Below, in pieces: positions 1 through 64,000 of a stretch of 64,000 nucleotides of DNA. The notes beneath the pieces are model-generated. The model ran no database searches. It was not told the DNA's origin and worked only from the letters and a program-made list of their open reading frames with translations. Where the stretch lies: positions 89,418-153,417 of the forward strand of contig JAGAKZ010000028.1 of assembly GCA_017848115.1 (NCBI GenBank). The letters run 5' to 3'. Each line of letters opens with the position of its first letter. Within the stretch, counting starts at the first letter, position 1. This DNA is from Oscillospiraceae bacterium (GTDB lineage Bacteria; Bacillota; Clostridia; Oscillospirales; Ruminococcaceae). Both the position numbers and the translations under genes were made by a program.

Positions 1-347
1 GTAATATGTTCCATACCCTGACTAAGAACAGTCTTTACATGTGCATCGGCAAGCGAATAAAATACAGTCTTTCCTTCTTTACGAAACTTTACAAGACGGG
101 ATTGTTTAAGTACACGAAGCTGATGAGAAATAGCTGATTGCTGCATTCCGAGTATATGAGCTATATCACACACACACATTTCTTCTTTCAGAAGAACAAA
201 TAATATCTTCAATCTCGTTCTGTCACCAAATATTTTGAAAAGTTCTGCAAGGTCAGAAACTATTTCATCTTTTGGCAACTCCCCTGATACCTTCTCAACA
301 ATATTGTCATGTACCTTATTTTCTTCACAAAGCATTTCGTCTTTCAT
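1..347 (-). CDS. ArsR/SmtB-family metal-sensing repressor (3' end beyond window)
   Basis: The reading frame starts at an ATG preceded by GGAAGGAAG and runs off the left edge without a stop (about 115 codons seen). It is a winged-helix ArsR protein: the DNA-reading helix is around QQSAISHQLRVLKQSRLV (residues 69-86). Two metal-site signatures are visible: MCVCD (Cys58, Cys60, Asp61) resembles the alpha3N site of CadC/SmtB, and D101-x-H103-x10-H114 matches the alpha5 zinc site of SmtB/CzrA. Family knowledge says such proteins leave the operator when they bind Zn, Cd or Pb. The target, probably a metal efflux gene, would lie left of the window. The family call is firm; the metal is inferred. Confidence 0.9.
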   Translation of the reverse strand, partial: MKDEMLCEENKVHDNIVEKVSGELPKDEIVSDLAELFKIFGDRTRLKILFVLLKEEMCVCDIAHILGMQQSAISHQLRVLKQSRLVKFRKEGKTVFYSLADAHVKTVLSQGMEHI

Positions 348-406
348 AAAACTTCCTTCCATAACTAGCAGATCAAACTATTTATTTTATACAATAACCT
401 ACTTTA

Positions 407-436
407 TATAATACATTATTATATTATTTTTGTCAA
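407..436 (-). promoter_or_regulatory. Promoter and probable operator of the ArsR gene
   Basis: Read on the minus strand, TTGACA (436-431) and TATTAT (413-408) are 17 bases apart. A perfect inverted repeat, TATAATA-ATG-TATTATA (407-423), covers the -10 region and spacer, the usual place for an ArsR operator. Autoregulation is inferred. Confidence 0.6.
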
Positions 437-462
437 GTTTCAGTGTTATTTTCAAAATTCCA

Positions 463-497
463 CAAAAAACAGCTTCAAAGATGCGAAGCTGTTTTTC
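463..497 (-). terminator. Terminator of the sugar ABC operon
   Basis: Stem AAAAACAGCTTC / GAAGCTGTTTTT (465-476 and 485-496) with a T-run on the minus strand, directly after the permease stop. Confidence 0.8.
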
Positions 498-503
498 TAT
501 ATA

Positions 504-1358
504 TTATTCTTTTACCGCACCTGAAACCATACCGCTGTAGATATATTTCTGAAGCGTTAAAAAGATCGTCAGAGTCGGAATTATACAAACTATGATTCCT
601 GCAAATATGATCTCCCACTTTGCTCCGTACGGACCTATAAATCTGTAAAGTGCTGTAGAAACTACGCCGAGTTCTTCGCTTGGCATATAGAGCTGTGGTG
701 TATAGAAGTTATTGTATATACCAACAAATTTTATGATAAGAACAGTTGCTATAGCCGGTCTTAACAAAGGAAGAATTATCTGAAAATAAATCTTTATATA
801 TGAAGCACCGTCCACTATCGCACTTTCATCAAGAGATACCGATATCTGACTTAAATACTGCATAAATATGTAGATAGAAACTATGTCTGTACCAACATAC
901 AATATAATATTTGACATCATTGTATCATAGAGATTTAACTTGTTTATTATCTGAAAAACAGTTACCTGCATTGAGATGCTTGGTAAAAGCATAGCAACAA
1001 GAAACGCATTTTTTACTGCTCTTGTCAGAATAGAATTGAAACGCTGTACAACAAATGCTGTCATTGTTCCTGTTACTATAGTACCTATACATGAAAATAC
1101 TATGATTATCAATGTATTTTTTAAACCGAGAAGAACCTTACCATTTACAAATGCCGTCTTGTAATTTTCAAAGTTCATTTTTGCCGGAAGTGAAAAAACT
1201 TCAGTTGTCAGATATTCCTTATGTGTCTTGAATGAACCGAGAAGAACGACAACAAGCGGAAATATTACAAGCAGACAACCAAATATCAGAAATGCATATT
1301 TGAGTGCATTCCATATCTTAGCCGACAGGCTGTTGTTATATGTAACTTTTTCATTCAT
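504..1358 (-). CDS. Sugar ABC transporter permease, MalG type
   Basis: This 284-residue inner-membrane permease of the carbohydrate-uptake (CUT1) class has a short cytoplasmic N-terminus, about six membrane segments and the conserved cytoplasmic EAA loop (ESAIVDGASYIKIYFQIILP, residues about 176-196) that contacts the ATPase. It is the last gene of a three-gene operon, 24 bases after the MalF-type partner. No ATPase gene is present; CUT1 systems of this kind usually borrow a shared MsiK-like ATPase. The sugar is not readable from the sequence, but the neighbourhood of cellulases suggests an oligosaccharide. Confidence 0.93.
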   Translation of the reverse strand: MNEKVTYNNSLSAKIWNALKYAFLIFGCLLVIFPLVVVLLGSFKTHKEYLTTEVFSLPAKMNFENYKTAFVNGKVLLGLKNTLIIIVFSCIGTIVTGTMTAFVVQRFNSILTRAVKNAFLVAMLLPSISMQVTVFQIINKLNLYDTMMSNIILYVGTDIVSIYIFMQYLSQISVSLDESAIVDGASYIKIYFQIILPLLRPAIATVLIIKFVGIYNNFYTPQLYMPSEELGVVSTALYRFIGPYGAKWEIIFAGIIVCIIPTLTIFLTLQKYIYSGMVSGAVKE

Positions 1359-1382
1359 AAAAAAATCTGCTCCTTTCTGATA

Positions 1383-2318
1383 TTATGTTTCTTCTTTGAA
1401 GACAGTCTTCTGAATTATTGTTACAACGATGGTTATCGACAAAAGAACCATAGCCATAGCAGAAGCAAGACCTATTTTGTCATAAGTAAATGCTGTTTCT
1501 ATTGTCTTTATTACAAAAGTTGTTGTTCCGTTTTTACCGCCTGTTATGATATACGGAGTTTCAAAAACAGATATTGCACCATTTACTGCAAGTATACACT
1601 GAAGTGCTATTATTGATTTTATGCTTGGAAATACTATATATCTGAATCTCTGCCACGAATTTGCACCATCAAGTTCTGCCGCCTCGTAAACATCTGTATT
1701 TATAGACTGAATAGCACCTATATACATAAGAATATCAAAACCGATATATCTCCAGAGAGAAACAAATACAAGACAGAAATTTGCAGTTTCAGCACCGAGC
1801 CATGTATACGGTTCAACACCAAATACTGAAAGAATACTGTTTAATGTACCCTGAGGTGATACAACACCGTCACCGTTTTTGAAAAAGTTTAAAAATATAA
1901 GCGATACTGCAACGCCGTTCATAAGATACGGGAAAAATAAAACCCCTTTAAAAAAGTTTTTACATCTTAATCTTGAGCACAAAACCGACGCAACCAGCAA
2001 TGCAAGCGCCTGCTGAATAAAAGAACCTATCAGGTAGTATATACTGTTTTTAAACGTCATCAGATAACTGCTGTCAGAAAAAATAGTTTTGTAGTTATCA
2101 AGTCCGACCCATTCTATATCAGTTCCCAGCTGTGAACGTTTCTGAAAACTGTATACTACCATATTTGCAGCCGGTACAAATGTAAACAGAATAAGAAGTG
2201 CCACCGGTATAAGTAAAAACACTATACTTGTTATTGCTTTCTGTCCGTCATAACTCTGTATCCACTGTTTTGCGGTTTTTTTACTCTTTTTTCCTGATAC
2301 AGTAAGTAAATCGTCCAT
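1383..2318 (-). CDS. Sugar ABC transporter permease, MalF type
   Basis: A 311-residue permease with a cytoplasmic N-terminal tail, about six transmembrane segments and the EAA motif EAAELDGANSWQRFRYIVFP (residues about 222-241). A GGGAGG ribosome site lies just before the ATG. It pairs with the downstream MalG-type protein and the upstream binding protein to form the importer. Expression relative to the binding protein is probably lowered by the hairpin at 2361-2396. Confidence 0.93.
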   Translation of the reverse strand: MDDLLTVSGKKSKKTAKQWIQSYDGQKAITSIVFLLIPVALLILFTFVPAANMVVYSFQKRSQLGTDIEWVGLDNYKTIFSDSSYLMTFKNSIYYLIGSFIQQALALLVASVLCSRLRCKNFFKGVLFFPYLMNGVAVSLIFLNFFKNGDGVVSPQGTLNSILSVFGVEPYTWLGAETANFCLVFVSLWRYIGFDILMYIGAIQSINTDVYEAAELDGANSWQRFRYIVFPSIKSIIALQCILAVNGAISVFETPYIITGGKNGTTTFVIKTIETAFTYDKIGLASAMAMVLLSITIVVTIIQKTVFKEET

Positions 2319-2360
2319 ACAAATCCTCCCTTTGAAATAAATGATTGCTAATTTTGCTCA

Positions 2361-2396
2361 AAAAAGGAGAGGATACGAAAACCTCTCCCCTTTTTC
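2361..2396 (-). terminator. Attenuating terminator between binding protein and permeases
   Basis: On the minus strand GGAGAGG-loop-CCTCTCC is followed by TTTTTT. It sits between the binding-protein gene and the two permeases. Such hairpins commonly let the binding protein be made in excess. Confidence 0.75.
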
Positions 2397-2415
2397 TTGC
2401 TTGTATATTGCTATA

Positions 2416-3825
2416 TTATCCTAAAACTGAATCTCTTGTTGCATTCCATTTTTTATTTATTTCATCAGCGATCTTCTTGAATCCTTCATCGCCCTCGCCT
2501 CTGAATGCAGCTTCGCAGAGTCTTACCTTGAAGTTTGCAGAATCCTGGAGATAGAAACCTACTTCTGATTCCTGATCTATCTGATCCCATACACCTACCA
2601 GATCTTCAGGAGCAGCATCAGATACAAAAAGTTCTACATTTTCAAAAGCTTCAAGGTATTCAGGCATCTCACTGCCCTTTACTGTCTGAACATAACCTTC
2701 ATTGTAAGCTATATTTGAATCTTCAACGTACCATTCAATATAAAGTTTACCAAGATCCTTCTGCTCTGAATGAATATTTATACCCATATTGTAGTCAGGA
2801 GCACTTTCTGCGTACTGAACACCGTTTACTGAAATAGGGCATGGCATATATCCTATATTTGCAGGGTCATCACCATTGGTTTCTGCTACCTCCTGGAACT
2901 GTGTAACAGCCCATGAACCCATACACATTGTAGCGATAGTGCCACTGCCTATAGCAGCCTTTGAACCTTCCCAGTCAGTAGTGTTAGGGTCAACTTCTAT
3001 AAGTGTAGGATCTGAAAATACATCATACATCAGTTTGAATACTTTGTAATGAGCCGAATCCTCTGCAAATACATCTTTCTTTTCTGCAAGAAGTTCATTT
3101 GTATAGTTGGAGTTACCAGATGCAGAATTTACAAGACTGGTCCACTGTGCAAGAGCCCATGTGTCTTTGAAATTTGTATAGTAAGGAATAGCATCTGTAT
3201 TGTCTCTGATTTTTTCAAGACATTCTATAAATTCTTCTTCTGTCTTAGGAAGAGTAGTGATCCCAGCTTCTTCCCATGTAGCCTTGTTGTAGCAAAGTCC
3301 GCCTGCTATAGAACCACCAATGGCAACACCGTATACTGTGTCATCGTACATTTTCTGATTTGCCCAGTTGTACTTTGCGTCCATTTCTTCATATGTACCG
3401 AGCGGTTCAAAATATGTACCAAGGTCTTTTACCTTTACTGTATCGGGAATCATAAGTACGTCGCCGTAGTCATCGGTACTCATCATTGTGGAAACATCAC
3501 TTGCGTAATCTGTAAATCCCTGATACTCTACCTTACAGTTGTACTTTTCTTCAAATTCTTTTGTCACTTCTTTAAGTGAGCCGTCTTCTATTCTGTCTGT
3601 TCTGTGTGTAAGAACTTTGAGAGTAGCACCGCCAAAATCATTACCGTCGGTTTTTTCTTCACTGTTGCCATCATCTTTGGACTCATCCGCATTTGATGAA
3701 TTATTGCTTGCCGTTGAAGAAGAACCTGTTTTTTCCTCATCGCCACCACAACTTGTAAATGATGCCATACAACCTGTTACCATTGTCAATGCAAAAAGCA
3801 TAGATACGATTTTCTTAATTTTCAT
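2416..3825 (-). CDS. Extracellular solute-binding lipoprotein, family 1 (sugar)
   Basis: The mature protein is a membrane-anchored sugar receptor for the two downstream permeases. The start chosen is the second Met of an MVM stretch because AAAGGTG sits 7 bases before it; the first ATG would overlap the ribosome site. The signal peptide ends in SFTSC-GG, a lipobox with Cys26. A Ser/Asn/Asp/Glu-rich linker (about residues 28-62) precedes the binding fold, which begins near GATLKVLTHRTDR. Family 1 receptors bind mono- or oligosaccharides; the ligand is unknown. Confidence 0.92.
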   Translation of the reverse strand: MKIKKIVSMLFALTMVTGCMASFTSCGGDEEKTGSSSTASNNSSNADESKDDGNSEEKTDGNDFGGATLKVLTHRTDRIEDGSLKEVTKEFEEKYNCKVEYQGFTDYASDVSTMMSTDDYGDVLMIPDTVKVKDLGTYFEPLGTYEEMDAKYNWANQKMYDDTVYGVAIGGSIAGGLCYNKATWEEAGITTLPKTEEEFIECLEKIRDNTDAIPYYTNFKDTWALAQWTSLVNSASGNSNYTNELLAEKKDVFAEDSAHYKVFKLMYDVFSDPTLIEVDPNTTDWEGSKAAIGSGTIATMCMGSWAVTQFQEVAETNGDDPANIGYMPCPISVNGVQYAESAPDYNMGINIHSEQKDLGKLYIEWYVEDSNIAYNEGYVQTVKGSEMPEYLEAFENVELFVSDAAPEDLVGVWDQIDQESEVGFYLQDSANFKVRLCEAAFRGEGDEGFKKIADEINKKWNATRDSVLG

Positions 3826-3889
3826 AACCATTCACCTTTTCAATCTTCTTAAATTTCAGTTTTGTTAAGTATAATTAATTACTATATTA

Positions 3890-3918
3890 ATTATAATTTG
3901 ATTTTATTAACTTGTCAA
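3890..3918 (-). promoter_or_regulatory. Promoter of the sugar ABC operon
   Basis: Minus-strand TTGACA (3918-3913), 17-base spacer, TATAAT (3895-3890). Just upstream, TAAACCGTTTA (3933-3943) is a near-perfect palindrome resembling LacI-family operators; that reading is tentative. Confidence 0.75.
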
Positions 3919-4063
3919 CTGTTTGTATAATATAAACCGTTTAAAAAAATAAAATTGTTTACTCTGACTGTTTATAATTAAAATTATAGTTCATATTAAC
4001 CATAGAATTTTATCAAATCAAGTATGTTTTATACTATTACGTCAATAAATGTATCAGGTGCGC

Positions 4064-4108
4064 AAAAAAACATCTCACTTAAATATTAAAAAATATTTAA
4101 GTGAGATG
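4064..4108 (-). terminator. Terminator of the DNA glycosylase gene
   Basis: A perfect 17-base stem (4071-4087 with 4092-4108) with a four-base loop is followed on the minus strand by seven Ts. It ends the gene at 4142. Confidence 0.85.
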
Positions 4109-4141
4109 TTCATGAATTCGAAAGTTAAATTAAGTAAAAAA

Positions 4142-4954
4142 TTATTTTTCAAGTAAATGACTGTTGTTTCTTACATAATGGAACAGATACTGTTGTGCTA
4201 TACCCTCATAACCTTTTGTACATTCAGGCATTCCGTCAGGATAAAAGTTCGCCATAACTTTCTTTATCCATACATCGACAGGAAAAGCTTCTGTCCGATA
4301 CATTCCAAAAAGCAGTACACAATCTGCAACTTTCGGACCTACACCCTTTATTTTCATAAGTTGTTTTTTAGCTTCCTCATACGGCATTTTTCTTATGCTG
4401 TCAAGGTCAGTTTCACCTGATAAAACTTTTTGTACAGCATCTATTATATATCCTGCCCGAAATCCTGCACGTAAAAAAGCAAGGCTTTCGGGTGTTTCTT
4501 TAGCCAGTGCCTCAGGAGACGGAAATCCATCGTATTTTTCACACATTCTTGATATTATGCCTTTTATTCTCGGTATATTGTTATTCTGTGATATTATAAA
4601 AGAACACAACGCTTCCCATGAGTCCTGTCTTAAAAGTCTTATCCCACCTGCAAAATCACATGCATTTTTTAATATGTCATCTTCAGAAAACCTTTTTTTC
4701 AGCACGGAATAATCAGTGTCCAGATCAAAATAAACAGACCATATATTCAGAAAATCTTCCTCATTTGTATTTTTAAAAACTATAACATTTTCTTTTTTAT
4801 GATATAGTTCAAGATATCTGTCAAGATAGTAACCGCTCCAGATACCGTTGTCATCACATTTCCATCTGAATGCCTGTCCGCAGTCAAGAGTCTGTGCCAG
4901 GTCAAAATCCTCCTGATAAAGCACTATATCTCCCTGTATCGCTTCATACTTCAT
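4142..4954 (-). CDS. ogg: 8-oxoguanine DNA glycosylase/AP lyase (OGG1-type)
   Basis: A 270-residue cytoplasmic base-excision repair enzyme. The N-terminal OGG domain (LDCGQAFRWK, about residues 24-33) is followed by the helix-hairpin-helix-GPD domain with GVGPKVADCVLLF, which carries the catalytic Lys, and FPVDVWIKKV, which carries the catalytic Asp. The length is close to that of bacterial and eukaryotic OGG1-type enzymes. It is a single gene with its own terminator. The sequence cannot prove the substrate; a broader 8-oxoG/alkyl-purine range is possible. Confidence 0.9.
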   Translation of the reverse strand: MKYEAIQGDIVLYQEDFDLAQTLDCGQAFRWKCDDNGIWSGYYLDRYLELYHKKENVIVFKNTNEEDFLNIWSVYFDLDTDYSVLKKRFSEDDILKNACDFAGGIRLLRQDSWEALCSFIISQNNNIPRIKGIISRMCEKYDGFPSPEALAKETPESLAFLRAGFRAGYIIDAVQKVLSGETDLDSIRKMPYEEAKKQLMKIKGVGPKVADCVLLFGMYRTEAFPVDVWIKKVMANFYPDGMPECTKGYEGIAQQYLFHYVRNNSHLLEK

Positions 4955-5015
4955 AAATCTGTTCCTTTCTGTACATATAATGTATAATCATTATTTTTTA
5001 TTATACCATATAAAA

Positions 5016-5175
5016 TTTTCAACATCAATCTACAAGGAAAAAATAAACATTAAACATTACTAACATTTTAACAACATTGAATTTTCCACCGTTTCAACAT
5101 AGTTTTCAACATTCATTTGATAACTTATCAACATTTGAATCAGATTTATTCAACATTTCAACAGACTTTTCAACC
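5016..5175 (+). repeat. Cluster of DnaA-box-like nonamers (TTWTCAACA)
   Basis: Eight related nonamers in 160 bases, all in one orientation: starts at 5016, 5082, 5091, 5103, 5125, 5147, 5155 and 5167. The best, TTATCAACA (5125-5133), differs from the consensus DnaA box TTATCCACA at one position. Several spacings are 12 or 22 bases, close to whole helical turns. The stretch has no gene. A role as a DnaA-binding or titration site is inferred. Confidence 0.45.
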
Positions 5176-5268
5176 GTAACTGTTCAAAAATATATTATGA
5201 AAATCTGAATAAATTTATGCCATATGTCAATAATCTGTTCGTAAAACATTTTTTCAGAGGTGACATTT

Positions 5269-5535
5269 ATGTTAAAAGGTGTAAACAAAAAGGTTATAGA
5301 AGTAAACGATACAGGAAATATGTATTTTGAAAAGGCGATACTCTATGTTCGTCCCAAAATGCTCACACTTCCGCAAAAACATCTTATGAAAGAAGCAAAG
5401 TATTATTTAAACGAAAATCTTCCCATATACGATCACAACGAAGAAAAATTTCTCAGAATAAAACGCTTTGCCGTTACAAGCGCTCTTTTCTGCGTTATAC
5501 TCTCTACAATAATAGTCGGACTTATGTGCAGATAA
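5269..5535 (+). CDS. Small membrane protein of unknown function
   Basis: An 88-residue protein that I do not recognise. AGAGGTGA precedes the ATG at a normal distance, favouring this start over an upstream in-frame GTG that overlaps the ribosome site. Residues 1-62 are charged and probably cytoplasmic; a single transmembrane helix (FAVTSALFCVILSTIIVGLM) ends the chain, with only two residues beyond it, the pattern of a tail-anchored protein. It stands alone between the DnaA-box-like cluster and rlmB. Confidence 0.7.
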   Translation: MLKGVNKKVIEVNDTGNMYFEKAILYVRPKMLTLPQKHLMKEAKYYLNENLPIYDHNEEKFLRIKRFAVTSALFCVILSTIIVGLMCR

Positions 5536-5633
5536 AAAATATCTGTGATCAGCTATAAACGACGTATTTACAGTCATAAACATTTTTGCCAATAAAATAA
5601 TTTCAGATTTTTAATTTTTTATCATCAAAACCA

Positions 5634-5662
5634 TTGTTTTTTACGCCACAAAATGATATAAT
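5634..5662 (+). promoter_or_regulatory. Promoter of rlmB operon
   Basis: TTGTTT (5634-5639), 17-base spacer, TATAAT (5657-5662), about 65 bases before the chosen rlmB start. Confidence 0.65.
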
Positions 5663-5728
5663 TAAAATTATTATGTGGTATATCAGAAAAACAAAAAAAT
5701 TTTTTTAAAAGTGGGAATCAATTTTAAA

Positions 5729-6496
5729 ATGAATGATAAAAAAAATTATCAGAACAACAATAACGCCGAAGATGACAATATCATATTCGGAAAAAATCCT
5801 GTGATGGAAGCATTGAAGTCAGGACAACCGATAAACAGTATATATATATCGGGAAGCGGTTCTCTTTTCAGTAAAATTTCATCTATGGCAAAAGAAAACG
5901 GCATTGTAGTAAAAAATGTCGATGACAAAAAACTTCATCAGATGTGTGGTTCTGTAGCACATCAGGGTGTTGTTGCCGCATGCGCTTGTGCAGAATACTC
6001 CACAGTTGAGGATATACTTGAAAACGCAAGAAAAAAAGGCAAAGATCCTTTTATCATAATCTGCGATGAGATAGAAGATCCTCACAATCTTGGGGCAATA
6101 ATAAGAACTGCGGAAGCTGCCGGTGCTGACGGCATAATAATTCCTAAAAGAAGAAGCGCCGCACTCACACCTACTGTTTACAAAACTTCAGCAGGTGCAG
6201 CAAGCTGGATACCGGTTGCTCGTGTGCCAAATCTTGTTTCTTCTATGGAATATCTTAAATCACAGAACATATGGATATACGGGACAGACGCTTCGGGGGC
6301 GGACTATACCACTACTGATCTCAGAGGCGGTATAGCATTTGTAATAGGGTCTGAGGGATATGGAATGGGAAAACTGGTAAAGGAAAAGTGCGATTTTCTG
6401 GTAAGTCTTCCTATGGCAGGACACGTAAATTCTCTTAACGCTTCAGTTGCCGCAGGCATATTTATGTATGAAGCGGTAAGGCAAAGAAACAAATAA
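5729..6496 (+). CDS. rlmB: 23S rRNA (guanosine-2'-O-)-methyltransferase, TrmH/SpoU family
   Basis: A 255-residue SPOUT methyltransferase that uses S-adenosylmethionine to methylate a 23S rRNA ribose. The N-terminal substrate-binding domain starts at IIFGKNPVMEALKSG. The three SPOUT motifs are clear: HNLGAIIRTAEAAGADGII, FVIGSEGYGM and SLNASVAAGIFMYE, which form the C-terminal knot. The ATG at 5729 is preferred; an upstream in-frame GTG at 5675 would add 18 residues and lies too near the promoter. The next gene starts 9 bases after the stop, so the two are probably co-transcribed. The exact G2251 target is assumed from family. Confidence 0.9.
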   Translation: MNDKKNYQNNNNAEDDNIIFGKNPVMEALKSGQPINSIYISGSGSLFSKISSMAKENGIVVKNVDDKKLHQMCGSVAHQGVVAACACAEYSTVEDILENARKKGKDPFIIICDEIEDPHNLGAIIRTAEAAGADGIIIPKRRSAALTPTVYKTSAGAASWIPVARVPNLVSSMEYLKSQNIWIYGTDASGADYTTTDLRGGIAFVIGSEGYGMGKLVKEKCDFLVSLPMAGHVNSLNASVAAGIFMYEAVRQRNK

Positions 6497-6505
6497 GGAG
6501 GAGTC

Positions 6506-9040
6506 ATGGCATCTACATCTAAGAATACGTATTCCATTGACGATATATTGAACGAGTATTCTGTTGACAATAAATCCCCTGAAAAACCTGAACCCAAAGA
6601 AATCACAGAAGATATAGATGTTTCAGTCGAAGAAATTTCTGAACCAGTTTCAGAAGATGACAACAATAAAATCGGTCAGGTTTCCAAAACAAATATTTTT
6701 ACTATTCCAAAAGAAAAAAATTTTTCTTCAAATAATTCTACCGATACTGAATTTTCCGACGAAACCGACAATGATGAACTATCTGAAGAAAATGATTTTC
6801 CTAATTTAAAGTCAAGTACGGACTTCTCTTACAGAAGTGCAACCCGTATACAAGACAAACCAAATAAGATACTCAAAAATCCGGAAAACAACATACGATA
6901 TGTCAAAAAACAAAATGACAATCCAAAAATAGCGAAAAAGAAAGAATTTCGGATATCACAAAATATAAAATCAGAAAAAAAACGTCTTGATACAGCTGTA
7001 TCATCAGCTGAAGAAACAGACAGTATTATGTCTGTAAAAGAAAAAATAAACTTTAACTTTAATCTTACCGAAAAAATAAACAAGCTCAAATCCGAACTTG
7101 TTGGCAAAAAAACAGTTGTCGAAAAAAAATCACAGATAAATGTAAAATCTATTCCTGAAGTAGATTATTTCTCAATAGACGTTAAAATAAACGAACCTGT
7201 TGTTGAAACAGAGAAAAAGAAAAAATCAAGATTCAGCGAATTTATAAGTGATATAAACAATGACTTCAGTCATTCGGTACAGAATAATCTTGATGATTAC
7301 AATTCACCCAAAGATGCATCACTCATCCTGGATGATCTCTATGATCTGAAAACAAATCTCTCGATAAAATTAGGTTTTCAGGTAGTTGCTCTTGTCGTCA
7401 GCATATATTTGTCAGCAGCATCTGTTTACAAATTACCTATTCCCAAAATCATAAGCCCTGAACATTCACCTCATGCTTACAGCTTTGCAATGTTTCTGGT
7501 AGCTGCTGCTGTGTTATTTACATCTTTTCCTGTAATAACGAGTGGTCTGAAAAATCTTTTCAGAAAAAAAGCTGACTGCGACAGTCTGGTTGCCATATCA
7601 ATGAGTGTGTGTACCATGGCTGCTGCAATTTCAACCGAAAGCCCCCATCTTATAAAAGGCGGACTTATACATATCTTCACTCCTGTTGCTATAGCAGGGT
7701 TTCTTGCAAATACAATCGGAAAACACCTTATTGTAAATCGTGCAATAAATAATTTTGACATGATTATCTCGGCAAATGAAAAATACGCCATGATATATGT
7801 TGATGATGAGGCAAAAGCCCAGCAGCTTACAAGGGGAACTATAAATGATTATCCTATACTTTCAGCTGTAAAAAAGACAAACTTTGCTGCTGATTTTCTA
7901 AAATACACATATTCGTCAGATATCTCGGATAAGTTGTGCAGTAAATTCATTACACCTGCCGTTCTGATTTCGCTTCTTCTGACGCTGATATCAATGTTTT
8001 TTTGTCACAAAAATATTGACACACTCAATATTTCATATATCACTTCAACATTTGCGCTCTTTATTTCAGCATTCAATTGTTTTGGCATACCGATAATCGT
8101 AAATCTTCCGCTTGCAAACGCAGCAGCTGAGGTCGAAGATAACGAAAGTATTCTTCTCGGATATCAGAGTATTGATGATTTTTACGATACAAATGCACTC
8201 TTGTTAAGTGCTACCGATCTATTCCCGAAACACTCAATAAAACTTTGTGCAATAAAGATTTTTTCAGATACCAAGATAGATACAGCAATAGTTGCTGCTG
8301 CGAGTCTGGTGTATCACGCAGGAAGTATATTTACCGAAATGTTTGAAAGAATTATTGACGGAGATCACACACTTCTTGAAAAAGTTGAAAATTATTCGTT
8401 CGAAGATTCTATGGGACTTTGCGGATGGATAAATAACAAACGTGCACTTTTTGGCAACAGACAACTTATGATAAATCACAACATAGAAGGATTACCTCCA
8501 AAGTCAAAAGAAAAAGACCTGATTGGAAAAGGCAAAACTGCAATGTATCTTTCAATCTCAGGAAATCTTGCTGCTATGTTTGTAGTAAAAATCAAAGCTG
8601 ATCCAAAAATTTCCGAAAATCTCAGAGATATAACCGACAACGGGACATCTCTTGTTATTAAAAGTATTGATTCTGTAGCTACAGTAAACAGAATATCAAA
8701 ACTTTTTGACATTCCTGAAAGTATGATAAAAATCATACCGGCTGAACTGCATGATTATTGTACAATATCAACCGCACCTGTTCCGCGTACAAGCTCATCT
8801 GTAATATGCAACGGAAAACTTTCTTCAGTAGCAAAGGCTCTTTCAAATATAAAACATATCTATCAGAATGTACTTACCGGAATAGTTCTCCAGAGTGTAT
8901 CTGCAATAATAGGAATGTTCATCGTTATAATGTTTATGTTCCTTGGTATAATAAATCAGGTTACACCTTTGATGCTGGTGTTCTATCACTGTGTGTGGAC
9001 ATTCATAACATTTGTAATTATGAAAGTCAGACCAAGATAA
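6506..9040 (+). CDS. Catalytically degenerate P-type ATPase-like membrane protein
   Basis: An 844-residue protein. Residues 1-270 are acidic/basic, Ser/Asn-rich and look disordered. From about residue 285 the order of elements follows a heavy-metal P1B ATPase: a membrane pair, DSLVAISMSVCTMAAAIS, a further membrane region, then NCFGIPIIVNLPLANAAAEV (523-542) where P1B pumps have the CPC helix, and ALLLSATDLFP (564-574) where they have DKTGTLT. The phosphorylated Asp is replaced by Ser568. The A-domain with its TGES motif is replaced by a short stretch, and no GDGxND motif is visible near the end, although nucleotide-domain remnants (FGNRQLM, GKGKTAMYLSISG) remain. It is therefore unlikely to pump ions. 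It follows rlmB in the same operon and has an AGGAGG ribosome site. Confidence 0.75.
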   Translation: MASTSKNTYSIDDILNEYSVDNKSPEKPEPKEITEDIDVSVEEISEPVSEDDNNKIGQVSKTNIFTIPKEKNFSSNNSTDTEFSDETDNDELSEENDFPNLKSSTDFSYRSATRIQDKPNKILKNPENNIRYVKKQNDNPKIAKKKEFRISQNIKSEKKRLDTAVSSAEETDSIMSVKEKINFNFNLTEKINKLKSELVGKKTVVEKKSQINVKSIPEVDYFSIDVKINEPVVETEKKKKSRFSEFISDINNDFSHSVQNNLDDYNSPKDASLILDDLYDLKTNLSIKLGFQVVALVVSIYLSAASVYKLPIPKIISPEHSPHAYSFAMFLVAAAVLFTSFPVITSGLKNLFRKKADCDSLVAISMSVCTMAAAISTESPHLIKGGLIHIFTPVAIAGFLANTIGKHLIVNRAINNFDMIISANEKYAMIYVDDEAKAQQLTRGTINDYPILSAVKKTNFAADFLKYTYSSDISDKLCSKFITPAVLISLLLTLISMFFCHKNIDTLNISYITSTFALFISAFNCFGIPIIVNLPLANAAAEVEDNESILLGYQSIDDFYDTNALLLSATDLFPKHSIKLCAIKIFSDTKIDTAIVAAASLVYHAGSIFTEMFERIIDGDHTLLEKVENYSFEDSMGLCGWINNKRALFGNRQLMINHNIEGLPPKSKEKDLIGKGKTAMYLSISGNLAAMFVVKIKADPKISENLRDITDNGTSLVIKSIDSVATVNRISKLFDIPESMIKIIPAELHDYCTISTAPVPRTSSSVICNGKLSSVAKALSNIKHIYQNVLTGIVLQSVSAIIGMFIVIMFMFLGIINQVTPLMLVFYHCVWTFITFVIMKVRPR

Positions 9041-9044
9041 TTTT

Positions 9045-9086
9045 AGCCATCAGGATCACTTATGATTCTGATGGCTTTTGATTTTT
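9045..9086 (+). terminator. Terminator after the P-type ATPase-like gene
   Basis: A 13-base stem (9045-9057 with 9064-9076, one G-U pair) is followed by TTTTGATTTTTT. Confidence 0.85.
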
Positions 9087-9103
9087 TAAGGAGAAGATAA
9101 AAA

Positions 9104-10186
9104 ATGAAAAAAATAATAGCACTTATAGCCGCTGTACAATTTTTAATATTTTCTTTTTCCGGTTGTTCAAAAGACAAAGAAAACAGCTCTTCGGAAAACG
9201 TTTCTTCATCACAGACAACTGAGAAACCTGTTATCCCAAACAGCGAATCTGATTTCGCATACAAAGTTGAGGGAGAAGAAGTAACGATAATCGGCTACAA
9301 AGGTACATCTACTACAGTAAATATTCCTGAAACAATAGAAGGAAAAAAAGTAACCAAAATAAGTGAAAAAGCTTTTGACGGTTTTGAAAAACCTACTGAA
9401 GATGATGGAAAAGCTTATAAAACAAATAACATTAACTCTATAACATCAATACACATTCCTTCATCTGTAAAAATTCTTGAAACAGGAGCTTTTACAAACT
9501 GCTATTCCCTTACATCGCTTACTCTCAGCGAAGGACTTGAAACAATTTGCGAAGGCGCTTTTGCCTGTTGTGATAAACTTTCGGCTGTAGCTATTCCTGA
9601 CAGCGTAAAGAAGATAGACAGTTATGCTTTTTTTGAATGTTACTCACTGCACGAACTTACAATGGGAAAATCAGTTGAAACAATAGGCGAATATGCATTT
9701 TACAGCTGTTACAATCTCCATAGTATGTCACTCTCTGAATCTCTCAAAGAAATGGGTACAGGTTGCTTTGCAGGCTGTAGCAGTATAGCCGAAGTAAAAA
9801 TCCCTTCATCTTTGTCATCTATTCCTGAATCTGCATTTTTCCAGGCATATTCCCTTACAAAGCTTGAACTTCCCGAAAGCCTTACAGAAATATGCAACAG
9901 TGCATTTTCAGGCTGTTCGGGTCTTACAGATATCACTCTTCCTAAAAAACTTGATTCACTCGGTGACTATGCTTTCTACAACTGCTCAGGCATATCGGAA
10001 ATAGCTGTCCCCGAATCAGTAACTAAAATCGGAAAATTTGCTCTCGGATACACTTATACTTCTGATGAAGAAACAGGTGAAGAAAGCGATGAACTTTTAC
10101 AGGAAAACTTCAAAATATCCGGAAAATCAGGTTCAGAAGCCGATAAATATGCAAAGGAAAATAAAATTACTTTTGTAGCAAAATAA
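9104..10186 (+). CDS. BspA-type leucine-rich-repeat lipoprotein
   Basis: A 360-residue surface lipoprotein. The signal peptide ends in a lipobox, FSFSGC (Cys at about residue 21). After a Ser-rich linker come roughly seven to eight LRR_5 repeats of about 23 residues (pattern IPxSVKxIxxxAFxxCxSL), from about residue 75 to 330. These repeats act as protein- or glycan-binding solenoids in other gut and oral bacteria; the ligand here is unknown. AAGGAG lies before the ATG. It follows a terminator, so either read-through or an internal promoter must drive it. Confidence 0.88.
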   Translation: MKKIIALIAAVQFLIFSFSGCSKDKENSSSENVSSSQTTEKPVIPNSESDFAYKVEGEEVTIIGYKGTSTTVNIPETIEGKKVTKISEKAFDGFEKPTEDDGKAYKTNNINSITSIHIPSSVKILETGAFTNCYSLTSLTLSEGLETICEGAFACCDKLSAVAIPDSVKKIDSYAFFECYSLHELTMGKSVETIGEYAFYSCYNLHSMSLSESLKEMGTGCFAGCSSIAEVKIPSSLSSIPESAFFQAYSLTKLELPESLTEICNSAFSGCSGLTDITLPKKLDSLGDYAFYNCSGISEIAVPESVTKIGKFALGYTYTSDEETGEESDELLQENFKISGKSGSEADKYAKENKITFVAK

Positions 10187-10187
10187 A

Positions 10188-10233
10188 ACAAATGACATCA
10201 TAGAACAAAAAATTCTATGGTGTCATTTGTTTT
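10188..10233. terminator. Bidirectional terminator between LRR lipoprotein and anti-sigma gene
   Basis: An 18-base stem (10188-10205 with 10213-10230, one G-U) sits between two convergent genes and has a T-run on each side. Confidence 0.85.
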
Positions 10234-10240
10234 GTGGTAA

Positions 10241-11578
10241 TTATTCTTCTTTAAGATATTTTTCACATATTATCAGCTGATCTTCATATGCCATCGCCAT
10301 CAGATAATTTCCATATGCCGACAATTTTTCGCGTTCTGACAACTCTTTTGTAAATAATTCCGTCAAGGTGTTGGTAACGGCATCATATCCTTTAAATGTA
10401 CGCCCATTAACAAGAATAAAATCGTATCCACCTGCGCCATGAGTAAAACCATCGTACCCACTTCTTGTATACTCATCATATTCATTATGACTGACACTAA
10501 ATTCATTATGACTGAGCATAGTCAATGTATCAGTGTCATATGAATCTATACTATAGACAGCACCGTTATCCACTGATTTCACCATGCCTGTTAATATATT
10601 TCCAAAACTATCAATATCAATTATTGAATTATAATATTCACCGCTTGCTATTAACTGACTTCCTAAGAATTCACCGCTTGTAAGTTTTGCTTTGCCAATA
10701 TAAAAATCATCATTGATTTTATACATACAATACATAATATTATCCTCATCAAAAACAACATCACAAAGGTTAAACTCTTCGTATCCGAATATTTCATTTA
10801 CACTTCTCTCATTTACTAATTCAAGCTCACTGTTAATTTCGCATACATGCGAATTTTCTTTCAGTGGTTCGTGTTCATCTGAGAAAATTTTAGAGTAAAA
10901 ATAATATAACTTTCCTTCTTTATCAAACGTGATTTTCTGGAAGTCATTTTCACCGATGCGTTCATCTTCAATTTGGGTATATTCACTAGTCTTACGATCT
11001 ACTTCATAAATACGACCTCCGCCATTCAAATGATATGCACCTCTCATGAAGTAGTACATTTTTTCATCTGTAAAGCAAACCTGATTATCAAAATAAGCAA
11101 AATCAGTTGGCGCTGCATTCTCTAACAGAATACTGTCAGTAACTTCACCGTCCATAGAGAGAAAATTGATATAAGTTCCTCTGGTTATTGTAAGCTCTTT
11201 TTTGGTTACTTCAGTAGTAGATGTTTCAGAAACCTTAGTTTCGGTCTGCGATACCACCGGTTCTGTAACTGTTGTGACTGTCGAAATCGATGCTGCCGGA
11301 GAATCATTATTTATATCAGACGGTTTATTATTCCTAAGATGAATCATCAGCACCAGTGATGCGCATATTCCGCCACATACTGCAAACCATTTTATAAAAT
11401 TATTCCTCTTACTATTTTTTACAACAATAACACTCGCTATCTTATCCTCACCGCCTTCTTTGTTTATCTTATCAATAACGTTCTTCTCTTTTTTATTATC
11501 CTGCATTTTCTTTACTTCCGGTATGTATTTTTCATCTGCCTGTCCTATCATATCAAGTATCTTTTCATTCTTTTTCAT
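10241..11578 (-). CDS. Probable membrane anti-sigma factor/sensor partner of the ECF sigma
   Basis: A 445-residue single-pass protein. A basic cytoplasmic tail (about 1-60) precedes one transmembrane helix (FIKWFAVCGGICASLVLMIHL, about 61-81), a Thr/Ser-rich linker and an extracellular part of about 300 residues with repeated strand-turn patterns (YYFYSKI, MYCMYKI, ILTGMVKS) that could be a beta-propeller. Its start overlaps the sigma gene stop by four bases, the usual coupling of ECF sigma and anti-sigma. No zinc-binding HxxxCxxC motif is visible in the tail, so it is not a ZAS-type anti-sigma; the role rests mainly on context. Confidence 0.6.
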   Translation of the reverse strand: MKKNEKILDMIGQADEKYIPEVKKMQDNKKEKNVIDKINKEGGEDKIASVIVVKNSKRNNFIKWFAVCGGICASLVLMIHLRNNKPSDINNDSPAASISTVTTVTEPVVSQTETKVSETSTTEVTKKELTITRGTYINFLSMDGEVTDSILLENAAPTDFAYFDNQVCFTDEKMYYFMRGAYHLNGGGRIYEVDRKTSEYTQIEDERIGENDFQKITFDKEGKLYYFYSKIFSDEHEPLKENSHVCEINSELELVNERSVNEIFGYEEFNLCDVVFDEDNIMYCMYKINDDFYIGKAKLTSGEFLGSQLIASGEYYNSIIDIDSFGNILTGMVKSVDNGAVYSIDSYDTDTLTMLSHNEFSVSHNEYDEYTRSGYDGFTHGAGGYDFILVNGRTFKGYDAVTNTLTELFTKELSEREKLSAYGNYLMAMAYEDQLIICEKYLKEE

Positions 11579-12126
11579 ATTGTAATCCCTTCTCTTTCTA
11601 AAAAATCTTTTAATGCTTTGCGTGTGCGTTGCAACGACATTTTTACGGCACCCTTAGTCATATCACACTGCCATGCTATCTCATCTACGGAGAACATATA
11701 CCAGTATCTGTACATAAATACCTCTCTGGATGAGTTTTTCAGGCTTCCGAGAAAACGATCGATAATATCCTTCCACACTATATCATCGGTAAGATTTTCA
11801 TCATTACCTGTACACTCTGCCAGTTCATCAAGACAAACGCTAAACTGACCACCGTTATTTTTCAAAGACGTATTTTTTCTGTATCTGTCTATTGAAATAT
11901 TACGTGTTATTTTCCCGAGAAAAACCGATAATTTGCTGGGACGATTATCCGGTATAGAGTTCCACGCTCTCATCCACGTATCGTTTACACATTCTTCTGC
12001 ATCTTCTCTTGATCCGAGAATTCCGACGGCTATTGAAGTGCAATATGAATTGTATTTGTTCTGACTTTCTGGGATTGCCCTCTCGGAACGTTGCCAGAAT
12101 AGTTCAACTATAGATTTATCATCCAT
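11575..12126 (-). CDS. ECF-type RNA polymerase sigma factor
   Basis: A 183-residue sigma-70 family factor with region 2 (SREDAEECVNDTWMRAWNSI, binding the -10) and region 4 (YRYWYMFSVDEIAWQCDMTK, the -35 helix-turn-helix). The start chosen is the Met with AGGAG nine bases before it; an upstream in-frame ATG would add 13 residues without a ribosome site. It forms an overlapping pair with the membrane protein downstream, so it is expected to be held inactive until an envelope signal is sensed. The regulon is unknown. Confidence 0.9.
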   Translation of the reverse strand: MDDKSIVELFWQRSERAIPESQNKYNSYCTSIAVGILGSREDAEECVNDTWMRAWNSIPDNRPSKLSVFLGKITRNISIDRYRKNTSLKNNGGQFSVCLDELAECTGNDENLTDDIVWKDIIDRFLGSLKNSSREVFMYRYWYMFSVDEIAWQCDMTKGAVKMSLQRTRKALKDFLEREGITI

Positions 12127-12170
12127 GTCATTTCTCCTGTTAATTGTTTTAGAAAAGCTTTTCAATAATA

Positions 12171-12199
12171 TAGACGTAATTTAGAACTGAAAAGTAACA
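12171..12199 (-). promoter_or_regulatory. Possible ECF-dependent autoregulatory promoter
   Basis: Minus strand TGTTAC (12199-12194) and CGTCTA (12176-12171), 17 bases apart, resemble the GTAAC/CGTC pattern of Bacillus ECF promoters. Autoregulation is inferred. Confidence 0.35.
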
Positions 12200-12212
12200 C
12201 TTTTTTCGATTA

Positions 12213-12241
12213 ATTATATCATTATTTTGTTCTCAAAGCAA
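12213..12241 (-). promoter_or_regulatory. Sigma-A promoter of the ECF operon
   Basis: Minus strand TTGCTT (12241-12236), 17-base spacer, TATAAT (12218-12213). The remaining 12242-12373 between the divergent genes shows nothing else I can support. Confidence 0.6.
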
Positions 12242-12373
12242 TATTCGTACTTTTTACAAGTATACACGAACAATACATTAAATTTATAAGTAACCGCTTA
12301 CACTCTTTCTTTAAACCATAATATAATTTTATCGTCATCTTGCACTATTTATGAATTATTTTTTCGCTCAGTA

Positions 12374-12402
12374 TTGATTTTACAATAATTATGATATATA
12401 AT
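12374..12402 (+). promoter_or_regulatory. Promoter of the PAS-GGDEF-EAL gene
   Basis: TTGATT (12374-12379), 17-base spacer, TATAAT (12397-12402), about 44 bases before the ATG. Confidence 0.7.
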
Positions 12403-12445
12403 AGACTTATATAGCCAAATATAAAAATATAGGGGGGAATCAACA

Positions 12446-15400
12446 ATGTATTCAAATTCATCAGGTAAAACCAGTAAATTCTACAACGATAACGATGATG
12501 GATTTTATATAACAGACACGTGCAATGGCAAAACAACTTGTGAGTATAACAGCAAATTTTCTGAAATCACCGGATACGACAATCCGTCAGAAATAGCAGG
12601 AAAAGATCTGAGCCAGCTTATTCATCCAAACGATCTTGGCAAATTCACAAATGCAAAGAAATCACTTTCAAAACAAAATCCTTTTGAAAGTTTCAATATA
12701 CGAATAATAAAGCGTGATCGCTCTGTACTTTATACAAGATGTTCCCTTATCCTTACCTTTACAGATGACGGATATGAAAGGATCATTCATGCTTTTACTG
12801 ATATGAATGAAAGTATGAATATAAAACAGCAAAACGATATATTTCTTTCTATGCCACCCATACTTTTCAAATTTCATCGTGAAGGACGGTTTCCTTATTA
12901 CTTTAATAACAGCTTTCTTGATGCTCTCGGATATACACGAGAAGAGATCACCGCTCTTAACATTACCTATAAGGATATAATCGCACCCGATGATGCACAG
13001 CTTATCATACACGCTGTCAGAAATACTATCAATTCAGATACAGTATCTTCATGCATTTTTAAAGTATATGACAAAGAAAAAAATATACACTGGATAAATT
13101 GTTCCTTTAAAAAACTGTCTTCCCCATCAGGAACACAATATTTTATGGGAATAGGAAATGATATAACCGAGCAGAAAAAAATAGAGAGTGAACTTGAAGA
13201 TATCCAGGCACTTCTTAATACGGTAACTTACAATACAAATTATGCTGTACTGGGAATTTCGGTTGAAAATAATAATCTTCCGATGATATTTTCAAATGAA
13301 AAATTCAGTGAAATGTTTATGTTTTCATCAGAAAAAATAAAACTTTTTTCCGATGACATATGCAGACATATAATCCACCCTGATGACTACGAATTTTTTG
13401 TAAAATCAGTTCTAAGCGACGATAAAGAAAACTTCCAGTGTCGTGCTGTAAAAAATAGCGGTGAAACTATACTTATAAGTGTACAGTGTTCAAAAATCAG
13501 AAACATATACCATACAGGTATAGTCTGTACAATATACGATATAAGCCATACAAATGCACTTTCAAATGAACTTGACAAATACGAATCACTTTATAACGAT
13601 TTTATAAATCTTCATTCTGCATTTTCTTTTAAAATAGACTTTTCGGAAGATACGGTAATTATCCCTGAAATATTTGCAAAAAGGCTTAATATAGGCACTG
13701 TTATCCCCGGTATTCCTAATTCAATTATTGATGCAGGATTTATTCCGAAAAATTTTGGCGAAGATTTTTGTAAAATGTATTACAGCGTAAAAAACGGAGC
13801 ACCGAAAGGAGCATGTGCTATCAGATTCAACTCCCCTGCCGGACGTTCGTTCTGGGCACAAATTCATATATTTCCTGTATACAATGAAGGTATATGTCCG
13901 ATAAAAGCTATCGGTACAATAGAAGATATCTCGGATAAAATAATGGCCGAAGAACAGCTTATGCACGAAGAATGGTATGAACCTCTGTTAAATTCCGATA
14001 CGCTTATGATGTGTATGGTAAATTTAAGTCAGAACAAAATATTATCTTTCCGACATAATAATGACAGTTTCAATATTCTTGAACCGCATATGTTTTTTGA
14101 CAATTGTTTTATTTATGACCTTGTATCGCTTATCCATATAGAAGAAAGACAATTTATCTCAGAACAGATCATTCACAAAAATTTATGGAAAGCATATCTC
14201 GGAGGCAATTACAATATAAACGTAAAATATCGTCTTGAAAATAATGAAGACGAATCACAATGGGTAGAAATGAGCATAAATTTTATAAAAAATCTGCCTT
14301 CAGATGATGTTATATTTGTAATGTACCTGAAAACTGCTTCACAGCTTGGAAAGAATAATGAAAACATTTCAAACAGTACAGAAGATGTATTCACAAAGAT
14401 TCCTTTCAAAACAACTGTAAACGAATTTTTCATGAAAAACAAATTCAACGGTTGTCTTCATGCACTGTACATACTTGATTTTGACGGTTTCAATAGTATA
14501 AACAATATATTTGGATATGATATAGAAAATCGTATCCTACAGGCTACAGCACAAAAGATAAATGCTCTTGAACATACAGTCACCATAGGAAGACTTTTCG
14601 GAGACAAACTTCTTGTATTTGCCGAAGATATCACCTCTTATGACGATCTTAACATAACAGCCAGAAATCTGTGTGACATCTGCCTTGCCATTACTATTGC
14701 CGGAGTAGATGTAAACAGTCTTTCTGTCAGCGTCGGTGTTGCTTTTGCACCATTGCACGGTATGGATTTTGACACACTTTACTCAAAAGCCGACAATGCG
14801 CTTTACAATGCAAAAAGATTTGGCAAAAACAAATATGCAATATACATTGATGCTTCAGGTGATAAAAAAGAAGCAAGCAACGAACATATATATAAAATAA
14901 CCAAGAACATCAATATAGATGAATTTAAAAAAGAAGCTTCATCTGCTATACTTCGTAAAAATGTCAACTATAAACTTTATAACGTTGATATGAAAAATTT
15001 CCGCAATATAAATCATTATTTCGGATATGAAACAGGCGATAAGATATTAAAGGAAACTTCCGAAATTCTTCAGAATGCTATGAAACCCGGAGAATATATG
15101 ACAAGAATATTTGCGGATAATTATCTGTTGCTCACAATTTACGAAAACGATGAAAAATCAAAAAAGCGTCTTCAGTCTTTGTGTGACAAAGTTCTCATGA
15201 TCCCCGAAATCTCCGAACATCTCACCTCATTCTCTATAGGATATATAGAAATCAACGATTCCAATCGTCATATCGAATTTGAACATCTGCTTGACTGCGC
15301 TATACTTGCCCACAGAAATTCAAAAAAATCGGAACAGACACGAATCGTTAAGTTCTCCTCAGAGATGACAGATGAGTCCATGCAACAATATCAGATCATA

Positions 15401-16171
15401 AGCGAACTTAAAGAAGCAATAAAATGTGGTCAGATATGTTGCTACGTACAGCCACAGTACGATCTTATCAGGCATGAATACGTAAGTATGGAAGCGCTTG
15501 TACGCTGGAACCACCCTATAAAAGGTCTGCTTACTCCTGATAAGTTCATTGATATATGTGAAAAGAACGGCTTTATAAGCAATATAGATTTTTGTGTACT
15601 TGAACAGATGTGCATGTACATAAGAAGCCGTATGCTTCAGAATCTGCGTGTTTTGCCTGTAGCTATAAACCAGTCGCAGATAACCATACATGAACCTGGA
15701 TATTTCAAGAGACTTACCGACCTTGTTGAAAAGTATGAAATTCCTCCAAGATATCTTGAACTTGAAGTAACAGAAAGCGCTTATGTCAACAACCTCGGTC
15801 ACACCATCGAAATACTCACAAAACTCAAAGATTATGGTTTCAGTATTTCCATGGACGATTTCGGAACCGGATATTCAAGTCTTAATCTTCTCAAAGATAT
15901 TCCTATAGATATCCTCAAACTTGACAGAGGATTTTTAACTGAAGGTCTTACAGAGAAGAAGCCTAAAGAAATAATAAAATCTATAACAAATATGGCTCAT
16001 AACATAAATGTACGTGTCATATGCGAAGGCGTTGAAAATCCTCAGCAGATACCTTTCCTTGAAGAAATAGGCTGTGAACTTGCACAGGGATATCTGTTCG
16101 GTAAACCTATGCCATACAATGAGATAGAAGATTTCATAAAATCTTCACCTATGCAGGCAGAACCCAAATAG
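12446..16171 (+). CDS. Multi-PAS protein with two degenerate GGDEF domains and an intact EAL domain
   Basis: A 1241-residue cytoplasmic signalling protein. It has an N-terminal series of PAS/PAC modules (about 15-125, 128-245, 255-370, 385-510), a further PAS-like stretch, GGDEF one (about 665-810), GGDEF two (about 840-965) and EAL (about 985-1230). The cyclase signature is FGDKL (718-722) in the first and FADNY (889-893) in the second, so neither should make c-di-GMP. The EAL domain keeps MEAL (1015-1018), the metal-binding DDFG (1137-1140) and CEGVE (1193-1197), so it should be a c-di-GMP phosphodiesterase, tuned by PAS ligands and possibly by GTP on the dead GGDEF domains. The start has AGGGGGG nine bases upstream. 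It is monocistronic, with a terminator at 16197. Confidence 0.9.
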   Translation: MYSNSSGKTSKFYNDNDDGFYITDTCNGKTTCEYNSKFSEITGYDNPSEIAGKDLSQLIHPNDLGKFTNAKKSLSKQNPFESFNIRIIKRDRSVLYTRCSLILTFTDDGYERIIHAFTDMNESMNIKQQNDIFLSMPPILFKFHREGRFPYYFNNSFLDALGYTREEITALNITYKDIIAPDDAQLIIHAVRNTINSDTVSSCIFKVYDKEKNIHWINCSFKKLSSPSGTQYFMGIGNDITEQKKIESELEDIQALLNTVTYNTNYAVLGISVENNNLPMIFSNEKFSEMFMFSSEKIKLFSDDICRHIIHPDDYEFFVKSVLSDDKENFQCRAVKNSGETILISVQCSKIRNIYHTGIVCTIYDISHTNALSNELDKYESLYNDFINLHSAFSFKIDFSEDTVIIPEIFAKRLNIGTVIPGIPNSIIDAGFIPKNFGEDFCKMYYSVKNGAPKGACAIRFNSPAGRSFWAQIHIFPVYNEGICPIKAIGTIEDISDKIMAEEQLMHEEWYEPLLNSDTLMMCMVNLSQNKILSFRHNNDSFNILEPHMFFDNCFIYDLVSLIHIEERQFISEQIIHKNLWKAYLGGNYNINVKYRLENNEDESQWVEMSINFIKNLPSDDVIFVMYLKTASQLGKNNENISNSTEDVFTKIPFKTTVNEFFMKNKFNGCLHALYILDFDGFNSINNIFGYDIENRILQATAQKINALEHTVTIGRLFGDKLLVFAEDITSYDDLNITARNLCDICLAITIAGVDVNSLSVSVGVAFAPLHGMDFDTLYSKADNALYNAKRFGKNKYAIYIDASGDKKEASNEHIYKITKNINIDEFKKEASSAILRKNVNYKLYNVDMKNFRNINHYFGYETGDKILKETSEILQNAMKPGEYMTRIFADNYLLLTIYENDEKSKKRLQSLCDKVLMIPEISEHLTSFSIGYIEINDSNRHIEFEHLLDCAILAHRNSKKSEQTRIVKFSSEMTDESMQQYQIISELKEAIKCGQICCYVQPQYDLIRHEYVSMEALVRWNHPIKGLLTPDKFIDICEKNGFISNIDFCVLEQMCMYIRSRMLQNLRVLPVAINQSQITIHEPGYFKRLTDLVEKYEIPPRYLELEVTESAYVNNLGHTIEILTKLKDYGFSISMDDFGTGYSSLNLLKDIPIDILKLDRGFLTEGLTEKKPKEIIKSITNMAHNINVRVICEGVENPQQIPFLEEIGCELAQGYLFGKPMPYNEIEDFIKSSPMQAEPK

Positions 16172-16196
16172 CCAAAACTCATTTTTATATTTATAA

Positions 16197-16233
16197 AAAA
16201 TCAGCAGTGAATATTTTTCCTGCTGATTTTTAT
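16197..16233 (+). terminator. Terminator of the PAS-GGDEF-EAL gene
   Basis: Stem AAAATCAGCAG / CTGCTGATTTT (16197-16207 and 16220-16230) plus a T-rich tail. Confidence 0.85.
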
Positions 16234-16281
16234 TATAATTTCAGGATTAAAAATTTAATTAATTTAAGTTCATCTGCTTTA

Positions 16282-16310
16282 TTGCATTATTAAAAATACT
16301 ATGTTAAAAT
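16282..16310 (+). promoter_or_regulatory. Promoter of the esterase-dockerin gene
   Basis: TTGCAT (16282-16287), 17-base spacer, TAAAAT (16305-16310). Confidence 0.65.
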
Positions 16311-16364
16311 AATTATAAAGACAATCTTTATTTGCTTATACAACTAGTTTACGAGGTGTTTTAT

Positions 16365-17696
16365 ATGATTAAATTAAAAAAGTTTTCTTTAACAATAGCA
16401 ACTTTTCTTTTTGCTGTCGGAATGATCTCACCACTTTCTTCAAACAATTCGGTCGTTTCTGCTGATATCATTGCAAACCCTGTTATAAGCCGTAACTGTC
16501 CGGCATATTCAAATCACGATCAGGAAATAAAATATGCAAATGATGATGCTTACTTCTCTTTCTGGAATTCGGAAGTATCAACATATTTAGCATACGACCT
16601 GTCAGCAGTACCGGAAAATGAACGTAAAGAAGTACTTGCAGTATGGTATAACACAACCGGTGCTTTTGATTATACGGTTCTTGATTATTCAAGTTCTATT
16701 TCCATGCCGACAGATTATACGATAGAAGTAAACTCAGCCCCCGGAGGAACTTATCCCGAAACAGGCTGGAAAACAATCGAAACAGTTGAAAATAACACTT
16801 GCCATTCAAGACAGCACGCTGTAAATATGGAAGGCTACAACTGGATAAGAATAAATATAACCGGAGCAGACGGCAAAGACTCCGGACGTGTAAGTATAAA
16901 TTTTGATATTCACAATACATCTGAAGGCATTTCTGACAGCTGGATATTTTACGGTGATTCAATTACCGCATGCGGAATGCACAACTGCTACGGAACAGGA
17001 TTTGCAACATATGTAAACCGCTTGGACAGCAGATACTTTCCTGCCCAGGAAAATGGCGGTATAGGCGGTATAATGAGTACACACGGCGCTAAAAATATCG
17101 AACGCTGGTTATCAGTGTTCCCCGGAAAATATGTAAGCGTGGCATATGGTACAAATGACTGCTGGGGAAACCAAACAGGTGCAGAAAAATATTATGAAAA
17201 CACTGCATTTATGGTTGAAAAAATAATAGAAAGCGGTAAAGTTCCGATCGTGCCGACAATACCATACTCAACAGAACCCGGAATAACACCGCACCTTGAC
17301 AGCTATAATGAAATGGTTCATAAAATCTATGAAACATACCCTGAAGTAGTAAAAGGTCCTGACTTTGCAACCATATTCAAAGAAAATCCCGAATATCTCA
17401 GTGCTGACGGAGTACACCCGAATGACACAGGTTACGATCGTATGCGTCAGATATGGGCAGAAACAATGTATGAAACTATATACAAATCAGAAAGCACTAC
17501 TCCACCGGCTGACAATCAGACTTTACCCGGTGACATCAACGGTGACTCTGTTGTAAACGCACTTGACCTTCATAAACTTATAACATATTTTCTTGGTACT
17601 GAGCAGAATATTGAAGTTTCAAATGCAGACATAGATAAAAACAACAGAATAGATATAGCAGACCTTATAAATCTCAAAGCTATGCTTCTGATTTAA
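16365..17696 (+). CDS. Secreted SGNH/GDSL esterase with C-terminal dockerin
   Basis: A 443-residue secreted enzyme, probably a carbohydrate esterase that removes acetyl groups from plant polysaccharide. GAGGTG precedes the ATG. The signal peptide ends near VVSA (about residue 33). A beta-sandwich-like N-domain (about 35-190) precedes the SGNH hydrolase: GDSITACGM (block I, nucleophile Ser), GGIGG (block II), YGTNDCWG (block III Asn) and DGVHPNDTGY (block V Asp-His). A type I-like dockerin follows at about 387-443, with two calcium loops starting DINGDSVVNALD and DIDKNNRIDIAD; it would dock the enzyme to a scaffoldin cohesin. The N-terminal sandwich plus SGNH order recalls CE2/CE3 esterases, but the subfamily is not certain. 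Confidence 0.9.
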   Translation: MIKLKKFSLTIATFLFAVGMISPLSSNNSVVSADIIANPVISRNCPAYSNHDQEIKYANDDAYFSFWNSEVSTYLAYDLSAVPENERKEVLAVWYNTTGAFDYTVLDYSSSISMPTDYTIEVNSAPGGTYPETGWKTIETVENNTCHSRQHAVNMEGYNWIRINITGADGKDSGRVSINFDIHNTSEGISDSWIFYGDSITACGMHNCYGTGFATYVNRLDSRYFPAQENGGIGGIMSTHGAKNIERWLSVFPGKYVSVAYGTNDCWGNQTGAEKYYENTAFMVEKIIESGKVPIVPTIPYSTEPGITPHLDSYNEMVHKIYETYPEVVKGPDFATIFKENPEYLSADGVHPNDTGYDRMRQIWAETMYETIYKSESTTPPADNQTLPGDINGDSVVNALDLHKLITYFLGTEQNIEVSNADIDKNNRIDIADLINLKAMLLI

Positions 17697-17706
17697 GAAA
17701 CCTTTT

Positions 17707-17757
17707 TCACACAAATGCGTCGTCTTATTTTTCAAAACCACGCATTTGTGTGAATTT
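17707..17757 (+). terminator. Terminator of the esterase-dockerin gene
   Basis: A 13-base perfect stem (17707-17719 with 17741-17753) with a 21-base loop and an ATTTTAT tail. The next 40 bases are A/T homopolymer runs. Confidence 0.75.
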
Positions 17758-17800
17758 TATATTTTCCAAAAATTTTTTTAAAATTTTTTTAAAAAAAGGG

Positions 17801-17829
17801 TTGACATTTCATTTTTAAAATGCTATAAT
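17801..17829 (+). promoter_or_regulatory. Promoter of the tRNA-Ser genes
   Basis: TTGACA (17801-17806), 17-base spacer, TATAAT (17824-17829): a consensus sigma-A promoter 40 bases before the first tRNA. Confidence 0.85.
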
Positions 17830-17868
17830 AATAAAGCTGAATGACACAGCGGAAAACAAAATATAAAT

Positions 17869-17957
<89 letters not shown>

Positions 17958-18012
17958 ATTTTTTTAATAAGGAAATTTTGGAGAAAACTTAATATTCACC
18001 ATAATTCAACAT

Positions 18013-18099
18013 GCGGAAATACCCAAGTGGTGAAGGGGCTCCCCTGCTAAGGGAGTAGGTCGGGGAACCGGCGCGAGGGTTCAAATCCCTCTTTCCGCG
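18013..18099 (+). tRNA. tRNA-Ser (GCU anticodon)
   Basis: Acceptor GCGGAAA pairs with TTTCCGC; the anticodon is GCT between CTCCC and GGGAG; the variable arm is long. The 3' CCA is not encoded and must be added by the CCA enzyme. It probably shares the promoter at 17801. Confidence 0.95.
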
Positions 18100-18120
18100 T
18101 TATTTTTTTACGCATAAAAA

Positions 18121-18160
18121 AACAACGGATGACGTTTTTAATCGTTATCCGTTGTTTTTT
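18121..18160 (+). terminator. Terminator of the tRNA-Ser operon
   Basis: A 14-base stem (18121-18134 with 18143-18156, one G-U) followed by a run of Ts. Confidence 0.85.
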
Positions 18161-18196
18161 ATATGTTCACCCATACATTATTATACTCAACATATA

Positions 18197-18225
18197 TTGC
18201 ACAGCAATTGTTTTTTTGTTATAAT
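18197..18225 (+). promoter_or_regulatory. Promoter of the sensor/AraC gene
   Basis: TTGCAC (18197-18202), 17-base spacer, TATAAT (18220-18225). Confidence 0.65.
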
Positions 18226-18284
18226 GATTGTGTACAAACCATTTAACAATCCGTGCTTACTTACTCGCAAAGGATTTGATAACA

Positions 18285-20030
18285 ATGAATAACAGAAAAC
18301 TTATAGCCGTTATTTTCTTTAAAATAACACACTCACACCATGAACTTATAAAAGGAATAACCGCCCAGGCTAATAGTTGCAACTGTGATATCGCTATATT
18401 TTCGATATTTTCTGCAGATGATCAGGAAAATGGAGAAAAATGCATTTTTGATCTTATAAACTTTGAAAAAACAGATGGCATTATTTTTATAGATTCGTCA
18501 TTCTGGGTTGATAAAGTACGTGATTATACAGCCGAACTCATAAAAGAAAAATGCCAAAAACCCGTAATCGTATTAAACTCTCTTCTGACCGAAAAATATA
18601 ATTTTTACAATCTAAAAATAAGCGACAAACAATACATCCACGAAATCACTTCACATCTGATAGAAAAACATCATTTTTCAAAAATATATTTCCTTACAGG
18701 TCCAAAAGGAAATTTCTTAGCCGAAGAAAGAATAAAAGGATACCTTCTGGCAATGAGATCATATAATCTAAACGTAAAAAGCGAATATATCAGATACGGA
18801 AATTTCTGGACTGAATCAGGAGAACTTCTTGCCAATGACATAGCATCAGGAAAAATAGAGAAACCTGAAGCAGTTGTATGTGCTAACGATATAATGGCAA
18901 TAGCGCTTGCCAACAAACTTGAATCTCTCGGCTTTGCTGTACCTGACGATATAGCTGTAACAGGATTTGATGCATCATCCGAATCAATACTCAACACACC
19001 GTCGATCACTACCTATCTGCCTCCTGACAGACTATACGGTTCCCTTCTTGTATGCAAACTCCTGAATCTGATCGAAAAAAAAGAACTGCACAGTCCTAAA
19101 CTACATAACGGTAAAATGATAATCAACACCAGCTGTGGTTGTCGCACTTTTGACAATGAGTTTATGAAGACTGTAAAAAATCAGATAGTTTTCAACGACA
19201 AATGCAGAGAGAAAATTGACGCAGGAAATATGCCCGAAAAATTATTATTTGCAGATAATCTTGAAAAATTTATATTTGGTGTAGACGAACTCACATATCT
19301 TATAAACGGATATGACAGATACTTTTTATGTCTTAACAGCGATTTTATAATCGACCATCACTCACCACAATCAAGTTACTCAGACGAAATGATCGTAATG
19401 CTCGACAAAATAGAATTTGTAAAAGTATCAAGAAACATCCTCTTTCAAAAAACAGATATGCTTCCGGCGCTAAGCGAAGCTTCAGCCAAACCTCGTGTAT
19501 TTTATTTTACTCCGCTGTACTTCAATAGCAAATGCTACGGCTTCTCAGCGGTAACATTCAAAGATAATGAAATGGTAATAGATTATGCATATCGTACCTG
19601 GAACAGAAATATATCAAATGCGCTTCACTTTTTAAGCACCAAAGATACCTCAGAAAAGCTTGATATAACAAGACATATACAAAAGTCTATGGTTTCTGTT
19701 GCACCAAAATGGCTTTATATAGTCCTGAGAGATATGTCACGTCCTGAAAACTTTATACTGGGGCTTCCTCGTATGCTTGATATATCTCATGTATCGCAGG
19801 AACACCTTATACGCGTATTCAAAAAATATTTGGGAACTACGCCGACTCACTATATAAATGACTTACGTCTGGAATACGCAGTCAGTCTCATAGAGGAAAA
19901 AAACTATGAAATAACCGATGCCTGTTTTTCATCAGGATTTAATAACATCAGTCACTTTTACCATACATTCAAAAAGAAATACGGTTGTTCACCAAAAAAA
20001 TTTATAACACAAAAAAACGCAGAGGGTTAG
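18285..20030 (+). CDS. LacI-type periplasmic-fold sensor fused to an AraC DNA-binding domain
   Basis: A 581-residue transcription regulator. Residues 1 to about 275 have the type I periplasmic-binding fold of LacI/GalR regulators but without the usual N-terminal helix-turn-helix; landmarks are VICANDIMAIALANKLESLG-like text and VPDDIAVTGFDASSES. A SCGC motif (about 282) ends this part. A second domain (about 340-470) contains PRVFYFTPLYFNSKCYGFSA. The C-terminal AraC domain (about 480-578) carries two helix-turn-helices (VSQEHLIRVFKKYLGTTPTH and ITDACFSSGFNNISHFYHTF). It most likely reads a sugar-like ligand in the cytoplasm and controls a carbohydrate gene; the adjacent convergent GH5 gene is a candidate. 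The same sensor module recurs at 58067, fused to GGDEF. The start lies after AAAGGA. Confidence 0.88.
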   Translation: MNNRKLIAVIFFKITHSHHELIKGITAQANSCNCDIAIFSIFSADDQENGEKCIFDLINFEKTDGIIFIDSSFWVDKVRDYTAELIKEKCQKPVIVLNSLLTEKYNFYNLKISDKQYIHEITSHLIEKHHFSKIYFLTGPKGNFLAEERIKGYLLAMRSYNLNVKSEYIRYGNFWTESGELLANDIASGKIEKPEAVVCANDIMAIALANKLESLGFAVPDDIAVTGFDASSESILNTPSITTYLPPDRLYGSLLVCKLLNLIEKKELHSPKLHNGKMIINTSCGCRTFDNEFMKTVKNQIVFNDKCREKIDAGNMPEKLLFADNLEKFIFGVDELTYLINGYDRYFLCLNSDFIIDHHSPQSSYSDEMIVMLDKIEFVKVSRNILFQKTDMLPALSEASAKPRVFYFTPLYFNSKCYGFSAVTFKDNEMVIDYAYRTWNRNISNALHFLSTKDTSEKLDITRHIQKSMVSVAPKWLYIVLRDMSRPENFILGLPRMLDISHVSQEHLIRVFKKYLGTTPTHYINDLRLEYAVSLIEEKNYEITDACFSSGFNNISHFYHTFKKKYGCSPKKFITQKNAEG

Positions 20031-20049
20031 GCTACTCTGCGTTTTTTTG
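20016..20049. terminator. Bidirectional terminator overlapping the regulator's last codons
   Basis: AACGCAGAG / CTCTGCGTT stem (20016-20024 and 20035-20043) has T-runs on both sides and contains the stop codon in its loop. It also serves the convergent GH5 gene. The same stem recurs at 50832 and 51226. Confidence 0.85.
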
Positions 20050-20074
20050 TTTGTGTGTGTATTGTTATAGCATA

Positions 20075-21862
20075 TTAGCTGTTCAGGCCTTTGAAAAGAG
20101 CTTCAAGAACTTCCGGATAAGGAGCTTCAAGTGACTGTCTGTCGATAAGACCAAATCTCTCACCTGTACCCTTAACAAGGTTGTTATCCCACCATACGCA
20201 ACGAATGTTAAATGACTTCGCTGTTGCGATATAGTACTCTGCCCACGCTGTTCTTGCCTCTGTATTTTCTTTATTCATTGCACCGAATTCGCCGATAATA
20301 ACAGCAATATCATTTGCAATAAATTTATCATAAAGGAGTTTCATTTCCTGCTTAAGCTGTGCCTTATCAGCATCTGTTCCCCACTTATCTGTTGAACCTG
20401 CAACATCAGTATTTGCAAGAGCAAAGAAGTATGGCGAATATGCATGAATAGAAACAATCGCTCTAGGATCGTCAGGTACTACAAAATCATTTAAAGTTGT
20501 TGTTGTGCCTGAAGCTGCATATGTAGGAAGCATTACATAACGAAGTGCGTTATTGCCGCCTGATTCTCTTATTGTTTCAAGTGCTGCAGCGTTAAACTTG
20601 TTTATGCAATCTCTTGCTTCAGCATTTCCGCCTGTCCATTCAAGATCTGTACCAACAAGACGCGGTTCGTTCATTGTTTCAAATATAAGTTTTTCATCGT
20701 AGTTTTTGAAACGTTCTGAAATCTGTGCCCAGAGTGCTGTGAGCTGATCTTCTGCTGCATCATACTTTTCATATGTAGGTACAAGCCAGTCATTATCATG
20801 ATGAACATTAAGAATACAGTACATATCGTTGTCAATAACATAGTCAACAACTTCATTTACTCTATCCATCCATTCTGCACTTACAGTATAATTTTCATCC
20901 ATCTTCTGACCCCAGCTTACCGGAACTCTGACAGTATTGAATCCTGCATCTTTAACAGCATCTATCATAGCCTTTGTAGTAACAGGATTTCCCCATGCAG
21001 TTTCAAACTGAGCCGGTGTAGGATTATCTATCCAGTCACATGTAGATTCAAGTGTGTTACCAAGATTCCAGCCTACTGTAATATTCTGTACAAACTCAAT
21101 TGCAGTCTGTCCGTTATCATCAATATCCGAACCTGCAAGATGCTTTGTAAGTTTGTTCTTCATCATTATAAAATCAACGATATTTACATTTCCGTCATCA
21201 TTGTAATCTGCAACAACATTGTAATAATCACTTGATATTTCACCAACCATGTACTTAGCGAACATAACAAGATCAGGAGCTTTTATTTTTTTATCACCGT
21301 CAAAATCTCCGGCAACAGCACTTCCTGCACCACCTGCAATATTGATTCCGACTCTCTTTACAGTAACTGTATCAACAGTTCCCCACCAGTGCTGAACAAA
21401 AAGCTCTGTATAGTCAACACCATATACCGAACCTGCTTCCTGCGGCATCTGATATTTAAACACCAGACTGTCTCCTGCATCCTGTCCTGACGCTGAGAAC
21501 CAGTCATCCTCATTATAGCCTTTCACGTGGCAACCAATAGCAATCATTGCTGTTGCATCTTCCGAACCGGTTGCAACTTCTACCATAACTTCTTCTATAA
21601 CAGAACCTTCCGGTATATCTGATATATCAATTATCAGCTGTTCTTTTGCATCGGGGTCTTCTCCACCGATCACATAATCTTTTGCATCATATAAAAAATC
21701 ACAATCATCAATAGTCGTTGATGCTGCACTTACTATATTTTCCGATACAAGTACACCATCCAGTACTCTTGACTGCGGCACTGCCAACTGTGAAGCGAAT
21801 ATTGCAGAAGCCATAGCTATTCCGGCTACGCTCTTCAAAATATTACTCTTCTTAATTTTCAT
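20075..21862 (-). CDS. GH5 endoglucanase with N-terminal binding module and internal dockerin
   Basis: A 595-residue secreted glycoside hydrolase that cuts beta-1,4-glucan or a related plant glycan by the retaining mechanism. GGAGG lies 8 bases before the chosen ATG; the longer frame adds 15 residues without support. Signal peptide about 1-45; beta-sandwich module, probably carbohydrate binding, about 46-180; dockerin 185-240 with loops DFDGDKKIKAPD and DYNDDGNVNIVD; GH5 about 250-595. Catalytic acid/base is Glu399 in ETMNEP and the nucleophile is Glu525 in IIGEFGA; VGWNLGNTLE and HHDNDW are also typical, and suggest subfamily 4. The dockerin lies between the two modules rather than at an end, which is unusual. 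The preceding leader is about 200 bases. Confidence 0.93.
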   Translation of the reverse strand: MKIKKSNILKSVAGIAMASAIFASQLAVPQSRVLDGVLVSENIVSAASTTIDDCDFLYDAKDYVIGGEDPDAKEQLIIDISDIPEGSVIEEVMVEVATGSEDATAMIAIGCHVKGYNEDDWFSASGQDAGDSLVFKYQMPQEAGSVYGVDYTELFVQHWWGTVDTVTVKRVGINIAGGAGSAVAGDFDGDKKIKAPDLVMFAKYMVGEISSDYYNVVADYNDDGNVNIVDFIMMKNKLTKHLAGSDIDDNGQTAIEFVQNITVGWNLGNTLESTCDWIDNPTPAQFETAWGNPVTTKAMIDAVKDAGFNTVRVPVSWGQKMDENYTVSAEWMDRVNEVVDYVIDNDMYCILNVHHDNDWLVPTYEKYDAAEDQLTALWAQISERFKNYDEKLIFETMNEPRLVGTDLEWTGGNAEARDCINKFNAAALETIRESGGNNALRYVMLPTYAASGTTTTLNDFVVPDDPRAIVSIHAYSPYFFALANTDVAGSTDKWGTDADKAQLKQEMKLLYDKFIANDIAVIIGEFGAMNKENTEARTAWAEYYIATAKSFNIRCVWWDNNLVKGTGERFGLIDRQSLEAPYPEVLEALFKGLNS

Positions 21863-22230
21863 CTTAACTATCCTCCATACAAAATTACTAAAAACCAATA
21901 AACACATGTTTCTTAAAACCCAAAATTACAATCCCGAAAAACTCCCCGATACATACAGAAAATAAACAATTATTTCTCCTTAGGTATCGTTATCAGCCCC
22001 GCTTTACTGTTTTATATATGAAAATAGAACCCTTAAAAGCTGTTATTTTATCTGTTTTACAGCCTTTCTCTTTACTTTTTTTATTGTATCACACAAGAAT
22101 TGATTTTACTTGTTTATAATTGATTGATTATTGTACTATATTGATATGTATTTAAATAACAGTGTATATTCTACATATTAAACATAAAATATTTCAAGGG
22201 TTTATGCACATCAACATTTTTCTCAAAAAT
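21863..22230 (-). promoter_or_regulatory. Gene-free stretch with probable leader of the GH5 gene
   Basis: On the minus strand a weak TACAAT-type -10 near 22083 would give a leader of about 200 bases. It contains a hairpin (GCTGT...ACAGC, about 22063-22039) and an AAGGAG followed by a short TTG-initiated frame of 18 codons. I do not recognise a riboswitch. A consensus DnaA box (TTATGCACA) lies at 22202-22210. Confidence 0.3.
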
Positions 22231-22233
22231 AAT

Positions 22234-22262
22234 TTGACAAATAGATAGATAAGTGCTATAAT
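22234..22262 (+). promoter_or_regulatory. Promoter of the DUF6465 gene
   Basis: TTGACA (22234-22239), 17-base spacer, TATAAT (22257-22262): perfect consensus. Confidence 0.85.
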
Positions 22263-22297
22263 CAATATAAAATATATTATAAAGGGGTTATGTTTAC

Positions 22298-22597
22298 ATG
22301 GCAAGAAAAAGTACAGCTGCTACTGCAGCAAAGGAAACTGAAAAAGAAGTTAAGGAAGTCAAGGAAAAAGCACCTGCTAAGAAGTCTTCAGCAAAAGCTG
22401 CTGCTATAAAAGAATGCTGCTTTGTTGAATTTAACGGCAAGCAGATCGCTGTATGTGATCTTACAGAAAACGCAAAGAAGCTTTGGAAAGAAAACAATAC
22501 AGGTGATATCGCTTCTATTTCTGTATATGTAAAGCCGGAAGAATCAAAGGCATACTATGTAGTAAACGGCTCAGATGAAGGTAGCTTTGACATCTGA
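22298..22597 (+). CDS. DUF6465 family protein
   Basis: A 99-residue protein. The first 38 residues are an Ala/Lys/Glu-rich, histone-tail-like extension; the remaining 60 form a compact domain beginning CCFVEFNGKQIAVCDLTENA and ending AYYVVNGSDEGSFDI, as in DUF6465 proteins of Clostridia. Function is unknown. The near-consensus promoter, AAAGGGG ribosome site, perfect terminator and AAG-rich Lys codons suggest strong expression. The basic tail could bind nucleic acid, which is only a guess. Confidence 0.75.
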   Translation: MARKSTAATAAKETEKEVKEVKEKAPAKKSSAKAAAIKECCFVEFNGKQIAVCDLTENAKKLWKENNTGDIASISVYVKPEESKAYYVVNGSDEGSFDI

Positions 22598-22630
22598 TAG
22601 ATCCGGGGATTTTTCAGCAATTAACAAAAT

Positions 22631-22674
22631 ACGGTATCGTAAGATTTGTAAAAACACTTACGATACCGTTTTTC
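22631..22674 (+). terminator. Terminator of the DUF6465 gene
   Basis: A perfect 13-base stem (22631-22643 with 22657-22669) followed by TTTTT. Confidence 0.9.
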
Positions 22675-22690
22675 TGTTTTACTAAAAAGC

Positions 22691-22743
22691 AAAAAAATCA
22701 CAACAGTTTTAATGCTAACAGCATCAAACTATTGTGATTTTTT
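22691..22743 (-). terminator. Terminator of tRNA-Leu
   Basis: An imperfect long hairpin with outer arms AAAATCACAA / TTGTGATTTT, followed on the minus strand by a T-run, three bases after the tRNA. Confidence 0.75.
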
Positions 22744-22745
22744 AA

Positions 22746-22827
<82 letters not shown>

Positions 22828-22955
22828 ATACAACTTTATTTTATCACATTAATTTATAATTGTCAATACTTTTATACATTTTTTTATCACAAAATTTCAT
22901 TTTCATTAAACCGTATTTTTTATTCAATTTTTTCGCAATGTTTTTGTAAATATTC

Positions 22956-22985
22956 TTGACTAACCGAGGGATTTAGTACTATAAT
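22956..22985 (+). promoter_or_regulatory. Promoter of ppk
   Basis: TTGACT (22956-22961), 18-base spacer, TATAAT (22980-22985). Confidence 0.7.
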
Positions 22986-23042
22986 TAAAGTATATGTAAT
23001 TATGATATAAATCTGCACACAATAAACAGGGAGGGAAAAAAT

Positions 23043-25169
23043 ATGCCGTATCAGATATATGACAACAGAGAACTTTCATGGCTTAAATTTAATCAAAGGG
23101 TATTGCAGGAAGCCGTTGACACAGAAGTTCCTCTTATCGAAAGACTTACATTCACATCAATATTCCAGTCAAATCTCGATGAATTTTTTATGGTACGTGT
23201 GGGGACTTTATTTGACCAGTTGCACATAGACAAAGAAAAACGCGAAAACAAAACAAACATGACCAGCGGTGAACAACTCGATGCTATATTCAAAAGAGTT
23301 CGTAGTCTTGAACCACAAAAAGACAAAGCTTATCATGACATAATTAAAGAACTGAAAAATAACGGGATTGAATGCGTTCTGCCTGATGAACTTTCAGAAG
23401 ATGAAGAAAAATATATAGGTAAATATTTTAAACACGAAATATTACCACTCCTCTCTCCGTTCATCATAGATAAAAGACATCCTCTCCCATTCATCAAAAA
23501 CAAAGAAATGTATATAACAGTACATCTCGAATCAAAGTCAGGTATAAAGCTCGGTCTTCTTCCGGTAAACGACTCTTTCAGACGTATGATCATCCTTGGC
23601 AAAAGTCCTCTTCGTTTTGTACTTGTCGAAGATATCATCTTAAAATATGCCTCAGAAGCATTTGAAAATTATAACGTTCTTGATAAAGCGATAGTACGCA
23701 TAACACGAAATGCTGATATAAGTGAAGACGATGACTCATTCCTTGACTGTGACTTTGATTTCAGAGGACTGATGGAAGAACTTATTAAAAAAAGAAAAAA
23801 ACTAGCACCTGTCAGAATGCAGATAAAAGGAAACAAAAACAGCGATAGCATAAAATATCTGTGCGAAAGACTTGAACTTTCAGAAAAACAAGTCTTTACC
23901 ACTACTGCACCACTTGATATCTCATTTTCTTTTGCACTAAAAAACAATTTTGAAGGTTCAGCGCTTTGCTATGCACCGTTTACACCACAGAAGTCACCGC
24001 AAATTTCAGACAGCATTCCTATCCATTCACAGGTTCAGAAAAAAGATATCCTGCTTCATTATCCATATGAAAGTATAAATCCTTTTATACGAATGCTTAA
24101 CGAAGCGTGTTCTGACCCGGATGTCATATCAGTAAAAATAACACTCTATCGTCTTGCCAAAAACAGCAAGGTTATTCAGGCTCTTATTGATATGGCACAA
24201 CGTGGAATAGACGTACTTGTACTTGTGGAACTGCGTGCGAGATTTGACGAAGAAAACAATATAGGATGGTCAAGAAAACTTCAAAACGCCGGATGTACAA
24301 TTATGTATGGACCAAAAGGACTTAAAGTACACTCAAAACTTCTGCTCATCACAAGAAAAAAAGGTGACAAAGTTGAACACATCACACAAATAGGCACAGG
24401 AAACTATAATGAAAAAACATCCGAACTATACACAGACCTCTCACTTCTCACTGCTAATCCTGATATTGCCTCAGAAGCTCTTGAAGTATTTAACGCACTT
24501 TCGCTCGGACATCTTGTGGAAGATACCGAACATCTTCTTGTCGCTCCTCTTAGCCTGCAAAACAAGATAATTCAGATGATAGATAAAGAAATTTATCACG
24601 CTAAACTTAATGAAGAAGCTTTCATAGGAATAAAGATAAACTCACTTTCTGACAGAAAAATAATAGAAAAACTTGCTGAAGCATCATGTGCAGGTGTAAA
24701 AATAGAATTGATAATTCGTGGTATCAGCTGTCTTATTTCAAAAGTAAAAGGACAAACCGAAAATATACGTATAACCAGCATCGTCGGAAGATTTCTTGAA
24801 CATAGCCGTATATATATTTTCGGAACTGAAAGCCGTCGTAAAATTTATATAAGTTCAGCCGATTTTATGACTCGCAACACTATAAAACGTGTAGAAGTCG
24901 CTGCACCTATATATGACATTGACATCCAGAAAAAAATAATGTCTATTTTTAACACATTACTGAGTGATAATGTAAAAGCAAGAGTACAGTATTCAAACGG
25001 TCTGTACAAGAAAAAAATTTCAAAAGGTGAAAAAGTTAATTCGCAACTTGAATTTATAAACAAAGCTTATGAAAATTCTGTTTCGTGCAATACTGAACAA
25101 TCGTCTGCAAATGAAAATAATATCGAATATCAGCCATCAGAATTTTACAAACAATTTCTTATGCAATAA
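23043..25169 (+). CDS. ppk1: Polyphosphate kinase 1
   Basis: A 708-residue enzyme that reversibly makes polyphosphate from ATP. The N-domain opens with NRELSWLKFNQRVLQEA; the head domain and two phospholipase-D-like catalytic domains follow. The phosphorylated His lies in GLKVHSKLLLITRK (about residue 431) and the second active-site His in EHSRIYIFG (about 590). GTGNYNEKTSELYTDLSLLT is also diagnostic. Length matches the family. GGGAGGG lies before the ATG. The last 40 residues are Asn/Ser/Glu-rich and not conserved. No exopolyphosphatase gene is adjacent, so it is monocistronic. Confidence 0.96.
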   Translation: MPYQIYDNRELSWLKFNQRVLQEAVDTEVPLIERLTFTSIFQSNLDEFFMVRVGTLFDQLHIDKEKRENKTNMTSGEQLDAIFKRVRSLEPQKDKAYHDIIKELKNNGIECVLPDELSEDEEKYIGKYFKHEILPLLSPFIIDKRHPLPFIKNKEMYITVHLESKSGIKLGLLPVNDSFRRMIILGKSPLRFVLVEDIILKYASEAFENYNVLDKAIVRITRNADISEDDDSFLDCDFDFRGLMEELIKKRKKLAPVRMQIKGNKNSDSIKYLCERLELSEKQVFTTTAPLDISFSFALKNNFEGSALCYAPFTPQKSPQISDSIPIHSQVQKKDILLHYPYESINPFIRMLNEACSDPDVISVKITLYRLAKNSKVIQALIDMAQRGIDVLVLVELRARFDEENNIGWSRKLQNAGCTIMYGPKGLKVHSKLLLITRKKGDKVEHITQIGTGNYNEKTSELYTDLSLLTANPDIASEALEVFNALSLGHLVEDTEHLLVAPLSLQNKIIQMIDKEIYHAKLNEEAFIGIKINSLSDRKIIEKLAEASCAGVKIELIIRGISCLISKVKGQTENIRITSIVGRFLEHSRIYIFGTESRRKIYISSADFMTRNTIKRVEVAAPIYDIDIQKKIMSIFNTLLSDNVKARVQYSNGLYKKKISKGEKVNSQLEFINKAYENSVSCNTEQSSANENNIEYQPSEFYKQFLMQ

Positions 25170-25176
25170 TAATACC

Positions 25177-25225
25177 GAAAATCCATATGCATATAATATT
25201 GATATGCGTATGGATTTTCTTTATT
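25177..25225 (+). terminator. Terminator of ppk1
   Basis: An 18-base stem (25177-25194 with 25202-25219) with one G-U pair, then CTTTATTTT. Confidence 0.8.
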
Positions 25226-25302
25226 TTCATTGTGCAATTATTACATCATATTGATTGTACAGAGCATCATTTTGATATTTTAAACAAAAATTAATAAACC
25301 TA

Positions 25303-25330
25303 TTGACTTTTGGCTATAATAATGTTAAAT
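25303..25330 (+). promoter_or_regulatory. Promoter of the heat-shock operon
   Basis: TTGACT (25303-25308) and TTAAAT (25325-25330), 16 bases apart, lie directly before the CIRCE element. The -10 is the weaker part of this call. Confidence 0.55.
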
Positions 25331-25335
25331 TATAT

Positions 25336-25362
25336 TTAGCACTCAAAGATATCGAGTGCTAA
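25336..25362 (+). promoter_or_regulatory. CIRCE operator (HrcA binding site)
   Basis: TTAGCACTC, 9-base spacer, GAGTGCTAA: an exact match to the CIRCE inverted repeat. HrcA bound here represses hrcA-grpE-dnaK-dnaJ until heat shock titrates the GroE chaperonin needed for HrcA folding. Confidence 0.98.
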
Positions 25363-25400
25363 CACTTACAAATTCATATTGCTAATTTGGAGGTGAGGCA

Positions 25401-26447
25401 GTGGATGAACGAAAGTTAAAAATACTTGCTGCGGTTGTTGATGAATATATCCTTACAGGAGAACCGGTAGGTTCAAAGGCAATAGCCAAGGTTCCGGGTA
25501 TAAATGTTTCGGCGGCTACCATCAGAAACGATATGTCGATGCTCGAACAGCTGGGATATCTCGAACAGCCTCACACATCAGCAGGACGAGTTCCGACCTT
25601 CAGTGGATACAGACTTTACATTGACAAGCTCATGAAAGTCGAATCACTTTCAGACAGTGAACGTCAGCGACTCGACGATATGCTTGCTCAGGAAGAACAT
25701 CTTACTGAAGAATCTATAATACAAAGCGCCGGAAAAGCACTCGCTGAACTTACACAATGTGCTACGGTGGTTGCAAATGCATCACCTAAGTTTTCGGTAA
25801 TAACAAAAGTTGAAGTAGTACCGACAGGTAAAAGGCTTTATCTGATACTCCTTATCACTTCAAACGGAAGCATCAAAAACAAAGCCTGTCGTCTGGAATT
25901 TGATCTTGATGAAGAACAGCTTTCATTTTTCTCACATTATATTGAAGAAAATCTTCAGGGTGTTTCGATAGAATCACTTTCCGAAGAACGAATGGAAAAA
26001 CTCATAACAGCGCTCGGAGCGTACATGATAACACTTGCTCCTCTTGTAAAAGGTCTGTGTGAACTTTCAAATGATCTGATGAAAAATGAACTTATGATAA
26101 ACGGTGAAGAAAATCTCATTTCCTGCAACGATTTTGACAAACATGATATTGTAAAATTTATTGAACATAAAAATGATTTTGCCGAACTTCTTAATGAAAG
26201 CTTCAGCGGAATACAGGTAATGTTCAGCAAAGAAAATGATGATTTTATCATAGGAAACTCCAGTATGATAGTTTCAAAATATCAGAAAGGCAGTAAAAAT
26301 GCCGGTTCACTCGGAATCATAGGTCCTATGAGACTCAATTATTCAAAAATTATACCTTATATAGAATATTTTACGCAGAAGATAACCGATGTTCTCACAG
26401 AGAACGAAGATGAGGATTTTGCGGGAAAGGACATAAAAGATGAGTAA
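25401..26447 (+). CDS. hrcA: Heat-inducible transcription repressor HrcA
   Basis: A 348-residue repressor. The GTG start lies after GGAGGTGAGG. The N-terminal winged helix (ILTGEPVGSKAIAKVPGINV, SAATIRNDMSMLEQLGYLEQ, PHTSAGRVPTFSGYRLYID) reads CIRCE; a GAF-like domain and dimerisation insert follow. It is the first gene of the operon and overlaps grpE by eight bases, so the two are translationally coupled. Confidence 0.97.
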   Translation: MDERKLKILAAVVDEYILTGEPVGSKAIAKVPGINVSAATIRNDMSMLEQLGYLEQPHTSAGRVPTFSGYRLYIDKLMKVESLSDSERQRLDDMLAQEEHLTEESIIQSAGKALAELTQCATVVANASPKFSVITKVEVVPTGKRLYLILLITSNGSIKNKACRLEFDLDEEQLSFFSHYIEENLQGVSIESLSEERMEKLITALGAYMITLAPLVKGLCELSNDLMKNELMINGEENLISCNDFDKHDIVKFIEHKNDFAELLNESFSGIQVMFSKENDDFIIGNSSMIVSKYQKGSKNAGSLGIIGPMRLNYSKIIPYIEYFTQKITDVLTENEDEDFAGKDIKDE

Positions 26448-26994
26448 GGAAAATACAAAACCTGAAGAACTTGAGACAGAAGAAACAACTGAGGAAACAA
26501 CTGAAAATGTTGAAGTTGCTGAAGAAACTTCTGAAACAGCCGGTTCTGAACTCGAAGAAAAAATAAGCAAACTCGAAGAGGAATTAAAGAATGAAAAGGA
26601 TAAGTACATGAGACTTTTCGCTGAATTCGATAATTTCCGCAAGAGAACCAGCAAGGAAAAAACAGAAGCTTACGGAGATGCTACAGCAAAGACGATCGGT
26701 GAATTATTACCGGCAATCGACAACTTTGACAGAGCACTTGATACACCTTGTACTGACGAAAACTTCAAAAAGGGTGTTGAAATGATATTCAACCAGATGA
26801 GTGAAATTCTCACAAAGATGGGCGTATCTGAAATAGAAGCTCAGGGCAAACCTTTTGATCCTAATCTTCACAATGCCATTAAACAGGCAGAAAGTGATGA
26901 ACTTGAATCAGATATGGTCTGCGAAGTATTCCAGAAGGGATACAAACTTGGTGACAGAATAATAAGACATTCTATGGTTTCTGTAACCGTATAA
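26440..26994 (+). CDS. grpE: Nucleotide exchange factor GrpE
   Basis: A 184-residue cochaperone that releases ADP from DnaK. A disordered acidic N-terminus rich in Glu and Thr (1-38) precedes the long dimerisation coiled coil (about 40-100) and the C-terminal beta-wing with GVEMIFNQMSEIL and QGKPFDPNLHNAI. Overlaps hrcA. Confidence 0.96.
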   Translation: MSKENTKPEELETEETTEETTENVEVAEETSETAGSELEEKISKLEEELKNEKDKYMRLFAEFDNFRKRTSKEKTEAYGDATAKTIGELLPAIDNFDRALDTPCTDENFKKGVEMIFNQMSEILTKMGVSEIEAQGKPFDPNLHNAIKQAESDELESDMVCEVFQKGYKLGDRIIRHSMVSVTV

Positions 26995-27056
26995 AGCTAA
27001 TACGAAAACAACTTTTATCAATAAATTTTTAGTTTTTTTGAAAGGATGAATTAACA

Positions 27057-28904
27057 ATGGGAAAGATTATAGGTATTGACTTAGGTACAACAAACTCATG
27101 CGTAGCAGTTATGGAAGGCGGTAACGCAGTTGTTATCGCTAACTCAGAAGGTGCAAGAACAACTCCTTCAGTTGTTGCTTTTGCAAAGACAGGTTCAGGT
27201 GAAAGACTTGTTGGTCAGACAGCTAAGCGTCAGGCTATCACAAACCCTGAAAAGACTGTAAGCTCTATCAAGCGTCACATGGGTTCAGACTATAAAGTAG
27301 ATATAGACGGAAAGAAATACACACCACAGGAAATTTCCGCAATGATCCTCCAGAAGCTCAAAGCTGATGCCGAAGCTTATCTCGGAGAAACAGTAACAGA
27401 AGCAGTTATCACAGTTCCTGCATACTTCACAGACTCACAGCGTCAGGCTACAAAGGACGCAGGTCAGATCGCAGGTCTTACAGTAAGAAGAATCATAAAC
27501 GAACCTACAGCTGCTGCTCTTTCTTACGGCGTTGACAAGGAAGAAGATCAGAAGGTTATGGTTTACGACCTCGGCGGTGGTACATTCGACGTTTCCATCA
27601 TCGAAATGGGCGACGGTGTAACAGAAGTTCTCGCTACAGCAGGTAACAACCGTCTCGGCGGTGACGACTTCGACCAGAGAATCATTGACTGGATGATCGC
27701 TGAATTCAAGAAGGTTGAAGGAATTGACCTCGCAAACGACAAGCTCGCTATGCAGAGACTCAAGGAAGCTGCTGAAAAGGCTAAGATCGAACTTTCATCT
27801 ACACCTACAACAAACATCAACCTCCCATTTATCTCAGGTGATGCAGCAGGTCCTAAGCACCTCGACCTCACACTTACACAGGCTAAGTTCAACGAACTCA
27901 CATCAGACCTCGTTGAAGCTACAATGGGTCCTGTTGATCAGGCTCTCCGTGACAGTGGTCTTTCTGCAAATGATCTTGACAAGGTTCTCATGGTTGGTGG
28001 TTCTTCAAGAATCCCTGCTGTTCAGGAAGCTGTTAAGAAGCGTATAGGCAAGGAACCATTCAAGGGTATCAACCCTGACGAATGTGTTGCTCTCGGTGCT
28101 GCTTACCAGGGCGGTGTACTCGGTGGCGATGTTAAGGAAGGTCTCCTCCTCCTCGACGTAACACCACTTTCACTCGGTCTTGAAACAATGGGCGGTGTAT
28201 GCACAAAGATCATCGAAAGAAACACAACTATCCCTACAAAGAAATCACAGATATTCTCTACAGCTGCTGACAACCAGTCTGCTGTTGACATCAACATCCT
28301 CCAGGGTGAACGTGAATTTGCTAAGGATAACAAACAGCTCGGTATGTTCAGACTCGATGGTATCGCTCCTGCTCCAAGAGGAATCCCACAGATCGAAGTT
28401 ACATTTGATATAGACCAGAACGGTATCGTTCACGTTTCAGCTAAGGACCTCGGTACAGGCAAGGAACAGAACATCTCTATCACAGCTTCTACAAATATGT
28501 CCAAGGAAGACATCGAAAAGGCTGTTAAGGACGCTGAGGCATTTGCTGAAGAAGACAAGAAGCGTCGTGAAGATGTTGATACAAAGAACAACGGTGAAAA
28601 CCTCGTATTCCAGTGTGAAAAGGCACTCGGCGAATTTGGCGACAAGGTAAGCGAAGATGAAAAGGCTCCTATCCAGGCTAAGTGCAACGAACTCAAGGAA
28701 GCTCTCAAGACAGACGATACAGCTTCTATCAAGGCTAAGACAGAAGAACTTCAGAAACTCTTCTACGAGCTTTCTTCAAAGGTATACCAGCAGGCAGGCG
28801 CTGCAGCTCAGGCTGAAAACGGTACTGCTGATGCAGGTTTTGACGGCGGTGTAAACGACAGCAAGGATGACAATGTTGTTGACGCTGACTTTACAGAAGC
28901 TTAA
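27057..28904 (+). CDS. dnaK: Chaperone DnaK (Hsp70)
   Basis: A 615-residue ATP-driven chaperone. The ATPase domain (1-360) has [27 protein letters not shown] and [14 protein letters not shown]; the peptide-binding domain contains [18 protein letters not shown]; the tail ends in an acidic EEVD-like stretch ([12 protein letters not shown]). Codon choice is strikingly biased to CTC, AAG and GAC/AAC compared with the A/T-ending codons of neighbouring genes, the mark of a very highly expressed gene. The ATG follows GAAAGGATG. Confidence 0.98.
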
Positions 28905-28934
28905 TCTGAAATTAAAATAAACGAAACTTTCGGG

Positions 28935-28967
28935 GGAAGGGTGGAATTTTATGTCCACCCAACTTCC
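28935..28967 (+). promoter_or_regulatory. Hairpin in the dnaK-dnaJ spacer
   Basis: GGGTGGA / TCCACCC (28939-28945 with 28954-28960), extended by GGAA/TTCC, without a T-run. It may act as an RNA stability or processing element that lowers dnaJ relative to dnaK. Confidence 0.5.
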
Positions 28968-29009
28968 ATATAGAAACATATACCTATTTTAGCTATGATG
29001 GAGGAACAT

Positions 29010-30167
29010 ATGGCTGATAAAAGAGATTATTATGAGGTGCTTGGTCTGCAAAAGGGTGCCTCTGCCGATGAGATAAAAAAATCTTACCGTTCACTTGCAA
29101 GAAAATATCATCCGGACTTACATCCGGACGACAAAGATTGTGCTGAAAAATTCAAAGAAGTAAACGAAGCTTACGAAGTGCTTTCTGATCCTTCCAAGAA
29201 AGAAAGATACGATCAGTTTGGTCATGCAGGCGTAGATCCGAACTACGGTGGTGGTGGATTTGGCGGTGGTGCCGGAGGATTCAACCCGTTCGGTGACATG
29301 GGTGATATATTTGATAACCTTTTTGGCGGTTCATTCGGTGGCTTCGGTGGTTCAAGAACTTCCCGTGCCAACGCTCCAAGAAGAGGTCAGGATATTGATA
29401 TCGCTGTTACCATCTCATTTATGGAAGCCTGCTTTGGTGTAAAACACGAAGTAAAAGTAAATCGTCTGGAAAAATGTACAGACTGTGGCGGAAGCGGTGC
29501 TGCTTCAGGTTCATCTCCGCAGACTTGTCCGGAATGTAACGGTGTCGGTCAGGTCAAAGTCGGTCAGCGTACACCTTTCGGCGTTATTTCTTCGCAGAAA
29601 ACATGTCCTAAGTGTAGTGGTAAAGGTAAGATTGTTACAAATCCATGTACAAAATGTAACGGTAACGGTCGTGTACGCACATCTAAAAACCTGTCTATCG
29701 ATATTCCTGCCGGAATTGACAACGGTCAGATGCTTCGTGTAGGCGGTCAGGGTGATGCAGGTATAAACGGCGGTCCAAACGGAAACGTAAACGTAAATGT
29801 ACATGTAAAATCACACCCTATATTTGAAAGAGATGAATTTGATATCCATTGCGAGATACCGATAACATATACTCAGGCAGTAATGGGTGACGAACTTATA
29901 GTTCCTACTATAGACGGTGATGTAAAATATTCTATCGGAGAAGGCACACAAACCGGTACAGTATTCCGCCTCAGAGGCAAGGGCGTAAAGAAACTCCAGC
30001 GTTCCGACAGAGGCGATCAGTACGTTAAGGTTGTAGTAGAAGTTCCGAAAAACCTCGACAAGAATCAGAAAGAACTTCTCAAAGCTTTTGAAGCATCACT
30101 CAATGAAAAAAATTATGAAAAGAAAACAAGTTTCTTTGATAAGATAAAGAAAATGATAAATAAGTAA
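29010..30167 (+). CDS. dnaJ: Chaperone DnaJ (Hsp40)
   Basis: A 385-residue cochaperone that stimulates DnaK ATPase activity. The J-domain has the HPD motif (YHPDLHPDD); a Gly/Phe-rich segment follows (about 75-125); four CxxCxGxG-type zinc repeats lie at about 150-215 ([32 protein letters not shown]); the C-terminal substrate domains end the chain. GGAGG precedes the ATG at 29010; an in-frame ATG at 28995 overlaps that ribosome site and is rejected. Confidence 0.97.
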
Positions 30168-30201
30168 TTTCCTAAAACTCACCTTATTTATAGAATTTAT
30201 A

Positions 30202-30246
30202 AAAAACACCGCAGTCGTCTTTTGTTGCTGACTGCGGTGTTTTTTA
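30202..30246. terminator. Bidirectional terminator, heat-shock operon and lipoprotein gene
   Basis: A 15-base perfect stem (30202-30216 with 30230-30244) with T-runs both ways. The minus-strand lipoprotein's stop codon overlaps its right arm. Confidence 0.9.
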
Positions 30247-33201
30247 GTATCTCTCATTTATAAATAAGTTCATTTTTGGTTGAATGCTCTGTGCTACCTG
30301 TTCTTCGGAAATTTCTCCTTCAAAATATCCTATGAGTTCTTCCTCGATTATTTCGCTTATTTCAGAATCTATCTGGGCTGTTCTGCTTGCATTTCTGATA
30401 ATTTCATCTACCTGCAAAGCGTATTCACTTCTGTTCATCTGACTTTCTTCAAGTTTGGCTTCATAGGCTGATTTTTTTACAGGGAAAAATGATAAATATT
30501 TGTTTGCAAGAGTATTCTGATATTCATCAGTAAAGAAATATCTTATAAATTCCCAAGCTATATCTTTGTTTTCACACTGTTCTGTAATACTGAAACATAC
30601 ATTAGGTTTTATCAGGTTTTGTCCGCCTTCAAGGCTCGGATATCCTTTTATAAAATAGGTGTCATTCGCTAATTTTTCCATCCAGTCCACTGATTCAAAA
30701 CTGTCAATATTAAATGTCGTTATCTCCAGTCCGCCTTGTGAAATACAATCCATATTATGACCTTTGCTGTATTGTTCATTATCGCAGTACAACTGTGATT
30801 TTACAAACTTCAGAAGATTTTTAAAGACATCATTGTCAAAATCACATTTTCTGTTTTCTATATCTACAAAATCAGAAACATAACAATACATAAACTTCAT
30901 AAAAACCTCTGAACGTAACCAATAATCAAATAACGTCTTATCTCCGCTCTTTTCAGAAAAGTTTAAAAATGAATCGTAATCCCACTTCTCACCGCTTAGT
31001 TCACTTTTGCCTAATAATGTACTTATCGTGAACTGTGGAAAAATTTTATAAATTTTTTCTTTGCTGTTGTAAGCACAAATAATGTTCTGTAAAAAATCAT
31101 CTTTTGAAAATTCAGGATCATTTTCTATAAGATTTATCATATCTGTAAACAGACCTTTATCAGCATACGAAGATAAGGAATCAGATGAATCGGATATTAT
31201 TATATCGGGTATATTTTCAGAAACTATATCAAGGTTAAGGTCACTTTCCTTTTCATAAGTTCTCACCTTTATCTTATAATCTGTATTTTTTTCATTGAAG
31301 GACAGCACATAATCATCCGGGATATTGCTAGCAGAATCTCCTATATATGCAAGTTCTATTATCTGCTTACCTGAATTTTCATTAGTTGGTGACAATATAT
31401 ATATATCAGAATCGCCTGCTTCACACAGAAGATTTCCATATTCATCTATCGCTTTAACAGATTTTATATTATCTATTTCAAGTGTTCCGATATCATCTAT
31501 TATTTTAACCAATAAATCACTTTCTGCATTATATCCGTAATAGCTTCTATCATCTCTTATATATAAATCATAAACACTCTCACCATTAATGAATCTCGTG
31601 TCCTCTTTAATTTCAATATTATCATTTATAATTGATATTTCCTGCTTGCTGTTATCTTCTGTATTATACAAATATATCTTTTCTTGTTTTCTGTCAATAT
31701 AGTATAGATAATATACTCCATCTTTTTTTGTCATGCCAACTATATCCGCAAAACTATCAAACTTAAATTCTGAAATGATTTCTCCATCCTGTGTACAAAT
31801 CATATGTGTGATATCATCAAACCATGTACTATCCACTTCAGATAAATGTATAAGTACATCACCGCTACTATCTATATCATTTATATCATCTTCTAAGTTA
31901 ATGTCATTTACTACAAGCTCTCTGATACACATTTTCGGCTTACCGTCATCCCCGACCAAAAGCTTTTCACCATAATCCGCATTTACTGAATCAATCATTT
32001 CGCCTTTATTATCTAATATATAAATAATATTTTTCATTGTCAATCCCGGAGGTAATATTTCATATATTTTTCCCTCGTCAATATAAACGCATCTGTATAC
32101 ACTCCATATCGAATCTTCCGAAATATAGCCAAATGAAAAAACAGGTTCTTCTTTTCCAAGAATATATCCTTCAACCCCTATTTCTGTTTGTATCACATAA
32201 TCAACATCATGGCAAAGGTTAAAATAAAAATCATTTCCCTCTCGCTCAACTTCATACATCTCATTTATACACAAACTTTCCGGGTCAACAACATCAAAAT
32301 ACATATATTTATCGTCATTTGAATAAAAAGAAACAAGACCATTTGAAAGTGTAGTCATAAAAAAAGCTCCACCTAAGTCACTAAGATCATCCTCAGAAAA
32401 GCTCTTTATAACTTCAAAGTTATCATCAAATACTACTATGCCATATTCATAGTTTTCACTATCATACACTTCGATATACAAATTTCCATTTTTATCAATT
32501 TCTATACCATATATCTGATAATTTGAATCAGATTTCAAAGCTGATTTTACTTTATCAGATATATCATATTCGGCTTTAAATTGAAGTTGAGAATCAAATT
32601 CATATAATCTCAGTGAATAATCAACTGCATAGAACTTTTTCTTCTTGTTATCATACGAAAATCCGGTAAATAAATCCTGATCATAATAATTAATTTTTTC
32701 TATTTTATTTTCTGCTTGATTATATGAAGCGATCATAGCAGATAATTTCCCTTTACCATATTCATCTTTGTAATCAATATGTCCTGAAATAAAGCAGTAA
32801 TCTTCACTGATTATAGTATCTGTTATGATCATACTTTCATACTCAAACTGTTCCGGCATATTTATCTTAACATATTCATCTGTACTGGTTTGAAAATCAT
32901 GAACCGCAATATGAAAATCGGTTTCAAATCCCTCTTCTCTACATTCCAGATATATTTTAGAATCATTACATACAATATCATTAATTGAACATATCTGTTT
33001 ATTCAGCTCTATCCTTGAAGCATTATAATCATTTGACAATGATATATACTTTCCCTGTTCCTTGGCGATATCAGATATCTCTGCTACCTCTCCATTGTCT
33101 TTTTTATCAGGAGATACTGCTACTTCTAAATTATTGCATGATGTAAATACAAACGCTGACGCTAATAACAGTGATAAAAATTTATTTGTTCTTTTTCTCA
33201 T
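30244..33201 (-). CDS. Giant lipoprotein: propeller-like N-domain plus family 1 solute-binding domain
   Basis: A 985-residue surface lipoprotein. The start chosen lies after AAAGGAAAAAAG; a longer frame adds 23 residues without a ribosome site. The signal peptide ends in FVFTSC (Cys about 22). Residues about 60-610 contain many short strand-loop units with Tyr/Asp/Asn (GNLYIEVYDSENYEYGIVVF, GVYYLYYIDRKQEKIYLYN), consistent with a beta-propeller. Residues about 640-960 look like a family 1 extracellular solute-binding protein (IPDIIISDSSDSL; CENKDIAWEFIRYFFTDEYQ; LSFFPVKKSAYEA). Its paralogue lies immediately upstream at 33338, next to a MacB-like transporter. It has its own promoter. Function is unknown; no sugar permeases are adjacent. 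Confidence 0.75.
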   Translation of the reverse strand: MRKRTNKFLSLLLASAFVFTSCNNLEVAVSPDKKDNGEVAEISDIAKEQGKYISLSNDYNASRIELNKQICSINDIVCNDSKIYLECREEGFETDFHIAVHDFQTSTDEYVKINMPEQFEYESMIITDTIISEDYCFISGHIDYKDEYGKGKLSAMIASYNQAENKIEKINYYDQDLFTGFSYDNKKKKFYAVDYSLRLYEFDSQLQFKAEYDISDKVKSALKSDSNYQIYGIEIDKNGNLYIEVYDSENYEYGIVVFDDNFEVIKSFSEDDLSDLGGAFFMTTLSNGLVSFYSNDDKYMYFDVVDPESLCINEMYEVEREGNDFYFNLCHDVDYVIQTEIGVEGYILGKEEPVFSFGYISEDSIWSVYRCVYIDEGKIYEILPPGLTMKNIIYILDNKGEMIDSVNADYGEKLLVGDDGKPKMCIRELVVNDINLEDDINDIDSSGDVLIHLSEVDSTWFDDITHMICTQDGEIISEFKFDSFADIVGMTKKDGVYYLYYIDRKQEKIYLYNTEDNSKQEISIINDNIEIKEDTRFINGESVYDLYIRDDRSYYGYNAESDLLVKIIDDIGTLEIDNIKSVKAIDEYGNLLCEAGDSDIYILSPTNENSGKQIIELAYIGDSASNIPDDYVLSFNEKNTDYKIKVRTYEKESDLNLDIVSENIPDIIISDSSDSLSSYADKGLFTDMINLIENDPEFSKDDFLQNIICAYNSKEKIYKIFPQFTISTLLGKSELSGEKWDYDSFLNFSEKSGDKTLFDYWLRSEVFMKFMYCYVSDFVDIENRKCDFDNDVFKNLLKFVKSQLYCDNEQYSKGHNMDCISQGGLEITTFNIDSFESVDWMEKLANDTYFIKGYPSLEGGQNLIKPNVCFSITEQCENKDIAWEFIRYFFTDEYQNTLANKYLSFFPVKKSAYEAKLEESQMNRSEYALQVDEIIRNASRTAQIDSEISEIIEEELIGYFEGEISEEQVAQSIQPKMNLFINERY

Positions 33202-33261
33202 ATCTTTTTTCCTTTCAAAATAAATTTCATAAAATATAAAAATCTTATAATCAAACAAATA

Positions 33262-33290
33262 ATTATACAATATTTTAAAATAATTTTCAA
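33262..33290 (-). promoter_or_regulatory. Promoter of the giant lipoprotein gene at 30244
   Basis: Minus strand TTGAAA (33290-33285), 17-base spacer, TATAAT (33267-33262). Confidence 0.75.
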
Positions 33291-33295
33291 CAAAA

Positions 33296-33335
33296 AACTA
33301 CGCAGTCAGCTTTTACTTTAGCTAACTGCATAGTT
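33296..33335 (-). terminator. Terminator of the MacB-like/lipoprotein operon
   Basis: A 16-base stem with G-U pairs (33296-33311 with 33320-33335) followed on the minus strand by TTTTTTG, directly after the stop at 33338. Confidence 0.85.
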
Positions 33336-33337
33336 TC

Positions 33338-36238
33338 CTAGCTTTCTAAAACATAACGTTTTATATCTGTTATAATTTTCTCTGTTGCTTTATCTTCTTC
33401 AATATTATTAAGACACAACTGTTCTATCGTTTCATCTAAAATATTATTTATATATAAACAACCTTTTGGAATCACTCTTGATTTTTCCAGAAAAATATTC
33501 TTTAAATTCTCTGCAAGTGCAGTATCATACGGTTTATATCCATACTGTAAACATTTTGAACGCTCTATATTTGCTTTCTTTTCAAATGATGATATTTTTA
33601 TGGGAAACACTTTCATCTCCTCAACTAAATTACTTTGATACTCTTCGTCTATAAACTGCTTTACTATATTCCAAGCTTCATCTTTATGCGTTGAACTTTT
33701 CATGATAAAAGCACAATTAAATAGATTTATATCAAAATTACCATCACTACCGGGATAAGCAATAATATTTTTACTCGTAGAAAAGCTAATAAAATCTGAT
33801 ACATCACTAAAATTTATACCTGATTTAAAATTTTCATCAAAATTTTTATAACTTAATTTGATTACAGATAAAATTGATTTTAATAAATTATAATCAACAT
33901 CAAATGTTTCATTATCATAATTAATGCAATCATAAATATAACGATATAGAAGTTTATATGTTATTTCTTCATATGTGTTCATAATTACTTTGTTTTCATA
34001 CTCATTATCAAGTGAAAACATATCTTCATATGACCACTCAGGAGAAATATATTTATCAGTATTATTTATAACGAAACTTATACCACAACCAACTGCAATC
34101 CTATATATATCACTATTATTGTTTTTCAAAAGATTTGTAAAATAATCTTCTTCACTAAAATCTTTTTTAAAATAATTGCTTAGGTTTTCTACATAACCTT
34201 CTGAAACATATCTTTTTAAATCTATTTCATTATCATCATTATAAAAAACTATATCTGGAATATCACCTTTTCCGATTGCCTCGTTTAATGCCTGTTCATT
34301 CTCAAAGTTTGATACTTGTATGTTATATTTATCAGATTCTCTGTTATATTTTCTTAAGATTAATCTGACACTATCATCTTGCTGTCCTATTTGTGCAACA
34401 TTAATGATGAACTTGCTGTCATCAATGCTACTGTTGCTATCTTTTCTTTTTAAAGAAGATATGGTGGTATCTCCGGTTATATAATCAACGCCATAATACA
34501 CTAGTTCATTTTCATTAATTACAATAAAATCTTCAACAGAACAATTTAACTCATATTTACTATAGTCAACAATAGTTTTTATTTCACCACTCTCAAATAT
34601 GTATCCATACACACCATCATTGTTACTGAAAACAAAAATCTTACTGTCAAGCGTTATCGATGGATTTACAGTGTTTAACTTTAAATATTCATTAAGCGGT
34701 ATCTCTGTTATTTCATAATCAGATATCCTATAAAATGTATTACCATCAAATGTATTTAAATAAATATTTATATTATCTTGACTGTCAGAATATATTTCAT
34801 AGAAATTATTTATATTTTCCAGACTTTTTTCATATATACACTCTCCGCAACTATCAAATCCGATTATATAAAATATATTTTCGTTTCTTTTAACAATAAA
34901 AATTTCACCCTTACTATTGACACAAAAATCTATAATAACATCATTTTCATTAAGTTCAAGCTGTATTTCAGATTTTTTTATTCCATCAGAGGATTTAACT
35001 TGTATAACATAATCATCATCTGATTTAAATATACTGTAAATGTCATCATTATATGCTACATATACATCATATAATTTCTGATTATCATAATAAAATAATG
35101 TTTCTGCAACATTATCATGTAATATCTGTATTTTTTCATCAGGATCTGTATCATTATAATATGTAATTAATTCATTTTGCAAGGTATTATAATGAGCATT
35201 GTAAAAATGATGTAAAAGTTTATCATCTTCTTCAAATGCTAAAATTTCATAAGGCGATTCATCTCCGGAAGTAAAACCATAAACACTGTCATCACTAATA
35301 TGAAAGAAATCATATTCCTCATATCCTTTTATTATTTTTAGTTCAGTGTCTTCTATCGTATAAGAATTTATAACTTTTCCTGTATATCTATCATATTCAT
35401 CTAAAAATGTTACTCCACTCTCATAATCAGGAACTTCAAATAAAAGATTACCACTATTTAATGTATAAGATTTTCTTAATGATATATCTTTTAAATTAAT
35501 ATCAAATGGCAATCTCGAAATATCTTCAAAAAAATCATTAACAGTTACAAAAATTATATCTAATGTATCCTTATTTATACAACACATATCTATAAAAGTA
35601 TTGGTGACATCTAAAAACATTACATTATAGCCACTCATATCGAATTTATCACATATATTTATATAATGGTTTATTTCGTTAAGTTCGCTATCATAAATTG
35701 TAATATAATCTTCGATATTATTATTTATATTAACGACATCAAATACAACAATTTTATCCTGAAAAAAATATATAAGCGGTTCTACAACAACTTTGTTATA
35801 TTGTGCACTTCTAATTAACTTTCCGGTATCACGATTAATTATTCCAATATAATTATTATAATCTTTCTCATAAATGATAAAAATGCTTTTTTCATTGCTA
35901 CAACTCTCGTAAACATAAGAACAATTAATATCTGTATCTATATAATTTATTTCTAAATTATCCATATCAACAAATCCCAGCTCAAGCATTTTAGAACTGA
36001 AAGTATCATAAGTTGATAAATAAATATTTTTATTTCCAACAAATATATTATTAATATCGTCATTATTCAAAGTCGCTATGTTACTCTCATCAAAACTTTG
36101 TGGCTCTATTGTTGAAGATATTACAATATCATCATCTCTTACATAACTTTTTCTTACAAAATTTGTATCTTTAGCATTTTTATTGCAACCTAAAAAAAAC
36201 AAAACCATAACTAAAATTAATCCGATAATCTTCTTCAT
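33338..36238 (-). CDS. Giant lipoprotein paralogue, propeller-like plus solute-binding domain
   Basis: A 966-residue lipoprotein with signal peptide and lipobox LFFLGC (Cys18). The N-terminal 600 residues are made of repeated strand-turn units (NIFVGNKNIYLSTYD, YNNYIGIINRDTGKLI, NVFYEIYSDSQ-like). Residues about 630-960 resemble family 1 solute-binding proteins (DIPDIVFYNDDNEIDLKRYV; SSTHKDEAWNIVKQFIDEEY; MKVFPIKISSFEKKA). Its ATG overlaps the stop of the small permease by four bases, so it is translationally coupled to a MacB/FtsX-type transporter, not to a sugar importer. The composition is very Asn/Asp/Ile/Tyr-rich and A/T-rich. It may be a sensor or receptor for whatever the transporter handles. 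Confidence 0.75.
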   Translation of the reverse strand: MKKIIGLILVMVLFFLGCNKNAKDTNFVRKSYVRDDDIVISSTIEPQSFDESNIATLNNDDINNIFVGNKNIYLSTYDTFSSKMLELGFVDMDNLEINYIDTDINCSYVYESCSNEKSIFIIYEKDYNNYIGIINRDTGKLIRSAQYNKVVVEPLIYFFQDKIVVFDVVNINNNIEDYITIYDSELNEINHYINICDKFDMSGYNVMFLDVTNTFIDMCCINKDTLDIIFVTVNDFFEDISRLPFDINLKDISLRKSYTLNSGNLLFEVPDYESGVTFLDEYDRYTGKVINSYTIEDTELKIIKGYEEYDFFHISDDSVYGFTSGDESPYEILAFEEDDKLLHHFYNAHYNTLQNELITYYNDTDPDEKIQILHDNVAETLFYYDNQKLYDVYVAYNDDIYSIFKSDDDYVIQVKSSDGIKKSEIQLELNENDVIIDFCVNSKGEIFIVKRNENIFYIIGFDSCGECIYEKSLENINNFYEIYSDSQDNINIYLNTFDGNTFYRISDYEITEIPLNEYLKLNTVNPSITLDSKIFVFSNNDGVYGYIFESGEIKTIVDYSKYELNCSVEDFIVINENELVYYGVDYITGDTTISSLKRKDSNSSIDDSKFIINVAQIGQQDDSVRLILRKYNRESDKYNIQVSNFENEQALNEAIGKGDIPDIVFYNDDNEIDLKRYVSEGYVENLSNYFKKDFSEEDYFTNLLKNNNSDIYRIAVGCGISFVINNTDKYISPEWSYEDMFSLDNEYENKVIMNTYEEITYKLLYRYIYDCINYDNETFDVDYNLLKSILSVIKLSYKNFDENFKSGINFSDVSDFISFSTSKNIIAYPGSDGNFDINLFNCAFIMKSSTHKDEAWNIVKQFIDEEYQSNLVEEMKVFPIKISSFEKKANIERSKCLQYGYKPYDTALAENLKNIFLEKSRVIPKGCLYINNILDETIEQLCLNNIEEDKATEKIITDIKRYVLES

Positions 36239-36837
36239 GCCCTGCCTCCCAGAAGTGATGTAATAGATTTATTCCTTACCCTAAATATAAATAAAAACGA
36301 TACAAACAAACTATATATCATCATAACGATTTCCAAAATAAACAGAATGCTAAAATCACAAACTTTAAAAACATCAAAATAATCCGATAAAATTACTTTC
36401 AAAATCTGTGACAATCCTATTGATATCACAAAACCTATCATAGAAGAAATTGTGGTCACCATAATAAAATTTATAAAAATCATGGTTAATATATCTGTTG
36501 ACTTATATCCAAAGCAAGTCATAAATATGTAATTTGTTTCATCGTTCATAATTTTTTTTACCATAAAAATAAATAATGTAATCAATAACAACAAAAACGA
36601 AATAACATTTATAACATCAAGAAGTGTAATTATAGTCTTATATACACTATTTATATCTCCCGAAGATATATCCTGATTTTTTAAAATTTCATTTATTTTA
36701 ATATCAAAATTATCCGCTAAAATAACACTTACACTATAAAATGTTGTAAACAATACAATAAAGATAAACAAACGTAAATTATTTCTTAATTCACGTTTTA
36801 TTGTAAGCAAAGAAAATCTAATCAGATTTATCAACAT
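36235..36837 (-). CDS. Small FtsX-like permease subunit
   Basis: A 200-residue membrane protein with about four transmembrane helices: one near residues 22-42, then three (about 72-95, 119-142, 164-188) in the arrangement of an FtsX/MacB permease domain. The large extracellular domain between helix one and two is reduced to about 30 residues. It overlaps the lipoprotein gene (ATGA) and follows the 412-residue permease by 12 bases. It probably forms a heterodimeric membrane part with that permease. Confidence 0.75.
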   Translation of the reverse strand: MLINLIRFSLLTIKRELRNNLRLFIFIVLFTTFYSVSVILADNFDIKINEILKNQDISSGDINSVYKTIITLLDVINVISFLLLLITLFIFMVKKIMNDETNYIFMTCFGYKSTDILTMIFINFIMVTTISSMIGFVISIGLSQILKVILSDYFDVFKVCDFSILFILEIVMMIYSLFVSFLFIFRVRNKSITSLLGGRA

Positions 36838-36849
36838 AAGCAGTTCTCC

Positions 36850-38088
36850 TTATTGAATCCTGGACAGGTCTTTCACTGTAAATTTAAACAATGTCATCGA
36901 AAGATTTAGTATCGTAAATAGCGTTATTATTACACAAATTGCAATCAGACATACTACAGCAAAAAACGATATCCGTATATTATATATATTTCCATCAATA
37001 TTGTGAAGATACTGAGATACCAATGATGATACAGGCAACGAAATAAATATTGACAAAATTACTGAACCCAGATACATAGCTAAATATTTTATAATTAATA
37101 TACTCATAACATTGTTATCAGTATATCCATATGCCACTAGCATTACATAGTCACATACATTCTTTTTAAGATCCATTTTTACTGAAATATTTGCAATCCA
37201 TATACAAATCAAAATTAAAATAAAAATAAAAATACAAGTAAAAACTCGCATCATAATATACGACTTTGAATCGAAAGAAACTTTATTGCTACAAAAAATA
37301 TTGTTGTTACTAGCAATATCATGTACTTTATTTATGCTTTTTACACTATCGGTTACTATCATTATTGATGACTGCGTATATCCCGTTTTATCTTTTATAT
37401 CAGACATATGCATCTCATTTGCTGTCAAAGCAGAAATAAAAGCTGTATGAGGCTGTTGAAAATAATGATTATTATCATATGTACCAACAACAGTTAGTTC
37501 AATAATAACTTCTCCGTTAGGAGTGCCACCAAAAACAATTTCTTTATTTGTATCATCAACTATGGTTGTATAGTCCATACTGTAGAATGAACACACTATC
37601 TTTTTTCCAATTAAACTAGCTGTATCTATTTTTTTTGTGGTGTTATTATTACCACTAAGAATCATAGTTTCCGGAAGCAATACCTGATTTTTTTTATTAA
37701 AGTCCAGGTCTTCCCCATTCGTTACATCAGGGACACAACCTTCAACACACGCTTGCAAATTCAGCGCATAATTAACATCATCAGTTTTATAAGTCACACT
37801 GGTAGTATATGACAAGCCATCAATAATCATATCAACAAAATCTTTATTTTCATATAAAGAAACTACATCATCTGTAGAAACATCTGAATCCATTGATAAT
37901 ACGCAACAACGGGCATCTATAAAATTTTTATTAATACTGTCATTAATTTCAGAAAAGAAATGAAGTATTTCCAATGCAAGAAGGACACATAACAAAATGA
38001 TTGTCATCAAAATTAAACCGACAATAGACCTTGTTTTTTCACGAAACAAACTTTTTCTTATGATAAAAAACTTATTTTTAAAACTCAT
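36850..38088 (-). CDS. FtsX/MacB-like ABC permease
   Basis: A 412-residue permease: one N-terminal helix (about 20-42), an extracellular domain of about 230 residues, then three helices (about 278-300, 330-355, 375-400), the MacB/FtsX topology. It overlaps the ATPase gene by four bases. MacB-type exporters move peptides or lipoproteins or transmit force across the membrane. It is a clear paralogue of the 412-residue protein at 39198 (same length; shared ANxSxKxDLxxNxxDYVMLxxxGY). Confidence 0.85.
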   Translation of the reverse strand: MSFKNKFFIIRKSLFREKTRSIVGLILMTIILLCVLLALEILHFFSEINDSINKNFIDARCCVLSMDSDVSTDDVVSLYENKDFVDMIIDGLSYTTSVTYKTDDVNYALNLQACVEGCVPDVTNGEDLDFNKKNQVLLPETMILSGNNNTTKKIDTASLIGKKIVCSFYSMDYTTIVDDTNKEIVFGGTPNGEVIIELTVVGTYDNNHYFQQPHTAFISALTANEMHMSDIKDKTGYTQSSIMIVTDSVKSINKVHDIASNNNIFCSNKVSFDSKSYIMMRVFTCIFIFILILICIWIANISVKMDLKKNVCDYVMLVAYGYTDNNVMSILIIKYLAMYLGSVILSIFISLPVSSLVSQYLHNIDGNIYNIRISFFAVVCLIAICVIITLFTILNLSMTLFKFTVKDLSRIQ

Positions 38089-38747
38089 ATAAACAACTCG
38101 CCCTTCTTGTAAAACAACATACTATCAGCATATTTTGAAATTTTATCACTATGGGTTACACAAATAACTGTTCTACCATGCTGTGTAGCATACTCTTTTA
38201 GTAACATGAAAACTATTTTTTCATTTTCCTCATCAAGATTTCCTGTAGGCTCATCAGCGAGTATGCATTTAGGTGAATTAGCCAATGCTCGTACTACGGC
38301 AATTCTTTGTTGTTCGCCACCTGACAATTGTTTAGGATAACAATCTTTTCTGTCATAAAGACCTACCTTCTTTAAAAGTTCTTCAGCATCACTTCTCGCC
38401 TGATCGATATTTTTACTTAATAACATAGGTATCATAAGATTCTCTAAAGATGTAAAACTCGCATTAAGGAAACAAGACTGAAATACAAATCCAAAATAAT
38501 TCTGTCTATAGCTGGCTTTTTTCTTTGATGATAATTTTAAAATATCTTCACCATCTATATACACACTGCCTTTATCACAATCTTCAAGTAACCCAAGCAC
38601 TTGTAAAAACGTACTCTTTCCAGCACCTGAAGCACCTTTTATTGCATAAAAATGAGAAGATTCAAATTCATAATTAACCCTATCTACTGCAACTATATTA
38701 CCAAATTTTTTACTTAAATTCTCACAAGATAAAATAATATTATTCAT
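38085..38747 (-). CDS. MacB/LolD-type ABC transporter ATPase
   Basis: A 220-residue ATPase with all motifs intact: Walker A GASGAGKST, Q-loop FGFVFQS, signature LSGGEQQR, Walker B CILADEPTGNLD with catalytic Glu, and H-loop VTHSD. It energises the FtsX-like permeases encoded just downstream, in one operon with the lipoprotein at 33338. Compare the degenerate copy at 40433. Confidence 0.92.
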   Translation of the reverse strand: MNNIILSCENLSKKFGNIVAVDRVNYEFESSHFYAIKGASGAGKSTFLQVLGLLEDCDKGSVYIDGEDILKLSSKKKASYRQNYFGFVFQSCFLNASFTSLENLMIPMLLSKNIDQARSDAEELLKKVGLYDRKDCYPKQLSGGEQQRIAVVRALANSPKCILADEPTGNLDEENEKIVFMLLKEYATQHGRTVICVTHSDKISKYADSMLFYKKGELFI

Positions 38748-38763
38748 ATGTATCCTTTCAAAA

Positions 38764-38827
38764 AAACACCCAAACTAATATTACCAATCTTAACATTTTT
38801 GATTAGCCAATAATACTTTGAGTGTTT
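38764..38827 (-). terminator. Terminator/attenuator after the truncated peptide gene
   Basis: Minus strand AAACACTCAAA pairs with TTTGGGTGTTT (38827-38817 with 38774-38764, G-U allowed) across an imperfect inner stem, then TTTTTT. Read-through would feed the ABC operon starting at 38747. Confidence 0.6.
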
Positions 38828-38842
38828 AAACTTATTTATTTT

Positions 38843-39040
38843 TTAAAAATCTGACAATTCAACGTCAGCGCTCATACCATTATTGTTAGATTTCCAATGC
38901 GTTGCACGTTTTCTTGTTCCTGAACCCTCATTATAACTTGTTAAAGTATGTATGTAACCATCCTTAAAAACACAACCATTCCATTGAGCAGTGGTAACAT
39001 TAAAAAACAGCCAATCTTTACGATGAAAACCAACATCAAT
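38843..39040 (-). pseudogene. 5'-truncated small secreted-peptide gene, possibly lactococcin 972-like
   Basis: An open frame of 65 codons ends at a stop at 38845-38843 but has no ATG/GTG/TTG start and no signal peptide; a stop codon sits directly before it. The encoded text (for example TAQWNGCVFKDGYIHTLTSY and NEGSGTRKRATHWKSNNNG) is Trp/Gly/Asn/Thr-rich like the mature part of a small secreted bacteriocin. The arrangement S-x-Y...GS-x-T...AT...NNN-x-G loosely resembles lactococcin 972. A consensus promoter lies immediately upstream and an ABC exporter-like operon downstream. The similarity is by eye and weak; that it is a decayed gene is the safer statement. Confidence 0.45.
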
Positions 39041-39059
39041 TTATGTAACTTACTTATTA

Positions 39060-39088
39060 ATTATATCATTTTTTTTTGTTTTTGTCAA
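39060..39088 (-). promoter_or_regulatory. Strong promoter upstream of the truncated peptide gene
   Basis: Minus strand TTGACA (39088-39083), exactly 17 bases, TATAAT (39065-39060). A perfect consensus promoter that now drives a fragment; it probably also transcribes the ABC operon by read-through. Confidence 0.8.
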
Positions 39089-39150
39089 TAAAATATCGTA
39101 AGATGTATCAATTACTGCGTGAATGGCATATAACCTATGTTTAACATAGC

Positions 39151-39188
39151 AAAAATCCGTAACCAGCACCATCTACCGGCTACGGATT
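39151..39188 (-). terminator. Terminator of the second ABC operon
   Basis: Minus strand AATCCGTAGCCGG / CTGGTTACGGATT followed by TTTTG, ten bases after the permease stop. Confidence 0.8.
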
Positions 39189-39197
39189 ATTTTATTA

Positions 39198-40436
39198 TCA
39201 ATCTTTCACAACATCTCTCACAGTACACGAGAAAACAGACATCGATAAACTTACAATAGTAAATATTGCAACAACTATGCTTATAACTAATATCCAGATT
39301 ACTGATCCCATGTAAAAATCAAGATCGTATACATTTCCATCCAGCTTGTACAGTAAATCTGATATTCCACCTGACAGTGGCATTGAGATAATAATCGCAA
39401 GTACAGAAGAAATGATATACAACAAAATATACTTACATGTAAGCATTCCTCTCACACTGTCATTGCTATAACCGAACGTTCCAAGCATTACATAATCAGC
39501 AATATTGTCCTGAAGATCTGATTTTATCGAGCTATTTGCCACACGTATACATATCACAAGCATTATAAATATGAAAAAATATGCGGCAACTCTGGAAATA
39601 AGATATGTTTTAAAATCATAAGACGAAAGCATTCTTGATTCTATACCATTTTCATCAGCAATACTGCGTATATCAGAAATACCATCCCTGCTGCCTGCCA
39701 TGACAACTACACTCGAATACATATTTTGACCGCTCGGATCTTCTATATCTGAAAAATGATATGAATCCGCTGTGTCAGCACTCACAAATGCCGTATGTGA
39801 TTTTTCATAATAAAACTTATTGTCATATGTTCCTACTACAGTAAGTGTTATAAGTTTATCTTTCTTCGGTCTGCCGCTATAGATCAGGTCGTCTTCAGCT
39901 ATCACAAATGTACCGGCATAATCTATAGTCTGCAGAGAACACGTTATCTGTTTTCCAACAAGTTTTTTTGCATCTATCTCACGCTCAACGCCATCACTGC
40001 CATAAAGAATCATGTCCTGAGGAAGTATTACCTGATCTTTTACACTAAAATCAAGACTTTTTCCACTTGTAACCTTGGGTACAGAACTTGGAGAACTTGC
40101 TTTAAGATTGAGAAGACAGTCAACATCTTCTCCTTTGTAAAGCACACCTGTATTGTATCTGGAACGTCTTATCACCATTGCTGCCGTAGAATCCTGCTTG
40201 TACAATGAAATAATATCACTGGCATCCATATCATCTGTAACTGTCATGGTCATACAACGACAATCAACATTCTTTACTTCAAAATCATCGCCAACGTATG
40301 ATATAAATTTCAGCAATTCAAGCGGTAAAATAACAAGTGCAAGCACTATCGCCATAGAAACAACTGTTATGACTGTTCTTACCTTTTCTCCCCATATGGT
40401 TTTAAATAATATGAAAAACTTATTTTTAATACTCAT
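39198..40436 (-). CDS. FtsX/MacB-like ABC permease (second copy)
   Basis: A 412-residue paralogue of the permease at 36850, with the same topology (helix about 20-40, extracellular domain, three C-terminal helices) and shared motifs such as VDCRCMTMTV, VGTYDNKFYYEKSHTAFVSA and DYVMLGTFGYSNDSV. Its start overlaps the degenerate ATPase gene by four bases. The small permease and lipoprotein genes found in the first copy are absent here. Codon use is less A/T-extreme than in the first copy. Confidence 0.85.
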   Translation of the reverse strand: MSIKNKFFILFKTIWGEKVRTVITVVSMAIVLALVILPLELLKFISYVGDDFEVKNVDCRCMTMTVTDDMDASDIISLYKQDSTAAMVIRRSRYNTGVLYKGEDVDCLLNLKASSPSSVPKVTSGKSLDFSVKDQVILPQDMILYGSDGVEREIDAKKLVGKQITCSLQTIDYAGTFVIAEDDLIYSGRPKKDKLITLTVVGTYDNKFYYEKSHTAFVSADTADSYHFSDIEDPSGQNMYSSVVVMAGSRDGISDIRSIADENGIESRMLSSYDFKTYLISRVAAYFFIFIMLVICIRVANSSIKSDLQDNIADYVMLGTFGYSNDSVRGMLTCKYILLYIISSVLAIIISMPLSGGISDLLYKLDGNVYDLDFYMGSVIWILVISIVVAIFTIVSLSMSVFSCTVRDVVKD

Positions 40437-41095
40437 TTGCCAAGTCCGCCTTTCCCGTATATCAGTATACTGTCTGCATAATTTTCAACTTCATCGCTAT
40501 CCGTAACACAGATAACACATTTATCGGAGGAAGATGCGTACTCTTTTAAAATATCAAAAATCAATCTTTCATCATCATCTTCAAGACCTGATGTGGGGTT
40601 ATCGGCAATAATACAAGCAGGAGAATTTGCAAACGCCCTGATAACTGCCGCTTTGCGTCGTTCAACCTTCGTAAGTTCATGAGGATAACTATCTTTTTTA
40701 TCATAAAGATTCACTATCTTCAGAAGTTCTCCTGCACTGCACTCTGAGTCCTCTTTACTTCTGTCGATCATCATAGGGATCATTATATTTTCAAGTAATG
40801 TAAACTTCTCATTGAGAAGCGGCGAACTGAATATATAACCAAAATATTTGTGTCTGTACTTTGCCTTTTTCTTATCCGATAACTTTGAAACATCCTTACC
40901 ATCTATATATACACTTCCATTATCACTGTCCTCAAGCAGTCCGAGTATCTGTAAAAATGTACTCTTTCCTGCACCATGATGACCTTTTATTGCGTAGAAG
41001 TGTGAACTTTCAAATTCATAACTTATCTTATCAACCGCAACTGTATTGCCTAATCTTTTGTTAAGTTTTCGACATGATAAAATAGCATTATTCAT
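40433..41095 (-). CDS. Degenerate ABC ATPase paralogue, probably catalytically dead
   Basis: 220 residues from the chosen ATG (GAGG just upstream), the same length as the intact paralogue at 38085. Walker A is kept (GHHGAGKST). The signature LSGGEQQR has become LTKVERRK, the catalytic Glu of Walker B is Asn (ACIIADNPTSGLE for ILADEPTGNLD), and the H-loop His is Asp (VTDSD for VTHSD). The Q-loop Gln is also changed (YIFSS for FVFQS). The frame is nonetheless open and coupled to its permease. It may bind but not hydrolyse ATP, or pair with the intact ATPase as an asymmetric dimer. Confidence 0.8.
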   Translation of the reverse strand: MNNAILSCRKLNKRLGNTVAVDKISYEFESSHFYAIKGHHGAGKSTFLQILGLLEDSDNGSVYIDGKDVSKLSDKKKAKYRHKYFGYIFSSPLLNEKFTLLENIMIPMMIDRSKEDSECSAGELLKIVNLYDKKDSYPHELTKVERRKAAVIRAFANSPACIIADNPTSGLEDDDERLIFDILKEYASSSDKCVICVTDSDEVENYADSILIYGKGGLGK

Positions 41096-41129
41096 ATCCT
41101 CTTTTTTTCCTTTCGCATAAAAGCACCCG

Positions 41130-41161
41130 GAGTACATAGACCACTTATGATATATGTACTC
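41130..41161 (-). terminator. Possible weak terminator after the first CotH gene
   Basis: GAGTACATA / TATGTACTC (41130-41138 with 41153-41161) lies 19 bases after the stop. The minus-strand tail has only four Ts in a row, so efficiency is doubtful. Confidence 0.4.
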
Positions 41162-41179
41162 ACGAGAGCGTATTATTTT

Positions 41180-43342
41180 TTATTCTTTCACAAACATGGC
41201 CTGTATGTTCGTTCCTTCTGAAACATTCACTGTTATAGTCGGTGATGTTTCATCGGAGTTTTCCCAGCCTGCAAACTTATAACCTTCATTTGCAGTAGCT
41301 GTAATAGTTACAGGATAATCTGTCAGATATGTACCCGTCCAGCCATTTGTAAGATCCGGTGTTATGGTATTTATCTGTACACTTCCACCCTGTACATCAT
41401 TTGTACTTATCTTTATATCAGCAGTTTTTCCGCTAAGTGACAGATCATTGCTGATAAACTGATAAATGTATCTTTCTCTTTGCTGTATGAAATCCTTTAT
41501 CTTTATGATTTCCTTGCTGAAATTTGAAGTTACAGGTTTTGACCACTGTACTACCCAGCCCGGACCTGTACGGTAAATATGGTCTTCCATAACAGGACTG
41601 TACATCTTTTCAAATTTTTCAAGGACAGAAAGCATATTTTCCTGACTTAGATTTTCATTCATAAGATCTGAGAAAGTTGTTACAAAACGCTTTTTAAAAT
41701 CATCGTTTCGTAAAAGCTTATTAAATAAAACTGCATGGTCTTTTACTGCATTTGTATCCTTTGAACCGTGCATGGCAAGTCTGAGTGAGTCTTCCGTATA
41801 TGTTCCCGAACCTTCCTTGGCATAGAGGCTTAGTGAAAACTCTGTATCGTACATCATCCAGCGCCACTTGCCGTCTTCGTACGGTGCATCTGTTACAGTT
41901 CTTGAACGCCATATACGGTAATTGTTATTGTTATTCATCCAGTCCTGATTTGCAATAAATATCTCTGTACAATAATAGTCTATGAAACTCTGCATATCCA
42001 TCATGCCTGATATTTTTTCATAATTTGACGATATCGAAAGATCATTGTTCTTTGCAAAGTTTATCAGTTCTTTGTACAGTGTGAGATCTTCTTCAAGCCC
42101 TTCATCAACTGAATGTCCGCACTCAATAATAATTACATTGTCCTTGTCTATATTGTAGTTGTTTTCAATATAGTTGTCACTGTAATCTTCCTGCAATGCA
42201 TATACGCCCCAGTATTCGCCGTTTATAAACATAACAGCAGGACGTGAGGAAAGTGTTTCAAATGCTCTGTCACCGACAAGGCTCTGTATGTAGTTATCTC
42301 TGAACTGTGCATATCCGAGGTCATTTCCGCCGTTTCGCATTGTAAATCTCTTGTACTTATCTCTGACTGTCGTGTCATCGATCTCGGTCTTTGCATCGGG
42401 GATAAGTTCATACTTTACGTTTTTCTTGCCATACTCTTCTCTTGAATAGAATTTCAGGCTCTTTACCATTGAGGCTCTTGAAGCGTTTCCGGTTATTCTT
42501 GTACCCATAGTCTGAGAATGAGCAAGCTTTCCGTCATTTTCAAAGAGTTCGACAAAAACTTTTCTCTCCCATTCTTCTCCACGCTGAGTATAGTTTCCTG
42601 GATACTTCCATGTATCTTTTTCCGGCTGTGTCTGAGTAGCCTTCCAGTCGTCAAATACTTTTCCTGTTACGTATATACCGTTTTCATAACCGAACAGATC
42701 ATCGGGGTCGGCAGTAACGCAAAGTACAGGGAAACCATTGTACTTCTGATTGATATCTATTCCGCAAAAATATGTCTTTGTTACGATATCACTTGCATTT
42801 CCGCTCTCATCAACACAAAAAGCTCTTACAACTGTACCCTTGTCAACATTTCTTGCAGGAACATAATCATCATGCGAAGTATCGGGTATTGCCGAATAAA
42901 CATTAGGTTCTGACGAACGGTTCTTTATCCTTATTTCACCGCTGTAGACAGTCGAATCAACAGTGGGAACAGTGCCATCGGTAGTGTAATAGATCCTGCA
43001 ACCTTCGGGAGCAGACAATGACACTGTAAAATCACCGCTGTAAAATCCGCTTTCGGCAGAAAATTCAGGTTCACTGACATCTGTAAGAACAGATTCTGTA
43101 AACATCCCCTTGTGCAGAACAAAATCTGCTATGTTTACTACACTGTCACTATTGATATCGGCGCTTTTAAGTTCATCTTCATCTAGTTCCTTCGTTCCCC
43201 AGAGATACTTGTACATCGACTTGATATCCTTTTCGGTAATATTGCCGTCACCGTTGATATCACCTTTTGATACTGCACTTACTGTTGTGCAGACGCTAAA
43301 TGCCATAAGAAATGAGAATAACTTTACAATCCTTTTTTTCAA
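41180..43342 (-). CDS. Secreted CotH-kinase family protein with N-terminal dockerin
   Basis: About 720 residues. A TTG start at 43342 is preferred: GGAG lies eight bases upstream, the alternative GTG overlaps it, and the paralogue at 48618 begins at the equivalent Met. Signal peptide about 1-25; dockerin about 27-85 (DINGDGNITEKD, DINSDSVVNIAD); chitobiase C-terminal-like domain about 95-140 (IYYTTDGTVPT); CotH domain about 190-600 (RITGNASRASMVKSLKFYSR, FTMRNGGNDLGYAQFRDNYI, EYWGVYALQEDYSDNYIE, YDTEFSLSLY); C-terminal Listeria-Bacteroides-like repeat about 650-718 (GYKFAGWENSDET). CotH proteins are atypical kinases; dockerin-CotH proteins are known in ruminococci, with role unclear. Confidence 0.92.
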   Translation of the reverse strand: MKKRIVKLFSFLMAFSVCTTVSAVSKGDINGDGNITEKDIKSMYKYLWGTKELDEDELKSADINSDSVVNIADFVLHKGMFTESVLTDVSEPEFSAESGFYSGDFTVSLSAPEGCRIYYTTDGTVPTVDSTVYSGEIRIKNRSSEPNVYSAIPDTSHDDYVPARNVDKGTVVRAFCVDESGNASDIVTKTYFCGIDINQKYNGFPVLCVTADPDDLFGYENGIYVTGKVFDDWKATQTQPEKDTWKYPGNYTQRGEEWERKVFVELFENDGKLAHSQTMGTRITGNASRASMVKSLKFYSREEYGKKNVKYELIPDAKTEIDDTTVRDKYKRFTMRNGGNDLGYAQFRDNYIQSLVGDRAFETLSSRPAVMFINGEYWGVYALQEDYSDNYIENNYNIDKDNVIIIECGHSVDEGLEEDLTLYKELINFAKNNDLSISSNYEKISGMMDMQSFIDYYCTEIFIANQDWMNNNNNYRIWRSRTVTDAPYEDGKWRWMMYDTEFSLSLYAKEGSGTYTEDSLRLAMHGSKDTNAVKDHAVLFNKLLRNDDFKKRFVTTFSDLMNENLSQENMLSVLEKFEKMYSPVMEDHIYRTGPGWVVQWSKPVTSNFSKEIIKIKDFIQQRERYIYQFISNDLSLSGKTADIKISTNDVQGGSVQINTITPDLTNGWTGTYLTDYPVTITATANEGYKFAGWENSDETSPTITVNVSEGTNIQAMFVKE

Positions 43343-43407
43343 TATGATCACTCCTACAAAACAAACGTGTAAAAAACAGCATATTTTTCTTTGAGTCGCT
43401 CATAATA

Positions 43408-43437
43408 ATTATATACTATTTATGTGTATAAAGTCAA
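43408..43437 (-). promoter_or_regulatory. Promoter of the first CotH gene
   Basis: Minus strand TTGACT (43437-43432), 18-base spacer, TATAAT (43413-43408), identical in layout to the promoter of its paralogue. Confidence 0.75.
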
Positions 43438-43508
43438 TGTCAGAGTAATCAAAAAACAGGATTGTTATATGTGAAATGTATCTACACAAATATTTATATG
43501 CTTTCTTA

Positions 43509-45281
43509 TCAATTTATCTGACTTTTTTCTTTAAAGAAATTCATGGTATTTTCAAACCCGTCATTAATTACATATTTCATTCCCCACGACCGTAATATAT
43601 AGCGTTCTCTGTAGTTATACATTAACTTTTCCATTGTTTCTTCTGAAATATTCAGTATATCTTTCCTGTAACACTCTGCCAGCTCAGTAAACTCCTCTAT
43701 GGATTCAGGCTTTAATGAATATACTGAATTATTCTTTTCAATCTGAATTTCCGGTGCAAATGTGGTTCCGTAACCCGCTCTTTGTGCACTTTTATTTATT
43801 TCATTCAAATCATCTTCAAACGACCCGGCAATCATCTCTCTGTATTCCTGTGAAGTCCAGATATCATACATACATTCTTCCAACACAGATTTTTCCACAT
43901 GATAACACTGACTACTGATATTACCGATTTTATCAACAACAGATATCTCTATATCTTTTAAAGGAACAAGAGTTTTATCACACTTCTGGCTACACACATT
44001 TATTATTTTGTCATATATATCTTTATCCCTTGTTACAAATTGTGAGTAATATGAGTCTTTGTATATATCATCGGATTTAATATTATAAATCAGAACATCC
44101 TGACTCTCCGGCAAAGAATACCCATTATCAGCGTACTTTTCCAAGATCCACATAAAAGGATACGTGCATACGACAATAACCAGATAACACAAGACTTTCC
44201 TTGCAAAGTTTTTCCTCGCACTTACTTTACCGGACGCAAATATACTGAATACAACATACACTATACTACTCCATATCAATCCAAACAGAATATTATCGTC
44301 CGCTATTCCCAAACCGAATAATGCAATAACTATCATTACTCCAAAAACATGATATATGAATTTATAAACTAAAAATTTTCCCGTATCTTCACTTTTTCTT
44401 TTTTTATAAAGATGATATGCGATAAATATAATGACCATTGTTACAATTATATATTTTACTCCCCACGTAACCATAACGTATGTATCACTACAAAGTTTAC
44501 CGCTTACAGTATCATACAACAATACAAGGAAAAACACTCCACCAATCGGACTCGATATGTTTATATAGTTTATCATTGCATAGAGCGAATCTATCTCATT
44601 ATCGGAAAATGTTGCGATACACATACTTATTACGAAAAAAAACGCCGGAATTATTATATTGGTTGCAATAATATATGTAATAGTTCCACGCAAAGTTCCA
44701 CAACACATCAAAACAAACAAAATATAAGCATATAGCATTAACATTATCAGGAATATATAAATAAAAGAGAATATTATTATTTTCATCTCTATTCCTGTAA
44801 CATTGGCTACACCATATTCTGAATCAAGTATACCCAGTATTATGCCTGTGGGAATAAGTGAAAACAGATACGGCAAAACGTACATTACAAGTCCCGATAA
44901 AAAATCCGACCAGAACCTCTGCTTTGTTGACATCGGAAGTGACATAATCATGTCGGACCTGGTTTTCTGATGCAGATAACTGAAAATATTTATCACAATA
45001 AATATTGATACAAGTATAGCAACACAGAAAAATATCATTGATATTCCCTGTAAAATGACAAGTTCTTCAATTTTATTACCTGACTCCTGCGCTCTTATGT
45101 AATTGGCGTCACCAAGCATTTTATATGAATTCTCTGCAACTTCTATAACATAATACATCAAAGCAAAAACGGGAAATCCAAGAAACTGAAGTATACACGA
45201 CAAAATAAACCACTTTTTATTCTGTTTAAAATTATGACGCATGCGAATAAACATCATAGATTCAGTTTTTTTATGTATCAT
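43509..45281 (-). CDS. ABC-2 type permease of the YtrA-type operon
   Basis: A 590-residue integral membrane protein with about eight or more transmembrane helices in residues 30-390 and an extracellular/soluble C-terminal part of about 190 residues. It is a paralogue of the protein encoded just upstream (shared RTRSDMIMSLPMSTKQRFWS against KRTEVDKVFSLPLSGSQRFK; shared YKKRKSEDTGK). With that partner it forms the membrane part of the transporter served by the ATPase at 47133. YtrA-type operons in Bacillus respond to cell-wall antibiotics, so an envelope-stress role is plausible. Confidence 0.8.
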   Translation of the reverse strand: MIHKKTESMMFIRMRHNFKQNKKWFILSCILQFLGFPVFALMYYVIEVAENSYKMLGDANYIRAQESGNKIEELVILQGISMIFFCVAILVSIFIVINIFSYLHQKTRSDMIMSLPMSTKQRFWSDFLSGLVMYVLPYLFSLIPTGIILGILDSEYGVANVTGIEMKIIIFSFIYIFLIMLMLYAYILFVLMCCGTLRGTITYIIATNIIIPAFFFVISMCIATFSDNEIDSLYAMINYINISSPIGGVFFLVLLYDTVSGKLCSDTYVMVTWGVKYIIVTMVIIFIAYHLYKKRKSEDTGKFLVYKFIYHVFGVMIVIALFGLGIADDNILFGLIWSSIVYVVFSIFASGKVSARKNFARKVLCYLVIVVCTYPFMWILEKYADNGYSLPESQDVLIYNIKSDDIYKDSYYSQFVTRDKDIYDKIINVCSQKCDKTLVPLKDIEISVVDKIGNISSQCYHVEKSVLEECMYDIWTSQEYREMIAGSFEDDLNEINKSAQRAGYGTTFAPEIQIEKNNSVYSLKPESIEEFTELAECYRKDILNISEETMEKLMYNYRERYILRSWGMKYVINDGFENTMNFFKEKSQIN

Positions 45282-45299
45282 AACTCAATAACGCCTCCT

Positions 45300-47099
45300 C
45301 TATTCTCTCAATACTGATACAGTATTCGAAAAACTTTCAGGAATACCCGGACATTCTCTCAACAATGATACTGTATTCGAAAAACTTTCAGGAATAATAA
45401 AATCCTCTACTTCATAACAATTTTTTTGCGGATAGGCTATTTCATCTGATCGAGCCGACATAACATCATCATAAAAACTTTCTTTAAGTTTTTCGACTGT
45501 TTCATCACCCAGATTCAATGTAGCATATGAAGCATATGAATAGTTTTCACTCGTATCATCCAAAGTCTTTATTAACGTACAACCTTTGTTGTTCTTTCTG
45601 TATTTATCAATAGCATTATTAAAACGCTGACATAGTTCATTTCTGTACTCATTTATATCTGCCAATTTATATCTGCATTCATCATACATATCCATATTGA
45701 CATAATACATACGCTCTGTCACTTTTCCTTTATTGTCCATATACGTAAAAACAATCGAATCATTTAAATCTGACGCATCATAGTTATCCGAATAACAATA
45801 TTCCACTATCTCACGGTTAAAATTAATGAGCAGACTTTTGCTTTCCTCTTCATCAAAAACGGCAGAACTTGCTGTCCCCAGAAAATAGACATAACCCATA
45901 CTTATCACTCTGACATCTGATATATCCGGAATTTTCTTCATCATACCAAACATACCTGTATTTTTACCGGTAATAATAAAGACAAAAACCGCACCTATAA
46001 CAGATACGCAATAAACCATTGACAGCAGAAATCTCTTTATTTCCATAAAGCCTTTATTTTTCATGATCTCGAGTACAATAAACGCCAGTACACTCAGAAC
46101 AGTACCTACAATATAAAACTTTTCAACACAGAAATAACTGAATATCGCCATAACTGCCATTCCGGATAAAATATAAAAAAACAGTGAAAACGCAAACGCT
46201 TTACCTGTATCCTCTGCTTTTCTCTTTTTATAAAGCCATGCCGAAATGAGTACAATAACTACTATTACACAGATACATGAGAAAAACCACGTAATAAATT
46301 CATAGTTACCATGAACTCCGACTTCCTCCAATATAAGCGCCTCTTCATAACTAATTTCGTTATTTAGAGCAAAAATACACCCGATAGGACTTGTACATTC
46401 CAACAACTCCATGCATTCACACGGGTGATATCCCGGAACACTCTGACCGATAGCCCATACAGGAATATATGAACAAACAGGTACAGCCATATTTAAAATA
46501 AATATCCCTGTAAACGTCTGCACTGCGTTTCCGCAACACACACAAGAAAATACACAAAAAGCATAGAACATCAACTTTATCAAAAACAGATAAAACCACA
46601 TTGTAACTTCACTGTTCAATCTGCCTTCATAAGTTATAATACTTGTTCCCAAGTTTGAATCGACTATCGTTCCTGCAACTATTGCTATAACAAATGAAAT
46701 AATATATGGAACCATATATATTATAAGCCCCGATATAAAATCCGCTTTAAATCTCTGCGAGCCTGATAACGGCAGTGAAAACACCTTATCAACTTCAGTA
46801 CGCTTGTGCAGATATTTAAAGATGTTCATAGCCACTACTATTCCTTCAAGAACTGCAACAAATATTATTACAGGAGAAAACTCAAGGAAAGATTCTATGG
46901 TAAAGATAAATTTGTGTTCATAAAATTGTTCGTTATAATCATATATTTTACGTATTTTGTAACACAATTTTTCTACTATCGTATATAAAGGCATACTTAT
47001 CATATACATAATAAGTAAAGCCAAAAACAATCTTTTCTCCGCTTTAAGATTTTCCCTTATACGCATTAACACAGGAGAACTTTTCGTTTTCTCATTCAT
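45300..47099 (-). CDS. ABC-2 type permease of the YtrA-type operon (first)
   Basis: 599 residues from the Met with GGAG eight bases upstream; the longer frame starts with a GTG on the ribosome site. About eight transmembrane helices, then a soluble C-domain. It is a paralogue of the next gene. The extreme C-terminus contains a 17-residue tandem duplication (PESFSNTVSLLRE and PESFSNTVSVLRE), absent from the paralogue's corresponding end. Confidence 0.8.
   Translation of the reverse strand: MNEKTKSSPVLMRIRENLKAEKRLFLALLIMYMISMPLYTIVEKLCYKIRKIYDYNEQFYEHKFIFTIESFLEFSPVIIFVAVLEGIVVAMNIFKYLHKRTEVDKVFSLPLSGSQRFKADFISGLIIYMVPYIISFVIAIVAGTIVDSNLGTSIITYEGRLNSEVTMWFYLFLIKLMFYAFCVFSCVCCGNAVQTFTGIFILNMAVPVCSYIPVWAIGQSVPGYHPCECMELLECTSPIGCIFALNNEISYEEALILEEVGVHGNYEFITWFFSCICVIVVIVLISAWLYKKRKAEDTGKAFAFSLFFYILSGMAVMAIFSYFCVEKFYIVGTVLSVLAFIVLEIMKNKGFMEIKRFLLSMVYCVSVIGAVFVFIITGKNTGMFGMMKKIPDISDVRVISMGYVYFLGTASSAVFDEEESKSLLINFNREIVEYCYSDNYDASDLNDSIVFTYMDNKGKVTERMYYVNMDMYDECRYKLADINEYRNELCQRFNNAIDKYRKNNKGCTLIKTLDDTSENYSYASYATLNLGDETVEKLKESFYDDVMSARSDEIAYPQKNCYEVEDFIIPESFSNTVSLLRECPGIPESFSNTVSVLRE
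45303..45400 (-). repeat. 51-base tandem duplication at the 3' end of a permease gene
   Basis: Two imperfect copies, 51 bases apart, cover the last codons; CAGGAATA occurs at 45338 and 45389. The frame is preserved and the stop follows the second copy. Confidence 0.8.
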
Positions 47100-47132
47100 T
47101 TCAAACACTCCTTCTCCGATATATATTTTCTC

Positions 47133-48041
47133 TTAGTCATTATCAAGAATATCCTGAGCATAGTAACCCTTTGACTCCATCTCATAAAGAAATATCTCTT
47201 CAAGAGTAAGTGAAATACTGTCAAAAACAATCGGTGAAAATGTATTTATCTTTTTAGTTATCTCATTTATTTCACCATCTATTATAATTTCATATACACT
47301 CTTGTTCTTTTTAAAACTCAGAACGTCAAGACCCGCATTTACAAAATCATCTTTTGTATATTCTTCTTTAAATGCCACCTGTAGCTTATGTACATTATCA
47401 ACACCGTCTATCTCCCTGCAGAACACTATTTTCCCGTCATGCATCATTCCGGCAGTGTCGCATATTTCGCTTATTTCCCTGAGATTGTGTGAAGAAATAA
47501 CGACTGTAAGCTGTCTGTCCAGAATAGAATCAAACAACATATTTTTTACTATCATTCTCATAGCAGGGTCAAGTCCGTCAAATGCTTCATCAAGCAAAAG
47601 ATATTCTGTCTGGCATGACAAACCGACTATAACTATAGCCTGTCTTTTCATACCTTTTGAAAATGTACCCAGTTTCTTTTTTAGCGGAAGATTTACCGAT
47701 TTTCTTAGTTTTTCAAAAAGCTCCTCCGAAAATTCCGGATAATAAACTTTGTAATATTCCTTTAGTTCACTCAGCGTAAACGACGTAAACTGAACAGTTT
47801 CATCATTTACAAAAAAGATTTTTCTTTTTGCGTCTGCATTGTCATAAACTTCAGCACCATCAATGAGTACACTACCGCTGTCTTGTTTGTACACTCCGCA
47901 CAAATGCCTCAAAAGTGTGGATTTTCCGGCACCGTTTGAGCCAAGAAGGCCGAATACAGAACCTTTTTTTATTTCCAGATCAATACCATCAAGTATCTTT
48001 GTGCCGTCTATAGCCTTTTCAAGATTTTTGATTTCAATCAT
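47133..48041 (-). CDS. ABC transporter ATPase (YtrB/BcrA-like)
   Basis: A 302-residue ATPase with Walker A GSNGAGKSTLL, signature FSKGMKRQ, Walker B YLLLDEAFDGLD and H-loop SSHNLREI. The C-terminal 80 residues form the extension seen in bacitracin-type exporters. It overlaps the GntR regulator gene by eight bases and precedes its two permeases. Confidence 0.92.
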   Translation of the reverse strand: MIEIKNLEKAIDGTKILDGIDLEIKKGSVFGLLGSNGAGKSTLLRHLCGVYKQDSGSVLIDGAEVYDNADAKRKIFFVNDETVQFTSFTLSELKEYYKVYYPEFSEELFEKLRKSVNLPLKKKLGTFSKGMKRQAIVIVGLSCQTEYLLLDEAFDGLDPAMRMIVKNMLFDSILDRQLTVVISSHNLREISEICDTAGMMHDGKIVFCREIDGVDNVHKLQVAFKEEYTKDDFVNAGLDVLSFKKNKSVYEIIIDGEINEITKKINTFSPIVFDSISLTLEEIFLYEMESKGYYAQDILDND

Positions 48042-48393
48042 TTTCTTTCACCTCATCTATTCTTCTCTTTAGTTCTTCTCTTGTAATGCCGGCTTTCAAC
48101 GCTCCGTTCACGGAATCGTCAAAATCCGAAAGTATATAGTTTCTGATAGTTCCGTCATTTATCTTTGATACAAAACTTCCACGCCCCGAAAGCGAGTAAA
48201 TAATATTGTTTCTCTCAAGTTCCTGATATGCCTTTGCCACGGTATTTGGATTCACCCCCAGTTCTTTTGCCAATGCTCTGACACTTGGAATCTGATCATT
48301 TTCAGCCAGTACGCCTTTTATGATAAGCTCGGTAATTTTCTTATACAGCTGTTCATAAATCGGTACACGACTCTGCAAATCAATACTGATCAT
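48034..48393 (-). CDS. GntR-family repressor, YtrA subfamily
   Basis: A 119-residue regulator: a winged helix (PIYEQLYKKITELIIKGVLA, IPSVRALAKELGVNPNTVAK, AYQELERNNIIYSLSGRGSF) followed by only about 50 residues, the short effector region typical of YtrA. It heads the ABC operon and should repress it through the palindrome at 48440. Confidence 0.92.
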   Translation of the reverse strand: MISIDLQSRVPIYEQLYKKITELIIKGVLAENDQIPSVRALAKELGVNPNTVAKAYQELERNNIIYSLSGRGSFVSKINDGTIRNYILSDFDDSVNGALKAGITREELKRRIDEVKEND

Positions 48394-48439
48394 TGACTTA
48401 CCACACCTTTCTTTTTAAATTTTCACTAACGTGTATCAA

Positions 48440-48493
48440 GTGTACTACATCAACTACTACACATAGTATACCACGCATTCTTATTTATGTCAA
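48440..48493 (-). promoter_or_regulatory. Promoter and probable operator of the YtrA-type operon
   Basis: Minus strand TTGACA (48493-48488), 17-base spacer, TATACT (48470-48465). An imperfect palindrome GTGTACTAC-N5-CTACTACAC (48440-48462) overlaps the predicted transcription start. A second inverted pair, TATACCAC (48467) and GTGGTATT (48498), brackets the -35. Autorepression is inferred. Confidence 0.75.
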
Positions 48494-48517
48494 TAGTGTG
48501 GTATTATTTTAATTTAA

Positions 48518-48547
48518 TTGACTTTGATTTAGTGATAAGTGTATAAT
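48518..48547 (+). promoter_or_regulatory. Promoter of the second CotH gene
   Basis: TTGACT (48518-48523), 18-base spacer, TATAAT (48542-48547). Confidence 0.75.
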
Positions 48548-48617
48548 TATAGTAAACGTAATATGATTGGAATTGTGTGATCTTTTTATATATTATTTTA
48601 TACACAGGAGGATTTTT

Positions 48618-50822
48618 ATGAAAAAACGTATAGCAAAGCTTTCGGCATTTTTATTGGCATTCAGTGTATGCTCAGGTGTATCGGCACTTGCAAAGGGCGA
48701 TATCAACAACGATGGAAGTATTACCGAAAAAGATATCAAATCCATGTACAAATACCTCTGGGGCACAAAAGAGCTTGACGCAGAAGAATTACAAAGCTCT
48801 GATATAAACGGTGACGGTACTACAAATATCGTTGACTTTGTACTGCAAAAGGAAATGTATATAAATGAAGCTCTTACCTCTGTAAATGCACCTGAATTTT
48901 CAGCAGAAAGCGGTTTTTACACCAGTGATTTTTCTCTTTCACTTTCAGCTGATGCCGACTGCAAAATTTACTATACAACAGACGGAAGTGCACCAACAAC
49001 CGAATCGACTCTCTACAGCGGAAATATCATGATAAAAAACCGCTCATCCGAACCAAATCAGTACGCTTCCATAACTGACGTATCGCATGACGAATATGTT
49101 CCGCCTGCTGTAACAAAAGGAACAGTAGTAAGAGCAATTGCTGTTGACAGTAACGGAAATATAAGTGACGAAGTAAGCAAGACTTATTTCTGCGGAATAG
49201 ATATAGAAAATCAGTACAACGGATTCCCTGTACTATGCGTTACAGCAAATCCCGACGACCTTTTTGGCTATGAAAACGGTATATACGTAAGAGGAAAAGT
49301 ATTTGCAGAATCAGGAAGCAATCCGATGATGCAGGCATGGCAACTCCCCGGAAACTACACTCAGCGTGGCGATGAATGGGAAAGAAAAGTATTTATCGAA
49401 CTCTTTGAAAAAGACGGAAAACTTGCACATTCACAGAATATCGGTGCAAGAATAACAGGAAATGCAACCCGCTCATACGTAATAAAGAGTATGAAATTCT
49501 ACTCCAGAGAAGAATACGGAAAGAAAAATGTAAAGTATGAACTTATTCCGGGCGCAACTACAGAAATAGACGATACAACTATCCGTGACAAATACAAGAG
49601 ATTTACAATGAGAAACGGCGGAAATGATCTTGGATTTGCACAGTTCAGAGACAACTATATACAGAGTCTTGTAGGCGACAGAGCATTTGAAACACTTTCA
49701 TCACGTCCTGCTATCATGTTCATAAACGGCGAATACTGGGGCGTTTATACATTACAGGAAGACTACAGCGACAACTATATTGAAAACAACTACAATATAG
49801 ACAAGGACAATGTTGTTATCATCGAATGCGGACGTGAAGTTGATGAGGGCACAGAACAGGATCTTGCACTCTATCAGGAGCTTGTAAATTTTGCTTCACA
49901 AAACGACCTTTCAATCGACGCAAACTATGAAAAGATAAGCACAATGATGGATATGCAGAGTTTCATTGACTACTACTGCACAGAAATATTTATTGCAAAC
50001 AACGACTGGATGAATAATAACAACAACTACAGAATCTGGCGTTCAAGAACTGTAACAGACGCACCGTATGAAGACGGAAAATGGAGATGGATGCTGTATG
50101 ACACAGAGTACTCACTCAGTCTCTATTCAGCAGAAGGTACAGGTACATACACCGAAGATTCACTCAAAACAGCCATGACAGGTTCGTCATTCTCATTCGG
50201 AGGCGGTTTCTGGGGCGGTGGTTTCGGCGGTTTCCCAGGTGGAAACGGAAACAATAATAATAACAACAACGTTGCCGAACACGCAAGACTCTTTAACGGT
50301 CTTCTTAAAAATGCTCAGTTCAAACAGCAGTTTGTAACAACTTTCTCTGACCTTATGAACAAAAACCTCAGCCGTGAAAATATGCTCACTGTCCTCAGCG
50401 AATTTGAACAGCTCTACACACCTGTAATGCCTGAACAGATGAAACGTACAGGATTATGGGAATTTGAAATGGAAAGTTTCAGAGCTGAAATAAAGAAGAT
50501 TCAGGATTTCATAAATAACAGAGAAGAAAATATCTACAGATCATTTGCAACAAATCTCTCACTCAGCGGTTCAACATCAAAACTTACAGTTTCCGTAAAC
50601 GACTATAACGGCGGAAGCGTAAAAATTAACACCATAACCCCCGACTACTCAAAAGGAAGCTTCACAGGCAGTTACGTAACAGAATACCCTGTAACCCTCA
50701 CAGCCATTGCCAAAGAAGGCTACGAATTTGCAGGCTGGACAAATTCTCAGGAAACATCACCACAAATCACAGTCGATATGTCCACAGCCTCTACCTTAGA
50801 AGCAAAATTTATAAAAAAATAA
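48618..50822 (+). CDS. Secreted CotH-kinase family protein with N-terminal dockerin (second)
   Basis: A 734-residue paralogue of the protein at 41180. AGGAGG precedes the ATG. Signal peptide 1-25; dockerin about 27-85 (DINNDGSITEKD, DINGDGTTNIVD); chitobiase-like domain (IYYTTDGSAPTTES); CotH domain with RITGNATRSYVIKSMKFYSR, FTMRNGGNDLGFAQFRDNYI, WGVYTLQEDYSDNYIE and YDTEYSLSLYS; a Gly/Phe/Asn-rich insert (about 535-555) that its paralogue lacks; C-terminal repeat GYEFAGWTNSQETSP. It is transcribed away from the YtrA-type operon. Confidence 0.92.
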   Translation: MKKRIAKLSAFLLAFSVCSGVSALAKGDINNDGSITEKDIKSMYKYLWGTKELDAEELQSSDINGDGTTNIVDFVLQKEMYINEALTSVNAPEFSAESGFYTSDFSLSLSADADCKIYYTTDGSAPTTESTLYSGNIMIKNRSSEPNQYASITDVSHDEYVPPAVTKGTVVRAIAVDSNGNISDEVSKTYFCGIDIENQYNGFPVLCVTANPDDLFGYENGIYVRGKVFAESGSNPMMQAWQLPGNYTQRGDEWERKVFIELFEKDGKLAHSQNIGARITGNATRSYVIKSMKFYSREEYGKKNVKYELIPGATTEIDDTTIRDKYKRFTMRNGGNDLGFAQFRDNYIQSLVGDRAFETLSSRPAIMFINGEYWGVYTLQEDYSDNYIENNYNIDKDNVVIIECGREVDEGTEQDLALYQELVNFASQNDLSIDANYEKISTMMDMQSFIDYYCTEIFIANNDWMNNNNNYRIWRSRTVTDAPYEDGKWRWMLYDTEYSLSLYSAEGTGTYTEDSLKTAMTGSSFSFGGGFWGGGFGGFPGGNGNNNNNNNVAEHARLFNGLLKNAQFKQQFVTTFSDLMNKNLSRENMLTVLSEFEQLYTPVMPEQMKRTGLWEFEMESFRAEIKKIQDFINNREENIYRSFATNLSLSGSTSKLTVSVNDYNGGSVKINTITPDYSKGSFTGSYVTEYPVTLTAIAKEGYEFAGWTNSQETSPQITVDMSTASTLEAKFIKK

Positions 50823-50831
50823 CTTTAAACA

Positions 50832-50864
50832 AACGCAGAGCCACCTCAACGCTCTGCGTTTTGT
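50832..50864 (+). terminator. Terminator of the second CotH gene (recurrent type)
   Basis: AACGCAGAGC / GCTCTGCGTT (50832-50841 with 50851-50860), then TTTTG. A near-identical copy lies at 51226. Confidence 0.85.
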
Positions 50865-50887
50865 GTTTATCAATAAAACGATAATAC

Positions 50888-50916
50888 TTGAATATATCGC
50901 CCAAATATGATACACT
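50888..50916 (+). promoter_or_regulatory. Promoter before the nuclease remnant
   Basis: TTGAAT (50888-50893), 17-base spacer, TACACT (50911-50916). Confidence 0.5.
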
Positions 50917-50931
50917 AAAATCGGCAGACTA

Positions 50932-51216
50932 ATGCATGACTTCCAATGTATAGATGCCGATGATATGTACAACAACGAACTCGCAGAGAGATTCCGATAT
51001 TTTAAAGAAAAACAAGGAGGAAAAGATAATATGTGCAGACTTGTAGAAGAATATGCTGAAGAATACGCTGAAGAGCAAATAAACCTTCAACGCAAAAAAG
51101 ATATCGAACGTATGCTTAACCAGGGCATTCTTACTCATGAACAAATCGCTGTAAGCCTTGATGTTTCAATAGATTTTGTAAAAAATATCGCTGATAATCG
51201 TGAAATAGCAAACTGA
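50932..51216 (+). pseudogene. C-terminal remnant of an Rpn/YhgA-like PD-(D/E)XK nuclease transposase
   Basis: 94 codons that match only the C-terminal part of these recombination-promoting nucleases: MHDFQCIDADDMYNNELAER, RFRYFKEKQGGKDNMCRLVEE, then a charged helix and LTHEQIAVSLDVSIDFVKNI. The PD-(D/E)XK catalytic core is missing. The frame is still open, and an internal Met at 51031 has a strong AGGAGG before it, so a short helical peptide could be made. It is bracketed by two near-identical terminator hairpins. Confidence 0.7.
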
Positions 51217-51225
51217 TAACTAAAA

Positions 51226-51258
51226 AACGCAGAGCACCATCAACGCTCTGCGTTTTGT
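51226..51258 (+). terminator. Terminator after the nuclease remnant (recurrent type)
   Basis: AACGCAGAGC / GCTCTGCGTT (51226-51235 with 51245-51254), then TTTTG. Stem identical and loop nearly identical to 50832. Confidence 0.85.
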
Positions 51259-51299
51259 TTTCTTCAGGAAATTCCAACCGCACTGTAACCATTCTGTTA

Positions 51300-51328
51300 T
51301 TGACATGCACCAATATTTGTGATATCAT
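51300..51328 (+). promoter_or_regulatory. Promoter of the DUF4230 gene
   Basis: TTGACA (51300-51305), 17-base spacer, TATCAT (51323-51328). Confidence 0.7.
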
Positions 51329-51376
51329 CAAACTGTAGAGCGGATTTTGTTTTTTTATGAAAGGAAAGATGTGTCA

Positions 51377-52171
51377 ATGAAAAAACAGACAGGTACATTT
51401 TCAAAAAAGCTGGACGAATATATACATACAAAACAGTTCAGATGGTTGAGATTTCTCATTTTATTACTTGGTTTTATCGTAACCGGATGTATTTGTTTTC
51501 TTGCAGGATTCTTTTTAAACCGTGATGATAACATGATTTATAAAAGCAATATAAACGCTATAACAAATCAGATACAAAACACCGAGCCTCCTGTAACCAC
51601 TGCACCCGAAACGACAACAATTACTACAACAACAGAACTCACTACAGTAACTACGGCAAAACCTACTGTAAACGGCGTACTTCTTAATTCAAGACTAAAA
51701 GAAAACCTTCCCGACGCAACAGCAGAATATGCATACTCAAATGCCTGTAACTTTGAAAACAGAAATTCTATAGGTGATGTGAATATACCACTTACAAAAA
51801 AATCATTTACCATATCATACGACGGTGTGATAACAGCTACACTTGACAGTTCACTTATAACACTTTCTGTTGACAATGACGCAAAAACAGTCACAGTTAT
51901 AATCCCTGAAGCATATATTATTTCCCACGAGATAGACGAATCATCATTTGTTATTTCCGGAAAAAACGATAATATCTTCAATCCGATAAGCAACAGCGAT
52001 TACACTGACATCTGCCTGTCAAACAACAGCAAGATGGAAGAAAAAGCAATCAGCAACGGACTTTACGACAAAGTATACGAAAATGCAGAATCCGAGATCT
52101 CAGATTTTCTTTATGAAGATGAACTTATTGCCGAAAGTTACAGTATAAACTTTATTATTTCAAGAATATAA
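51377..52171 (+). CDS. Membrane-anchored DUF4230 protein
   Basis: 264 residues from the ATG after AAGGAAAG. A cytoplasmic tail (1-25), one transmembrane helix (FLILLLGFIVTGCICFLAGFF, about 26-47), a Thr-rich linker (about 70-100) and an extracellular DUF4230 domain (about 105-264; SYDGVITATLDSSLITLSVD, VTVIIPEAYIISHEIDESSF). Function of DUF4230 is unknown; the membrane anchor and Thr linker suggest it works at the cell surface. Confidence 0.82.
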   Translation: MKKQTGTFSKKLDEYIHTKQFRWLRFLILLLGFIVTGCICFLAGFFLNRDDNMIYKSNINAITNQIQNTEPPVTTAPETTTITTTTELTTVTTAKPTVNGVLLNSRLKENLPDATAEYAYSNACNFENRNSIGDVNIPLTKKSFTISYDGVITATLDSSLITLSVDNDAKTVTVIIPEAYIISHEIDESSFVISGKNDNIFNPISNSDYTDICLSNNSKMEEKAISNGLYDKVYENAESEISDFLYEDELIAESYSINFIISRI

Positions 52172-52178
52172 TACATTT

Positions 52179-52210
52179 AAAGCCACTGTTTTACGGTGGT
52201 TTTATTTTTT
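52179..52210 (+). terminator. Terminator of the DUF4230 gene
   Basis: AAAGCCAC / GTGGTTTT stem with a run of Ts. Confidence 0.7.
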
Positions 52211-52292
52211 TGAATAATATTCTTTGATACGTGAAATAATAAGTATATTGCATACGTGCAATATATCAACAGATTATGAAAGGAAAATATTT

Positions 52293-52616
52293 ATGAAAAA
52301 GGCTATAGCGATTTCATTTGTTGTTTTTTCACTTTGTGTTCTTATGACTTCATGCGGAAATTCAGATGACAATTCAAGTACCACTACAAAAGTAACCACA
52401 TCTCAGACAACTACTCAGACTACAAAAAGAACAAATGAACAGACAACTAAAAAGACAACTTCTGAAAAAACCGAAAAAACTTCTTCCGATTCCGACAGAA
52501 TCGTAACCGATAATACTACAGACACTGATTCTTTTATAGGCGATATATCCGAAGCTGTCGATACTGCGATAGATGATGCGAAAGATATCGTATCGGATAT
52601 TTTTGAAACGGAATAA
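52293..52616 (+). CDS. Small Thr-rich lipoprotein
   Basis: 107 residues from the ATG after GAAAGGAAAA. The signal peptide ends in VLMTSC (lipobox, Cys about 21). About 50 residues of Thr/Ser/Lys-rich, probably disordered spacer follow, then an acidic amphipathic tail (ISEAVDTAIDDAKDIVSDIF). I do not recognise a family. It may be a surface spacer or anchor protein. Confidence 0.7.
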   Translation: MKKAIAISFVVFSLCVLMTSCGNSDDNSSTTTKVTTSQTTTQTTKRTNEQTTKKTTSEKTEKTSSDSDRIVTDNTTDTDSFIGDISEAVDTAIDDAKDIVSDIFETE

Positions 52617-52620
52617 CAGG

Positions 52621-52759
52621 TTTTCAACAATGCAAGGTATGGAATTCAACATTTTCACAATGCACAAATGTTGATTTTTCCACACCCGGAATTAATATCA
52701 ACACTTTTACAACTCCTATTCCACATAGTTTTCCACACTTTGTTGAAAACTATGTGGAA
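52621..52759. repeat. Second DnaA-box-like cluster with a 15-base inverted repeat
   Basis: TTTTCAACA (52621), AATTCAACA (52643), TTTTCCACA (52676 and 52729), ATATCAACA (52695), TATTCCACA (52717) and the reverse TGTTGAAAA (52741) lie within 140 bases. An inverted repeat pairs 52719-52733 with 52745-52759 and carries boxes on both strands. The cluster lies directly upstream of the glyS promoter. Confidence 0.5.
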
Positions 52760-52777
52760 CTATATTTGAAAAATCAC

Positions 52778-52806
52778 TTGACAACAGCATTTATTTATCA
52801 TAAAAT
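52778..52806 (+). promoter_or_regulatory. Promoter of glyS
   Basis: TTGACA (52778-52783), 17-base spacer, TAAAAT (52801-52806). No T-box leader is present. Confidence 0.85.
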
Positions 52807-52844
52807 ATAATTTGATAAACTATTTTTGAAGGACGGTATTTTTT

Positions 52845-54248
52845 ATGTTGAACACAGAAAAAACTATGGACAAAATCGTTGATCTCTGCAAATCAAAAGG
52901 ATTTGTATATCCCGGTTCTGAAATATACGGCGGTCTCGCAAATACATGGGATTACGGCCCGCTCGGTATGCAACTCAAAAACAACATCAAACAGGCATGG
53001 CTCAAAAAATTTGTTCAGGAAAACAAATACAACGTAGGCCTTGACAGCGCAATACTCATGAACCCACAGACATGGGTAGCTTCAGGACATATCGGCGGTT
53101 TCTCTGACCCTCTCATGGACTGTAAAGAATGTCACACACGTCACAGAGCAGACAATCTTATCGAAGATTTTGACGGAACAAATCCAAGTGGCTGGACAAA
53201 TGAACAGATGCTCGAATACATAAAAGAAAAAGGTATCTGCTGTCCTGATTGTGGAAAAAACAACTTCACAGATATAAGACAGTTCAACCTTATGTTCAAA
53301 ACATTCCAGGGCGTTACAGAAGATTCAAAATCAGAAATTTATTTAAGACCTGAAACAGCTCAGGGTATCTTCGTAAACTTTGCAAATATCCAGCGTACAA
53401 GCAGAAAAAAAGTACCTTTTGGCGTAGCACAAATAGGTAAATCTTTCAGAAATGAAATTACACCTGGTAACTTCATCTTCCGTGTAAGAGAATTTGAACA
53501 GATGGAACTTGAATTTTTCTGCAAGCCGGGAACTGACCTTGAATGGTTTGACTACTGGAGATCATTCTGCAAAAACTGGCTCTTAAGCCTTGGCATCAAG
53601 GAAGAAAACCTCAGACTCAGAGACCATGACCCTGAAGAACTCTGCTTCTACTCAAAGGCTACCACAGACTTTGAATACCTCTTCCCATTTGGCTGGGGCG
53701 AACTCTGGGGTATCGCTGACAGAACAGACTACGACCTTACACAGCACATCAACACAAGCGGAAAATCACTCGAATACTTCGATCCTGAAACAAATGAAAA
53801 ATATATTCCTTACGTTATCGAACCATCTCTCGGTGTTGAAAGACTCTTCCTCTCAATCATGACAGAAGCATATGACGAAGAAGAACTCACATCTGTTGAC
53901 AAGAACGGAAACGAAAAGAAGGAAACAAGAACAGTACTCAGACTCCACCCTGCACTTGCACCTTTCAAGGCTGCTGTTCTCCCGCTCGTAAAGAAACTCA
54001 CTCCAAAGGCTGAAGAAGTTTATGAAATGCTTTCAAAGAAATTCATGGTTGACTTTGATGAAGCAGGTACTATCGGTAAGCGTTATCGCCGTCAGGACGA
54101 AATAGGTACACCTTTCTGTATCACATACGACTTTGATACACTTGAAAAGGATAACTGTGTAACAGTACGTGATCGTGACACAATGCAGCAGGAACGTGTA
54201 AACATAAACGATCTCGTTGCATATCTCGAAAAGAAAATGGAATTTTAA
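52845..54248 (+). CDS. glyS: Glycyl-tRNA synthetase, single-chain dimeric type
   Basis: A 467-residue class II synthetase that charges tRNA-Gly. Motifs: [17 protein letters not shown] near the N-terminus, [13 protein letters not shown] and CCPDCGK as zinc-ribbon-like insert cysteines, [11 protein letters not shown] and [20 protein letters not shown] (motif 2), [11 protein letters not shown] (motif 3), and a C-terminal anticodon-binding domain. This is the alpha2 form of eukaryotes, archaea and many Firmicutes, not the alpha2beta2 form. Codon use is biased to C/G endings, marking high expression. AGGACGG precedes the ATG. Confidence 0.97.
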
Positions 54249-54264
54249 TTAAGAGGTATAAAAA

Positions 54265-54339
54265 ATGTCAAGAAGAACTGTACCGATAATAATGATGCTT
54301 ATACTTATTTGCGCATTTGTACTGTTGCCTTGTAAATAA
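54265..54339 (+). CDS. Possible 24-residue hydrophobic peptide after glyS
   Basis: A short frame with GAGGT ten bases before an ATG encodes a basic start (MSRRT) and one hydrophobic helix ending in Cys-Lys (MMLILICAFVLLPCK). It lies 16 bases after glyS and immediately before the terminator, so it would be co-transcribed. The ribosome site and composition suggest a real micro-membrane protein, but length makes chance possible. Confidence 0.45.
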   Translation: MSRRTVPIIMMLILICAFVLLPCK

Positions 54340-54346
54340 AAATATT

Positions 54347-54386
54347 CCCCCTGTCACACCGTCTCATCAGTGTGACAGGGGTTTTT
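54347..54386. terminator. Terminator between glyS and gpr
   Basis: CCCCTGTCACAC / GTGTGACAGGGG perfect 12-base stem (54348-54359 with 54370-54381), then TTTTT on the plus strand. The convergent gpr gene ends at its edge. Confidence 0.9.
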
Positions 54387-55234
54387 CAGTGTGCAAGTTC
54401 TATAGCTTCCTCAAAAGAAAGTACACTCTGTAAAGCAAGATTAAGAGCTGCAGCTATCATTTTTGAAGCACCACTGATGATCGTATCAATATCTTTTGGT
54501 GTGACCATCATATCAGGCATAGTGTTTTCAGGCTCTTTACCTGTAATATTTTCATAAACCGTATGCATATCTATGACAGTCGGTACGCCTATAGCAATGA
54601 CAGGAACGCCGAGGGTATCAAAAGAAAGTTCTTTTCGTCTGTTCTGTACACCGCTTCCCGGAGATATACCTGCACTGCTTATCTGTATAGTCTTGCCCAG
54701 TCTTGAAATATCAGAACAGGCAAGCGCATCTATAACTATTATTTTGTCAAAACTGATTTCCTTTGAAACTGCTTTTACTATTTCGGCAGACTCTATCCCG
54801 GTAGTTCCGAGTACTCCTGAAACAAGTACGCTCACTTCTCTGAGAGAACTTAAAAATTCATCATCCGCAAGCTCGGTCTTAAAGTGTCTTGTCGCCATTA
54901 CTCCGCCTGCCGCATACGGTCCGAGTGCGTCAGGTGTTATGTCATCATTTCCAAGACCGACTACAAGCACACGTCCTTTTTCACCTATAAATTTTTTCAG
55001 TTCATCTGCAAGTTCCTCTGTCATGATCTGATACCTGTCATTGACAGTGCTTAGCGTATCGCCTTCAAGTGTAACGTATATCCCTTTCTTTTTTCCTATA
55101 CTGTCACCGCTTTTATCATCTGTTATCGTTATTTCTGTTATCTTAAACGCCTCTCCTCTTTCTTTTCTGACTATGCCTTCGTAAAGAATATCTCCGCTGG
55201 CAGCTTCAAGTGCAAGATCGGTTCTTATAGCCAC
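54386..55234 (-). CDS. gpr: Spore germination protease GPR
   Basis: A 282-residue aspartic-type protease that degrades small acid-soluble proteins at germination. RTDLALEA at the N-terminus, VVGLGNDDITPDALGPYAAG, GVLGTTGIESAEIVKAV, IVIDALACSDISRLGKTIQI and GSGVQNRRKELS are hallmark segments. The GTG start is preceded by GAGG. It is made as a self-cleaving zymogen in Bacillus. Its presence means the lineage keeps, or recently kept, sporulation genes. Confidence 0.95.
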   Translation of the reverse strand: MAIRTDLALEAASGDILYEGIVRKERGEAFKITEITITDDKSGDSIGKKKGIYVTLEGDTLSTVNDRYQIMTEELADELKKFIGEKGRVLVVGLGNDDITPDALGPYAAGGVMATRHFKTELADDEFLSSLREVSVLVSGVLGTTGIESAEIVKAVSKEISFDKIIVIDALACSDISRLGKTIQISSAGISPGSGVQNRRKELSFDTLGVPVIAIGVPTVIDMHTVYENITGKEPENTMPDMMVTPKDIDTIISGASKMIAAALNLALQSVLSFEEAIELAH

Positions 55235-55324
55235 AAAAACGCCTCTTTTCCTGAAAAATATTATTTATTGTGAATGTATATAAAATAAGCCTAAATATTT
55301 TTCAATAATATTTTAATTTTACTA

Positions 55325-55353
55325 TTGCTTTTTATCTTATAAAATGGTAGAAT
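55325..55353 (+). promoter_or_regulatory. Promoter of rpsT
   Basis: TTGCTT (55325-55330), 17-base spacer, TAGAAT (55348-55353). Confidence 0.7.
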
Positions 55354-55368
55354 ATTTATTAGGCTGAT

Positions 55369-55433
55369 TGTATGGTCGTTCCATACACTGTCTTTACTTT
55401 AAAATTCAAAGCAGTTTCGTGTCTGCTGCTTTT
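55369..55433 (+). promoter_or_regulatory. Structured rpsT leader with terminator-like hairpin
   Basis: The roughly 150-base leader has a perfect 7-base stem (TGTATGG / CCATACA, 55369-55375 with 55381-55387) and a second stem (AAAGCAG / CTGCTTT, 55408-55414 with 55426-55432) followed by TATTTTAT. This layout could be an attenuator or an S20-binding site. No named riboswitch or ribosomal leader is recognised. Confidence 0.4.
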
Positions 55434-55511
55434 ATTTTATGTTGTTTTGTTCTGTTTATCAGAAAAAAACGTTCGAAATTTATTTTTAATTAAAACCGGA
55501 GGTAAAAAGTT

Positions 55512-55769
55512 ATGCCAAACATTAAATCTGCTAAGAAGAGAGTAAAAGTAAACAAGGTTAAAGCTGCTATCAACAAGTCAAGAAGAACAAACCTTAAGAC
55601 AGTTCTTAAGAAGGCTGACATCGCAGCTGCAACAAACACAGACAAGGAAGCAGCTATCAAGCTCGCAATAAAGAAAGTTGACCAGGCTGCTGCTAAGGGT
55701 CTTATCCACAAGAACAAGGCTGCAAGAAAGAAATCACAGCTTGCTAAGAAGCTCAACGCAGGAGCATAA
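55512..55769 (+). CDS. rpsT: 30S ribosomal protein S20
   Basis: An 85-residue basic helical-bundle protein of the small subunit: MPNIKSAKKRVKVNKVK at the start and KGLIHKNKAARKKSQLAKKL at the end are diagnostic. It is usually found beside gpr in Clostridia, here divergent from it. Codon use is AAG/CTT-biased, as expected for a ribosomal protein. GGAGG lies before the ATG. Confidence 0.98.
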   Translation: MPNIKSAKKRVKVNKVKAAINKSRRTNLKTVLKKADIAAATNTDKEAAIKLAIKKVDQAAAKGLIHKNKAARKKSQLAKKLNAGA

Positions 55770-55790
55770 TTTTAATAGATTTGATTAATA

Positions 55791-55824
55791 AAAGGAGTGG
55801 TCTTTACTGCTCCTTTATTTTTTT
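55791..55824 (+). terminator. Terminator of rpsT
   Basis: AAAGGAG / CTCCTTT (55791-55797 with 55810-55816), then ATTTTTTTAT. Confidence 0.85.
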
Positions 55825-55899
55825 ATTTATCATTTCAGATAATATTTTCATTATTTTTAGCCCAAAGACCACAATTATGCCGATTTTCCGATATCCGAC

Positions 55900-56003
55900 T
55901 TGACAATGAATATCAAAAGTACTATAATAATGAACGGACTTGTGAAATAAAATTTTTTTCGCTAACTTGTATGCCAGAAACGACATAAAAGTCGTTTCTT
56001 TTA
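55900..56003 (+). ncRNA. Candidate small RNA or attenuated leader
   Basis: A perfect promoter (TTGACA 55900-55905, 17 bases, TATAAT 55923-55928) is followed only about 45 bases after its predicted start by a complete terminator (AGAAACGAC / GTCGTTTCT, 55976-55984 with 55991-55999, then TTTTATTTT). The transcript would be about 70 bases with no reading frame. It could be a small RNA, or an attenuator controlling the antiporter gene at 56076. Confidence 0.55.
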
Positions 56004-56075
56004 TTTTGCGTCATACAGTTTACATATATTTTTTTGTTATATTTATTTTTTTGCTGCAGAAAGGAATTGTTTTGT

Positions 56076-57278
56076 ATGCATTACGATTATTTATTTTTTG
56101 TTGCGATCATTCTCATGTCTACTAAAGTTCTCGGCCTTGCTACCAAACGTATCAACCTTCCTCAGGTTGTAGGTGCTCTTATGGCAGGACTTATTCTCGG
56201 ACCGGCTTGTCTTGGACTGGTTGAAAAAACAGAGTTTATCTCCAGCCTCTCGGAAATAGGCGTTATCGTTCTTATGTTCTCAGCAGGTCTTGAAACAGAT
56301 ATCGGCGAACTAAAAAAATGTGGAAAAGCTTCATTCATTATCGCTATTATAGGTGTTATAGTCCCGTTGCTCGGCGGTTTTGCAGTTTCTGCACTTTTCA
56401 ATACAGGCGAAAACACACTTACAACAAGTAAGTTTTTACAGAATATATTTATAGGAATCATACTTACAGCAACTTCAGTAAGTATAACAGTAGAAACATT
56501 AAAAGAACTCGGAAAACTTTCTACAAGAGCCGGAAATGCTATTCTTGGTGCCGCTCTTATTGATGATATCCTCGGAATCGTTGCTCTTACAGTTGTTACC
56601 AGCCTTGCAAATCCTGAAGTAGAAATAGCTACTGTTCTTCTCAAAATCCTTGGATTCTTTGTTTTTGCTACACTTTTTGGTGTGCTCTTCCATATATTAT
56701 TTGTAAAATGGACAGACCGCACAACAGAAAAACTTCATCGTTATAACGTTATGAGTTTTGCTTTCTGTTTATTATTTGCTTATATCGCAGAAGCATTTTT
56801 CGGAGTAGCGGATATAACAGGTGCCTTCCTTGCTGGTATACTTATCTCAACAAGTACCAAGAACAAATACATCTCCTCAAGAATAGAAACACTTTCATAT
56901 ATGCTCCTCTCTCCTGTATTCTTTGCAAGTATCGGTCTTAACGTTACTCTCCCTAAAATGGGTGCATCTATAATAGCTTTTGCGGGACTCCTTCTTGTTG
57001 TAGCTGTTCTCACAAAAATAGTAGGTTGCGGACTTGGTGCAAAGATATGCGGGTATTCAACCAAAGAAAGCCTTCAGGTCGGTATCGGCATGGTATCCAG
57101 AGGCGAAGTTGCTCTTATCGTTGCTAACAAGGGTGCCGCTGTAGGTCTTATGAGTGCAAACTTCTTCGGACCTATAGTTATAATGGTTGTTATAACTACT
57201 ATCATAACTCCTATACTTCTCAAAATAGTATTTGCAGAAAAAGAAAGTTCAGAACTTCCTGTTGCAAAAGAAGCGTAA
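56076..57278 (+). CDS. Kef/CPA2-type cation:proton antiporter (membrane domain only)
   Basis: A 400-residue protein with about 12 to 13 transmembrane helices and no C-terminal TrkA-N nucleotide-binding domain. GALMAGLILGPACLGL, GVIVLMFSAGLETD, GAALIDDILGIVALTV (with the paired Asp of the ion site) and GMVSRGEVALIVANKGAAVG are CPA2 motifs. It probably exchanges Na+ or K+ for protons. The start after AAAGGAATTG is preferred to an in-frame upstream ATG that adds 14 residues. Confidence 0.93.
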   Translation: MHYDYLFFVAIILMSTKVLGLATKRINLPQVVGALMAGLILGPACLGLVEKTEFISSLSEIGVIVLMFSAGLETDIGELKKCGKASFIIAIIGVIVPLLGGFAVSALFNTGENTLTTSKFLQNIFIGIILTATSVSITVETLKELGKLSTRAGNAILGAALIDDILGIVALTVVTSLANPEVEIATVLLKILGFFVFATLFGVLFHILFVKWTDRTTEKLHRYNVMSFAFCLLFAYIAEAFFGVADITGAFLAGILISTSTKNKYISSRIETLSYMLLSPVFFASIGLNVTLPKMGASIIAFAGLLLVVAVLTKIVGCGLGAKICGYSTKESLQVGIGMVSRGEVALIVANKGAAVGLMSANFFGPIVIMVVITTIITPILLKIVFAEKESSELPVAKEA

Positions 57279-57289
57279 ATAAAAAATAA

Positions 57290-57330
57290 AAGCTGTTGCA
57301 TTTTTCATTGTGCAACAGCTTTATTTTTAT
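57290..57330. terminator. Bidirectional terminator, antiporter and lipoprotein genes
   Basis: AAAGCTGTTGCA / TGCAACAGCTTT (57290-57301 with 57312-57323), perfect 12-base stem, T-rich on both sides. Confidence 0.85.
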
Positions 57331-57887
57331 ACCTCAAACCTTTGGAATGTACTTATTATCATCTCTACTTCTTCATGCAATTCATCACTTGCAAACTTTT
57401 CAAGCGTTTCAGCTACAAACATAACATAGCAACCATCTACCTCGCCCATATAACACCATAGTCTTGAAGACTGATCATAACCCTCAGCCATCATATCCTT
57501 TATCTCAAAATATTTCATATTCAGACCGTTTACATTTTTATCTTCAAAATCAACAACACTTACTGTAGTAAGATATTGTGAATTAATATTCTTCACAACC
57601 ATATTACAAAAATTATCAAACGGCAAAAGATTTTCGCCTATCTCCGTTACCTGTGCACCAATTTCAACACAGCGCTCAGGACACAGAGCACAGATTGTAA
57701 CGCCGCTATTTTGCATCTCAGGACGTTCATCAAGTTTCCAGTCAACAGGTGTTTCTATCTTATACTTATAATCATAACTAACTATTTCCTTGCTATATTC
57801 TTTTCCCTTTCCTGATTTATCACCACATGCTACACACAATAACATTACCGCAGCAATAATTGCTGATATAGTTTTTTTAAATTTCAT
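57327..57887 (-). CDS. Lipoprotein of unknown function
   Basis: 186 residues; the signal peptide ends in LLCVAC (Cys about 21). The mature part starts with a KGKGKEYSKEI spacer and folds into a domain with IETPVDWKLDERPEM, VEIGAQVTEIGENLLPFDNF and YVMFVAETLEKFASDEL, a layout reminiscent of PsbP/DcrB-like lipoproteins, though I would not assign it. GGGAGG precedes the ATG; single gene with its own promoter and terminator. Confidence 0.75.
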   Translation of the reverse strand: MKFKKTISAIIAAVMLLCVACGDKSGKGKEYSKEIVSYDYKYKIETPVDWKLDERPEMQNSGVTICALCPERCVEIGAQVTEIGENLLPFDNFCNMVVKNINSQYLTTVSVVDFEDKNVNGLNMKYFEIKDMMAEGYDQSSRLWCYMGEVDGCYVMFVAETLEKFASDELHEEVEMIISTFQRFEV

Positions 57888-57918
57888 TTTTTAACCTCCC
57901 AAAAATATAATTATTCTG

Positions 57919-57947
57919 ATTATAACATTAAAAACAATATAAGTCAA
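57919..57947 (-). promoter_or_regulatory. Promoter of the lipoprotein gene
   Basis: Minus strand TTGACT (57947-57942), 17-base spacer, TATAAT (57924-57919). Confidence 0.75.
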
Positions 57948-57964
57948 TATTTTTTCATAATCTC

Positions 57965-57993
57965 TTGATTTTTCATGTAATATACATTATAAT
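57965..57993 (+). promoter_or_regulatory. Promoter of the sensor-GGDEF gene
   Basis: TTGATT (57965-57970), 17-base spacer, TATAAT (57988-57993). Confidence 0.7.
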
Positions 57994-58066
57994 TATAATA
58001 TATATCCGAAAAAACACAATTATTTTTAAAACGATTTATACTTTTTAAACAAGGGAGGCGAAACAG

Positions 58067-59983
58067 ATGAAAAGAAGAAAACGAATATGTGTTATAGTAG
58101 CAGAAATTGATGATTTATATCAGCAAAAAGCAGTTCCGGGAATTATTGAACAGTGCTTTAAATATGATTATGATTGTTATATATTCAGTTATTACCTTAA
58201 AGTTAATGATAATCCAAAAATAGAAGCCGGAAATATAAATATCTGCAATCTTATAAATTTTGAAACAATAGACGCAGTTATCATCATGCCTGATACTATT
58301 GCAAACAAAGACAGTCTTACAAAAATAATTGATCTTGTAAAAGAAAATTTTAAAGGTCCTGTAGTTTCGATGGATATAACTCTTCCGGAATTCAAGAGTA
58401 TTGTTTCAGACGACGGATCTATTATAGAAGCTTTGTGCGATCACCTTATTGAAAAACATAACTATACAATTATAGATTTTATGAGCGGAATAAAAGGACA
58501 TGAACATTCTGTAAAAAGACAAAACGGATACATACGCTCTTTAAAAAAACACGGAATAGAATTTGACGAACGTCGTATACACTACGGAGATTTCTGGTAC
58601 ACTTCAGGAGATGCTGTTGCCGAAGAAATATTATCTTCAGACCTGCCCCTGCCACAAGCTGTAGTAACAGCAGGTGATCCTATGGCTATGGGGCTTATGA
58701 AAGCTTTAAATCAGCGTGGTATAGATATTCCCGGACAAATTGCCGTAACAGGCTATGACTCGATGAGAGAAGGTATCGAATATACACCCTCTGTTACTTC
58801 AGCAGATCTTCCCGGAACAAATACCGGAAAAAATGCTGTAGAGTATATTCATTCAATTTTTGAAGGAAAAGAATATGTTCCTATCCCCCCAAAACCAAAT
58901 ATAAAAATTGCTCAGAGTTGTGGCTGCGGAATAGACATAGCCTCCCAGACATATATGAACGAATTTACTTATAGCGATGAATTTTTTAAATCTCATTTTC
59001 AGGCACGTACCAACAATATGATGAGTGAACTTATATCCGCCAATACTGTCGATGAACTTCGTCATATAATATGTATGTACGTTTATCAGGTTGAAGGATT
59101 TGATAATATCTATTTCTGCCTTAACGATGACTGGCTTGGAAACGATCACACGCCAGATGCATCATATCGTACAAGCGGATATCCCGAAAAAATAAATACA
59201 CTTATTTTTCTTGATAAGAATTTCTGGGCTTGTGAAGGTCATGGTACATTTAATAAAAAAGATCTGCTCCCTGACTATGACGTAACATACGAAAAACCGT
59301 CTGTTTTTTACTTCTTTCCGCTTAACTTTTATGACAGAGCTTTCGGTTACACTGCCCTTCGTTATGAAACTCCATCGCTTCCGAACATCGACTACAGCGG
59401 TTGGTCAAAGTTTGTATCAAACTCATTTGAATGTCTGCGAGTACGACTCAATCTTGAAATGATGTATAAAAAAGTTGAACGTGCCGCACTCAGAGACGGG
59501 CTTACCAAGCTGTATAACAGAAATGCTTTTAATATGCATATAGAAAAACTTATCGAAGACTCGTCAGCATCTCCTCAAAACGCCCTTTTTGTAATGGCTG
59601 ACCTTAACTTTTTAAAGAAAATAAACGACAAGTTCGGTCATATAGCCGGAGATACAGCACTTTCTGCTATAGCCCAGGCAATAGAACAGGCATGCACCAA
59701 AAAAGAACGTTGTTATCGTTTCGGCGGTGACGAATATATGATAATCGGCATTTCTGACTATACAACCGAAGAAATAGACAATATAGCAAAGAAAATAAAT
59801 GATTACCTGGAAGAGTATAACCAAAACTCAGGTCTTCCTTTTAAAGTTCTTGTAAGTCTTGGTTACATATACACTGAAATAAACGAAAACACCCAGATAG
59901 ACGATATCATACAGCAGGCAGACGAGAAAATGTACATAAACAAACAGAAAAGCAAACTTGTTACTCAGGACCCTTATAAATAA
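58067..59983 (+). CDS. LacI-type sensor fused to an active-looking GGDEF diguanylate cyclase
   Basis: A 638-residue cytoplasmic protein. Residues 1 to about 275 form a LacI/GalR-type binding fold (VVTAGDPMAMGLMKALNQRG, IDIPGQIAVTGYDSMREGIE) without a DNA-binding N-terminus, closed by SCGC (about 284). A middle domain (about 310-460; PSVFYFFPLNFYDRAFGYTA) is shared with the AraC-linked protein at 18285. The GGDEF domain starts at RDGLTKLYNRNAFNMHI and has FGGDEY (552-557), so it should make c-di-GMP from two GTP. No RxxD inhibitory site is evident just before it. The protein should turn a sugar-like ligand signal into c-di-GMP. GGGAGG precedes the ATG. Confidence 0.9.
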   Translation: MKRRKRICVIVAEIDDLYQQKAVPGIIEQCFKYDYDCYIFSYYLKVNDNPKIEAGNINICNLINFETIDAVIIMPDTIANKDSLTKIIDLVKENFKGPVVSMDITLPEFKSIVSDDGSIIEALCDHLIEKHNYTIIDFMSGIKGHEHSVKRQNGYIRSLKKHGIEFDERRIHYGDFWYTSGDAVAEEILSSDLPLPQAVVTAGDPMAMGLMKALNQRGIDIPGQIAVTGYDSMREGIEYTPSVTSADLPGTNTGKNAVEYIHSIFEGKEYVPIPPKPNIKIAQSCGCGIDIASQTYMNEFTYSDEFFKSHFQARTNNMMSELISANTVDELRHIICMYVYQVEGFDNIYFCLNDDWLGNDHTPDASYRTSGYPEKINTLIFLDKNFWACEGHGTFNKKDLLPDYDVTYEKPSVFYFFPLNFYDRAFGYTALRYETPSLPNIDYSGWSKFVSNSFECLRVRLNLEMMYKKVERAALRDGLTKLYNRNAFNMHIEKLIEDSSASPQNALFVMADLNFLKKINDKFGHIAGDTALSAIAQAIEQACTKKERCYRFGGDEYMIIGISDYTTEEIDNIAKKINDYLEEYNQNSGLPFKVLVSLGYIYTEINENTQIDDIIQQADEKMYINKQKSKLVTQDPYK

Positions 59984-59986
59984 AAC

Positions 59987-60016
59987 AAAGCAGACTTTTT
60001 ACGGTCTGCTTTATTT
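59987..60016. terminator. Bidirectional terminator, sensor-GGDEF and peptidase genes
   Basis: AAAGCAGAC / GTCTGCTTT (59987-59995 with 60004-60012), T-rich on both sides. Confidence 0.85.
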
Positions 60017-60019
60017 TAT

Positions 60020-60742
60020 TTATCTGTAGTTTCCTGTCTTGGACGATACTTCTTTCAGTTCTTTTTTACGCTTATCATGATCGGGCATAACCGATGAGAG
60101 TACATCATAAAATCTGCTTGAATGATCGGGACTTAAAAGATGTGAAAACTCATGACAAAAGACAAATTCTATAAGTCTTGTATCGTAGCGTATCAGCTTT
60201 TTATTTATACTTATTCTGTATTTTACCGGATTGCAACTGCCCCATATGGATTTCATATATTTATATGTAAATTCGGGACATTTTTTTATACGTTCTTCAA
60301 ATAAGTGATAAACCTTGTTGCCTATATCGTCAAAGTAATGCTTGCACTGTACGTCATACCATTCATCTATCACTTTTTTTATTTTACCATCATCATCGTG
60401 GTATGTAAATACCAGAAGCTCTCCGTTTTTTATCTCCGCTTTGTTTTCATGACTTCCTATTATCTTTACAGGAATTTCGTCACCAAGAAACATAATCCTG
60501 TCAAGTTCGACACAGCCCTCATCTGCACGCTGACTGCGTGCCGTTTTAAAGCGGTTTAACGTACTCAGTATATAGTCAGCCCTCTCACTCAAAAGACCGT
60601 CTATATACTCCGTCCTGATGCGTCTGTTAGCTGACACATTTATACTTCCGTCCGGTTTTATCCTTACATTTATATTTTTTACATCTTTAAAAATAAGGTT
60701 GTACTGTATCTCTTTACCTTTTAGCATAACTGTTCTTAGCAT
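60020..60742 (-). CDS. YgjP-like M48-type metallopeptidase
   Basis: A 240-residue putative zinc peptidase. The HExxH motif is CHEFSHLLSPDHSSRFYDVL (about residues 193-212), with the downstream His and Asp of the YgjP family; KYRISINKKLIRYD and WGSCN (IWGSCNP) are also typical. Family substrates are unknown; some members lie beside restriction or helicase genes, but here it stands alone. AAGGAG precedes the ATG. Confidence 0.88.
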   Translation of the reverse strand: MLRTVMLKGKEIQYNLIFKDVKNINVRIKPDGSINVSANRRIRTEYIDGLLSERADYILSTLNRFKTARSQRADEGCVELDRIMFLGDEIPVKIIGSHENKAEIKNGELLVFTYHDDDGKIKKVIDEWYDVQCKHYFDDIGNKVYHLFEERIKKCPEFTYKYMKSIWGSCNPVKYRISINKKLIRYDTRLIEFVFCHEFSHLLSPDHSSRFYDVLSSVMPDHDKRKKELKEVSSKTGNYR

Positions 60743-60847
60743 TTTTAATATCTCCTTTTTGTTTTTTTACATTTCGATTTTATCACAAAAAGATATGTTT
60801 GTAAATAGAAATGTCCTAAAAGGTAATTTTTCACCCTAAAACGCATC

Positions 60848-60873
60848 AACCGGCTCCATAACTGAAACCGGCT
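60848..60873 (-). terminator. Hairpin after the SulP gene
   Basis: Two AACCGGCT units (60848 and 60866) can pair because of their palindromic CCGG core, with two G-U pairs. The minus-strand tail is only TTTT, so termination is uncertain. Confidence 0.35.
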
Positions 60874-60896
60874 GATATAATTATTGTATATTATTT

Positions 60897-62534
60897 TTAT
60901 GCGCAATGTTCATCAAGATACATAAGTGCTCTGACAGCGTCCCAGTGGAAGCGCTCCTCGCCTACTTTTTCGATAAATCCTGCTCTTTCAAGTGTACCTC
61001 TTACTCTCGGTTGTACACCACTGAACATTATATTTACATTATCTTTAGAATAATCTTCAAAAATAGCTTCAAGTTCAGCTATAGCTGAGTCATCTATCAT
61101 CGGCACACCTCTCATAGAAAATACTATGGAAGAAGCACCTTCGAGTTCGTGAAGCACATTTGTAAGTCTTTCCTGTGTACCAAAGAAAAGAGGGCCTGCA
61201 AGGTATACAAGTTTTGTTCCGCTCATAGAAGTTTTCATTTCTTCTCCTGCCTTGCCGAGTCGTTTCTTGTCAACATCATTTATGTCAATATTAAGTTCAC
61301 AACTCTTGAGAACGAAAAGAAGCATAGAGAGTACAACACCTATTATTATAGCCACCGTAAGATCGAAAACTACAGTCGCTACCATAGTTATGATAAACTG
61401 CATAGCAGAAACTTTAAGTTTTTTACCGAATATATTCTTTATAGCTTCCCATTCGTTCATTCTCCAGGCAGTTACCATAAGAACACCTGCAAGTGCCGCA
61501 AGCGGTATCTTTGACATAACAGGGCCAAGAAGGAACATTGAAGCTATAAGAGTGAGTGAATGAAATACGCTTACAAGTCTTGTTCTTCCGCCTGACTTTA
61601 TCGCAACACTTGTTCTTGCTATAGCTGCTGTTGCAGGTACTCCGCCGAAAACAGGAATAAGCATATTTCCTATACCCTGTGCCATAAGTTCTCTCTGTGC
61701 ATCAAGTTTTTCATTTTTCATCTTACCTGCCGATGCTCCGCAAAGAAGACTTTCTATCATTCCGAGAGCCGCTATACTTATCGCAGGAGAAATGAAGTTT
61801 TTGATCATACCCGGTGACAGATCTGCAATGTCAAGTCTTTTGTCAAGCAGAAGTGTCTTAGGAATAGCGCCTACCTCTGCAACATCAAACTTAAATATGA
61901 GCTGTACAATAAGTGCTATAATGATCGAAGCAAGCGAAGCCGGAAATTTTGCATTTAACTTCTTAGGATATAAAATCATAATAAGTATAACAAGCACGCC
62001 AAACAATATAGCGTAAACATTTGGGTGGAAACCAAGTTCACCGTATGAAATGATTTTCTGTATCGCATTTTCACCCTCGGACTTTGTACCAAAAAAGTTA
62101 TCTATCTGTCCGAGTGCGATTATTATTGATATACCTGATGTAAATCCTGTAATAACCGCTGTAGGTATGTACGAAACAAGTTTTCCTATTTTAAGAAGTG
62201 CTGCTATTATGAGTATGGCTCCGGAAATAAAACCGGCAGCAAAAACGCCCTCTGCTCCGTATTTTATTGAAAGAGGCAGAAGTATAGCAACCATCGCACC
62301 TGTAGGACCCGATATCTGATACGAACCGCCACCAAGCATACCGATAAATACACCTGCTATTATTGCCGTTATCAGACCGGATGCCGCATCTGCACCTGAA
62401 CTTACACCAAAAGCAAGTGCAAGAGGAAGAGCAACAGCCGCAACTGTAAGTCCTGACATAAGATCAGCAGAAAAACTCTTGGCATTATAGCCCTTGAATT
62501 CTTTCTTCAGATCGCTGACATATTTTTTTAACAT
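60897..62534 (-). CDS. SulP-family anion transporter with STAS domain
   Basis: About 545 residues. An inner-membrane transporter (sulfate, bicarbonate or another anion) with about 14 segments (GLTVAAVALPLALAFGVSSG, YQISGPTGAMVAILLPLS, GFTSGISIIIALGQID) and a C-terminal STAS domain (about 440-545; MRGVPMIDDSAIAELEAIFE). The start is uncertain: a TTG at 62579 is almost at the predicted transcription start, an ATG at 62546 overlaps its only purine-rich stretch, and the ATG at 62534 is chosen. The substrate cannot be told from sequence. Confidence 0.92.
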   Translation of the reverse strand: MLKKYVSDLKKEFKGYNAKSFSADLMSGLTVAAVALPLALAFGVSSGADAASGLITAIIAGVFIGMLGGGSYQISGPTGAMVAILLPLSIKYGAEGVFAAGFISGAILIIAALLKIGKLVSYIPTAVITGFTSGISIIIALGQIDNFFGTKSEGENAIQKIISYGELGFHPNVYAILFGVLVILIMILYPKKLNAKFPASLASIIIALIVQLIFKFDVAEVGAIPKTLLLDKRLDIADLSPGMIKNFISPAISIAALGMIESLLCGASAGKMKNEKLDAQRELMAQGIGNMLIPVFGGVPATAAIARTSVAIKSGGRTRLVSVFHSLTLIASMFLLGPVMSKIPLAALAGVLMVTAWRMNEWEAIKNIFGKKLKVSAMQFIITMVATVVFDLTVAIIIGVVLSMLLFVLKSCELNIDINDVDKKRLGKAGEEMKTSMSGTKLVYLAGPLFFGTQERLTNVLHELEGASSIVFSMRGVPMIDDSAIAELEAIFEDYSKDNVNIMFSGVQPRVRGTLERAGFIEKVGEERFHWDAVRALMYLDEHCA

Positions 62535-62587
62535 CTTCAGAAACATCTCTTTTCTATGATTTTTTGGATTTTTTCGCAACCTTTGAT

Positions 62588-62616
62588 ATTATATCACCTA
62601 AAATGAGATGTTTCAA
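62588..62616 (-). promoter_or_regulatory. Promoter of the SulP gene
   Basis: Minus strand TTGAAA (62616-62611), 17-base spacer, TATAAT (62593-62588). It places the transcript start near 62581, which argues against the TTG start at 62579. Confidence 0.7.
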
Positions 62617-62704
62617 TTATTATAGTAAACAAAATCATTTAAAAATATATTCGTAAATGATTACACATTGCTTAAAATATACTGCAAATGCCTCTGTACA
62701 AAGA

Positions 62705-62731
62705 AAATCCCGCCTGAAAAAGACGGGATTT
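62705..62731 (-). terminator. Second (backup) terminator of the LRR-dockerin gene
   Basis: AAATCCCG / CGGGATTT (62705-62712 with 62724-62731), with TTTCTT after it on the minus strand. Confidence 0.75.
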
Positions 62732-62747
62732 GTTATTTAAATAACTC

Positions 62748-62786
62748 AAAAAAAGAGACTAATCTCATAAGACTAGTCTCTTTTTT
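62748..62786 (-). terminator. First terminator of the LRR-dockerin gene
   Basis: AAAAAGAGACTA / TAGTCTCTTTTT stem, followed on the minus strand by a T-run, 12 bases after the stop. Confidence 0.85.
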
Positions 62787-62797
62787 GATAAGCAAAA

Positions 62798-63631
62798 TTA
62801 TCTGTTGTTAATGTACTGTTCAATTGTACCTTTGTAGCCAGTGCTTACTTTTGCATAGTAACCAAGAACCGTACTTGCATCACAAGCATTAATACTTCCA
62901 TCATGATCAACGTCACCTGTAATTCTCATGATGTCAGCAGCATTGCCACCTGTACTAAGTGTAGCGTATGCACCTAAAATCTCAGAGGCATCAGAAGAAT
63001 TAATCACTCCGTCATTATTTACGTCACCGAGAGTATAAGCACTATACTTATAACCTTTTGATTTTGCAAATGACTGAGCTTTTGAACTTTTGAGACATTT
63101 GATCGTACCGTTAAATTTTGTTACTTTTGAGGAGAAAAAGTCTCTAAAGGCATCATTATTAAATGAAGTTGTTTTCCCCGGAACAATAATTGTAGTGAGA
63201 TTTGTACAGCCGTATAAAGCATTACTGCATACTTCTTTAAAATTATAAGGAAGTATTAATGTTTTTAGATTCTTACAGTTTCTGAATGCGTTTGCAGGTA
63301 AGCAATTTACATTTCCCGTGATTTCAACGCTCTTTAAGTTTGTCATATCAGAAAAAGCGTCCATATAAATGTCTGTAACAGGCTTATTGTGAACGAAACT
63401 TCTTGTTGTTATAGATGTTTTAGTTGATGAGCAGCCTGCGATTATAACATGATTATCGTATTCCCAATAAAGTACGCCATCAATGTATCCATACCAGAGC
63501 GGTTCAGACGTATAGCTAGCATTAACTGTTAAGATGTTTTTTGCATTGTTATCATTTGTAACAACACCGGATGAAGCGAGTATTGCGAGTGACATAGCTG
63601 TTGCCATGATTTTTTTTGTGATCTTATTCAT
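62798..63631 (-). CDS. Secreted LRR_5 (BspA-like) protein with C-terminal dockerin
   Basis: A 277-residue secreted protein. Signal peptide about 1-39 (VNA). Three or so BspA-type leucine-rich repeats (about 85-160; ITGNVNCLPANAFRNCKNLK, CSNALYGCTNLTTIIVPGKT) precede a dockerin (about 202-277) with loops DVNNDGVINSSD and DVDHDGSINACD. It probably adds a binding rather than catalytic module to the cellulosome. GTGGAGG precedes the ATG. Confidence 0.88.
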   Translation of the reverse strand: MNKITKKIMATAMSLAILASSGVVTNDNNAKNILTVNASYTSEPLWYGYIDGVLYWEYDNHVIIAGCSSTKTSITTRSFVHNKPVTDIYMDAFSDMTNLKSVEITGNVNCLPANAFRNCKNLKTLILPYNFKEVCSNALYGCTNLTTIIVPGKTTSFNNDAFRDFFSSKVTKFNGTIKCLKSSKAQSFAKSKGYKYSAYTLGDVNNDGVINSSDASEILGAYATLSTGGNAADIMRITGDVDHDGSINACDASTVLGYYAKVSTGYKGTIEQYINNR

Positions 63632-63687
63632 AAAAAAATTCCTCCACTATTTCCTTTGTTTTGTACAAAATATACCTAGGCATATTT

Positions 63688-63716
63688 ATTTTAGCATATT
63701 TGACTATAAAAGTCAA
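63688..63716 (-). promoter_or_regulatory. Promoter of the LRR-dockerin gene
   Basis: Minus strand TTGACT (63716-63711), 17-base spacer, TAAAAT (63693-63688). Confidence 0.75.
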
Positions 63717-63726
63717 GTTATTTATC

Positions 63727-63764
63727 AAAAAACGGCTCGTCTACATTAAATGCAAACGAACCGT
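63727..63764 (-). terminator. Terminator facing transcription from the IS605-type element
   Basis: Minus strand ACGGTTCGT / ACGAGCCGT (63764-63756 with 63740-63732, one mismatch) then TTTTTTG. It would stop transcripts coming from the right. Confidence 0.65.
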
Positions 63765-63859
63765 CAATAAAGGAGAGCTTTTTTCACTTTCGTGGAAATC
63801 TTAGTACTTATATTATATAATATATTTTTTCTGTTGTCAATTGTCATTATGTTCTTGTA

Positions 63860-64000
63860 GTGACATCCTCCCCCACCTGTAGAGGTGGGGGCTTCCCATC
63901 TCTATAGATAAGTTTCGGTTCTCGTTCGATAGTACTAACGTACTAAGCATAAGCGAGCTAACCCCGTATGTCCTACGGTTTTTATTTTTATCATGCCAAA
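63860..64000 (-). mobile_element. Right end of an IS200/IS605-family (TnpB) element
   Basis: The sequence GACATCCTCCCCCACCT-loop-AGGTGGGGGCTTCCCA (63862-63897) is the characteristic end hairpin of IS605/IS1341-type elements (9-base stem 63870-63878 with 63883-63891). The element extends beyond the right edge; its tnpB gene would be on the minus strand outside the window. The boundary is near 63860. Confidence 0.75.
63861..63985 (-). ncRNA. Omega-RNA (TnpB guide RNA) scaffold, 3' part
   Basis: Read on the minus strand, CCGTAGGACATACGGGGTTA, a CTCG/CGAG stem and the terminal GGAAGCCCCC...GGGGGAGGATGTCAC match the layout of TnpB omega-RNA scaffolds, which end at the element border. The roughly 20 bases following, 63860 down to about 63841, would be the guide. 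Structure is inferred from family layout. Confidence 0.6.

Follow-up and report, generated by a model that had tools for sequence, protein, structure and literature searches.

The locus studied here raises the question of what becomes of a pump protein once the chemistry that defines it has been lost. P-type ATPases are defined by a phosphorylated Asp and its cycle, and the window (the whole analysed stretch of 64,000 nucleotides) carries at 6506..9040 on the + strand an 844-aa frame with an ATG start that was assigned as a pseudo-P1B ATPase by the list of open reading frames, matches to the CopA and TIGR01525 models, alignment to 3rfu and its predicted fold. Upstream of this pseudo-pump lies an rlmB-like gene for a SpoU rRNA 2'-O-methyltransferase (5675..6496, +; Pfam SpoU_methylase 3.4e-44, SpoU_sub_bind 1.7e-20). 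The rlmB stop ends at 6496, and the gap to the pseudo-pump ATG is only 9 nt with an AGGAGG inside it, read from the sequence as the ribosome-binding site (6496..6501, +); the fully open frame and good ribosome site proposed in an earlier note on this DNA were both found. Just past the gene, a hairpin resembling a terminator (9045..9076, +; 14 pairs, then a T run) was detected in a scan that gave eight such sites on both strands of the scanned region against a shuffled mean of 2.1. Because of the short gap after rlmB and this hairpin, rlmB and the pseudo-pump look like one transcription unit.

In order to place the protein among known families, we compared it with NCBIfam, Pfam and PDB. NCBIfam returned the CopA model PRK10671 at 4.9e-10 (38 bits against a cut-off of 1316) and TIGR01525 at 2.6e-8 (33 bits against a cut-off of 346), and among 22 relatives the CopA model matched all 22 (best 1.7e-20) and TIGR01525 matched 20. 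Pfam gave no family at E <= 1 for the 844-aa protein and no match at 0.01 for any of the 22 relatives. As Pfam is blind to the 22 scanned members and the NCBIfam scores lie far under their cut-offs, the family can readily escape notice or be taken for a copper pump. The sole PDB sequence match was LpCopA 3rfu, whose E value fell from 8.1e-10 for the single sequence to 1.4e-17 when a 22-row profile was used, and Foldseek on the predicted structure found the P1B-ATPase fold, with LpCopA 4bbj at 5.8e-16. The predicted fold contains eight membrane helices together with P and N domains, in a full-length AlphaFold2 model of only moderate quality (pLDDT 65.9). The earlier note had read the segment order of a heavy-metal P1B ATPase from the letters and had named structure prediction as a check, and the P1B fold came out, in line with the LpCopA matches.

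Along the + strand, a disordered N-terminal tail (residues 1-265; 6506..7300) precedes helices MA-M2 from the AlphaFold2 model (residues 268-422; 7307..7771), which carry ADCDS and NxxGKxxxxxR; profile positions 21-143, covering MA-M2, match intact pumps outside the order down to 4.0e-16. An A-domain remnant of about 45 residues follows (residues 423-468; 7772..7909), conserved and of low pLDDT, so that the M2-M3 linker is conserved yet poorly structured in the model. M3-M4 (residues 469-543; 7910..8134), again from AlphaFold2, holds NCFGIP in place of CPC (8075-8092). The N domain (residues 576-698; 8231..8599) contains the block FEDSMGLCGWINNKRALFGNR (residues 632-652; 8399..8461), defined by conservation among 36 relatives, and M5-M6 (residues 782-841; 8849..9028), predicted by AlphaFold2, closes the protein. 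P1B copper ATPases (CopA, with LpCopA 3rfu/4bbj, and ATP7B) thus resemble the pseudo-pump in predicted fold, segment order, and the sequence of MA-M2 and of the P and N domains. In contrast to CopA, the pseudo-pump has an A domain of only that remnant size and a long disordered tail in place of the metal-binding domains, and it lacks the Lys of DKTGT, GDGxND, the N-domain His and the CPC cysteines.

These losses were tallied over 111 aligned pseudo-pumps against 16 intact pumps; the 111 rows consist of a 98-row alignment, which omits L002, L006, L022, L058, L087 and repeated copies, plus 13 rows from behind rlmB. SATDLFP (residues 568-574; 8207..8227, +) aligns on DKTGTLT of LpCopA 3rfu, both with the single sequence and with the profile, which confirms the replacement claimed before. 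Neither the Lys of DKTGT nor the His of SEHP occurs in any of the 111 pseudo-pumps, and GDGxND is deleted in all of them, the 844-aa protein included. The first Cys of CPC is kept in 3/111 and its Pro in 58/111, and the CPC columns of the 844-aa protein read N-C-F. At the TGE columns, where the alignment is uncertain, G occurs in six members and E in four of the 111, and the 844-aa protein reads T-R-G with the same uncertainty. A shortened A domain/TGES region, NCFGIP for CPC and a missing GDGxND had all been claimed, and all were found. A normal P-type pump cycle is consequently very unlikely for this family.

Other positions are retained or new. The TGD Asp, Asp722 in the 844-aa protein (8669..8671, +), is present in 107/111, and in the GN motif Gly is found in all 111 and Asn in 58. 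The F and P of a new LFP were gained in 102/111 each. Within the N-domain block, E633, G637, C639, G640, W641, I642, N644, R646, L648, G650 and R652 are invariant in 36/36 closer relatives, which also all share D357, D359, N402, T442, G444, D472, D475, P535, N563, H658 and Q796. Ser568 had been read as standing in place of the phosphorylated Asp. This holds for the 844-aa protein but not family-wide, since the first DKTGT column has Asp in 56 members and lacks it in 55. Asp stands at column 1 or 2 in 93/111 and at neither in 18, among them the 844-aa protein, and 109/111 have an acid within the first four columns. As Asp occurs in 56/111 at the Ser568 column and Lys in none, Ser568 arose late, when the motif was broken already, and is particular to few members.

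With acids remaining at the DKTGT columns and the TGD Asp, some chemistry or ion binding may persist. The family could accordingly be a non-canonical transporter that still moves an ion or a lipid through its residual acids or another energy source, in the manner of ERMA. Eight membrane helices and the invariant polar residues D357, D359, N402 and Q796, near or in the membrane, would suit such a function, as would the retained acids counted above. ERMA (TMEM94), an ER Mg2+ P-type ATPase, sets a precedent: it transports without TGES and GDGxND, the two motifs that the P-type fold of the pseudo-pump lacks as well (PMC13322241). ERMA, however, keeps DKQGI and depends on its Asp (PMC13322241), whereas both columns lack Asp in the 844-aa protein and the rest of the 18 members named above; ERMA is also eukaryotic and not of P1B type, and the 844-aa protein has Ser at the site of the Asp that ERMA retains. 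Taken together with the family-wide loss of Lys and GDGxND and the loss of the CPC cysteines, this makes a transporter the best of the alternatives to a scaffold or receptor, though a doubtful one.

We then surveyed how widely the pseudo-pump occurs. A profile matched at 1e-5 in 290 of 297 genomes of the window's family, covering 125 of 126 genera, and in 186 of 197 genomes of the order, which we take to be Oscillospirales of GTDB; named records among the matches were Ruminococcus and Oscillospiraceae. Because weak matches might be true pumps, 40 order loci with flanks were fetched, strong and weak alike. All 40 were without DKTGT and GDGxND, and rlmB lay directly upstream in 39, the remaining one being at a contig end. 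Seven of the 11 unmatched order genomes (G356, G396, G397, G415, G444, G445, G452) hold a diverged copy behind rlmB, and another, G451, has a pseudo-pump fragment at a contig end. rlmB was not found in the last three of the 11, G347, G368 and G379, nor in G234 and G266; it lies at a contig end in G227, and in G347 and G368 the only matches at a looser threshold were true pumps with DKTGT. Nine weak-match genomes of family f11 carry the pseudo-pump too. A copy was seen behind rlmB in 20 of the 22 order families drawn, f3 and f5 being outside the locus view; the genomes G016 and G215 (55% and 67% complete) were set aside. Orthologues behind rlmB, which the earlier note had suggested looking for, thus extend beyond the window's own family, and none of the copies examined there has an intact DKTGT at the phosphorylation site. 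The motif loss is not particular to the gene at 6506-9040 and runs throughout the sampled order.

The position of the gene is equally constant. rlmB is directly upstream in 121 of 121 distinct copies that could be judged. Sixteen of these had been located by way of rlmB itself and so are not independent, and 13 more copies had too little upstream sequence to judge. Outside the order, no pseudo-pump followed rlmB in any of five genomes, and 15 class-level matches taken as loci all had DKTGT and GDGxND. Within the window's family, G125 and G200, of one genus, have rlmB without a pseudo-pump following it, and the profile matched neither genome at 1e-3. No constant neighbour besides rlmB was seen by eye in 22 loci (23 were given, one without a hit). 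A gene that we labelled by eye, presumably EF-G-like, stands near the pseudo-pump in several loci. An in-frame TGA interrupts one of the copies behind rlmB (L058 in G316, family f21), leaving it split.

The pseudo-pump could also be a sporulation protein of the order, and Spo0A was indeed matched at 1e-40 in 85 of 94 genomes tested. Spo0A is so common in the order that this co-occurrence says little. Moreover, the nine genomes without a Spo0A match keep the pseudo-pump, eight of them as loci and G361 as a profile match only, and some of them are 95-100% complete (G096, G292, G329), which argues against a task in sporulation alone. The gene is also retained behind rlmB in four genomes of just 0.7-0.9 Mb (G068, G160, G087, G174), which suggests a core task or otherwise important role. 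We consider a sporulation protein unlikely.

Alternatively, the pseudo-pump might regulate a true P1B pump as its partner within one cell. The two share a fold, and all 40 genomes tested contained genuine P-type ATPases of one kind or another (PF00122). However, six of 20 genomes (G068, G160, G087, G174, G102, G255; 88-99% complete) have no P1B pump above the TIGR01525 cut-off, which could be missing through incomplete assembly, and all six keep the pseudo-pump behind rlmB. This speaks against a P1B subunit. The converse is seen in G125 and G200, where a P1B pump scores above the cut-off and the pseudo-pump is absent. A pump partner is therefore highly improbable.

Evolutionary analysis set the family apart. 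A tree was built by a short search from 49 pseudo-pump and 16 intact-pump sequences, with ten pseudo-pump rows on long end branches; one branch separates the two groups with an SH-aLRT of 100, and the pseudo-pumps are one clade apart from the intact pumps. Core dN/dS was 0.034-0.124 in ten pairs, the wider of which are near synonymous saturation; the core is under purifying selection. Motif loss thus goes together with purifying selection, as is expected of a pseudoenzyme, and the idea of a maintained pseudo-pump gained firm ground from the 290 matched family genomes, the place behind rlmB in all 121 judgeable copies and the core dN/dS. That the gene is a decaying pump, open by chance, as its missing catalytic motifs and the split copy of G316 might hint, was rejected as practically negligible, given conservation across family (290/297) and order, the fixed place, the low core dN/dS and the family's own invariant residues.

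The N-terminal tail evolves differently from the core. It varies between relatives, is recognised by composition, low conservation and dN/dS, and 72% of its 265 residues are D/E/K/R/N/S/Q/P/G/T, so the disordered front of about 270 residues described before was accurate; in the closest pair, dN/dS was 0.21 in the tail versus 0.056 in the core. A tail precedes the core in 107 of 111 members, at 117-542 residues read stop to stop, which makes these lengths upper bounds, and some tails are cut by the stretch ends. The exceptions are four members of family f9 (L080, L081, L095, L107), with 8-9 residues before the core and a total of 553-554 aa stop to stop. A conserved motif lies mostly near the tail tip, with the consensus F/Y-S-L/I-D/E-D-I-L-x-E-Y/F/V; in the 844-aa protein it reads YSIDDILNEY (residues 9-18; 6530..6559, +). 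The regular expression found it in 60/111 pseudo-pumps, and a matrix trained on these 60 added 15 of the 47 other tailed members, with a score reached by none of 200 shuffles; only these 15/47 count as a test. Altogether 75 of 107 tailed members carry the motif, beyond chance in those outside the training set, and the scan did not see it in 32/107, some of whose tails are cut by the stretch ends.

A strict degenerate DNA pattern of the motif occurred at 36 places in eight genomes, and the reversed pattern at seven. Of 30 places examined, six were a pseudo-pump N-terminus (L202, L204, L205, L208, L215, L224) and the other 24 were internal to other open reading frames or in short ones; no other protein had the motif at its N-terminus among these 30 of 36 places. 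We also considered whether loss of Spo0A goes with loss of the tail motif. This was rejected: the tail bears the motif in three genomes where Spo0A is unmatched (G089, G371, G329), and G324 and G304 have Spo0A and are tailless (ORF <= 554 aa). In L025-L028 the motif is doubled inside the tail. Four members (L029, L031, L053, L054) have DKTG tetramers within the tail, remote from the site of phosphorylation.

A variable tether that bears a conserved motif, a linker that is conserved though poorly structured, and new N-domain invariants are what would be expected of a membrane scaffold or receptor. We therefore favour, at a probability of about 0.5, an order-wide pseudo-P1B ATPase serving in this role, close to the sensory or scaffold function that the earlier note had suggested. 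The retained acids, the 32 tailed members in which the scan saw no motif, the four tailless ones and the moderate quality of the full-length model weigh against it. The CopA-type body, with its eight membrane helices, degenerate P domain and well-kept N-domain fold, would provide the scaffold. The disordered tail would act as a tether whose motif, F/Y-S-L-D-D-I-L-x-E-Y near the tip, docks a cytoplasmic partner, and the conserved M2-M3 linker may join it in docking. The N domain with its invariant GLCGW-N-R block could then work as a ligand- or protein-binding switch rather than as a phosphorylating engine. More tentatively, and with less confidence than in the role itself, we suggest that a single conversion in the order's ancestor made a P-type ATPase into a receptor or scaffold and so founded a prokaryotic class, whose members form a core membrane hub behind rlmB, the tail motif recruiting a cytoplasmic partner and the old ATP-binding domain acting as switch. 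Almost without exception among the genomes sampled, and in a fixed position, this gut-bacterial order keeps a form incapable of the cycle. The family thus offers a clean natural case of a repurposed pump and raises a directly testable question, namely what the tail motif and the N domain bind.

A P-type domain tied to signalling has been described elsewhere. Alveolate guanylate cyclases carry a P4-ATPase-like domain, degenerate in Plasmodium GC-beta (PMC6592433). The likeness lies in a degenerate P-type ATPase domain; GC-beta differs in being of P4 type, cyclase-fused and eukaryotic, whereas the pseudo-pump is P1B and has no attached enzyme. Searches of open-licence PMC, which does not cover subscription journals and preprints, listed no description of the pseudo-pump family. 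The fold is known; within the reach of those searches, an order-wide, syntenic, catalytically stripped family of bacterial P-type ATPases is undescribed.

An allelic contrast was noticed between the window and G241 (L032, L235, L236). The flanks (1-6580 and about 9400-18109) are 98-99% identical, whereas the pseudo-pump gene (6580-9300) is only about 80% identical, and dS is 1.19 in the core versus 0.02 in rlmB. The gene looks as if replaced by a distant allele, and an assembly effect may also account for this contrast because two G241 contigs meet at the pseudo-pump 3' end. A hotspot of allelic exchange was rejected, as the contrast was limited to this pair among 21 (three without comparison, one with very little).

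Some neighbours of the gene recur by eye. Frames resembling the 91-aa one upstream of rlmB (5260-5535, +) occupy a similar position in L034, L193, L199 and L200. Past the terminator lies a gene for a leucine-rich-repeat protein of BspA type whose start is lipoprotein-like (9104-10186, +; Pfam LRR_5 1.8e-58), and lipoprotein-like starts are seen downstream of the pseudo-pump in L033 and L034 too. A 1241-aa protein (12446-16171, +), which we take by eye to resemble a PAS/GGDEF/EAL signalling protein, has counterparts with similar starts in L033 and L034, again downstream of the pseudo-pump. The end of the protein at 16332-17696 (+) resembles, by eye, what is presumably a dockerin, suggesting a cellulosome part.
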